Source of the DNA: Verrucomicrobiota bacterium
GTDB taxonomy: Bacteria > Verrucomicrobiota > Verrucomicrobiia > Opitutales > Opitutaceae
Direction of reading: 5' to 3'
Length of the DNA: 34,568 nucleotides
NCBI GenBank assembly: GCA_003641745.1
Contig: QNAI01000018.1
Location: 1 to 34,568, forward strand
The notes under the pieces: generated by a model
Databases searched by the model: none
What the model was told of the DNA's origin: nothing
What the model saw: the letters and a program-made list of their open reading frames with translations, nothing else
Shown here: positions 1 to 34,568 of the stretch, piece after piece
How the letters are laid out: every line of letters starts with the position of its first letter
How positions within the stretch are numbered: position 1 is the first letter of the stretch
Position numbers and translations under genes: made by a program

Positions 1-8
1 CGTTCCCC

Positions 9-58
9 AACTTCATCATTCTTCATTCATAACTCATAATTCCCCCTCTCTTCCCTCC
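9..58. repeat. Pyrimidine-rich leader with TTCAT/CTCAT short repeats
   Basis: The stretch before the first gene is almost all T, C and A and contains iterated short units (TTCAT, ATTCAT, CTCAT). It has no purine-rich ribosome binding site for the gene starting at position 59. It resembles the C/T-rich spacer at 2797-2975. No function can be assigned. Confidence 0.35.
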
Positions 59-1444
59 ATGTCCTCTCAATCCTCCACCAGTGCACTCCGTGCCGGGTTC
101 GGGAAATCCGACATTACCCCTCGGGTCGGGGTGCAACTTGCCGGGTTCGGGCCTTACCTGAACCGGCATTCGACCGGCGTTCACGCCCCATTGGTTGCCC
201 GGGCGGCCGCATTTTCTTCGGTCTCGGAGACCTGTTTGATTCTCGCCCTCGATCTCTGCGGAGTATCCAGACAGTTACTCAATCGGATCCGATCGATCGT
301 CGCCAAACGGACGGATGTCCCGGTCGATCGCATCATGGTTGCCTGCACCCATACCCACAGTGGTCCGTCGACCGTCGGCCACATCGGCTGGGGGCACCCC
401 GACGATCTATACATCGAAACTCTTCCCTCGCGGATCCTCCGGGCGGCGGAGGCGGCGATCGAAGACATGGGAGAGGTTCGAGTCGGCTCCGCCTCGCCTC
501 CATGCGAAGGCATCGCGATCAATCGTGATTACGACACCGCCTATGATCGTTCATTTTCGGTCGATCATTTTCTGGCCGATTCGTGGCGTCCGGCCAAACC
601 CGAAAAGACCGACACGACCTGCGATGTCATCACGTTTCATGATGGTGCCCGGCTAAAGGGATTCATCAGCTCTTTCAGCTGCCACCCAGTGGTCTGTTGC
701 GAGGAGAATACCCTGATTCACGGCGATTTCGTCGGCCAGGCCACGAGCCAGGTGGAGAAGCAGCATTCCGGTTCGATCGGAATTTTCATCCCCGGCGCCC
801 TGGGCGACATCAACCCCGGCATCTCCCACCGACCGGCGGACGAAAGCATGCGGGCGCTGGATGTGATCAGCACCCGCTACGCCCAGGCGGTCGAAACCGG
901 CATCTCTTCCTCCAGGCCACTGAGTTCACCAGGTCTTTCGGTCGCCTCACGCCATACCCGCTTTCCCCGGGTCGAATGGACCCGTGAAGAAGTGGACGAA
1001 CGCATCAGTGTCCTGGAAAAAGGGCTGCATGCGCCCGACCTGAACGATGATCCGCTCCAGGGAGATGACCCCCTTGAGCGGACCGGGATGCAAATGGTTC
1101 GGCTCGCCGGGCTGCGCAAGATTCTCGATCGAATGGATCGCGGTGACGATTTGAACCCGTCGGTCGAACTTCAGGGGATCCGGCTCGGATCGGTCCGCCT
1201 CCTCGGTTCACCTTTCGAGGTTTTCCAGCAGACCAAGAACGAAATCCGAGCATCCGCACCCGAAGGCCTCAATCTCGTTCTCAGCCTGGTCAATGGCACC
1301 GAAGGTTATGCCCCCGACCCCACCATCTTTGAGCGTCAGGGTTATGCCGCGGAATTCGTTCCCCTGATGAAAGGCGACCTTCCCCATCAGAGCCTCCACG
1401 ATCTGCTGGTCGGGGAATTGACTCAGTTGGCCGCTGAACTGTAA
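59..1444 (+). CDS. Neutral/alkaline ceramidase-like hydrolase (N-terminal domain type)
   Basis: This 461-residue protein matches the N-terminal catalytic domain of neutral/alkaline non-lysosomal ceramidases. Visible hallmarks are a start resembling 'GFGKSDITPR', a THTHSGP motif with His98 and His100, a second zinc-ligand candidate in the CHP motif (His209), GALGD around residues 246-250, and a C-terminal NGTEGY segment. True ceramidases are about 650 residues or more and secreted; this one has only the catalytic part and no signal peptide, so it probably acts in the cytoplasm on another amide or ester. Ceramide as substrate is not implied. The ATG at 59 has no clear Shine-Dalgarno sequence, but the family motif begins a few residues later. 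The next gene on the same strand is a Gfo/Idh/MocA oxidoreductase 50 nt downstream, so co-transcription is likely. A second member of the family lies at 19688-21001. Confidence 0.85.
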   Translation: MSSQSSTSALRAGFGKSDITPRVGVQLAGFGPYLNRHSTGVHAPLVARAAAFSSVSETCLILALDLCGVSRQLLNRIRSIVAKRTDVPVDRIMVACTHTHSGPSTVGHIGWGHPDDLYIETLPSRILRAAEAAIEDMGEVRVGSASPPCEGIAINRDYDTAYDRSFSVDHFLADSWRPAKPEKTDTTCDVITFHDGARLKGFISSFSCHPVVCCEENTLIHGDFVGQATSQVEKQHSGSIGIFIPGALGDINPGISHRPADESMRALDVISTRYAQAVETGISSSRPLSSPGLSVASRHTRFPRVEWTREEVDERISVLEKGLHAPDLNDDPLQGDDPLERTGMQMVRLAGLRKILDRMDRGDDLNPSVELQGIRLGSVRLLGSPFEVFQQTKNEIRASAPEGLNLVLSLVNGTEGYAPDPTIFERQGYAAEFVPLMKGDLPHQSLHDLLVGELTQLAAEL

Positions 1445-1494
1445 ACTCGGTTCCACCTTTACTCGCCCTTCACAAACCGGAATCATTGGTGCGA

Positions 1495-2787
1495 ATGAAA
1501 CGTACCTGCGTGATCGTCGGCGCCGGGCATCGCGCCATGGCCTATGCGTCCCATGCCCGGGAGCACCCGGACAGAATGGAGGTGATCGGCGTGGCGGATC
1601 CGGTCGAACTGCGTCGGCAGCAGGCCGCGGGCATGTTCGACCTGGATCCTGCAAACATCTTCTCGTCCGCGGAAGATCTGGCCGCGCGCCCGAAGATGGC
1701 CGATTTCGTGATCAATGGAACCATGGATCACGAGCACGTGCCCACCTCCCTGCCGCTCCTCAGGCGCGGTTACGACATCCTGCTGGAGAAACCCTTTGCA
1801 ACCAACCCGACGGAGATGTGGGACCTCGTCGAAACCGCGGGGGAGACCGGTTGCAAGGTTGCCATCTGCCATGTGCTTCGGCACGCCCCGTTCTACGCAG
1901 CAATTCGCAGAGAGGTGGTCGATGGCGCCATCGGCGACATCATCAACATCAACGCCGTGGAGCATGTATCCTACCACCATATGGCCGTCGGGTATGTCAG
2001 GGGAAAGTGGAGACGCTCCGATCAGTGCAAATCCCCGATGTTGATGTCAAAGAGTTGTCACGATCTCGACCTGATTACATGGATGAAGAGCGGCATTGCG
2101 CCCCGGCGTGTTTCGAGTTTTGGCAGCAATATGCAATTTCGGCCGGAGAATGCCCCCCGGGATTCCGGCACACGATGCCTGGTCGATTGTCCGATTGAAG
2201 GTGAGTGCCTGTACTCCGCCCGGAAGCACTACCTCGACCATCCGAAACGCTGGGCCGCCTACGCCTGGAGTTCACTCGAACACCTTGAAAGCCCCTCGAT
2301 TGAGAAGATGACGGAATCGCTCAAGACGAGCCCTTACGGTCAATGTGTCTGGAAGACGGACATGAATGTGGTTGATCACCAGTCGGTGGTCATCGAATTC
2401 GAAGACGGAGCGACCGCCACCTTGAATATGGTGGGAGGATCCGCCAAGCCCTTGCGTGCCCTCCACCTGATAGGTACGCATGGCGAAATCCAGGGCTGTC
2501 TGGAAGACGACCGGTATGTGGTCCGACATATCGACCCCCGGCCCGGTCACGAATTCTCCGAACGCACGGTCGACCTGAACGAGACCGGCGACAAGACGGG
2601 AGCCCATGGCGGACACGCCGGGGGCGACAGCCGTCTGGTCGGTGATTTCCTGGATTATCTGGACGGAAACGAACCGTCTATTTCCACCACCAGCCTGGAG
2701 GATTCGGTCGCCGGACATCTCATCGGCTTCTGTGCCCACCAATCCATGGCCGAAAACAAAGTTGTGGAAATCACCATGCGGCGCTGA
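1495..2787 (+). CDS. Gfo/Idh/MocA family oxidoreductase with cysteine-containing insertion
   Basis: This is a predicted NAD(P)-dependent sugar or polyol dehydrogenase of about 430 residues. The N-terminus holds a Rossmann nucleotide-binding motif (VIVGAGHRA), and the family's catalytic EKP motif is present with Lys99. The middle carries Cys228, Cys232 and Cys238 (pattern C-x3-C-x5-C), seen in a longer subgroup of the family; a metal-binding or structural role is possible but unproven. At 430 residues it is longer than the 330-390 usual for the family, which fits this insertion. The frame is open from a TTG at 1486 and a GTG at 1489, but ATG 1495 sits directly before the Rossmann strand and is preferred. 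It follows the ceramidase-like gene closely and probably shares its transcript. Substrate unknown. Confidence 0.9.
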   Translation: MKRTCVIVGAGHRAMAYASHAREHPDRMEVIGVADPVELRRQQAAGMFDLDPANIFSSAEDLAARPKMADFVINGTMDHEHVPTSLPLLRRGYDILLEKPFATNPTEMWDLVETAGETGCKVAICHVLRHAPFYAAIRREVVDGAIGDIININAVEHVSYHHMAVGYVRGKWRRSDQCKSPMLMSKSCHDLDLITWMKSGIAPRRVSSFGSNMQFRPENAPRDSGTRCLVDCPIEGECLYSARKHYLDHPKRWAAYAWSSLEHLESPSIEKMTESLKTSPYGQCVWKTDMNVVDHQSVVIEFEDGATATLNMVGGSAKPLRALHLIGTHGEIQGCLEDDRYVVRHIDPRPGHEFSERTVDLNETGDKTGAHGGHAGGDSRLVGDFLDYLDGNEPSISTTSLEDSVAGHLIGFCAHQSMAENKVVEITMRR

Positions 2788-2796
2788 AATTGTCAC

Positions 2797-2975
2797 CCGA
2801 CCTTCGACCTTCCGACCCCATCCCTCCTCCCCCCTTCGTTCCTTCGCAGTTCAATCCCCTCTGACCTTCGACTTCTTTCCTCTTCTTCCGTGCTTTGCAG
2901 TTCTCTCCATCCACAGAGCATCCGCCACTCCCAACGCTGACCTCTGACTCCTTCTTCCACAGCCCACTGTCCACC
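2797..2975. repeat. Pyrimidine-rich degenerate repeat spacer
   Basis: The spacer after the Gfo/Idh gene is strongly C/T-rich on the plus strand and contains degenerate reiterations of a TGACCTTCGAC-like unit (near 2802-2815, 2862-2873 and 2939-2951) and two GCAGTTC copies. No coding potential was seen. It runs directly into the REP-like palindrome at 2981-3033. Confidence 0.4.
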
Positions 2976-2980
2976 CGTAA

Positions 2981-3033
2981 GGGGTCAAAGCTCACATCCT
3001 GCATTGGCATGCACGATGTCGAGCAATGACCCC
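2981..3033. repeat. REP-like 53-bp palindrome, copy 1
   Basis: The element starts GGGGTCA and ends TGACCCC. Between these, successive arms pair: GCTC with GAGC, ACATC with GATGT, and TGCAT with ATGCA around a TGGC loop, interrupted by small bulges and an AA/AA internal loop. The result is a long, nearly perfect hairpin. An almost identical copy lies at 21043-21095 and a decayed inverted copy at 18509-18561. Size, GGGGTC ends and intergenic position resemble REP elements mobilised by RAYT (Y1/TnpA_REP) transposases. No such transposase is in this window. Confidence 0.85.
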
Positions 3034-3046
3034 GTCCACCGTCCAC

Positions 3047-3061
3047 GCCGGCGAAGCCGGC
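3047..3061. repeat. GCCGGC-GAA-GCCGGC mini-hairpin
   Basis: A perfect 6-bp stem with a 3-nt loop lies just after the REP-like element. The same motif with one mismatch occurs at 21005-21019 beside the second copy. A shared 12-mer CCGTCCACCGTC is at 3032-3043 and 21022-21033. These motifs therefore travel as a composite element whose parts are arranged differently at the two sites. Confidence 0.6.
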
Positions 3062-3073
3062 ACCCTCACCACC

Positions 3074-3628
3074 ATGGGAAAAAACTATCCTGAAATCGAC
3101 TCAAAAATCGCCGACTGGGTCGGCCGACAGAAGATGTTCTTCGTCGCAACCGCCCCCCTTTCCGCGGGTGGGATGGTCAATTGCTCGCCCAAGGGCATGG
3201 ACACCTTTCGCATCCTGGGACCAAAAACCGTTGCCTATCTCGACCTTACCGGAAGCGGCGCTGAAACCATCGCGCACCTGAGAGAAAACGGGCGGGTCGT
3301 GATCATGATGTGTGCATTTGATGGGCCGCCGGATATTTATCGCTTTCATGGACGCGGAGAAGCGCTGGCCAGGGGTACGCCCGAATACGATGCACTGATC
3401 GAGCACTTCAACGAACTACCGGGCGCCCGAAGCATCATCCGGATATCGGTGGACCGGATCAGCGACTCCTGTGGCTATTCGGTTCCTCTATACACTTACC
3501 AAAGTGACCGGGATGGTCTGATCAAATGGGCCGAGGCCAAGGGCGAGGCTGGTATCGCTGACTACCAGAGGCAAAAGAACCAAACGAGCGTTGATGGCCT
3601 CCCGGCACATCAGGGGTTGGCGGAGTGA
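3074..3628 (+). CDS. Pyridoxamine 5'-phosphate oxidase-like flavin split-barrel protein
   Basis: The 184-residue product resembles the FMN-binding split-barrel (PNPOx-like) family, as judged from a segment near residues 20-50 (KMFFVATAPL followed by NCSPKG) and the DLTGSG and GRGEA elements. Members reduce or oxidise small molecules or bind F420, haem or FMN; the substrate here is unknown. The frame is open from ATG 3026, but that start lies inside the REP-like palindrome and its first 16 codons would translate repeat DNA, so ATG 3074 (MGKNYPEID) is chosen. The gene sits between the Gfo/Idh/MocA and URO-D-like genes on the same strand. The C-terminal 25 residues are polar and probably disordered. 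Confidence 0.85.
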   Translation: MGKNYPEIDSKIADWVGRQKMFFVATAPLSAGGMVNCSPKGMDTFRILGPKTVAYLDLTGSGAETIAHLRENGRVVIMMCAFDGPPDIYRFHGRGEALARGTPEYDALIEHFNELPGARSIIRISVDRISDSCGYSVPLYTYQSDRDGLIKWAEAKGEAGIADYQRQKNQTSVDGLPAHQGLAE

Positions 3629-3688
3629 GTTACTTTTCACCATTTCCCGTACGAGAACCGAATCATTCGACACAGGAACGATCACCCA

Positions 3689-4693
3689 GTGACAGGAAGA
3701 GAAAGAGTAAGGGCCGCCCTCACGCATACGACGCCGGACCAGGCGCCACGAAATCTGTGGGCGTTACCTTACATCTCTCTGTTCCGAAAAGACGAACTTG
3801 ACGAGCTCCTCAGCCTTTACCCCTCAGATTTCGGACAACCGGAGTTGTCACCGGGATCGAGTGATACCGGCCTCCAACGCCTGGCGCAGCCCGGAAGCTA
3901 CACGGACGACTGGGGCAGTGTATGGGAGGTGGGCGAGCCGGGCATCATCGGTGAGGTGAAAAGCCCGGCGCTGGCGGAATGGCCCGCATTGGCAACCTTT
4001 CAACCGCCATGGGAACTCGTCCGTGATCGAGACCTGGCCCATGCCAACCGGAATTGTGCGAGTTCTGACTCGTTCATGCTCTCACCAGCCTGCGCCCGTC
4101 CGTTCGAACGGTTGCAGTTCCTTCGCGGCACTGAGAACACCTTCATCGACCTCGCGGATCGCAGGCCGGAGATCTTCAAGCTGACCGAAATGATCCACGA
4201 ATTCTACCTGGCAGACGTGCGGAACTGGGCCCGCTCGGAGGTCGACGGCGTTTTCCTGATGGATGACTGGGGCGCGAACAACGCACTGCTGATTGATCCG
4301 AAGATCTGGCGGGAGATATTCAAGCCTCTGTATCGTGATTATTGCGACCTCATCCATGCAGCCGGTAAGTTCGTCTTTTTCCACTCGGACGGAAATATCG
4401 AGGCGATCTACGGCGACCTGGTCGAAATCGGAGTCGACGCGATCAACTCGCAGCTTTTCTGCATGAATATCGAGGAACTGGCCAAACGCTACAAGGGCAG
4501 GATCACATTCTGGGGAGAGATTGATCGACAGCATGTCCTGCCCTTCGGCTCGCCGGATGATGTCCGTGCCGCCGTCCGCCGTGTCCGCAATGCCCTGGAT
4601 GACGGCACCGGTGGTGTCATCGCTCAGTGTGAATGGGGCAAGGACAATTCAAAAGACAATATCGAGGCAGTTTTCAGGGCCTGGCTCGACTGA
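3689..4693 (+). CDS. URO-D-like protein (MtaA/CmuA-type methyltransferase fold), copy 1
   Basis: This 334-residue protein has the uroporphyrinogen decarboxylase/cobalamin methyltransferase barrel: the start TGRERVRAALTHTTPDQAP, the LMDDWG segment, and FFHSDGN (His232-Ser-Asp234-Gly). It lacks the RQAGR motif of true HemE, so porphyrin decarboxylation is unlikely. In MtaA-type enzymes zinc is held by His-x-Cys and a later Cys; here the first Cys is Asp234 but a C-terminal Cys314 (QCEWG) is kept, the only one of the four paralogues in this window to keep it. It starts with GTG, with AGGAACG upstream as a plausible ribosome binding site. It lies 60 nt after the flavin protein and just before an alpha/beta hydrolase. 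The methyl or carboxyl substrate is unknown. Confidence 0.85.
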   Translation: MTGRERVRAALTHTTPDQAPRNLWALPYISLFRKDELDELLSLYPSDFGQPELSPGSSDTGLQRLAQPGSYTDDWGSVWEVGEPGIIGEVKSPALAEWPALATFQPPWELVRDRDLAHANRNCASSDSFMLSPACARPFERLQFLRGTENTFIDLADRRPEIFKLTEMIHEFYLADVRNWARSEVDGVFLMDDWGANNALLIDPKIWREIFKPLYRDYCDLIHAAGKFVFFHSDGNIEAIYGDLVEIGVDAINSQLFCMNIEELAKRYKGRITFWGEIDRQHVLPFGSPDDVRAAVRRVRNALDDGTGGVIAQCEWGKDNSKDNIEAVFRAWLD

Positions 4694-4711
4694 AAGGCTT
4701 CAATTCTGGTT

Positions 4712-5746
4712 ATGAAGAAAGAGATGAATCATCACTTTTCCCCTACGGAACATCACAGACACCTGATGTCAAAGACCGTGCCCTCATTGCGCTACGAGGG
4801 CGCTGACCCAAGGAAGTGGCAGCGCAAACTTCGGCGAAAACTTCGGCAATTGATCGGGGAGATGCCCAGTGACAGATGCCCTCTTCGACCCCGAAGCCTT
4901 TGGAAACGGGAGCATCCGCTGGGTTCGATTGAGAAGATCGTCTTCCGTGCTGAACCGTATGCCGATGTGCCCGCTTATGTCTGCCTGCCAAAGAACGTGG
5001 ATCCACCCTACACCTTCATGGTCTGCGTCCAAGGGCACTCGGGCGGAATGCACAATTCCATCGCGGTCCAGCGGGAGGATAATTCCAAACCGTTGAAGGT
5101 CGAAGGTGACCGTGATTTCGGGCTCGGATGCATGCGTCGCGGTATTGCCGCACTGTGTATTGAACAGCGATCGTTCGGCGAACGACGCGAGCAGAAACAG
5201 GCGCATATCTCGGACCAGGGGTGTCACGACGCCACCATGCACGCCCTGCTGTTGGGACGGACATTGATCGGGGAGCGTGTGTACGATGTTGACCGGGGAA
5301 TTGACTACCTCGCCTCACGCGGCGATGCCGATATGAAAAGTATCGGGGTCATGGGCAACTCGGGCGGCGGCACCACCAGCGTATTCTCTGCCGCCCTGCT
5401 ACCACGAATTGCGTTTGCCATGCCCTCATGCTACTTCTGCACCTTTCGCGACTCGATAATGTCGATCTACCATTGCATGGACAACTACATCCCGGGGCTG
5501 TACAATTACGCGGAAATGGCCGACGTGATGGGGCTCTTTGCTCCGAAACCGGTCGTCCTCGTGGCTGGAAGAGAAGATGACATATTTCCCATCCGCGCCA
5601 CGCGCCGAGCGTTCAAGGATCTTCAGAAGATCTATGAATCGTTTGATGCCCGGAGCCGATGCCACCTCGTCGTCGGACAGGGTGGCCATCGTTTCTACGC
5701 CGACGATGCCTGGCCGGTGATGCTGAAGGAGATCGGGAGGATCTGA
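4712..5746 (+). CDS. Alpha/beta hydrolase (acetylxylan esterase/dienelactone hydrolase-like)
   Basis: The 344-residue protein has an alpha/beta-hydrolase core. The nucleophile elbow is GNSGGG with Ser217, the acid is likely Asp289 or Asp290 in GREDDIFPI, and the base is His326 in GQGGHRFY. No signal peptide is seen, so it is probably cytoplasmic. It begins 18 nt after the URO-D-like gene, which suggests co-expression. ATG 4712 is used; ATG 4724, four codons later and preceded by GAAAGAG, is an equally good start. The fold fits esterases that remove acyl groups from sugars, but the substrate is not determined. Aromatic and Cys-rich residues around 230-270 (YFCTFRDS) form a likely lid or pocket region. 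Confidence 0.85.
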   Translation: MKKEMNHHFSPTEHHRHLMSKTVPSLRYEGADPRKWQRKLRRKLRQLIGEMPSDRCPLRPRSLWKREHPLGSIEKIVFRAEPYADVPAYVCLPKNVDPPYTFMVCVQGHSGGMHNSIAVQREDNSKPLKVEGDRDFGLGCMRRGIAALCIEQRSFGERREQKQAHISDQGCHDATMHALLLGRTLIGERVYDVDRGIDYLASRGDADMKSIGVMGNSGGGTTSVFSAALLPRIAFAMPSCYFCTFRDSIMSIYHCMDNYIPGLYNYAEMADVMGLFAPKPVVLVAGREDDIFPIRATRRAFKDLQKIYESFDARSRCHLVVGQGGHRFYADDAWPVMLKEIGRI

Positions 5747-5782
5747 CGGATCCAGAGGTATGAGTCAGAGAAAAGTGAACGG

Positions 5783-5843
5783 TCGCGGTCGCGCGGGATC
5801 AACGTTTCTCGAGGGTTCGCGGTCGCGCGGGAGCACGACCCTC
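5783..5843. repeat. Direct repeat TCGCGGTCGCGCGGGA and short inverted repeat
   Basis: The 16-mer TCGCGGTCGCGCGGGA occurs at 5783-5798 and again at 5817-5832. The second copy lies inside an inverted repeat, GAGGGT (5811-5816) paired with ACCCTC (5838-5843). The spacer from 5747 to 5933 holds this and then AT-richer sequence leading into the next gene. It may be a decayed dispersed element or a regulatory hairpin. Confidence 0.5.
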
Positions 5844-5933
5844 CAATAAAGATGCTCTGAACTCAATGGATCGCTAACTTGGTTTCAAGCCGTCAGGCGA
5901 TACCAATCAAACAACACGAAACAAGGAGGAATT

Positions 5934-6233
5934 ATGGCAAATGCAATTGTGATCAATCCATTCGAAGTGCCGAAAGGCCAGGAGGAGGAAGCCCTGGCGG
6001 TGTGGGACAGGTTCGCCGCATATTTCAAAGAACAACCCGGCTATGTATCAGCCAAGCTGCATCGGTCCATTGACCCGAATGCACGGTTTCACCTGGTCAC
6101 GGTCGCGGAATGGGCATCAGCCGATCATTTCGCCGCCGCGTTGCAGAACACGGAACTACAGTTGATCGCAAGAGAGGCCAAGCATGATTTCCCGAACTTT
6201 CCCGGTCTCTATGAAGTGATCAGAGACGGTTAG
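5934..6233 (+). CDS. Antibiotic biosynthesis monooxygenase (ABM) domain protein
   Basis: The 99-residue product is a single ABM/dimeric alpha-beta barrel domain, similar to small HmoA-like or quinol monooxygenases (start MANAIVINPFEVPKGQEEEA, then FHLVTVAEWASADHF). Such proteins form dimers and act on polyketides, quinones or haem; the role here is unknown. It has the strongest ribosome binding site in the window (AAGGAGGA, 5 nt before ATG), unlike most neighbours, which suggests high translation. It closes the first plus-strand run and converges on the next gene with only 7 nt between stop codons. Confidence 0.8.
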   Translation: MANAIVINPFEVPKGQEEEALAVWDRFAAYFKEQPGYVSAKLHRSIDPNARFHLVTVAEWASADHFAAALQNTELQLIAREAKHDFPNFPGLYEVIRDG

Positions 6234-6240
6234 AATCGCT

Positions 6241-7437
6241 TTACCGGTATCTACCATACCGTTGTATGGCGGCCATGATGAGGCGCATCCCGGTGAGGCG
6301 GGATCCATTGTTGATGCTGCCGGCGGTCATGAAGGACAGACCGCGGGTGTCCTTTGTCATCTCGAAGTCACGCAGAAATTCCGCCACGATGTTTACCTCT
6401 TCGTTTCGGCTGAAAGTGAAAGGGGCCAATTGGCCCTCGATGACTGCGTTGGGGTGATATTTCCTGATCTCGTCGGCCCTGACGGTCGGCCCCAGGTTCA
6501 GGCTGTTGAAATTCAGGCCGGAGAGAACCGGCAGCAGATGAGCCATCCCGGAATCGGAATGTTGGGCCCGCCGATCTCGAGGAGACGGGCTGTATCGGGC
6601 AAAGACCGCCTCCAGGATCGGGTAACCGAAAAACGCATACATTTCCTCGTTCAGCAGAGCGCAATTGTCGTCCGCCCACCCGAACCCGCGTTCGGACGTG
6701 TCGGGGGTCAGTCCCGCTTCTTCATCGAGAACCCGCGCCAGTCCCAGGATACTCTGGAGAATGAGATCGCGGAACCGAGCGGCGAGCGGTTTGTCGTCGT
6801 GGATGAGAAAGATGAGGTTTTCAGGACCGTAGACGGAAGTCGCAAAAGTGACCGGACCGCGCTGTCCCCGGTAGGCCGGGACCTGCTCACCGAGGGCGAC
6901 CAGTCGCGCCTTCTCCTCCCCCCACCCCTCGGGGAGAATGAAATCCCGAAGGTTCTCCAGACGTTTCTCCACCCGATCGAGCAGATTGCTCAATTCGCGC
7001 GGACTCTCAGCGGAGTGAAGGATCCAGTATGAGTCGCCCTGCCAGACATTCTCCGCTTCGAATATATCGTGCAGCATTCGTATCTTCGGCCAGATCCGGG
7101 TTGGATCGCCGGGGATCTCGTTGAGCAGACGGCGGCCCACGATCCGCTCAGCGACATCGTTGTAACGTTTCGACAATTCGCATTCATATTGATTGTCATG
7201 ATAAATTCGATACCAATCTTCCTCAAGACCCAGTTCAGCGAATAAACACTCGCGCGCCATATTGGCCAGACCGAGTTTCGGTTGCGGGCAATCCGGGGAA
7301 AAGGGATCCCCGTCCGCCATTTCGTCATCCGCCCAGAACTGGTCCAGATCGACCGGGGCAAGGCCGCCATTGGCCTGGGTTTCCTGAACAAGCTTCTCCG
7401 CCTGGGAGAGTTGATGCGGTTGGAGATAAACACTCAT
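6241..7437 (-). CDS. Divergent URO-D-like protein, copy 2
   Basis: This 398-residue protein is a distant member of the URO-D superfamily. The C-terminal half shows the order expected for the barrel: a GWADDNCALL segment, then QHSDSG (His293-Ser-Asp295), then SLNLGPT and VIEGQLAPF strands, and a final SINNGSRLTGMR helix start in place of the usual GC-x-P-x-TP-x-N. The N-terminal half has an ~100-residue region rich in acidic residues and Trp that I do not recognise. The frame is open to 7515, but the ATG at 7437 (MSVYLQPHQL) is preferred because the upstream codons are not family-like. It lacks HemE motifs and the methyltransferase Cys ligands. It is transcribed toward the ABM gene and away from the repeat-rich spacer at 7438-7951. 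Confidence 0.7.
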   Translation of the reverse strand: MSVYLQPHQLSQAEKLVQETQANGGLAPVDLDQFWADDEMADGDPFSPDCPQPKLGLANMARECLFAELGLEEDWYRIYHDNQYECELSKRYNDVAERIVGRRLLNEIPGDPTRIWPKIRMLHDIFEAENVWQGDSYWILHSAESPRELSNLLDRVEKRLENLRDFILPEGWGEEKARLVALGEQVPAYRGQRGPVTFATSVYGPENLIFLIHDDKPLAARFRDLILQSILGLARVLDEEAGLTPDTSERGFGWADDNCALLNEEMYAFFGYPILEAVFARYSPSPRDRRAQHSDSGMAHLLPVLSGLNFNSLNLGPTVRADEIRKYHPNAVIEGQLAPFTFSRNEEVNIVAEFLRDFEMTKDTRGLSFMTAGSINNGSRLTGMRLIMAAIQRYGRYR

Positions 7438-7631
7438 GAGTTGGAACGAACCTTGGAAGGGGAAGTGGCGTGAGCAAGATCTTTGTGCGGTGGCTCTTTC
7501 CGGGGGTGCAAACACCCGGGATTGCGTCCCCTGTCCATTTTCTGGAGGTCAGCCTGGTGGACGAACCGGGCAATATGTTTTCGGATCCTCGGGCAGGGAC
7601 GATCGGACCGGTCCCTGCCATCCGGACATCA

Positions 7632-7655
7632 GGTAGGGCGCGACGTCCCTGGCGC
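7632..7655 (+). repeat. Dispersed TAGGGC hairpin-type repeat
   Basis: This 24-nt sequence, containing TAGGGCGCGACGTCCCT, occurs as an exact inverted copy at 18475-18498. A related sequence with a GCGCCCTACCCCTG core lies at 31222-31236. All are intergenic. The arms AGGG and CCCT can form a small hairpin. Confidence 0.7.
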
Positions 7656-7680
7656 ACCGTCTGCGACCGGGTATTGTTCA

Positions 7681-7739
7681 AGCGGCAGGCCCCTGCGCAG
7701 CGGACATGGAAACCCGCCCTCCGAAAAACCAGCTATCGG
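7681..7739 (+). repeat. Dispersed GCGGAC hairpin-type repeat, copy 1
   Basis: This aligns without gaps to 31251-31309 (about 49 of 60 positions identical by eye). The core is CCCTGCGC followed by CGGACATGGA and CCGCCCTCCGA. Both copies follow a TAGGGC-type repeat at short distance, so the two form a composite element. Confidence 0.7.
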
Positions 7740-7951
7740 CTTCGCCCGTTTCCGCCTTTGCCAACCTGCCCGGATTGAAGAGGCGATCACGAAACGGATC
7801 GAGGCAGTCAGTTCCACATTGAGAAAGAAAGAAGAATCGCTTCTTGCTCCGGAGTCCCAAAGATCGATTCATTACTGATCTTGGTACGGCGCTCGGTAGA
7901 ACGACTGCGAGAAGGCGTGGGCATTTGACCTTGCCCGTTGAATAAAAAGTC

Positions 7952-8647
7952 ATGAATGAAGAAACCCTGAACGAATTTCCGCCCATGGACTCAAAGGACT
8001 ATTACACCGTAATGATCCACTTTTACCGGGGCGAGCTTGGTCGGATAATGATCTGGAGGCAACGTCTCGATGTGACCACGAACTGGGCGATTGTCGGAGC
8101 CACGGCGATGATCACCTTTGGCTTGAGCGCGGAAAGCCACACGCACCTGATTTTCATGTTCGCCAACTTCCTGGTCTTCCTGCTCCTGAACATTGAGGCG
8201 CGGCGATATCGGTTTTATGACGCATTTCGGGCCCGGGTGCGCATGCTCGAGGCCCACTTCATCATGCCGGTCATGATGCGGGAAACCAAACTGCTTCAGG
8301 GCGACTGGAAGAAAGTGATGGCGGAAGACCTCTTGCTACCGAGCTTCAAGATGAGTCGATTGCGATCGGTGCTGAAGAGATTCAGACGGAATTTCGTATG
8401 GATATTCTTCATCATCATGGGCGCCTGGTTCGTCAAGATCTGGTTGCATTATCCAGACTCTCATACACTCAGCGGGTTTCTGGGCGCCCTGACCACCCAC
8501 CATCCCTTTCCAATAGAGATTTTCTGGACCTTGTTCGGTCTGATTTATCTGACCCTCTTTTTTCTGATTATCGCTTCGTTCCTGTTGAAGGAACAACCCG
8601 GTGAGTTTTCTTCGAAGCCCATGCGAAGGAAAAAGTGGATGAAATGA
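7952..8647 (+). CDS. DUF2270-like predicted integral membrane protein
   Basis: The 231-residue protein has four likely transmembrane segments: two near residues 48-90 (NWAIVGATAMITFGLSAE, then LIFMFANFLVFLLLN) and two near 150-215. Conserved-looking charged residues lie between (WRQRLDVTTNW, ARRYRFYDAFRARVR). The pattern fits DUF2270 (PF10028), a family of unknown function; I assign it by pattern recognition only. The long cytoplasmic loop is basic. It precedes the NicO/UreH-like gene by 58 nt on the same strand, so the two are probably co-transcribed. Confidence 0.7.
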   Translation: MNEETLNEFPPMDSKDYYTVMIHFYRGELGRIMIWRQRLDVTTNWAIVGATAMITFGLSAESHTHLIFMFANFLVFLLLNIEARRYRFYDAFRARVRMLEAHFIMPVMMRETKLLQGDWKKVMAEDLLLPSFKMSRLRSVLKRFRRNFVWIFFIIMGAWFVKIWLHYPDSHTLSGFLGALTTHHPFPIEIFWTLFGLIYLTLFFLIIASFLLKEQPGEFSSKPMRRKKWMK

Positions 8648-8705
8648 TGCTGACGGGCACCTTGAATAATCCGAACCTGTCAGGTTTGAACGGGAGATCT
8701 GTTTC

Positions 8706-9371
8706 GTGACCGATGAGGTGATTGTCCTGGCGGGGACGGCGGCCGGTATCGGGTTTATCCATACCATACTGGGTCCGGATCATTACGTCCCGTTCATCGT
8801 CATGTCCAGGGCGAGAGGCTGGAGCGGGCGAAAGACCGCAATCGTAACCTCTCTCTGCGGGCTTGCGCACGTGGTGAGCTCCATCCTCCTTGGCATGGTC
8901 GGCCTCTTCCTCGGCATCGTGGTTTTCAAACTCGAGTCCATCGAATCCTTTCGGGGAGACCTGGCCGGGTGGCTCCTGATGGTTTTCGGGTTCGTCTATC
9001 TGCTCTGGGGGATCCGTTACGCTGTCCGGGCCGGAACCCACGAGCGCCTGCATCACCACACCCACGATCAAAGCACCGGGAATTCCCGCAATCTGACGCC
9101 CTGGGTTCTGTTCACCATCTTCGTGCTCGGTCCCTGCGAGCCTCTGATTCCCCTCATCATGTATCCCGCGGCCAAACAAAGCATGGTTGCAGTGGCGGCG
9201 GTTGCGGTGCTGTTCGGAGTCACAACCATCGCCACGATGCTGGCCAGCGTCATGGCATCATTCTACGGACTCTCCAAACTGTCTCTCCCAAAGGCGGAGA
9301 GGTTCTCCCATGCCCTCGCGGGGTTCACCATTCTCCTGTGCGGATGCGCCATCATGTTTCTTGGCCTGTAG
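8706..9371 (+). CDS. NicO/UreH-like membrane transporter (possible nickel/cobalt family)
   Basis: The 221-residue protein has about six transmembrane segments. Its first helix carries IHTILGPDHYVPF, matching the H-x4-D-H signature of nickel/cobalt permeases and UreH/HupE-like proteins, and a later helix has VLGPCEPLIPL. A His-rich hydrophilic loop (HERLHHHTHD, about residues 113-122) is typical of metal handling. Export or import and metal identity are not known. The start is GTG with GGGAG about 9 nt upstream. A small inverted repeat AACCT-GTC-AGGTT (8674-8686) lies between the preceding gene and this one. Confidence 0.7.
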   Translation: MTDEVIVLAGTAAGIGFIHTILGPDHYVPFIVMSRARGWSGRKTAIVTSLCGLAHVVSSILLGMVGLFLGIVVFKLESIESFRGDLAGWLLMVFGFVYLLWGIRYAVRAGTHERLHHHTHDQSTGNSRNLTPWVLFTIFVLGPCEPLIPLIMYPAAKQSMVAVAAVAVLFGVTTIATMLASVMASFYGLSKLSLPKAERFSHALAGFTILLCGCAIMFLGL

Positions 9372-9496
9372 CTGGCGGGAAAACCCTACCATTCCCCACC
9401 TGCAGGAGAGGCTTCAGGCTCCGATCCCAGCGACCGGCCCGGCATGTCACGACGTAGCCACGCGGAGACGGGCGGTCCAGCCCTACCAGTTGATGA
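9372..9496. other. Convergent spacer, possible decayed repeat
   Basis: This 125-nt spacer lies between convergent stop codons. The part at 9446-9486 ends in GCCCTACC and reads on the reverse strand as GGTAGGGCTGGACCGCCC, similar to the TAGGGC repeats elsewhere in the window. No clear rho-independent terminator with a T-tract was found. Confidence 0.3.
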
Positions 9497-9955
9497 TTAT
9501 TTGAGGCGCTCGTTGATCTCGGCGCGCGTGAGGGCTTTGGCGTCTTTGAGCGAAGCCCGGATCCCGGCCGCCTCTTCAACCGTGACGATCGACGCCGAAT
9601 TGCCAAACTCAGTCCGAATATAGGTCATCACACCGGCCAGCGCCTCGTCGGTGCTGAGAGTCGCCTCCAGGGGAGCCATGGCCCCCAGATAGGCCGTATC
9701 GGCCTTGGTGATTCCCTTCAGGAGGACCTGGGCAAGAAGCTCGGGGTCGCCCAGAACCACCTTTGAGCCGGTATACGAAGGCGCCATCAACTGATCGCCT
9801 ATCTTTAATCCCTGCCCATCCTGGGCATGGCAGGCGGCACAGGTCATGAAATTCTTCTTTCCAACCTCGATCAGCTCCGCCTTCGCAGCATCGTCGGCAT
9901 GGGCACAAACCGCCCCGGCGGACGCGAGAATGATGGTCAATACAGTTTTCTTCAT
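9497..9955 (-). CDS. Secreted class I cytochrome c, single haem
   Basis: The 152-residue precursor has a cleavable signal peptide (residues 1 to about 20, ending in CAHA-DD) and one haem-attachment motif CAACH (Cys39, Cys42, His43). Met93 in LGAMAPL is the probable sixth ligand. The C-terminal 35 residues extend past the haem domain as a charged helix. It is expected to be a periplasmic electron carrier. It lies 74 nt downstream of the minus-strand URO-D-like gene and may share its transcript, though a separate promoter is possible. No obvious oxidase or dehydrogenase partner is adjacent. Confidence 0.88.
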   Translation of the reverse strand: MKKTVLTIILASAGAVCAHADDAAKAELIEVGKKNFMTCAACHAQDGQGLKIGDQLMAPSYTGSKVVLGDPELLAQVLLKGITKADTAYLGAMAPLEATLSTDEALAGVMTYIRTEFGNSASIVTVEEAAGIRASLKDAKALTRAEINERLK

Positions 9956-10029
9956 AGGTCGTTAAAAATTCAGGTTCCGGAGTAGCTCCATGCACGGTTC
10001 TGTTCAAGCTCAAACCCTTGGAATTCAGG

Positions 10030-11064
10030 CTAACCAGATAGCGGGTATTCCCCATACTCCGCCAGGGTATCGATCATCGCACGCACGTTTTCCGGTTTGG
10101 CATAGGTTGGCAGACTGTTTCCGCTGGCCAGGACATAGCCACCACCCGGCGCGACTTCGGAGAGGAGTTGACGCACTTCCCTGCGGACATCCTCCGGAGT
10201 GCCCGCGGACAGGGTGTTGACGTCTACATTTCCCAGCAGACAGATATCCCTCCCCCATTCCCTTTTGACTTGCGCGATATCCATCGCGCCGGGCTCGATC
10301 GGATTCAGACCGTTGATACCCAGGCCAACCAAGTCGGACATCAGGGATGTGAGATCCCCGTCACTATGGAGCACCCATGGCAGTGAAATCGAATCAGCTG
10401 CTTTCCGAAGGTGGGGAATGAAAATTCCGCGGAACATCTCTGGAGACATCAGTGGTCCGGTCTTGAAAGCCAGATCATCCGCCGTCCAGATCATGTCGAA
10501 GCCACATGCCGCAGCCATGCGGCAGACTCGGGCGGACCAATCGGAATACCGTTCAAGCAGGGCCTCGACCAATGGAAGGTCGTCATAGAGCGCCAGGGAA
10601 AACTCTTCCATGCCCATGGCCAGATAGGTCGGCGCAATACCTATTCTCGTTACGAAGCAGGAAGCATAATCACCGGATTCGGCCACAAAGCGCCGAAGAC
10701 TGCCTTCGACCACTCCGTCGTCGAGGTCCGGGAGCACCAGACGGTCAAGATCGCCGCTCGTCCGGATCCTACCCTTCCCGTAATAGACGATTGTGTCGGC
10801 GCCTTCATGTTTCTCCACGGGAACCGGGGGCGTCAGCCGGTAGCAGACATGGTCTCTCCTCAACAGCCTCGATATCTCGATCTCAGACTCCACGCCTCTC
10901 GCATCGATCTCATCGATACCGCCGACTTCATTGGCCTTAAGCGCACCTCCGGAAAGGCCTTCAAGCACCCGGCTGGAAACGCCGACCTCGGCATAAGGCA
11001 CCCGATCCGGTGTGCCGCGCTTCAACGCGCACAAAAGTCTTTCTCTTGATGTCATCTCGCCCAT
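10030..11064 (-). CDS. URO-D-like protein, copy 3
   Basis: This 344-residue protein is the most canonical URO-D-family member here: MTSRERLLCALKRGTPDRVP at the start, MIWTADDLA in mid-barrel, VLHSDGD (His233-Ser-Asp235-Gly236), LLGNVDVNTLSAGTPEDV, and a C-terminal ASGNSLPTYAKPENV. The last segment matches the methyltransferase GC-x-I-P-x-TP-x-EN motif but with Ser in place of the zinc-binding Cys. The HemE RQAGR motif is absent. The frame extends to 11181, but family similarity begins at 11055-11064; ATG 11064 (MGEM) or ATG 11055 are both reasonable. Its promoter should lie in 11065-11291, shared with the divergent LamG/iron-transport operon. Confidence 0.87.
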   Translation of the reverse strand: MGEMTSRERLLCALKRGTPDRVPYAEVGVSSRVLEGLSGGALKANEVGGIDEIDARGVESEIEISRLLRRDHVCYRLTPPVPVEKHEGADTIVYYGKGRIRTSGDLDRLVLPDLDDGVVEGSLRRFVAESGDYASCFVTRIGIAPTYLAMGMEEFSLALYDDLPLVEALLERYSDWSARVCRMAAACGFDMIWTADDLAFKTGPLMSPEMFRGIFIPHLRKAADSISLPWVLHSDGDLTSLMSDLVGLGINGLNPIEPGAMDIAQVKREWGRDICLLGNVDVNTLSAGTPEDVRREVRQLLSEVAPGGGYVLASGNSLPTYAKPENVRAMIDTLAEYGEYPLSG

Positions 11065-11291
11065 ATCAATCAATCGTAGTGGTGCACAGTCAGAACTGGA
11101 ATGACGGGCAACGCCACTCATTTCCTGTTGCCCGGGACTGCGTCCGCAGCGAGCGAGTGGCCACTTCGGGTCAGGATACATGCGTGCCTGCTTTCGACGG
11201 TTTTCCTCGATCGAACGGGATCCGTTATCTTTCGGGTTGGGTTTTGGATTTCAGGGGTTGCAAATAGCCTGTGGCGCACAAATCTGGCGCC

Positions 11292-11939
11292 ATGAAATCT
11301 GTATTTTGTTCCGCCCTCGCGATCGCCCTGCCCGTCACGATGCTGGCCGGTGGCAGCACCGGTTTTGACGACCAGGAGATTGGGGGCGCACCGGCCGGCT
11401 GGACGGTGGCGATGACAGGCAAGGGCTCGCCGCAATGGACAGTGGAAAATGAGGCGAAGGCTCCAAGCGGGGACAAGGTGCTCAAGCAATCCGGAACCGC
11501 CTCCTATCCGCTTTGCGTGAAGGACGACACCTCGCTCACGGACGGCTTCGTGGAAGTGTATTTCAAACCGTTGACCGGGAAAAAGGACCAGGCCGCGGGG
11601 ATCGTCTGGCGTTACCGTGACCCGAACAATTACTACATCGTGCGCGCCAACGCCCTTGAGGACAACGTGGTCCTCTACAAGGTCGAAAAGGGCAAGCGTT
11701 CCTCGCTCAACATTGTCGGGCGGAAGGAGGGCTACGGGGTGGACGCCGAAGTGCCGAACGGCCAGTGGCAGGTGCTGCGGGTGGAAATCGCCGGCGACCT
11801 CTTCACTGTTTCTCTGGAGGGGAAGGAACTTTTCCAGGTGAAAGACCAGACCTTCGCAGGCGCGGGGAAAGTCGGGCTCTGGACAAAGGCGGACAGCGTG
11901 ACGCTGTTTGATGACTTCAGCTACGGGGCAAAAGATTGA
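11292..11939 (+). CDS. Secreted LamG/DUF1080-like beta-sandwich protein
   Basis: The 215-residue precursor has a signal peptide (MKSVFCSALAIALPVTMLAG) followed by one concanavalin-like beta-sandwich: GFDDQEIGGAPAGWT, then GIVWRYRDPNNYYIVRAN, GQWQVLRVEIAG, and terminal LFDDFSYG. This is the pattern of DUF1080/3-keto-disaccharide-hydrolase-like and LamG domains, which bind or cleave carbohydrates. No catalytic residues can be assigned. An upstream in-frame GTG (11271) exists, but the signal peptide fixes ATG 11292. Its stop overlaps the TTG start of the solute-binding lipoprotein by 4 nt, so it is the first gene of the ABC transporter operon. Confidence 0.78.
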   Translation: MKSVFCSALAIALPVTMLAGGSTGFDDQEIGGAPAGWTVAMTGKGSPQWTVENEAKAPSGDKVLKQSGTASYPLCVKDDTSLTDGFVEVYFKPLTGKKDQAAGIVWRYRDPNNYYIVRANALEDNVVLYKVEKGKRSSLNIVGRKEGYGVDAEVPNGQWQVLRVEIAGDLFTVSLEGKELFQVKDQTFAGAGKVGLWTKADSVTLFDDFSYGAKD

Positions 11940-12973
11940 AGGGCGGCCGGTGGCTGCTCTGTCTCGGGCTGATCGCAGCCCTCGGCGGATGCAAAGGGAA
12001 TTCACCCCGTGATGAGAAAGACGAGGTGGTCGTCTACACTTCGGTGGACGACATATTCGTCCGTCCGATCACGGAGCGATTTCAACGGGAGACCGGCATT
12101 GAGGTCCGGCTGGTCACCGACACCGAGGAGACCAAGAGCACCGGTCTGTTGAACCGGCTCATCGCCGAGAAAGATCGGGCTCAGGCCGATGTCTTCTGGA
12201 GCGGCGATCCGGTGCGGGCGGCCATCCTGAAGGCCCGCGGGATTTCCGCCGCCTACCACTCGCCCAATGCAGAGGGGATGCCAGTCGACTTCAACGACCC
12301 CGAGGGTCACTGGCAGGCGCTTTCGGCCCGTGCCCGCGTCATCATCTACAATAAGAACCTTGTGCCTCCGGGTGAGGAACCGCGGACGCTCGACGCCTTT
12401 CTGGATTCGCGGTGGAAGGGGAAAGCATGCCTCGCAAACCCGCTATTCGGGACCTCTTCGATGCATGCCGCGGCCCTCTTCAGCGTGTGGGGCGATGATG
12501 CGGCCAAAGCATTCTTCGAGGAAATGACTGCCAACGAAGTCACCATGCTCTCATCAAACGGAGAGGTGAAGCGAGGGGTAGCGGCCGGTGATTTTGCATT
12601 CGGTCTCACGGATACCGACGACGCGAGCGTGGCGATCAATGAGGGCAAACCGGTGGGTGTGCTTTATCCGGACCGTGAAGGCATGGGAACCCTGATCATC
12701 CCGAATGCGGCGGTCCTGATCGATGGTGGACCCAATCCCGGGAACGGCAGGCGATTCATCGATTTCCTCCTGACCTCCGAGGTCGAGGAGGCATTGGCAA
12801 GAAGTGAGGCCGCCCAGATGCCGCTCCGGCCCGGCGTGCCCGTTCCTCCCGCCTTCGTGCGATTGCAGGACATCCGCGCCATGCAGGTTGATTACGGTGA
12901 CCTGGCTCCGCGCCTCGATGAACTTTCCCGTGGGTATCTGAAAGAGTGGGCGGCCAAGAACGCCGACCGATGA
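11936..12973 (+). CDS. ABC transporter solute-binding lipoprotein, ferric-iron/AfuA-FbpA-like
   Basis: The 345-residue protein is a family 1 solute-binding protein. It has a lipoprotein signal with lipobox LGGC (Cys19), then EVVVYTSVDD, an 'FWSGDPVRAAIL' segment and a GILIP-type hinge region (GTLIIPNAAVLI). Related proteins bind Fe(III), but thiamine, phosphonate or polyamine binders share this fold. The YY iron-ligand pair of FbpA was not found, so metal specificity is uncertain. Translation probably starts at the TTG at 11936 that overlaps the preceding TGA, implying translational coupling; the next gene overlaps by ATGA. It is anchored to a membrane, most likely facing the periplasm. Confidence 0.82.
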   Translation: MKGGRWLLCLGLIAALGGCKGNSPRDEKDEVVVYTSVDDIFVRPITERFQRETGIEVRLVTDTEETKSTGLLNRLIAEKDRAQADVFWSGDPVRAAILKARGISAAYHSPNAEGMPVDFNDPEGHWQALSARARVIIYNKNLVPPGEEPRTLDAFLDSRWKGKACLANPLFGTSSMHAAALFSVWGDDAAKAFFEEMTANEVTMLSSNGEVKRGVAAGDFAFGLTDTDDASVAINEGKPVGVLYPDREGMGTLIIPNAAVLIDGGPNPGNGRRFIDFLLTSEVEEALARSEAAQMPLRPGVPVPPAFVRLQDIRAMQVDYGDLAPRLDELSRGYLKEWAAKNADR

Positions 12974-14538
12974 TTTCACCTCTGATCCTCGAACGACCGG
13001 GGAGGTGGCGTGGAGTGGGGATTGCCGCCGGCCTTCTTCTGGCTGCCGCGCCGGTGATCGTAGCGGCATTGGCACTCTCGGGTGGAGGCGAGTCGGCCCA
13101 GTCAAGTGGATTCCTCGATACGGGCTTCGGACCGGCGGTGCTCCGAAGCCTGAAGGTCGCCGCCGGCGTCTGGTTCGTGGCGGTGTTGGTCGGTTTACCG
13201 GCGGGGTTGTTTCCGGCCCTGTATTCCATCCCGTTGCGGCGGACCCTGCTGGGGCTGGTGGCGCTTCCCCTGCTGGTACCGTCCTTTCTTTGGGCCGTGG
13301 GCCTTTCGATGCTTCGCATGGCGCTGGGACTTCCGGCGGACAACATCCTGGGTGGTTTTTCCGGAACGGTGCTGGCATTTTCCGCAACCGCCGTGCCCTT
13401 GGTCACTTTGGCGACCTATGTGGCGGGACGCCGTATCACACAGGGCGAAGCGGATGCGGCACGACTGGCGGGAGGCGAGCGGCACCTGATTTTCTGCGTG
13501 GCGCGATCCGTTTTCCCGATGGCGGTGGTGGCCGGGCTATTGGGGAGCATCCTAACGCTTTCGGATCCCGGACCGGGACAGATCCTCAGATTTGGCGGCG
13601 CAGCCTCCCACATCCTCGTGAGCTTCGCGGCCCAATACGATTTCGCACTGGCCACGCGACAGAGTCTTTCCCTGGCGGTGATCGTTCTGGTACTCGCCGT
13701 CCCGGCAGCCATCTGGCTCTCGCCGCGCATGGCATCCGGCCTGTTGGCGCGACAGACGAAGTCGGTGGCTCTCTCCGAGAGATCGACTCTGGCTTGGATC
13801 GGTCTGGTGCTGTTGGCGGGAATCATCGGGATGACCTCGGTACTCCCGCTGGCCGGGCTGCTTCAGCCGCTCGGTAATGGTGTTCCGGTGGTACGAGCGT
13901 TGGTAACGGTGGGGCGCACCCTGGGAGACACGGTGCTTCTCGCGTCGATTGCAGGAGTTGTGGGAACGGGATTGGGCTTTTCCCTGGCCCTTTGCGCGGG
14001 CCGTCGGCGGCGATGGCAGATTGTTCTTCTCGGAGGGGCGCTCGTTCTCTTTGCGCTGCCTCCCGCTCTGTCCAGCCTGGGCGCCATCCACCTGGCAGCG
14101 ATCGCTCCGCCCACCCTGGATTCCTTGACCCGCGGTCAATTCACAGTGGGCACAATCGAGGCATTGCGCCTGTTTCCCCTCGGCGCGGTATTGGCCATGC
14201 GGGCATTTGGGACTGGTTCCCCTGATTGGACGGCCGCGGCAGCGGTGCACGGAGTACCGCTGGGAAAGTATTTCTTGAGGGTTCTGGTCCCCTGGGTGTT
14301 ACCGACTGCAGGGATCACGGTTGTATTGATCGCGTTGCTGGCCACCGCGGATGTCACAACCGCCCTCCTGCTCAGTCCGCCCGGGGGAGGATCGCTGCCA
14401 CTCGCCATCTTTACCATCATGGCGAATGCACCCGAAGCGCTGGTCGGCGCCCTCTGCCTGCTCTATGTGGGCGGCGCCGGGATTCTGTTGGCCGGGGTCA
14501 GCGGGATTCTCAGACGACAGGAAAGGAAAAGACCATGA
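12970..14538 (+). CDS. Fused ABC transporter permease (two BPD domains, FbpB-like)
   Basis: The 522-residue protein has about twelve transmembrane segments and two permease halves, as in iron(III) FbpB or ThiP-type transporters. Each half has an EAA-like coupling loop: EADAARLAGGERHLIF near residue 160 and AAAAVHGVPLGKYFL near 420. It works with the solute-binding lipoprotein and the ATPase on either side. ATG 12970 overlaps the upstream stop in an ATGA; the frame is open upstream to 12946 but those codons overlap the preceding gene. The last four nucleotides overlap the ATPase start. Confidence 0.88.
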   Translation: MISPLILERPGRWRGVGIAAGLLLAAAPVIVAALALSGGGESAQSSGFLDTGFGPAVLRSLKVAAGVWFVAVLVGLPAGLFPALYSIPLRRTLLGLVALPLLVPSFLWAVGLSMLRMALGLPADNILGGFSGTVLAFSATAVPLVTLATYVAGRRITQGEADAARLAGGERHLIFCVARSVFPMAVVAGLLGSILTLSDPGPGQILRFGGAASHILVSFAAQYDFALATRQSLSLAVIVLVLAVPAAIWLSPRMASGLLARQTKSVALSERSTLAWIGLVLLAGIIGMTSVLPLAGLLQPLGNGVPVVRALVTVGRTLGDTVLLASIAGVVGTGLGFSLALCAGRRRRWQIVLLGGALVLFALPPALSSLGAIHLAAIAPPTLDSLTRGQFTVGTIEALRLFPLGAVLAMRAFGTGSPDWTAAAAVHGVPLGKYFLRVLVPWVLPTAGITVVLIALLATADVTTALLLSPPGGGSLPLAIFTIMANAPEALVGALCLLYVGGAGILLAGVSGILRRQERKRP

Positions 14539-15284
14539 CGACGCTGATCCAAGTCAACCAGGTGGCCAAGGATTTCGGCACGGTACCTGTGTTCCAGGAT
14601 ATCTCCTTCGAAGTGTGCCCGGGGCGCCACCTGGCTCTGCTGGGACCATCGGGATGTGGAAAGTCGACCCTGCTCCGACTCGTCACCGGACTCGACGTCC
14701 CGAGTGCGGGCGATATCCGGATTGAAGGGGAACTCGCCTCCTCGGCGAAAAAGATCCTGATCGAACCCCACGAAAGAAAGATCGGCATGGTCTTTCAGGA
14801 ATTGGCTCTCTGGCCCAATCTCAGCGCGCTGGATAATGTGCTGCTGGGGATGGCGCGGACGAGCCAACCCCACCGCGAGCGCCGGACGACGGCGAGGGAA
14901 GTCCTGAAGATCTGTCGGCTGGACGGTCTTGAGAACCGCGTGCCGGCCGCACTTTCCGTCGGACAGCAGCAACGTGTTGCGCTGGCCCGTGCCCTCGCCC
15001 TGCGACCGAAGCTTCTCCTCCTCGATGAACCTTTCACCGGGCTCGACCTCACCTTGAAGGCGGAGATCTTCAAGGAAATCCGGCGCCTGGCCAGGGACTT
15101 CGATCTGACCCTCCTGCTTGTGACTCACGATCCGCTCGAAGCACGGGGTCTGACCTCGGAAGCTCTCGTTCTCGAAAAGGGCGGATGCTGCGAGCAGGGC
15201 AACCTCGAAGACCTGCTGGCGAACCCGGTCTCCGCGACCTTGCGCGCCTTCGTGGCGAACCTCTCCAGGGCACCGGAGACCTGA
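14535..15284 (+). CDS. ABC transporter ATP-binding protein (iron/thiamine/spermidine-type)
   Basis: The 249-residue ATPase has Walker A GPSGCGKST (residues 37-45), Q-loop VFQEL near residue 87, signature LSVGQQQR (140-147), Walker B LLLLDEP (160-166) and a switch His in LLVTHD. It is shorter than FbpC or PotA proteins (about 350 residues) because it lacks the C-terminal TOBE-type regulatory domain. The frame is open back to 14226 but that part overlaps the permease; ATG 14535 follows a GGAAAGG ribosome binding site and overlaps the permease stop in ATGA. It energises the transporter encoded by the two preceding genes. Confidence 0.93.
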   Translation: MTTLIQVNQVAKDFGTVPVFQDISFEVCPGRHLALLGPSGCGKSTLLRLVTGLDVPSAGDIRIEGELASSAKKILIEPHERKIGMVFQELALWPNLSALDNVLLGMARTSQPHRERRTTAREVLKICRLDGLENRVPAALSVGQQQRVALARALALRPKLLLLDEPFTGLDLTLKAEIFKEIRRLARDFDLTLLLVTHDPLEARGLTSEALVLEKGGCCEQGNLEDLLANPVSATLRAFVANLSRAPET

Positions 15285-15411
15285 CGGCGAGATGAGCGGA
15301 ACCAGATGAGCAGGCAGGATGGCCGAAAGTCGCTGACCGGCCAAAGGCATGAGCGGAGTAGCCCACACCCTTCCTTGACGCCCTCGCCTGGCCCGCAACA
15401 AAGTCTTCCCA

Positions 15412-17037
15412 ATGCCCCCTGAAGTCGTCGAAGCCCTCAGCCGCACGAACTTCACCTGGATCGATACGGTCATCATCGTTGCCTATCTGGGTGCCTCCCT
15501 TTTCATCGGGCTGGCCGTCAAGAAATACGTCCGCAATATGACGACCTATATCGGCGCCGGCCGCAAGGTCGGCGTCTGGCTTGGTGTCGCCACGATGCTC
15601 GGGACGGAGATGGGCCTCATCACCGTCATGTACAGCGCCCAGAAAGGCTTCACCGGAGGCTTCGCCGCCTTCCATATCGCCCTTATCGCCGGCGTCGTTA
15701 CTCTCCTTATCGGCCTGTCCGGATTTATCGTCGTCCCTTTGCGCCGCTTAAGGGTCCTCACCATACCCGAATTCTACGAGCTCCGTTTTGACAGAAAAAC
15801 GCGCGTCCTCGGCGGGATCATGCTCGCCTTCGGTGGCATCCTCAACATGGGCCTCTTCCTCAAGGTCGGCTCCATTTTCATCGTCGGTGTTACCGGGCTC
15901 TCCAATACCGGCTGGGCCCTCCCCTCCGTCATGGTCGGGCTCCTTGTTCTCGTCCTCGTATATACAACCCTGGGCGGCATGATCTCCGTCATCCTCACCG
16001 ATTACGTCCAGTTCGTCGTCCTCTCAGTCGGTCTCCTCGTCGCCACCTCACTCGCCATCGTCCAGCTCGGCTGGTCGGATATCTTCGCCACCGTCCAGGA
16101 AGTCATGGGTGAGACCGGTTTCAATCCCGTCGCCAAAGGTTCCGGCTTTGGCTGGTCCTATATGGTGTGGATGATCATCACGGCCGGACTCGTCAGCTGC
16201 GCGGTATGGCCCACCTCCGTCGCCCGCGCCCTCGCAATGGAATCGACCGCAGCGGTCAAACGGCAGTATTGCTGGTCTTCTGTCTCGTTCACCATCCGCT
16301 TTCTCATTCCGGTTTTCTGGGGTATCTGCGCGCTCGTGTATATCCTCCACGCCCCTGAAGGAGCTGACCTCAGGGTCCTCTTCTTTCCTGAAGGTCCAAC
16401 CGGCGGTGGCGGATTTGACAATCTATACGCCATGCCCGTCTTCATGGCCCGTCTCATGCCCACGGTCCTGCTCGGCATCATCACTGCGGGTATGATCGCC
16501 GCTTTTATGTCGACCCACGACAGCTACTTCCTGTGCTGGTCCTCAGTCATCACCCAGGACATCATCGCACCGCTCAGAAAAAAACCACTCTCCGGTGCCG
16601 GACGCGTCCGGCTCACCCGCATCATCATCATCATCATCGGCGCCTACGTTCTCTACTGGGGCCTCTTCTACCAGGGCAAAGACGATATCTGGGACTATAT
16701 GGCTGTAAGCGGAGCCATCTTTTTCACCGGTGCCCTCGCAGTCCTGATCGGCGGGCTCTATTGGAAACGTGCCAGTTCCACCGGTGCCTTCGCCGCTCTC
16801 CTCACCGGCCTCACCGCTCTTTTCGGCCTCGGCCCCGTCCAGCAGCTCGTCGGCCTTCAATACCAATCGCCCGGTTCCGATGAGTGGATTCAACGCCTTA
16901 CCGGGGCCCAGGTCGGCCTCATCTCCGTCGCCCTCGCCTTCGCTGTTCTCATCACCCTTTCCCTCCTCTTTCCCGATCGCACCCCACGAACCGGCAGAGT
17001 GAGGCCTTCCGGACTGTACCCTGAATACAGCAAATGA
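15412..17037 (+). CDS. Sodium/solute symporter (SSS family)
   Basis: This 541-residue protein has about 13 transmembrane segments and SSS-family features: TIPEFYELRF after the third helix, GMISVILTDYVQF in the middle and ISAF-type GMIAAFMSTHDSYF around residue 360. It should import a sugar, polyol, amino acid or organic acid with Na+. The codon style differs from adjoining genes: Val is mostly GTC and Leu mostly CTC/CTT with few CTG, giving a pyrimidine-rich coding strand. The start ATG 15412 lacks a clear Shine-Dalgarno sequence; the 127-nt spacer upstream shows no obvious promoter. The stop overlaps a 50-residue membrane protein gene by ATGA. Confidence 0.93.
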   Translation: MPPEVVEALSRTNFTWIDTVIIVAYLGASLFIGLAVKKYVRNMTTYIGAGRKVGVWLGVATMLGTEMGLITVMYSAQKGFTGGFAAFHIALIAGVVTLLIGLSGFIVVPLRRLRVLTIPEFYELRFDRKTRVLGGIMLAFGGILNMGLFLKVGSIFIVGVTGLSNTGWALPSVMVGLLVLVLVYTTLGGMISVILTDYVQFVVLSVGLLVATSLAIVQLGWSDIFATVQEVMGETGFNPVAKGSGFGWSYMVWMIITAGLVSCAVWPTSVARALAMESTAAVKRQYCWSSVSFTIRFLIPVFWGICALVYILHAPEGADLRVLFFPEGPTGGGGFDNLYAMPVFMARLMPTVLLGIITAGMIAAFMSTHDSYFLCWSSVITQDIIAPLRKKPLSGAGRVRLTRIIIIIIGAYVLYWGLFYQGKDDIWDYMAVSGAIFFTGALAVLIGGLYWKRASSTGAFAALLTGLTALFGLGPVQQLVGLQYQSPGSDEWIQRLTGAQVGLISVALAFAVLITLSLLFPDRTPRTGRVRPSGLYPEYSK

Positions 17038-17186
17038 CCTGGATCCTATTCTGGAAAATCGTTCTCGTTTTCGCCCTCACCGTCTTCGCAGTGATGGCTG
17101 TATTCGTGACCGTCCTGGGCGCTCGCGATATCAAAAAACTCCTCACCGCCCTTCGCCATCTCGAGGACGACTCCGCCGAGGATTAA
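17034..17186 (+). CDS. Small single-pass membrane protein coupled to the symporter
   Basis: This 50-residue ORF starts at an ATG that overlaps the symporter stop (ATGA). It begins MTWILFWKIVLVFALTVFAV, continues with a hydrophobic helix to about residue 29, then a cytoplasmic-looking tail (RDIKKLLTALRHLEDD) with a charged amphipathic end. Its base composition matches the symporter. Four-nt overlap, strong membrane character and short length suggest an accessory subunit of the symporter, analogous to other small transporter partners; this is inference. No known family was recognised. Confidence 0.75.
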   Translation: MTWILFWKIVLVFALTVFAVMAVFVTVLGARDIKKLLTALRHLEDDSAED

Positions 17187-17310
17187 AATCCGCCTCGATC
17201 GATGTTGCCGGTTACTCTTCCTTCCGACCTGGAAGACATGGTTGACAGCGATTGGGCCGGCCTTGCTCGAAACCTGATTGCATCTCGGCATCACCGCTCT
17301 CAACTTCCGG

Positions 17311-18435
17311 ATGGGTTCCAGCCACCATGACGACCCCGTTGACCAACACCGCAACCTGTATCAACCGTTCACCCAAACCGATGTGAGCCGAGAAATCGCC
17401 CTGGCCAATATCCAACTTGAACCCTGTGCGCGCTGGGCGCGGACGGAATACAGTCTTGATTATCACCCCGAATTCCTGGCGACGGCCACCGGACTCACCC
17501 CGGATGATGATCACCTGCAATCCGCGGGACATGATGCTCTCGGTTTGGATTTCATCTGGCGGACGCACAATGGAATGATCGACTGGGCGGCGTCCGGACG
17601 GACGACTGACATGGGGCATGCCGCCTATGCAGTCGATGCATCTGACCAGCGTCAGGACCGGGCTTCGCCGTTTGCTTCTGAGGAAGAGGTCTGGGCATAT
17701 GATGCGGTGGAGGAATATGGCCTGCCCGATTTTTCCGAACAGGTGGCTTCCTACCAGGAATTGCAAGACGAGGCATTGAGGAAATTCCCCGGCCAATTGA
17801 CCACGGGCGGCTACTACCGAACGATCATTTCCGGAGCCATCGAGGCATTCGGATGGGATATGCTGCTGATGGGTGCTTCCGATCCGGACCGGTTTGAAAA
17901 GGTGCTTGATTCCTTTTTTCGCAGGACCCTCTTCTTCATGCGGGCCTGGGCGGAAACCACCACCGAGGTGATCATCCAGCATGACGATTTTGTCTGGGCT
18001 TCGGGACCATTTCTGGATCCCGAGTACTACCGCCGGGTCATAATCCCCCGCTACGCCGTACTATGGAAGCCGCTGCACGCCGCCGGCAAGAAGGTCCTGT
18101 TCTGCTCGGACGGCGACTTCACCCCATTCGTCGACAATCTGGTCGAGGCCGGGGCCGACGGCTTCATATTCGAACCGTGCATGGATTTCGGTCGCATGGT
18201 CGAGCGTTACGGACGGACCCACTGCCTGGCCGGCAGTTATGTTGATTGCCGGGATCTGGCCGCCGGGAAATGGGAGGTGGTTTCCAATGCCATCGACCGC
18301 ACATTCGAGGCTCTGAAAGGCGCCCGGGGTGCCCTGTTCGCGGTCGGCAACCACCTTGCCCCGAATATCCCGGATGAAATTCTCATGCGGTATTTTGATT
18401 CCGTGCGGAATGGCCTCAGACGACCGTCCAGCTAG
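17311..18435 (+). CDS. URO-D-like protein, copy 4
   Basis: The 374-residue product has URO-D-family barrel features: VIIQHDDFVWASGP, then VLFCSDGDF with Cys265-Ser-Asp267-Gly268 in the position where the other paralogues have His-Ser-Asp-Gly, and an AVGNHLAP C-terminal strand instead of the methyltransferase Cys motif. The N-terminal 70 residues diverge, with an unusual His-rich start (MGSSHHDDPVDQH). ATG 17311 is chosen; a TTG at 17278 is in frame upstream. The gene follows the symporter/small-protein pair by 124 nt and precedes a Gfo/Idh/MocA gene. Catalytic chemistry is unknown; HemE activity is unlikely because key motifs are missing. Confidence 0.8.
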   Translation: MGSSHHDDPVDQHRNLYQPFTQTDVSREIALANIQLEPCARWARTEYSLDYHPEFLATATGLTPDDDHLQSAGHDALGLDFIWRTHNGMIDWAASGRTTDMGHAAYAVDASDQRQDRASPFASEEEVWAYDAVEEYGLPDFSEQVASYQELQDEALRKFPGQLTTGGYYRTIISGAIEAFGWDMLLMGASDPDRFEKVLDSFFRRTLFFMRAWAETTTEVIIQHDDFVWASGPFLDPEYYRRVIIPRYAVLWKPLHAAGKKVLFCSDGDFTPFVDNLVEAGADGFIFEPCMDFGRMVERYGRTHCLAGSYVDCRDLAAGKWEVVSNAIDRTFEALKGARGALFAVGNHLAPNIPDEILMRYFDSVRNGLRRPSS

Positions 18436-18474
18436 TGGATTTGTTCCAGGAATTTTTTCAAGGTCGAAGACGGC

Positions 18475-18498
18475 GCGCCAGGGACGTCGCGCCCTACC
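18475..18498 (-). repeat. Dispersed TAGGGC hairpin-type repeat (inverted copy)
   Basis: This is an exact 24-nt reverse complement of 7632-7655. It lies in the spacer between copy 4 of the URO-D-like genes and the second Gfo/Idh/MocA gene, ten nucleotides before a decayed REP-like element. Confidence 0.75.
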
Positions 18499-18508
18499 CT
18501 GTGACCAC

Positions 18509-18561
18509 GGGGTCATTCCTTGCATTCGTGCGTGCCAATTCAGGAGTGAAGGTCTGATTCC
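18509..18561. repeat. REP-like palindrome, decayed inverted copy
   Basis: Read on the plus strand, this 53-nt segment aligns without gaps to the reverse complement of 2981-3033, with about 38 of 53 positions identical by eye. It keeps GGGGTCATT at the left and a TGCCAATTCAGGA core. Internal pairing is largely lost, so it looks like an old, degenerating copy. Confidence 0.6.
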
Positions 18562-18592
18562 TTTGGGACACCTTTCGCAACCCACCTTCAAT

Positions 18593-19588
18593 ATGAAAAA
18601 AACCAGGACGGTCATCATCGGCGCCGGGGGCATCGCCCGGCATCATCTCAAAGGAATTCTCCAGACGCCCCGCCGGGCTTCGGTCGTTGCTCTGGTCGAG
18701 CCTCACAACGGTTCGGCTGAAGCTGCCATTGGCATGGTTGTGGAAGCCGGGAGAAAAGCACCCATCCGAACGGCATCCTGGAAGGAATTTCTCAAGTCGG
18801 ATGTGAAGGCCGACACAGCCCTGATCTGCACACCTCACAACCTGCACTATCAGAACGTGCGCGACGCTCTGAAAGCCGGGCTCGATGTACTCGTCGAGAA
18901 GCCCATGGTCATCACCACCGGCGATGCGCTCCGGCTCAAGAGGCTGGCCGCCAGGAGCACGGGAATCCTCTCGATCGCGTTCAACGGCAGCCATTCGCCC
19001 GGAATCAGAAAAGCCCGCGAACTGATCGCGGCCGGTCGAATTGGCGAGATCATCGCGGTAAATGCGTATATTCACCAGCGCTGGATCAAGGGATTCAGTG
19101 ATTCCTGGCGCCTGAAACCTGAGATATCGGGCGGGGGATTCCTTTTCGATACCGGTTCCCACATGGTCAATACGACCCTCGACCTGGTCGATGACGATGT
19201 GCGGGAAATGTTGGTCCGCTGGAATCACCACGGCGCCCCGGTCGAACTCAATGCCGCCATCGCCGGTTCCACCAAGGGCGGTATCCTCTTCACCATGCTG
19301 GGTGTGGGCGAGAATATTCAATGCAAGTCCCAGATCACTGTATTCGGAACCCGGGGACAGATTCAAACCTGTGCCTGGGGAAAGTTCTTGCGGATGAAGA
19401 CGAACGAAAGAAACGACTTCAAGGACGTGAAGCTGAAGCTCGGTGTGCCGGTCTGGGACACGTTTCTTCAGACCCGGGACGGCAAATTGGACAACCCCTG
19501 TCCCGTGGACAAGGGCGTTCGGTTCGCCCGTTTTATGGACCTCGCCCGCAAGAGCGCCGAATCCGGCGAGGTTGTGCGCGCACGATGA
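18593..19588 (+). CDS. Gfo/Idh/MocA family oxidoreductase, second copy
   Basis: This 331-residue protein has the Rossmann motif VIIGAGGIARHH at the N-terminus, LICTPHNLHY, and the catalytic LVEKPMV motif, followed by the family's C-terminal alpha/beta domain (GGGFLFDTGSHMV). It is predicted to be a NAD(P)-dependent dehydrogenase of a sugar or cyclitol. It is of normal family length and lacks the cysteine insertion of the 1495-2787 paralogue. The frame is open upstream to 18329 but that portion overlaps the URO-D-like gene and the repeats; ATG 18593 begins the Rossmann strand. It is followed by a ceramidase-like gene 99 nt downstream. Confidence 0.9.
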   Translation: MKKTRTVIIGAGGIARHHLKGILQTPRRASVVALVEPHNGSAEAAIGMVVEAGRKAPIRTASWKEFLKSDVKADTALICTPHNLHYQNVRDALKAGLDVLVEKPMVITTGDALRLKRLAARSTGILSIAFNGSHSPGIRKARELIAAGRIGEIIAVNAYIHQRWIKGFSDSWRLKPEISGGGFLFDTGSHMVNTTLDLVDDDVREMLVRWNHHGAPVELNAAIAGSTKGGILFTMLGVGENIQCKSQITVFGTRGQIQTCAWGKFLRMKTNERNDFKDVKLKLGVPVWDTFLQTRDGKLDNPCPVDKGVRFARFMDLARKSAESGEVVRAR

Positions 19589-19608
19589 GGCACGCCCCTG
19601 CAGGAACC
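19589..19608 (+). repeat. Short dispersed repeat (inverted copy at 31197-31216)
   Basis: The 20 nt directly after the Gfo/Idh stop contain GGCACGCCCCTGC. The reverse complement occurs at 31197-31216 with one mismatch. There it adjoins the TAGGGC/GCGGAC composite repeat. Confidence 0.6.
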
Positions 19609-19687
19609 CATCAGCAAACGCTCGACAAGCAACTGTTCGCTCCCAAGAAAATCGCATCGCGTAACCGCAACTACCGATCCATTCACC

Positions 19688-21001
19688 ATGAAGCAAACAC
19701 CGCAACCTTACCTGATCGGCGTGGCCAACGTCGATGTCACCCCTCCGGCCGGATCCTCCCTGGCCGGTTTCGCCGCACGCATCGAACCATCAAACGACGT
19801 CTACCTGCCCCTTCGCTGCGTCATCACGGCCATCACGGATAGAGCCCGATCTAGCACGGTCCTTATCGTTTCGATCGAATGGCTGGGGTTCTACGACAAC
19901 ACGGATCATGTCCGCCGCCTGATTTCAACCGCCACCGGCATCCCAACCGACCATATCCTACTCTGCGGAACACATACCCACTGCGGTCCGCCCATGCGAA
20001 AGAAGATCGACGAAGACCGGCACGGCAGCATCGATCTCGAGTTCATTGACCGGGTGTTCGGCGACATCGCCCGGGCGTCGGCTGAGGCGGTCGCATCGCA
20101 GAAACCGACCGCAGTCAGAGCCGTTTCGGGATGGTGCGGATTCGCCCACTCCAGAAGGAAACCGGACGGAGAAGGAGGCATCGAGTGGATGCCGACCCTC
20201 GATGCGCCCCATGATCACACCGTCCCCGTCATCATTTTTGAAGACGATAAGGGAACTCCGATTCATGTCCTGTTCAGCTATGCATGCCACCCGACCTCAA
20301 GCGGGCCCATTCTCCAGATCGGCGGGGATTACCCGGGATTCGCGGCCAGAAAGATCGAGGAAACATTCAATTGTTCGTCCGCCTTCCTCCTGGGATGTGC
20401 CGGTGACCAGAAGCCGTATATCCCGGACCCCGGGCGGCCCGCGTTCCCCATGTATCCGATTGAGGCCATTCGCGGGCTCGGTGAACAACTCGCGGCGAGC
20501 GTTGCGAACGCCATTCGATTCGGAAACAGCGTACCGGTGACCGGTCCGTTGACCGTGCTCAGCCGGAAGCTGATCCTCCGAAACGAGGTCATGCCACGCC
20601 AGGTCTATGAGTCATCACTCAAGGCCGAGCAGTTGTTTGAACAACGGTGGGCCAGGCACACTCTCGCCATCCTTGATCGCGATAAATCACCCGACCGTGA
20701 CCTTCCCTTCGAGATTCAGGCACTGCAATTCGGCCAGGACCTCCTTCTGGTGGCGTTGGCCGGCGAGATGAGCGCCGAATACGGGCTGCGCCTGGTCCGG
20801 GAACTCAGCCACCGATTCTCCTTTGTCTGGCCCATCGCCTACGCGAATGAAATTGTCGGCTACGTTCCGGTCGAGCGGCAGTATTCCGAAGGTGGATACG
20901 AGGTCCTGGTCAATATGCAATACCTCCTGAGGCCGGGCCCCCTGGAAAGGGACTCGGAAGAGAGGATATTCGACACGATCGGGGAGATTCTGGTCGACTG
21001 A
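19688..21001 (+). CDS. Neutral/alkaline ceramidase-like hydrolase, second copy
   Basis: This 437-residue protein is a paralogue of the gene at 59-1444. It has VANVDVTPPAGSSLAGF at the start, GTHTHCGPP with zinc-ligand candidates His96 and His98, a CHPTSSGP motif, LGCAGDQKP in place of the GALGDINP loop, and C-terminal NEIVGYVPVERQYSEGGYE, where conserved Tyr residues of the family occur. There is no signal peptide, so a cytoplasmic location is likely. It closes the plus-strand catabolic-looking run that starts with the symporter. Substrate unknown; the family name does not imply ceramide hydrolysis. Confidence 0.85.
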   Translation: MKQTPQPYLIGVANVDVTPPAGSSLAGFAARIEPSNDVYLPLRCVITAITDRARSSTVLIVSIEWLGFYDNTDHVRRLISTATGIPTDHILLCGTHTHCGPPMRKKIDEDRHGSIDLEFIDRVFGDIARASAEAVASQKPTAVRAVSGWCGFAHSRRKPDGEGGIEWMPTLDAPHDHTVPVIIFEDDKGTPIHVLFSYACHPTSSGPILQIGGDYPGFAARKIEETFNCSSAFLLGCAGDQKPYIPDPGRPAFPMYPIEAIRGLGEQLAASVANAIRFGNSVPVTGPLTVLSRKLILRNEVMPRQVYESSLKAEQLFEQRWARHTLAILDRDKSPDRDLPFEIQALQFGQDLLLVALAGEMSAEYGLRLVRELSHRFSFVWPIAYANEIVGYVPVERQYSEGGYEVLVNMQYLLRPGPLERDSEERIFDTIGEILVD

Positions 21002-21042
21002 CCAGCCGGCGAAGCCGACTGCCGTCCACCGTCTCACCCGAA

Positions 21043-21095
21043 GGGGTCAAAGCTCACATCCCGCATTGGCATGCACGATGTCGAGCAATGACCCC
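21043..21095. repeat. REP-like 53-bp palindrome, copy 2
   Basis: Nearly identical to copy 1 (one difference seen: TCCCG for TCCTG in the loop-proximal arm). It lies in the short space between convergent genes, 42 nt after the ceramidase-like stop and 8 nt before the amt stop, where its hairpin could act as a bidirectional mRNA 3' end. The GCCGGC hairpin (21005-21019) and CCGTCCACCGTC 12-mer (21022-21033) precede it. Confidence 0.85.
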
Positions 21096-21103
21096 GTCCA
21101 GCG

Positions 21104-22411
21104 TCAGTTCTCCATATTGTAGGCGCTCTCTCCGTGCGAAGCCTGGTCAAGGCCGGTCTCCTCGTCTTCGGGATCCATCCGCAGGCCCGTGATCGCCTTG
21201 ACCGCGAGGACAATCACTGCAGTCAGCCCGGCCGACCAGATCACAGTCGCACCGACCCCGGTCACCTGGGTGATCAATTGCGAACCCATGGAGTCCACAC
21301 CTCTTCCACCGAAGGCACTCACTCCGAAAACGGCGACGAGAACAGAACCCACAATCCCGCCCACTCCGTGAACGGCGAATACGTCGAGGCTGTCATCGAT
21401 TTTGAGCCGGTTCTTGATGAATCCGCACATAATGTAACAGACCAATCCGGCCAGGAGACCCAGGAGAGCGGCGCCCAAGGGGCCAACATTTCCGGAAGCC
21501 GGTGTAATCGTCGCCAATCCGGCAACCATCCCGGTAACGATACCAACCAGCCCCGGCTTTCCTGTTTTCAGCCATTCAACCGTCATCCAAGTCAGGCTCG
21601 CCACCGCGGCGGCGATATGTGTGACCAGCATGGTCATGCCGGCCGATCCATTCGCCGCGATCTGACTTCCGGCATTGAAGCCAAACCAACCCACCCAGAG
21701 CATGGAGGCGCCGATCATGACCAGTCCGGGACTGTGCGGCGGGTGCAGCCGTTTTGGAAATCCGTTTCTCGGCCCGAGCATGGCCGCCAGAACCAACGCC
21801 GAAATCCCGGCCGTGGTATGAACGACGATGCCGCCGGCAAGATCGATCACACCCCGATCCATCATCCACCCGCCTCCCCAGACCCAATGGGCGACCGGCA
21901 CATAGACCAGAATCAGCCACAGGGTGGTGAAGAGCAGGACCGCGGAGAATTTAATCCGTTCAACGACCGAACCGATGATAAGGCCGGGTGTGATGATGGC
22001 GAAAGTCATCTGGAACATCAAAAAAACTGTTTCCGGAAACGAGTTCCCGTTGAGTTCGTCGGTTCCAATTCCTCCAAGAAGGAAGTGCTTCAGGTCCCCG
22101 ATCCAGGTATTGCCTTCGGAAAACGCCAAGCTGTAAAGCCCGACCACCCAGAGAATTGAGGCCAGGCACGCGATGGCAAAACATTGCATCAGAACACTGA
22201 GCAGGTTCTTGGCCCTGACCAGCCCCCCGTAAAACAGCGCCAATCCGGGCAGGGTCATAAAGAGGACCAGCACCGTCGCCGTGAGCATCCATGCAGTATC
22301 GCCCGAATCGAGGACCACGGCCGGAGTTGCATCCTGAGCCAAAGCCGAACTGGCGGCCAGAAGACACGGAATCAGAAGAGTAATGAGACGACGTAGAGTG
22401 GATGATGTCAT
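21104..22411 (-). CDS. amt: Ammonium transporter, Amt family
   Basis: The 435-residue protein has a signal-peptide-like N-terminus and eleven transmembrane helices typical of Amt/AmtB. The pore twin histidines are recognisable in IVVHTTAG (His198) and FAVHGVGG (His348). The AHWVWGGGW segment and the conserved C-terminal GMRxDPEDEETGLDxxxHGExAY tail are also present, except that GL replaces GM. ATG 22411 is chosen; the frame is open to 22540, but the upstream stretch is not Amt-like. No glnK (PII) gene, the usual neighbour, lies beside it, and no clear sigma-54 promoter was seen upstream. It imports ammonium or ammonia across the inner membrane. Confidence 0.95.
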   Translation of the reverse strand: MTSSTLRRLITLLIPCLLAASSALAQDATPAVVLDSGDTAWMLTATVLVLFMTLPGLALFYGGLVRAKNLLSVLMQCFAIACLASILWVVGLYSLAFSEGNTWIGDLKHFLLGGIGTDELNGNSFPETVFLMFQMTFAIITPGLIIGSVVERIKFSAVLLFTTLWLILVYVPVAHWVWGGGWMMDRGVIDLAGGIVVHTTAGISALVLAAMLGPRNGFPKRLHPPHSPGLVMIGASMLWVGWFGFNAGSQIAANGSAGMTMLVTHIAAAVASLTWMTVEWLKTGKPGLVGIVTGMVAGLATITPASGNVGPLGAALLGLLAGLVCYIMCGFIKNRLKIDDSLDVFAVHGVGGIVGSVLVAVFGVSAFGGRGVDSMGSQLITQVTGVGATVIWSAGLTAVIVLAVKAITGLRMDPEDEETGLDQASHGESAYNMEN

Positions 22412-22740
22412 GGGTTGGGCCACAATGTGGGCTTGACGTGCGGATTGAAAACAACGGCAGAAAAGACTGATTCGTATCGGCTTCTCAGCGATCCGGACCG
22501 GGTTCTTTCCAACGTGATAGGGGTGATTGTCAGGTGCCACCTCTAACTCCAGGAGCGAAAATGGCAGCCCGAGAACCGCTAAATTGGGGCGGATTCGGTT
22601 CGGGGTCGAGCCCTTTCAAACCCGGTGCGAATTGCTCAGAGTGGTGGCGTGTTGCTGGGTATCCTCCGACGTGTCCGGGCATAGCGCGCGAAGCCTGTAG
22701 CTTTACGCAAAGGAGGGAGTCGATGCGTTCAGGATTTCTC
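22412..22740. other. Gene-free 329-nt spacer upstream of amt
   Basis: The spacer lies between the amt start and the end of the small membrane protein gene. It should hold the amt promoter. The sequence at 22531-22540 gives TGGCAC on the minus strand, but the TTGC half of a sigma-54 site is missing at the right distance. A perfect AGGAGGG at 22711-22717 precedes a plus-strand ATG (22723), but the reading frame is antisense to the membrane protein and looks unreal. Nothing else is recognisable. Confidence 0.45.
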
Positions 22741-22980
22741 TCACCCCCGCGCCAGGATCGCACCGACCACACTGATTGGGATTGCAAGAAGGAAAAGCAG
22801 GAAGGGTCTCCTGGTCTCCTCCCAGTTCATCATCACGAAGACGAAAAGCATGAAGGGAACCAGGAGGCAGCCAAATCCCCAGGCAAAGGACTGCTGGAAA
22901 GCTCTGCCCAGGATGATGATCGCAAACAGCGCACCGATCGATGCACCTGCAAAAACCAGGATGATTCCAAGAATTTCCAT
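22741..22980 (-). CDS. Small three-helix membrane protein
   Basis: This 79-residue protein has three hydrophobic stretches: GIILVFAGASIGALFAIII, then GFGCLLVPFMLFVFVMM and FLLFLLAIPISVVGAIL. A charged loop NWEETRRP lies between the second and third. No family was recognised. ATG 22980 is preferred over an in-frame upstream TTG-like start at 23001 that overlaps the previous stop. It follows the delta-60 protein stop by 17 nt and is probably the last gene of that operon, which suggests a role linked to the surface protein, but this is inference. Confidence 0.65.
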   Translation of the reverse strand: MEILGIILVFAGASIGALFAIIILGRAFQQSFAWGFGCLLVPFMLFVFVMMNWEETRRPFLLFLLAIPISVVGAILARG

Positions 22981-22997
22981 CGATCCATCCACCGGGA

Positions 22998-25900
22998 TCA
23001 AGGCGCCAGATTCACGAGGTAAACTTCAATGATCGTCTCACCTTCCGCTCCATTCTCGCTTCGAGCCTGGGCGGTATAGGCACCAGGTTCGACCACCATG
23101 AGCACGACGCTGTCGCGACCCGTCGGATCGATCCTGAATGCCCCGGCCAGATCCTGGGCCCCGACCAGGTCCGCCTGGGCAAAGGCCGGATGAACCGGAT
23201 CCACCCCCAGGGGGACAGCCCAGTCGTCATTCGCGGCAAGCAGACGCCCGCTTGCATCATAAACGTGCAAAACAGGATCATCGATGGCATCACTCACGCC
23301 GAACTCGGTCAGGCCCGGGCCTATGGCCCTTACCAGAATCAATGCGTTATTCTCGCCACCGACAATGAACCCGCCCGTTGCGACACCAGAGCCGGATGAA
23401 ACCGGACCTCTCGAGGACAGATTCACCAATCGGTTACCCGATTGGGTCGAATCATCCGAGGCGTCGTAAATCTCCGCCAGAATAACACCCGGCACACCGT
23501 CCGTATCCGAAAGCCGGATCGTGTAGACGCCCGGTTCGAGATCGACCTGAATGGCCGAATCCATGCTGTCAGGTGACAGCGGAAAAGCACCCACCTCCAC
23601 GAAGACTTCGGTCAGTGCCCGGTCACCACCCCATCCGCTGTTCTCAGCCACCAGCCCCCCCTCTGAGTCGAGGATCTGAAGGCGGGGCAAACCGGCATGG
23701 TCGTCGATGCCGAAAACGGCCAGGCCCGGCCCGATCGCTCGCACCAGGAGCCGCCTGGCCTCTGACCCCGTAACCGAAAAACCGGCAATGAAAACATCGC
23801 CCGCGCCCAGAAAAACTCGGGATGACAGGTTCAGAAATGCCGCGTCTGCACCGAGCGTGCTGACGTCCCAATCAATCGAAGCCACGTCCAGACTCGCGCC
23901 ACCAGCACCGTTGCCGGTCGAGCCTCCTGAATAATCCGAGCCCGAATCTCCCGACGAATCGGCATGGTCCGATGAAGTGTCCTCATCAGTCGCATCCAAG
24001 CTGCCGCCGCCCGCCGGACCCGTCCCTGCCGGGCCCGAGGCAACAGAACCGTAGAACTGAGCGACCGAACGGATGAATCCACTGGAGCTGCCCGTCGAGG
24101 TCGGCACCACGCCCTGGGCTCTGATGAAGTAGTATTCATCCGCCGGAAACGCCGTATCGACGTCAATCTCCCATCCACTACCCTGAGGAATCCGCTCACC
24201 CGTACCGAGCGCGGTCCAGTTCCGTCCGTCTCCCGAGCTCGCAAAGATTACAGAGGTAAGTTCCGGCGATGCCCCTTCCCGTATCCAAGTGATCCGGGTT
24301 CGACTGGAACTGACACTCATATTGTCGATCGCCGCGACATTGGTTCCCAATCGCGCCGTCAGGTACCTGGGATCATTTCCTACCTGGGTGAAATTTCCTG
24401 CGATGAAGGGTTGGCCATTCTCCAGCAGAATGACCGAGAAAACGTCGCCGTCGGTGTCGGCCTGGAAGGACGCGTCCAGCGATCCATCCGCATTCAAACG
24501 GGCAATGCCCGCCCGGGACTGGCCTCCGATTTCGGTGAACGAGCCGCCGACCAGAATCCGGCCGTCAGCTTGAAGCGCAACCGCATGCACCTCACCATTG
24601 GGTATCGGACTGAAACTCCCGTCCACCGTCCCATCCGGTCGAATACGAGCGAGGTAAGGTCGACTGGTCCCGCCGATCTCCGAAAATGCCCCGGCGACCA
24701 CCACCATTCCGTCGGGCTGTAACGCAAGGGCAACAACCGATCCGTCAGCCTCGGTTCCGTAGGAAGAATCTAGCGTACCATCAGAATTCAAGCGTGCCAT
24801 ACGGCGCTGGGTGAGTCCTCCAAGCTGGGTAAATTCGCCGCCGATCACGATCTTTCCATCCGGCTGGACAGCGACTGCCCTCACCGGTCCGTTTGCATCG
24901 GGATCGAACCCTTCATCGAGGGCTCCGGATCGCTCGAATCGCGCGATGCGATTCCGCACTTCACCTGCAATCAGCGAGAATCCGCCGGTCACCAGGACCC
25001 GGCCATCGGGTTGAAGGGCCAGGCCATCGACCGGTCGGTCCGGCCGCGGGTCGAAAGATGAATCGGGCGTCCCGTCAGCGTTCACTCGAGCCAGATTGCG
25101 AACCTGCGCACCGCTGACATCCGAAAAATTGCCGCCGAAGAAGATGTCGGACTGCGGGTTGAGGAAGTGAAAACTCCCACCCACCACGATCGTACCGTCG
25201 GCGCGGCCCAGGACGGCGAACACCGAGTTGTCGGCATTGGGGTTGAATCCTGTATCAAGCGAACCGTCTGCGTTCACACGGGCCAGGCGATTGCGGGGGG
25301 TGCGAAAGGACTGACCATTTGGCGCCAGACCGGTGAAGGATCCGCCGATCAGGATCCTGCCATCCGACTCGATGTCGATCGAGTTGACTGCGGAATTCGC
25401 ACTCGGATCGAAGTCATCCACGCTGCCGTCGGCATTGAACCGGGCGATATTATGACGGGCAATCAGATCGTCGGATCCGGATCCGGTTGCTGCGACCGAA
25501 AAGAAACTGCCGCCAATCACGTATTTGCCATCGACCTGTTCCTTGATCGCAAAAACGGGGCCTCCAGCCTGAGCCGAAAACTCCTCGTCGAGCGCTCCGG
25601 TTGAAAGAACCCGCGCCAGTCTGAAACGGGAAACGGCCGCACCGCCGTTGGGCGAGAGCAAATTGAACACCCCGCCGATCAGGATCTTGCCGTCCGCCTG
25701 CCAGAGAATGGCGTATACCTGGTCGTTGGGGCTCGGATCGAAACCCGCATCGACTGTGCCGTCGGTGTTGAGACGGGCGACCCGACTGCGTGCCGTCGGC
25801 GATGTGGCGCCGTTCGGACTCAGCGACGAAAAGTTTCCGCCAATCAGGATCTTGCCGTCACCCTGGACCGCAATCGTCCTCACTTGAGAGCTGACATTCG

Positions 25901-28892
25901 GGTCGAAGGCCGTGTCGAGGGAGCCGTCTGAACTCAACCGCGCCATCCGATTCCGCGCGAAGCCATTGATTGTCGTGAACAAGCCGCCGATCAGGATCCT
26001 GCCGTCGGCTTGCAGGGCGACAGCCGAAACCGAAGCATTGAGAATCGGTTTGAAGGTGGAGTCGAGGGAGCCGTCGGTATTGAACCGGGCCAGGTAGGGG
26101 CCGATCTGCAGGTTGCCATCAGTAAAGGAACCGGCGACGAGAAGACGACCATCGCTCTGCTCCACGATCGCACTGACCGCGCCGAGTAACTCGGATCCAT
26201 CCGTGGCGTTGGGTGCATCGTGGTAGGATCCATCCGGATCCAACCAGGCAACCAGGCGCCCCCGTTCGACATCGAAGGTGGTGTCCGGTCGTATCAGGAT
26301 GGCATGAACCGCCCCGTTGGTCTGGCTGGCGAAGGACCGGTCGACATTCCCATCCGAAAACATACGGGCGATATTGCGATTCTCGCTGCCCCCCAGGGAT
26401 TCAAAGGATCCTCCGATCAGAATACTTCCGTCGCCCTGTACAGCGAGGGAGGAAATCCGGCTGCCTGACGGATTGCTTGAGCGGACAATGTAATCGCTAT
26501 CCAACACGTCCTCCCCGGTCAACCGGACGACTTTCCCGACCACGGTTCCTTCATCACCGGTGAATGAAGTCATCCCGCTGAAACCGCCCGCGATAAGCAC
26601 CCCTCCGTCACCTTCCGGCAGGAATCCAAGAGCCGCATCGTTCGCACCCAGATTCAAGGTTGAATCGACGCCGCCGTCGCTGTTCAGGCGCGCGATACGT
26701 TCACGATACACGATTGTTTCCGCGCCGTTGGACTGGAAATACAAGAAATCGCCGCCTACCAGAATCCTTCCATCCGACATGATGTGGATGGCACGGACAC
26801 GACTGTCGGGATTCGGATCAAATCCGGGATCCACCTTCCCGTCAGAATTGAGGCGGGCGAGGAAATTCCGGGTTGTTGTCACTTCCCCACCATTGGGTTG
26901 AAAACTCGTGAATCGGCCGCCGAGCAGGATCTTGCCGTCGCTCTGCAGAGCGATTATTTCGATCGAACTGTTGGCGTTGGGATCGAAGTCAACATCCAGC
27001 GAGCCGTCTTCGTTGAGTCGAGCGATGAAGTTGCGGGTTGCAGTCGCCCCACCTCCGGATGGAATGACGAATGTGAAGAGTCCGCCGACCAGGAGTTTCC
27101 CGTCGGCCTGCAGGCTCAGCGCATTTACACCCGCACTGGTTCCGGCCGTGTAACCATCATCGACCGTTCCATCGGCATTCAGACGTGCCAGATAACTACG
27201 CTGAAAGAATGTTTCACCATCGTTGGGCGATAGATTGGTGAAATCCCCCCCGATCATCAGCTTCCCGTCAGGCAGGAGCACGACGGCTGCAACCGGCGCA
27301 TTGGGATTCGGACGAAATCCCGAATCAAGCGAACCGTCGGTATTGATTCGGGCGATTCCCCCGGCTACTGTTTCGTTGACTCTGGAGAATTCCCCGACGA
27401 TGACGATCCTGCCGTCGGATTGCCTGACAGCCGAAAGAATCCGACCATTCGTACTCGCAGTGAAGGTCTCATCCACGATCCCGTTCGAGTCGATTCTCGC
27501 CAGGTTTTGCCGGGTGACGCCGCCCATGCTGGAGAACAGGCCTGCAACAATGACCTTGCCATCGGCCTCCCTGACCAGGGTCGTGACCTCACCCCCGGGA
27601 TCCGATTCAAATGCGGAATCCAATGTTCCATCGGAATACAGCCGCGCCGCCCGATTGCGAATAGTCGAACCCGGCGACGACGCGGGTCTGAAACGGGTAA
27701 AGGCACCACCCGTAACGATCGATCCGTCGCTCTGCACCGCAATCGTGTAGACCGTGTAGTTGGGTGTGGGTGAAAAGGAGGTATCCAATGTTCCTTCAGG
27801 ATTCAAGCGCCCGAGATACCGCCGGGCCAAGGAGGTGAATGAGCCCGAGGGAAGGAAAGATGTAAAAGCTCCCCCCACCAGAATTCTGCCATCTTTCTGG
27901 ATTGCCAACGCACCCACGTTCGCGTTTGCGTTCGGTCTGAAATCCAAGTCGACCTGATCGTCAGCCCGGATGCGCGCGATCGAAATCCGATCATACACTG
28001 AACCTGAAACCCCTTGACGAATTGATCGAAAATCCCCGCCGATGACCAGCGATCCGTCCGCCTGGAACACCATGCACATCACCCGATTGTCGGCGACGAT
28101 GTTGAAGGAGGCATCGAGAGAGCCATCCACATTGAGGCGGGCGATCCGGCTGGTGTCAGTTACGTTTGATCCACCGTCCGGCTGCATCTGAGTGAATCCT
28201 CCCCCGACGATCAATCGACCGTCAGCCTGGAGACCGAGCGAATAGACGATATTGTTTGGATTTGGCGCAAAGCCGGAATCCACGCTGCCCCCGGCATTGA
28301 CACGCGCCAGATGATTTCGTGCGACGGGATTCGAGGTTCCGGCCGGCTGCAATTGGTTGAAGTCGCCCCCCAGCACGATCTTTCCATCCGACTGGACGAC
28401 GAGGGCATGGACCTGCGGCGTCTGCATGCCACCCAGGTTCGGGTCGAATCCCGTATCGAGTGTGCCGTCAACATTGAGGCGGGCAATTCCGTTCCTGACC
28501 ACGTGATTGCCCGTCCGATTGGGATCGACGGTGGTGAAACGTCCTCCAACCACGATTCTTCCGTCCGGCTGAAGTGCCAACGCGGTCACCGTGCCATCGA
28601 AATTTGGATCAAACCCGGAATCGAGAGTACCGTCGGGCAGGTAACGGGCAAGATTGTGCCGGCCGATCGCGGCACCGGCCTCGGGTCTGACCGAACTGAA
28701 AGCACCACCGATCAGAATCCTGCCGTCATCTTGAATCAGGACCACATAGGCCACACCGTCGAGGTTCGGGTTGAATCCGCCATGGTCGGATTGGGCGGCC
28801 GCCTGGTTGGGCGGAAGCGCCGCCAGCAGGAAGGCACCGATTGATGAAAGGACGCGGGCCTTTCGGAAAACCTTTGAGATGTTTGAAAACAT
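22998..28892 (-). CDS. Giant delta-60 repeat surface protein with tandem C-terminal domains
   Basis: This 1964-residue secreted protein begins with a signal peptide (after MFSNISKVFRKARVLSS, cut near NQAAAQ). Residues ~35-1510 are about 28 delta-60 repeats of the form ARLNxDGSLDxxF-x-PNxxxxV-x5-QxDGKIxIGGxF, which build a beta-propeller-like structure. Most units are ~60 residues because of a PNGG-type loop; the last five are ~50. One unit near residue 875 is decayed, and another near 1250 is partly duplicated. Next comes a ~100-residue segment that includes an ITWIREGASPELTSVIF strand, a Gly/Ser/Asp linker (~1615-1670), and two copies of a ~130-residue domain marked by LVRAIGPGL (about 1680-1810 and 1817-1963). 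No PEP-CTERM or other known sorting tail was seen. It follows a barrel-like gene by 34 nt and likely decorates the cell surface. Confidence 0.9.
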   Translation of the reverse strand: MFSNISKVFRKARVLSSIGAFLLAALPPNQAAAQSDHGGFNPNLDGVAYVVLIQDDGRILIGGAFSSVRPEAGAAIGRHNLARYLPDGTLDSGFDPNFDGTVTALALQPDGRIVVGGRFTTVDPNRTGNHVVRNGIARLNVDGTLDTGFDPNLGGMQTPQVHALVVQSDGKIVLGGDFNQLQPAGTSNPVARNHLARVNAGGSVDSGFAPNPNNIVYSLGLQADGRLIVGGGFTQMQPDGGSNVTDTSRIARLNVDGSLDASFNIVADNRVMCMVFQADGSLVIGGDFRSIRQGVSGSVYDRISIARIRADDQVDLDFRPNANANVGALAIQKDGRILVGGAFTSFLPSGSFTSLARRYLGRLNPEGTLDTSFSPTPNYTVYTIAVQSDGSIVTGGAFTRFRPASSPGSTIRNRAARLYSDGTLDSAFESDPGGEVTTLVREADGKVIVAGLFSSMGGVTRQNLARIDSNGIVDETFTASTNGRILSAVRQSDGRIVIVGEFSRVNETVAGGIARINTDGSLDSGFRPNPNAPVAAVVLLPDGKLMIGGDFTNLSPNDGETFFQRSYLARLNADGTVDDGYTAGTSAGVNALSLQADGKLLVGGLFTFVIPSGGGATATRNFIARLNEDGSLDVDFDPNANSSIEIIALQSDGKILLGGRFTSFQPNGGEVTTTRNFLARLNSDGKVDPGFDPNPDSRVRAIHIMSDGRILVGGDFLYFQSNGAETIVYRERIARLNSDGGVDSTLNLGANDAALGFLPEGDGGVLIAGGFSGMTSFTGDEGTVVGKVVRLTGEDVLDSDYIVRSSNPSGSRISSLAVQGDGSILIGGSFESLGGSENRNIARMFSDGNVDRSFASQTNGAVHAILIRPDTTFDVERGRLVAWLDPDGSYHDAPNATDGSELLGAVSAIVEQSDGRLLVAGSFTDGNLQIGPYLARFNTDGSLDSTFKPILNASVSAVALQADGRILIGGLFTTINGFARNRMARLSSDGSLDTAFDPNVSSQVRTIAVQGDGKILIGGNFSSLSPNGATSPTARSRVARLNTDGTVDAGFDPSPNDQVYAILWQADGKILIGGVFNLLSPNGGAAVSRFRLARVLSTGALDEEFSAQAGGPVFAIKEQVDGKYVIGGSFFSVAATGSGSDDLIARHNIARFNADGSVDDFDPSANSAVNSIDIESDGRILIGGSFTGLAPNGQSFRTPRNRLARVNADGSLDTGFNPNADNSVFAVLGRADGTIVVGGSFHFLNPQSDIFFGGNFSDVSGAQVRNLARVNADGTPDSSFDPRPDRPVDGLALQPDGRVLVTGGFSLIAGEVRNRIARFERSGALDEGFDPDANGPVRAVAVQPDGKIVIGGEFTQLGGLTQRRMARLNSDGTLDSSYGTEADGSVVALALQPDGMVVVAGAFSEIGGTSRPYLARIRPDGTVDGSFSPIPNGEVHAVALQADGRILVGGSFTEIGGQSRAGIARLNADGSLDASFQADTDGDVFSVILLENGQPFIAGNFTQVGNDPRYLTARLGTNVAAIDNMSVSSSRTRITWIREGASPELTSVIFASSGDGRNWTALGTGERIPQGSGWEIDVDTAFPADEYYFIRAQGVVPTSTGSSSGFIRSVAQFYGSVASGPAGTGPAGGGSLDATDEDTSSDHADSSGDSGSDYSGGSTGNGAGGASLDVASIDWDVSTLGADAAFLNLSSRVFLGAGDVFIAGFSVTGSEARRLLVRAIGPGLAVFGIDDHAGLPRLQILDSEGGLVAENSGWGGDRALTEVFVEVGAFPLSPDSMDSAIQVDLEPGVYTIRLSDTDGVPGVILAEIYDASDDSTQSGNRLVNLSSRGPVSSGSGVATGGFIVGGENNALILVRAIGPGLTEFGVSDAIDDPVLHVYDASGRLLAANDDWAVPLGVDPVHPAFAQADLVGAQDLAGAFRIDPTGRDSVVLMVVEPGAYTAQARSENGAEGETIIEVYLVNLAP

Positions 28893-28926
28893 GTTGATAT
28901 CCGGAAAATTGCTCGAAAAAGATCGC

Positions 28927-30057
28927 CTAGAAATGCGTGGTGATGCCGATGCGGAAGCCAACGGAAGTGGAAAGTTCCAGTTCCGCCGTACGGTTGTTCA
29001 GAGCAATCCTCATATCGGTCGACGCATTCTGGTAGGTGACGCCGACATATAGCCCGGTCACCGGGGTGATCCAGAACTCGGCATCAAGGGTGCCGTAGTA
29101 ACCAATGTAGTCGTACCTTTCCGTATCTCCGTCGACGATCGCTGAAATTGTTCTATCCTCACTGATGCGTGCGCGTTCGTCATAGCTGAAGGTCAGCCCC
29201 AGAACAGTTGCGGATACACCGGCGCTGGCTCGAAAAGAAAGCCGATCAATGGGTCGCCAGCGAAACCATGGCCCGAAGCGAAAAGAGAGAAAAGTCCCGT
29301 CGATTTCCCAATAACCGTCGACATCCGCTCCATCCGGGGTGCTGGTGGACGTACGACTGTAAGGCAGGTCCTGGAGCAGAACCGATGTATCCACCGAAAA
29401 GGTGGACGTCGTACCATCTGAATTGGTGATCGTTATGAATTCCGCCGACGGAGAAGAGAACGGGCCGTCCGGCGCAGTCGCCCCGAGGAGCGAGTAGACA
29501 TCCCTCGTCGCATTCAGGGTTGCCTTGATGGTCTCCCGATACTTCACGTTCAGATCGTTGAGCCCGAACCCAAAACTGATTCCCCAGTTGACCGGACCGG
29601 TCATTCCGAAGCCACCGGTCCCATAATCCGCCAGACGCAATGCAAACTCCATGTCCAGCCCGGCCGAACCGGGGGCATCCGCGCTCACCGTGTTGCCGGC
29701 CCCGTCCGTGGAAAAGTCGTTGAAGGCGATCCCGGATCCATCCTCCAGAATCTGCGAAGAATTGTCGTATCTCCAACGATTCGTGCGCCCGTCCGATGGT
29801 ATCTTTTCACCGTCATCCGTAAAACGCACGTCGCTAAGAACAGCTCCGTCGCTATACCGCCGGTTCATGACCGTGGTGGTGTCACCGAGAACGGAATTCG
29901 AAGGTATGGTGCCGACGTTTCCAAACGTGACAGTCGCCTGCCCGGCAAATCGGGCACCCAGGAGAAACTGCAGGTTGCTTCGGTCGGTCTGCGCCAATAA
30001 CAGGGAGGGCGCACTGACCAGAAGTAGCAGCGTGAGAGGAAGGAGCTTCGATCGCAT
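28927..30057 (-). CDS. Outer-membrane beta-barrel-like protein
   Basis: The 376-residue precursor has a signal peptide (MRSKLLPLTLLLLVSAPSLLLAQ) and then alternating amphipathic strands rich in aromatic and Gly residues. The final strand ends LELSTSVGFRIGITTHF with a terminal Phe, a hallmark of outer-membrane barrels inserted by the BAM complex. Examples of strands are GPVNWGISFGFGLN, FLSFRFGPWFRWRP and GTLDAEFWITPVTGLYVGV. No specific family was recognised. It is 34 nt upstream of the delta-60 protein gene on the same strand, so the two are probably co-transcribed and may form a barrel/passenger or barrel/surface-protein pair. Confidence 0.75.
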   Translation of the reverse strand: MRSKLLPLTLLLLVSAPSLLLAQTDRSNLQFLLGARFAGQATVTFGNVGTIPSNSVLGDTTTVMNRRYSDGAVLSDVRFTDDGEKIPSDGRTNRWRYDNSSQILEDGSGIAFNDFSTDGAGNTVSADAPGSAGLDMEFALRLADYGTGGFGMTGPVNWGISFGFGLNDLNVKYRETIKATLNATRDVYSLLGATAPDGPFSSPSAEFITITNSDGTTSTFSVDTSVLLQDLPYSRTSTSTPDGADVDGYWEIDGTFLSFRFGPWFRWRPIDRLSFRASAGVSATVLGLTFSYDERARISEDRTISAIVDGDTERYDYIGYYGTLDAEFWITPVTGLYVGVTYQNASTDMRIALNNRTAELELSTSVGFRIGITTHF

Positions 30058-30225
30058 CGAGAATGTCGGTTACAGGAAGGAAATGGGGGTTCTAGACGGA
30101 GGTTTCAGAAAGTCACTTCTTTCTTTGCCCGCGCCGATCATGGTTTCCTTCACCAACCTCAACCCAGACAGGAATTCCGGTCAACCGGAGATCGGTGATT
30201 GTCAGTCACGGGTTTGATTTCCAAT

Positions 30226-30245
30226 GTCTTATGGTACTGTAAGAC
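30226..30245. promoter_or_regulatory. Candidate operator: inverted repeat GTCTTA-N8-TAAGAC
   Basis: A perfect 6-bp inverted repeat with 8-nt spacing lies 15 nt before the TatT-like gene start, in the divergent spacer shared with the barrel gene. It could bind a dimeric regulator. No confident -35/-10 pair was found near it (a TTGATT at 30214 has only a weak -10 partner). Confidence 0.3.
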
Positions 30246-30260
30246 GAGATCGAGGTTCAT

Positions 30261-31175
30261 ATGTTCCAACGCCACACCATTCTCATCCTCCTTTCAGCCG
30301 GAGCCCTCCTGACCGGGTGCTCGATCAAACAGATCGCCATGGATTCCATCGGTGGCGGTCTGGCCGAGAGCAGCACCCGCGTTTACGCCCGTGACAACGA
30401 CCCGAAACTGGTCAGGGCAGCGCTCCCTTTCAGCCTCAAGCTGATGGAAACCCTGCTGGAGGAAAGCCCTGAAAACAGGGACCTGCTCCTGGCCACATCA
30501 GCGGGGTTTACCCAATACAGCTACGCCTTTGTCGAACAGGACGCCTTTATTCTCGAGGACGAGGACTATCGCGCTTCCGAAAAGGAGATCCAGCGGGCAC
30601 GGAAACTCTACCTCAGGGCCAGGGACTACGGAATGCGGGGCCTGGAAGCCGCCCATCCCGGGTTTGGCGAAGCTCTCAGAGCCGATCCGGAAGGTACGGT
30701 CGCCACAGCGACGATCGAGGACATCGATCTGCTCTACTGGACTGCAGCCGCCTGGGGAAGTGCCATCGGCCTGTCGGTCGATGACCCTTCGAGCATCGGC
30801 CAACTCGGCTTGATGGAGGCGCTGATCTACCGCGCTTTTGAGTTGGACCCCGACTTTGATTCCGGAGCCATTCACGTCTTTCTCATCACCTATGAGATGA
30901 CGAAGAGTGGTGGCGACCCGTCCCCGGAGGAACGGGCACGCGTCCATTTCGAACGGGCTGTCGCTCTTTCCCAGGGTCTGCAGGCCGGGCCATACCTCTC
31001 GCTGGCTGAAGCGGTTTCGATTCCGAACCAGGATCGCATAGAGTTCGAACAACTCCTCAATCAGGCCCTGACCGTCGATCCGGACGTCCGTCCCGAATGG
31101 CGACTGGTCAACATCATCATGCAGGACCGGGCCGAATGGCTTCTGGATCGAACGGACCGGCTTTTCCTTGATTAG
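30261..31175 (+). CDS. TatT-like TRAP-transporter-associated lipoprotein
   Basis: The 304-residue protein is a lipoprotein (lipobox LLTGC, Cys20) followed by an all-helical, TPR-like fold that resembles TatT, the T component of tetratricopeptide-repeat TRAP (TPAT) transporters (Treponema Tp0956 type). Features are the N-terminal ARDNDPKLVRAALPFSLKLMETLLEESPENRDLLLATSAGF segment, summarised here from about residues 45-85, and later RARKLYLRARDYGMRGLEAAHPG. TatT is thought to trimerise and receive ligand from the P component. Here it is alone, on the opposite strand to the TRAP permease at 32985-34568, with an MFS gene between. A GAGG ribosome binding site lies 6 nt before the ATG. Confidence 0.82.
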   Translation: MFQRHTILILLSAGALLTGCSIKQIAMDSIGGGLAESSTRVYARDNDPKLVRAALPFSLKLMETLLEESPENRDLLLATSAGFTQYSYAFVEQDAFILEDEDYRASEKEIQRARKLYLRARDYGMRGLEAAHPGFGEALRADPEGTVATATIEDIDLLYWTAAAWGSAIGLSVDDPSSIGQLGLMEALIYRAFELDPDFDSGAIHVFLITYEMTKSGGDPSPEERARVHFERAVALSQGLQAGPYLSLAEAVSIPNQDRIEFEQLLNQALTVDPDVRPEWRLVNIIMQDRAEWLLDRTDRLFLD

Positions 31176-31196
31176 AAGCTATCCCAAAGCCTGAAT

Positions 31197-31309
31197 GGTT
31201 CCCGCAGGGGCGTGCCTTGCGTGCGCCCTACCCCTGACCTGAAGCACTCAAACAGCAAGCCCCTGCGCGGCGGACGTGGAAGTCCGCCCTCCGAGAAACC
31301 AGCTTCCGG
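31197..31309 (+). repeat. Composite dispersed repeat (TAGGGC plus GCGGAC types)
   Basis: Three pieces lie in order: 31197-31216 (inverted match to 19589-19608), 31222-31236 (GCGCCCTACCCCTG-like) and 31251-31309, which aligns to 7681-7739. The GCGGAC-GTGGAA-GTCCGC stem at 31270-31287 is perfect here, while copy 1 is mutated. It lies between the TatT-like stop and the MFS stop, that is in a convergent spacer. Confidence 0.7.
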
Positions 31310-31348
31310 ATCCTCCCGCGCCGTACGACACTTGGCGGATGGTTCGGT

Positions 31349-32827
31349 TTACTTCGCCGGATCGGTTGGTTCAGGGTTGCGGGAAGACACTGATCTGTTC
31401 CTCCGTTTCCGCCTCTTCTTGACGAAGGTATAGTTCAACAGGAACGAAAGTCCCACCAGGGCGCCAACCTGCCGATAGGAACGCATCGCTCCGATCACCT
31501 GACTGACCGACGAGGACTTCGGCTCCACCACACGAGCCAGGATGAGCACGGTGGAAAGCAGGAGGCTGTAGTGCACGATCGCGGCCGCATGGTAAGTTCG
31601 GATCCTGTCGAACCCCAGGTCCCAGGCCAGATCGAGCAGAGATCCACCCAGGATAGGAGCAATAGCGGCCGCGAGCGAAGCCAGGGCCACGTTCAGGCTG
31701 ATGGCGATCGTCTTGGCCTCACGGGGAATCAGTTTCAGGAGGAGGTTGAACGAGCCGAGCAGGAATCCCGCCCCGAACAGGCCGCCGGATCCGAAAATGA
31801 TGAAGAGAACCCAGGTATTATCGGGACCGACAGCTGCCCAGAACGAGCCGATCAGCATCCATGGAAACAGGACAAACATCATCACCGGACGACATCCATA
31901 GCGGTCATACAACTGACCCCATGCAGGCAATGAAGCAGCTCCTGTAATACCCGCGGTCACTACGAACCGACTGACCTGGGCGATGCTTAATCCAAGCCCT
32001 TCGTAGAGAAAAATCGAAAAGAAAGGTCCCAGGAAATTGGCGGCGAAACCGAAGCCGGCGCCGAAACCAATGAAGGTCAGAAGCGACGGCGCCTTTCTTA
32101 CCGCACGAAGTTGGGACCGCAGATTGATCGATCTTTCCTCCGAGTGGTAGCCCGCCGATCCCAGGATCTTCTGCTGAAAAAGAATCGACAGCATCCGCAG
32201 GAAAATCGCGACGGCCACGACCAATTGGAATCCGAGGACGGGATCGGTGTCCTGAAGCGACGTCAGGAGTCGGCCACCGAGCAGAAGGAAAACAACAGTG
32301 GCGATCTGGAGGGCCCGATTCCGTCGCCCGAAAACCTTTCCCCGAACCCGTTCCGGTATCCACTCCTGTACCCAGCTTGTCCAGGCGACGCCGACCATGG
32401 CCTGGGAAAAGCTGGACAGAGCGAATATGATGAAAAAAAAGCGACCCGCAGTCACCACGTCTCCCTTGGGGATGAAGGGCAGCGCAAACCCCAGTCCAAT
32501 CCAGACCGCGAGATGGAACCAGGAAAAAACCAGGGTGATCGTCTTCTGCGACCAATACCGACCACAGACCGGGATAACCACCATCTGGGCAACATTGCAC
32601 CAGGCCGGAAGAGAAACGATAAGTCCGAACATCGATACCCGAAGCCCAAAGGTCTGGGTGAGCAGATTTGAGACGATGAAGTTGGCCGGAAGGGTCAGGA
32701 AAATGATCGGCATCGCGACCAGACCTTCGGTGATACAAAAACGCAGGTTGCGGCGCAGCAGAGTATCCTCCCGCTCAATGCCGTTTTCTTTCAATTCCCC
32801 CGCAATCGCGCCTGGTGCAAGTGTCAT
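31349..32827 (-). CDS. Major facilitator superfamily transporter
   Basis: The 492-residue protein has the 12-helix MFS pattern with a central loop (residues ~230-280) and an RVRGKVFGRRN segment near the end of the first half, a variant of the MFS loop motif. The C-terminus has a basic tail (VKKRRKRRNRSV). ATG 32827 has a plausible GGGAGA ribosome binding site and starts MTLAPGAIAG; the frame is open to 32941 but the extra 38 codons are not family-like. It is 157 nt downstream of the TRAP permease on the same strand. Substrate unknown, perhaps a sugar or organic acid. Confidence 0.85.
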   Translation of the reverse strand: MTLAPGAIAGELKENGIEREDTLLRRNLRFCITEGLVAMPIIFLTLPANFIVSNLLTQTFGLRVSMFGLIVSLPAWCNVAQMVVIPVCGRYWSQKTITLVFSWFHLAVWIGLGFALPFIPKGDVVTAGRFFFIIFALSSFSQAMVGVAWTSWVQEWIPERVRGKVFGRRNRALQIATVVFLLLGGRLLTSLQDTDPVLGFQLVVAVAIFLRMLSILFQQKILGSAGYHSEERSINLRSQLRAVRKAPSLLTFIGFGAGFGFAANFLGPFFSIFLYEGLGLSIAQVSRFVVTAGITGAASLPAWGQLYDRYGCRPVMMFVLFPWMLIGSFWAAVGPDNTWVLFIIFGSGGLFGAGFLLGSFNLLLKLIPREAKTIAISLNVALASLAAAIAPILGGSLLDLAWDLGFDRIRTYHAAAIVHYSLLLSTVLILARVVEPKSSSVSQVIGAMRSYRQVGALVGLSFLLNYTFVKKRRKRRNRSVSSRNPEPTDPAK

Positions 32828-32984
32828 ATCCGTCTCCCTGATGCCGAGTTGTGGGTCCGGATCACCTCGGTTCAATTCTTTCGAACGTGTTTCATGAATC
32901 GCAGGGTCGATTCGCAGAACACCCGGTGTCCTGTCCGACACTACTGCGCCGGATCCTTCCGGACGGCCAAACCCTATTGTTTAG

Positions 32985-34568
32985 TCACTGCAGCAGCCCG
33001 GGCAGGTAAAGACTCAAACCCGGGATGTAGGTGATCAGGAGAACGCCGAACGCGAGCAGCAGCAGCAAGGGGATCACCGATCGGATGACCGTCGGAACGC
33101 TCTTGCCGAACCGATAGGACGACAGAAAGAGATTCATCCCGACCGGCGGGGTCAGAAATCCCAATTCCAGGTTCGCCAGGAAGATGATCCCGAGATGCAG
33201 GGGATTGATTCCAAAGGCATGGGCCACGGGTACGATGAGAGGAACGACCACGATGATCGCGGAGTAGATATCCATCAGGCATCCGACCACGATGAGAAAT
33301 GCGTTCAGGGCCAGCAGAAATACCAAAGGCGATTTTATCGTCTCGGTTGCCCATTCAACGGCGAGATCAGGGATCTGCGCATCCACCAGGTAGTTGGTGA
33401 ACCCCATGGCCACACCCAGAATGAGCAGGACACCGCCGACAAGAAGCCCACACTCCCCCATCACTCTTGGAAGGTCGCGGAAAAACTTCAGATCGCGATA
33501 GAGAAAGGTCTCGACTGCAAAGGCATAGAACGCCGTCAGCGCCGCGGCTTCGACCGGAGTGGCATATCCACCGAACAGGGAAACCATGGCCACCACCGGA
33601 AGAAGCAGTTCCCACTTCGCCTCCCATAGCGCCGCCGCCGCTTCCCGGCCGTCGAAACGTCTTGCGTTCGCAGCCACCCGCGGTGCCCGGAGAATCCCCC
33701 ACCCGGCCGTGAGACCCACCAGCAGCAATCCGGGTATGATCCCGCCGACAAAGAGAGCACCAAGTTCAACATGCGAACCCGCGTTGGTCGCCACGACCGC
33801 ATAGAGGATCAGAGGCAGGCAGGGCGGAAAGAGAATGCCGAGTGAACCCGATGCTGTGAGCAGGCCGATACCATCGCGTTCGCGGATATTTGCCGCGGTC
33901 AGGACCGGAAGCAAAAGGCCCCCGAGGGCCAATATGGTGACACCTGAGGCACCGGTGAATGTGGTGAAGAAAGCGCAGACCAGGACGGCAACCAGGGCCG
34001 GTCCGCCTCGAATGCCACCCACCACAGCCTTGAAAACGCGAATCAGTCGCCTTGATGCCCCGCCTTCGGCCAGAAAATACCCGGCCAGGGTAAAGAGAGG
34101 TATGGCGGCCAGGGACGGGTTGACCACCAGCCGATAGTGATCGAGCGCCAATGACGCGATCGGGCTGTATTCGCTCCAGAACAGGACCAGGGCCGCACCG
34201 CCCAGGCCGACAAATATCGGGGCTCCGAGAACAACAGCTCCCACCACCACGGCCAGTCCGGCCAAGGCCAGGTACTCCGGATCGATCGGGGGAAATAACC
34301 CGAGTGCGATCAGCGCGACCGCCAGCAGGGCCGCAATCGACCGGCCTTTCCAGGAATCGCTCGACTGCCACCAGAGCCGACAGGCGATCAATGCAAAGCC
34401 CAGCGGGATGACCAGTTGTACCGTCCATGTCGGCAGATCGAATACCAAGGTCTTTCCCAATTGCCGGGTGCTCACCACGAACTGCAACGATCCGACCGTC
34501 AGAAAGATGGAAATACCCGCCGCGATACCATGGGAAACAAATTTTGCGGCCTGCTTCCAACGCCCTTC
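32985..34568 (-). CDS. Fused TRAP transporter permease DctQ-DctM, 5' end missing
   Basis: The frame is open from the stop at 32985 to the right edge of the window (at least 527 codons), so the gene begins outside. The first ~70 residues seen read as the end of a DctQ small permease: SIFLTVGSLQFVVSTRQLGK followed by LPTWTVQLVIPLGFALIACRLWW. These lead into a full DctM large permease with GLGGAALVLF, GYFLAEGGASRRL, FTTFTGASGVTILALGG and a C-terminal FLTPPVGMNLF. Fused DctQM permeases are known in this family. They work with a periplasmic DctP protein, which must be outside the window if present. An apparent TTG start at 34487 is internal. Confidence 0.9.
   Translation of the reverse strand, partial: EGRWKQAAKFVSHGIAAGISIFLTVGSLQFVVSTRQLGKTLVFDLPTWTVQLVIPLGFALIACRLWWQSSDSWKGRSIAALLAVALIALGLFPPIDPEYLALAGLAVVVGAVVLGAPIFVGLGGAALVLFWSEYSPIASLALDHYRLVVNPSLAAIPLFTLAGYFLAEGGASRRLIRVFKAVVGGIRGGPALVAVLVCAFFTTFTGASGVTILALGGLLLPVLTAANIRERDGIGLLTASGSLGILFPPCLPLILYAVVATNAGSHVELGALFVGGIIPGLLLVGLTAGWGILRAPRVAANARRFDGREAAAALWEAKWELLLPVVAMVSLFGGYATPVEAAALTAFYAFAVETFLYRDLKFFRDLPRVMGECGLLVGGVLLILGVAMGFTNYLVDAQIPDLAVEWATETIKSPLVFLLALNAFLIVVGCLMDIYSAIIVVVPLIVPVAHAFGINPLHLGIIFLANLELGFLTPPVGMNLFLSSYRFGKSVPTVIRSVIPLLLLLAFGVLLITYIPGLSLYLPGLLQ

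Follow-up and report, generated by a model that had tools for sequence, protein, structure and literature searches.

A 50-residue membrane protein encoded directly behind an SSS-family symporter in Verrucomicrobiota, its split and fused relatives, and its comparison with known small partners

YhdT-type proteins are the partner of PanF, DUF485 proteins (PF04341) of the YjcH type are presumably the partner of the acetate symporter ActP, and we take DUF4212 (PF13937) to be a small subunit of symporters of the sodium/solute symporter (SSS) family. A further model, NF045580, bears the name symporter small accessory protein (symport_access). In human, the single helix of MAP17 (PDZK1IP1) has an N-out/C-in topology. 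According to excerpts of PMC10803289, MAP17 lies against TM13 of SGLT2, is needed for transport and forms part of a fixed scaffold; excerpts of the same paper and of PMC10203128 report that it aids SGLT2 surface expression and thermal stability. Among the titles and abstracts listed on SSS small or accessory proteins, a set with subscription papers outside it, there is no report of the small protein described below, and the terms YjcH, DUF, YhdT, accessory and small subunit are all absent from the text of PMC7918813.

Here we describe a gene for a 50-residue membrane protein that overlaps the end of an SSS symporter gene in a stretch of 34,568 nucleotides, the whole of which is referred to as the window. 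The best overall explanation, to which we assign a probability of roughly 0.7, is that the product serves a single subfamily of SSS symporters as a dedicated, constitutively present small subunit, packed on the transporter scaffold and stabilizing its folding, insertion or activity.

The symporter and the small protein in the window

The symporter gene (15412..17037, forward strand; ATG at 15412, stop TGA at 17035–17037) encodes 541 residues. The sequence-only reading had called it a sodium/solute symporter, and the match to PF00474 agrees (E 5.1e-33, 115 bits against a cut-off of 22.8), placing the protein in the SSS family (TC 2.A.21); TIGR00813 is matched at E 1.6e-42, under that model's cut-off. 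An AlphaFold2 model of the symporter (pLDDT 91.0, pTM 0.91) has the LeuT-type fold, as judged by comparing the model with CHT1 (8j74: Z 38.2, rmsd 3.4, 485 aligned), SiaT (5nva: Z 35.5, rmsd 3.0, 461 aligned) and SGLT1 (7wmv: Z 33.9, rmsd 2.8, 499 aligned). Going by the helix list of the model, the symporter is predicted to have 13 membrane helices, TM0–TM12 in SGLT numbering, of which the last spans residues 498–519 and is followed by a low-confidence end. SSS proteins have an N-out topology, so that 13 helices would leave the C-terminus in the cytoplasm. Residues S367-T368, invariant across 60 aligned rows, may be the Na2-site Ser/Thr pair in TM8. The source genome (G000), a draft of 307 contigs that is 83% complete, has 10 SSS matches and a single copy of the small ORF.

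The small gene follows on the same strand (17034..17186; ATG at 17034, TAA at 17184–17186), and its start codon shares the four bases ATGA (17034..17037, forward strand) with the symporter stop, exactly where the overlap had been read. Its 50-codon product, MTWILFWKIVLVFALTVFAVMAVFVTVLGARDIKKLLTALRHLEDDSAED, likewise has the predicted shape: one hydrophobic stretch (residues 9–27; 17058..17114, forward strand) and then a charged tail (17115..17183, forward strand) with the motif G-x-x-[DE]-[IV]-x-x-L. Lysine and arginine are distributed unevenly around the helix, 53 before it vs 301 in the 15 residues after it over 85 family members, from which the helix is predicted to run N-out to C-in, with the tail on the cytoplasmic side.

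Outside the motif the family is loosely conserved, with a mean column identity of 27%. In an alignment of 69 rows the motif columns G29, D32, I33 and L36 hold their residue in 57, 56, 51 and 59 rows. Good conservation of this G-x-x-D-I-x-x-L motif at the cytoplasmic face would suit a protein whose charged tail is the functional part, recruiting an enzyme or signalling protein from the cytoplasm to the transporter, with the helix as an anchor. We consider such a role quite improbable: W7, just before the helix (69/69), and F/Y18, within it (68/69), are more conserved than the motif, and none of the neighbouring genes is conserved in a way that would make it a candidate partner.

The 50-residue protein alone has no NCBIfam match at E ≤ 1 and two Pfam matches, both far below cut-off, and when seven of the small proteins and two of the long symporters were scanned, the SSS domain was the sole Pfam or NCBIfam model to reach its cut-off. 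HemY_N, DUF3021, TorE and other models appeared for small relatives at E 0.003–0.5, all sub-cut-off, and were set aside as chance matches of membrane helices; nsp7 entries of the PDB, found with the family profile at E 0.36 and up, were also judged to be chance.

Conservation, start sites and coding constraint

Across 95 related genomes, the source genome included, the nine best symporter matches (E < 1e-85; the next match is at 2.9e-58) are each followed immediately by a small ORF, and a family profile was built from these nine small proteins, the window's and those of eight relatives. The profile was then applied to contigs other than its own sources that had been picked by symporter similarity alone (the best 80 of 349). 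It matches right behind the symporter and on the same strand in 79 of these 80 contigs (E 6.5e-14 to 0.026), the exception being L120, where the contig stops 104 bases past the symporter stop; no further profile match below E 5 occurs in the same 80 loci. The small gene is separate in 76 of the 79 relatives and fused to the symporter in three (L094, L118 and L123). Records of the subfamily carry labels of twelve phyla, some of which may be wrong where they belong to metagenome-assembled genomes (MAGs).

Searches without regard to the symporter point to the same linkage. When 288 genomes of the phylum were surveyed with the nine-protein profile, 12 matches had E ≤ 0.01: four of the profile's own rows, five more small ORFs (38–66% identical to that of the window), one long SSS protein matched in its tail, and two non-SSS genes. 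Nine of the 12 adjoin an upstream SSS symporter. When 69 small proteins were combined into a profile, it had 37 hits in the 95 relatives (E ≤ 0.01); nine are separate ORFs, themselves rows of that profile and all directly behind symporters of the subfamily, 26 lie within long ORFs of 659–859 residues and coincide with SSS matches, and two are elsewhere (genomes G093 and G029). At thirteen other SSS loci the best match to the small family was no better than 0.52. By comparison, each of the 17 other window proteins was found at E 1e-8 in at most eight of the best 80 of 349 loci, counts that are lower bounds because some loci are short, and, the symporter aside, the biggest cluster of neighbouring genes is found at 11 loci. 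What is conserved as a unit is therefore the symporter with its small gene, and the surrounding operon is not.

Among 67 split relatives with a one-helix small protein, 32 have a small-gene start no later than the final base of the symporter stop, and 29 of these 32 show a four-base or one-base overlap. A Shine-Dalgarno core (GGAG, GAGG or AGGA, 4–16 bases upstream of the start) precedes 27/32 overlapping starts, against a background of 9% at shifted positions for this set, and 20/35 non-overlapping ones. The ATG of the window's small ORF has no such core at 4–16 bases upstream, which makes reinitiation after the symporter stop the likely route at this start; judging by the four-base overlap, translation of the two genes in the window would be coupled.

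Coding constraint was measured in relatives, the window copy being without a near enough one, on pairs picked by symporter divergence alone (44 pairs, 13 of them independent). The pooled pN/pS of the 13 independent close pairs is 0.35 (177.6 changes over 469.5 synonymous sites and 196.4 over 1495.5 non-synonymous sites; Fisher p 1.6e-29), and 12 of the 13 lie below 1; the pair above 1, L133/L134, has four changes. A dN/dS table over all 876 pairs has a median of 0.65 and many values above 1; as its deep, GC-rich pairs appear to be saturated, it was not used. L096 and L122, with broken frames, were left out of the symporter set. The loci L133 and L134 both come from a single Gemmatimonadetes MAG (SP138) and are near-identical in symporter and small ORF, the latter differing at four sites.

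A short ORF with fused relatives might be a chance reading frame, or a fragment of a fused gene split by a sequencing error. The split state in 76 of 79 relatives (from the best 80 of 349), the coding constraint in relatives and the Shine-Dalgarno cores that precede 27/32 overlapping starts together refute this explanation, and we leave it next to no probability. The 50-residue ORF is very probably a real gene for a transporter subunit. The sequence-only reading had taken the small protein for a partner of the symporter, staking this on retention of a small ORF at this position in related genomes and on purifying selection on its codons; the former was found at 79 of 80 loci (best 80 of 349) and the latter in relatives (pooled pN/pS 0.35), and both support the proposed partnership.

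Directly upstream of the symporter, a binding-protein-dependent ABC importer is encoded on the forward strand (11936–15284: an SBP_bac protein, a 530-residue permease-like ORF and an ATPase); its proteins are rarely kept, in 0, 0 and 3 of the best 80 of 349 loci. Two clusters with the same families, a ceramidase-like protein (PF04734), Gfo/Idh/MocA and URO-D, flank the ABC transporter and the symporter (59–5746 and 17278–21001), the PF04734 match of the second cluster being below cut-off. Further on, a 1987-residue ORF on the reverse strand (22998–28961) has many repeats around QxDGKILIGG, reminiscent of delta-60 repeat proteins, and is followed by another ORF on that strand (28927–30057). A function derived from an operon of URO-D, Gfo/Idh/MocA, ceramidase-like and ABC transporter proteins was discarded, as these neighbours are rarely kept, and no substrate is proposed.

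Fused, long and two-helix forms

Long bacterial SSS proteins of 659–859 residues end in tails that resemble the small family in a homologous last helix and the G-x-x-D motif, but differ from the form in the window in being fused and in having one extra helix in front. Profile–profile comparison (hhalign) of the family helix with these tails gave Prob 97.1 and E 6.7e-11 over 49 columns. The tails of eight long SSS proteins (alignments A4 and A8) consist of two terminal helices, the last reading approximately W..WW..........VWF..GG.RDL..LF..LR; six of the eight long symporters L041–L048 match the family profile below 0.01 and two are missed, and the window protein as a single query finds long tails weakly (best E 0.00126). 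Two of the long ORFs, G052:C83 and G079:C1, measure 859 and 772 residues from stop to stop with the tail helix present, the others 659–739. In these comparisons the small protein is found also as the C-terminal tail of long symporters; by the neighbour counts given above, its distribution tracks the symporter and not the operon.

One extra hydrophobic helix precedes the family helix in the fused relatives L094, L118 and L123 and likewise in all eight long tails aligned. Direct fusion to a 13-helix symporter would invert the small helix, which accounts for the extra helix in the fusions; the pattern is consistent with a small helix that has to keep a given orientation. Nine of the 76 split small genes also encode a second, preceding helix, and their products reach 113–128 residues with longer upstream starts. 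These nine loci (L098, L099, L100, L102, L103, L106, L107, L115 and L131) form one Verrucomicrobiota clade of symporters with a support of 100, and their symporters extend 137–164 residues past the end of the tblastn match, apparently by an insertion before the last helix.

On a symporter tree of 94 rows built with a quick method, in which branches are long and the deep part is unsure, the fused state needs two changes: one for the deep long clade and one for the closer relatives L094, L118 and L123, which are surrounded by split ones. Two separate positions of fused forms on the tree suggest a fixed ratio of the two proteins, and so does the gene overlap; both argue against a regulator of the AcrZ or MgtS kind, which would bind the transporter conditionally and tune its activity, specificity or turnover. 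Such small proteins are described for other bacterial transporters in the excerpts available of a review (PMC10710835), and we regard this role as unlikely here. An insertion or assembly factor, required only while the symporter folds, would be in keeping with a gene directly behind that of the symporter and with the help that MAP17 reportedly gives to SGLT2 surface expression and thermal stability (PMC10803289 and PMC10203128, in excerpt); the fused forms, however, stay attached, and we give this explanation little credence.

Predicted placement and comparison with known small partners

A placement for the small helix is suggested by the fused forms. The model of L118 (pLDDT 92.1, pTM 0.91) has two helices after the core, 529–552 and 555–606, with pLDDT block means of 73–87 around the first and of 87–95, then 80 at the end, in the second. 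The structure alignments had 68 and 60 rows (the window and loci L062–L141), the fused tail being covered by three rows; free small proteins were left out because MAFFT put them inside the symporter and not on the fused tail. Compared with human SGLT1 and SGLT2, the L118 model is aligned to their last residues (671–672 in SGLT2) at model residue ~559, and compared with plant DUR3, to residues 645–649 at model residues 579–583. The alignment of the window symporter with SGLT1/2 ends at 550–578 in 12 of 15 rows (9 of 11 SGLT2 rows), before the last helix, and that with DUR3 at 559–563; the rows 7wmv, 9kkq and 7ynj reach chain residues 631–641 via low-confidence model residues 532–541. Going by these first and last aligned residues of predicted models, the fused helix 529–552 corresponds in position to TM13 of the SGLTs, and the helix of the small protein comes after it.

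For the dedicated subunit that we favour, the following course can be proposed. Given the overlap of the two genes, synthesis of the small protein would keep pace with that of the symporter, and the protein would insert as a single N-out/C-in helix with its charged tail at the cytoplasmic face. It would then pack against the exterior of the symporter and its 13 helices, at the face that in SGLTs holds TM13 and the binding site of MAP17, and act as a fixed element of the scaffold that stabilizes folding, insertion or activity. That the small protein binds the symporter, where it does so, and that it affects transport are inferences. In this subfamily the transporter appears to be encoded by two genes, of which the second has no Pfam or NCBIfam match above cut-off, and a symporter cloned alone may prove unstable or inactive.

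Among known small accessory families, NF045580 is similar in being short, in combining a single hydrophobic helix with an acidic tail, and in adjoining an SSS-like ORF, as judged by eye; it occurs in 21 of 96 genomes of the same phylum. Its gene lies upstream of the symporter in all six loci inspected (of 10), whereas the window gene lies downstream, and its motif is GxxDPW...NWN as against W7 and G-x-x-D-I-x-x-L in the window's family. Membership was rejected, with no match of the model to the 50-residue protein or in the source genome and an hhalign value of 0.26%. DUF4212 and DUF485, found in 13 and 15 of 57 related genomes, are also short membrane proteins but have two hydrophobic segments, and DUF4212 has a QQGSI...MNRLDR motif. 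Neither matches at E ≤ 1 (hhalign 1.2% for DUF4212, where the window protein has one helix, and 0.13% for DUF485), and both memberships were likewise rejected. The NSS small subunit PF16951 had no match in 96 genomes. Set apart from NF045580, DUF4212 and DUF485 by profile, the small family appears to be new and unnamed, but of a known kind, that of the SSS small accessory proteins.

The predicted topology is comparable to that of MAP17 on human SGLT2. Both are one helix beside an SLC5/SSS transporter, and the N-out/C-in orientation is indicated here by the K+R distribution given above; MAP17 differs in being human and in touching TM13, a helix that the window symporter lacks in the model. The 69-protein profile found no MAP17 among PDB chains at E ≤ 10, a search in which remote homology might go unnoticed given the shortness of the protein, and the structure matches listed for L118 and the window symporter include no separate MAP17 chain, which speaks neither for nor against a relation. 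The plant urea transporter DUR3 offers a second comparison, as the fused L118 model aligns into its last helix; unlike the small protein, the C-terminal helices of DUR3 are built into the transporter, and identity is 13–15%.

A broader reading, possible and put forward tentatively, makes the small protein a counterpart of MAP17 in bacteria: many SSS/SLC5 transporters would need a general extra N-out/C-in helix beside the scaffold, supplied as a free subunit, as a two-helix subunit that also brings the TM13-like helix, as the fused TM14–TM15 pair of long symporters, or as the built-in last helix of DUR3. With natural split, two-helix and fused forms at hand, the question of why some SLC5-type transporters need an extra helix, only partly answered for SGLT2–MAP17, becomes testable. 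If the broader reading is true, SGLT2–MAP17 gains a bacterial analogue with natural fusions for tests of structure and function.

Follow-up and report, generated by a model that had tools for sequence, protein, structure and literature searches.

A conserved barrel and delta-60 propeller gene pair in Opitutaceae, whose giant protein ends in a double domain that may serve as a shared sorting tag

In Bacteroidota, the gene of a PorP/SprF barrel adjoins that of a giant SprB-type repeat adhesin, which carries a C-terminal sorting domain. GlyGly-CTERM and PEP-CTERM are sorting signals of another build, with a motif, a helix and an Arg cluster at the end of the protein; for GlyGly-CTERM, homologues with exchanged tails have served as evidence (PMC3237569). 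DUF5122, the family of the delta-60 repeats, has been treated as a modelled repeat family (PMC8078820), and literature searches for 'delta-60 repeat' and for an Opitutaceae C-terminal sorting domain found no paper in the collection searched. How does a locus with a barrel gene beside a giant delta-60 gene compare with these systems? The window analysed here is a stretch of 34,568 nucleotides (contig QNAI01000018.1, assembly GCA_003641745.1) from a Verrucomicrobiota bacterium of the family Opitutaceae.

Three genes lie on the minus strand of the window with gaps of 34 and 17 nt, as the preliminary description had reported, and its calls of a barrel with a terminal Phe and of a repeat protein of about 200 kDa held as well. 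The barrel gene (28927..30057) encodes 376 aa with a signal peptide, and the ORF list, AlphaFold2 and VIA-align together describe an 8-stranded barrel of the OmpA/OmpW type with two long loops and a C-terminal Phe (...GITTHF). Its stop is separated by the 34 nt from the ATG at 28892, where the gene of the giant delta-60 (DUF5122) protein begins (22998..28892; ORFs, Pfam and NCBIfam). This protein has 1964 aa, a mass of 203 kDa, a pI of 4.5 and a Sec signal peptide that ends ...AAA-Q, and its delta-60 matches are above the cut-offs. After the 17-nt gap comes a small gene (22741..22980), which from its ATG encodes a 79-aa three-helix membrane protein with three hydrophobic stretches; from an alternative start, the TTG at 23001, the product would have 86 aa and the frame would overlap the delta-60 stop. 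Between positions 22300 and 30300 no promoter-like match was found, and terminator-like matches were at chance level. Upstream, the pair borders on a gene for a TRAP T-component lipoprotein (PF16811, 30261-31175), with a DctM permease gene (32985-34568) on the other strand at a distance of two genes from it. Elsewhere in the window, two genes (59-1444 and 19688-21001) have ceramidase-like N-terminal regions (PF04734), the match of the second being just below the curated cut-off.

Are the barrel and the giant protein a pair, or chance neighbours? Of 95 related genomes, 47 have relatives of the barrel, and almost all of these belong to the same GTDB family, identified as Opitutaceae from the records that bear names. 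A profile built from the paired barrels and run against 252 Opitutaceae genomes showed a clean break, with 11 genomes at 470 bits or more and the next at 290 bits. Each of the 11 barrels of the paired type, from 8 genera, is followed directly on its own strand by a delta-60 gene, whereas this holds for none of the 18 next-best barrels whose locus was fetched, and therefore the pair is real and not a product of chance. The two genes are 3-102 nt apart across the loci read. Phylogenies are of a piece with this: the seven paired copies then known form one group in a tree of 48 barrels (support 94/85) and lie on one side of a branch in a tree of 22 long delta-60 genes (100/99). The pair is vertically inherited. 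It is present in Opitutaceae bacterium EW11 (L166), a cultivated organism. The remaining barrels of the family stand by themselves, many close to a coiled-coil gene, an MFS-like gene or alaS, and two genomes (G020 and G039) have one barrel of each kind.

The delta-60 gene of about 1950 aa is also found without such a barrel alongside, in 15 relatives in the delta-60 tree. As a separate observation, this gene without a barrel is often near uvrC, a redoxin-like gene, an esterase-like gene and a gene with ...VTVYTDRAVVTRTA (L128-L141, L147), a setting that makes up a second stable locus in the relatives. The genome of the window itself has three further delta-60 proteins. Two of them (L072, L073) have no barrel alongside as far as their contigs extend; the locus of the third (L071, contig C230) is cut by the contig end, and the C-terminal domains of this protein are 56% identical to those of the window protein.

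What, then, of the small gene? The preliminary description had taken all three genes for one operon and proposed a search for the trio in relatives. The barrel and the delta-60 gene came out of that search as a tight unit, conserved side by side in 11 species of 8 genera; the trio did not. Homologues of the 79-aa gene are few and all in unrelated loci, the gene is absent downstream of the pair at every other paired locus, and in G029 the pair and the small-gene homologue are on different contigs. The three-gene unit is rejected for lack of a conserved small gene next to the pair, and the 79-aa gene is a bystander, a chance neighbour of it.

The AlphaFold2 model of the barrel, built on six sequences, has a mean pLDDT of 77, and its top VIA-align matches are 8-stranded barrels, namely OprF, OmpA, OmpW, NspA and a designed barrel (Z 15-16.6, rmsd 2.1-3.2 Å). 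The window barrel is thus predicted to share the fold of these small barrels. Unlike OmpA, OmpW and OprF, it matches no sequence family (the searches of Pfam and NCBIfam gave none, the best Pfam hit being to an unrelated family at E 0.1), it has two long conserved loops, and it has no periplasmic OmpA domain.

The giant protein is matched by DUF5122 (PF17164) over 26 stretches in Pfam (E 1e-231, 749 bits) and by delta-60 (TIGR02608) over 24 stretches in NCBIfam (541 bits), both above the curated cut-offs. Coordinates and periodicity give about 28 delta-60 repeats (24465..28733, minus strand), mostly 49-57 aa apart. In the model, the last seven of them form one 7-bladed propeller (VIA-align Z 31 and rmsd 2.2 Å to a designed 7-bladed propeller); extrapolating from this single modelled propeller, the whole protein likely has about four. 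The propellers are followed on the same strand by a single beta-rich domain, whose boundaries, taken from the sequence and the modelled strands, are approximate (24057..24335), and by a Ser/Gly/Asp-rich linker predicted to be disordered, with pLDDT under 50 (23841..24056). The protein then closes with two copies of one domain, the first at residues 1685-1815 (23448..23840), a beta-sandwich in the model, and the second at residues 1821-1963 (23004..23432), which in the alignment ends one residue before the stop. The model of the C-terminal part was built on four sequences, and its VIA-align matches were filled by propellers. With repeats above the curated cut-offs and a propeller fold, the protein resembles other DUF5122/delta-60 proteins. 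What sets the window subgroup apart from them is that about 28 repeats are combined with a double domain at the C-terminus and, for 11 species, with a barrel gene alongside.

The closing domain, about 130 aa long and present as two tandem copies at the C-terminal end of the giant protein, is not confined to it. A search of the same genome brought up many further large proteins with it. Of the 30 carriers, 26 have exactly two copies, which stop 0-3 residues short of the frame end (in one case the frame is cut by a contig end), and the remaining four have one recognised copy each. The N-terminal parts of the carriers vary, with chondroitinase B, Ig arrays, PQQ propellers and InlB-like repeats among them, and many of the carriers in this genome begin with a signal peptide, as judged by eye. 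In two complete relatives the domain was counted 101 and 71 times, and in 27 of 27 complete proteins sampled from them there are exactly two copies at the very end. Across the phylum the domain was found in 10 of 194 genomes surveyed, nine of them of the same family. At least nine domain hits were present in 22 of 24 genomes with a delta-60 orthologue of about 1950 aa, compared with 11 of 37 genomes that have no such orthologue (p 1.4e-6, a value that ignores phylogeny; two of the hits come from the delta-60 gene itself). The presence of the barrel does not go along with the domain system (p 0.15), and the barrel was rejected as a marker of it.

Is the domain already described? Pfam has no model for it and gave one weak domain match, to PPC (0.13); no sequence of a solved structure matched. 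NCBIfam gave weak matches to FDP_fam (NF038127) in 10 of 18 members, the best at 1.6e-6, and the window copy scores 15.2 bits, below the curated cut-off of 29 bits. The weak profile similarity and the beta-sandwich are points in common with these FDP/PPC-like families, from which the window domain differs in its score below the cut-off and in the strict double arrangement at the protein end. As far as profile searches can tell, the double domain is new to Pfam, with this weak NCBIfam relative alone.

Some lineages have lost the double domain or supplemented it. The delta-60 copies of three species of genus g40 (G039, G255 and G297; loci L078, L283 and L284) have weakened C-terminal domains followed by an added tail, in which a Gly-rich segment precedes a hydrophobic helix and an Arg cluster; by eye this tail is GlyGly-CTERM-like, and it is seen in this genus only. 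The one such tail run against NCBIfam, that of G039, was not recognised, and the whole genomes of G039 and G255 have two domain hits only. The delta-60 orthologue of G023 (L127) has lost both domains and has another beta-rich C-terminal part in their place, for which NCBIfam has no match. By eye, this replacement resembles part of a neighbour protein at another of the loci (L163, 18042-21062).

How close are the described systems? As with PorP/SprF and SprB, a barrel gene lies in the window beside that of a giant repeat protein with a candidate C-terminal sorting domain. Unlike there, the barrel is small, 8-stranded and encoded upstream, and the C-terminal domain matches no T9SS model: among 18 copies run against NCBIfam for Por_Secre_tail or another T9SS sorting domain, a single one gave a hit, at E 0.14. 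The search for SprA had no match in 95 relatives, and the control genomes gave none either. The resemblance to GlyGly-CTERM and PEP-CTERM is that a C-terminal module is common to many unrelated exported proteins per genome and that delta-60 orthologues swap one tail for another (module comparison with PMC3237569). The window module differs in being two folded domains of about 130 aa each, with no membrane helix or Arg cluster; the protein ends ...IIEVYLVNLAP, and the PEP-CTERM/GlyGly-CTERM motif with its helix and Arg cluster is absent from it. Exosortase was considered as a replacement or partner of the double domain and set aside, as the medians (2 vs 3 hits, p 0.058) show no clear relation. 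It is probably not required for double-domain proteins, because three domain-rich genomes (G018, G037 and G054) have no exosortase match. Two-partner secretion of the TpsB/TpsA type was rejected (no POTRA or TPS domain in Pfam or NCBIfam), and so was an autotransporter, the C-terminal region being modelled as two beta-sandwich domains and no barrel, with no Pfam autotransporter match.

What could the barrel be doing beside the giant protein? The preliminary description saw in the locus a dedicated secretion unit, and a barrel gene that comes first and is tightly and conservedly linked to its neighbour would suit a channel for the giant protein. Barrels of the 8-stranded OmpA/OmpW type, however, have no protein-wide pore and are not protein-conducting channels, so a predicted fold of this type makes a dedicated channel unlikely. 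Pfam, moreover, shows no POTRA or other secretion-channel domain in the barrel, and the 15 relatives mentioned above keep the delta-60 gene of about 1950 aa with no such barrel beside it. Dedicated secretion is not supported, and a channel role for the barrel appears very improbable. Alternatively, the two proteins might merely be co-regulated and never touch, the linkage reflecting shared expression. Genes for a histidine kinase and a LytTR response regulator adjoin the pair, mostly divergently, in 7 of the 11 species (G033, G039, G255, G297, G020, G268 and G450; loci L163, L077, L078, L079, L283, L284 and L286), their domains being confirmed for L163 (kinase and LytTR) and, for the kinase alone, L079. 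Yet in the window, G013 and G029 the pair has no such two-component genes next to it, and barrel and delta-60 gene stay together all the same, and the short spacing at all loci read also speaks against mere co-regulation, which is rather unlikely on balance.

The double domain poses a similar choice. It looks like an export-signal-like tag, because of the position of the domain, its copy number, the variety of the cargo and the exchange of tails. A serious rival is that it serves to bind a ligand, be it glycans, matrix or LPS of the cell itself, and that the proteins are exported by a conventional route, for instance type II secretion. Among the Foldseek matches of the double domain are the tandem collagen-binding domains of ColG, a clostridial collagenase (5iku), and the weak FDP and PPC matches are both to extracellular families. 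Binding modules usually vary in number and position, and a count of two at the terminus in 26 of 30 proteins of this genome and in every complete protein sampled from the two relatives fits them poorly. Ligand binding may be the true role, although it is judged somewhat unlikely.

The reading preferred here, for which the chances are about even, is that of a two-gene operon in which the delta-60 protein is a cargo of a putative shared C-terminal sorting/anchoring pathway and the barrel is a co-made outer-membrane partner. Both proteins would reach the periplasm by Sec, as their signal peptides suggest. There, a putative general outer-membrane sorting/anchoring machinery, common to some 30-50 other proteins per genome, would recognise the double C-terminal domain, and the propellers would be displayed on the cell surface, where the co-made barrel may act as docking site or co-receptor for the propeller protein. 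Surface display is the most likely role of the giant protein. Export probably follows a general route and not one dedicated to the operon, because the double domain is common to dozens of unrelated proteins in the genome. More tentatively, and at somewhat below even chances, Opitutaceae may have an undescribed outer-membrane sorting/anchoring pathway that recognises a C-terminal tandem domain pair on 30-50 exported proteins per genome, the giant protein being one cargo; lineages that drop the pathway would lose the domains or add another tail.

Little is known of the way in which Verrucomicrobiota bring large proteins to the cell surface. The double domain, strict in its arrangement and carried by dozens of unrelated proteins, amounts to a ready catalogue of probable cargo and gives a direct starting point in the search for the machinery, and the barrel-propeller pair adds a conserved outer-membrane partner.
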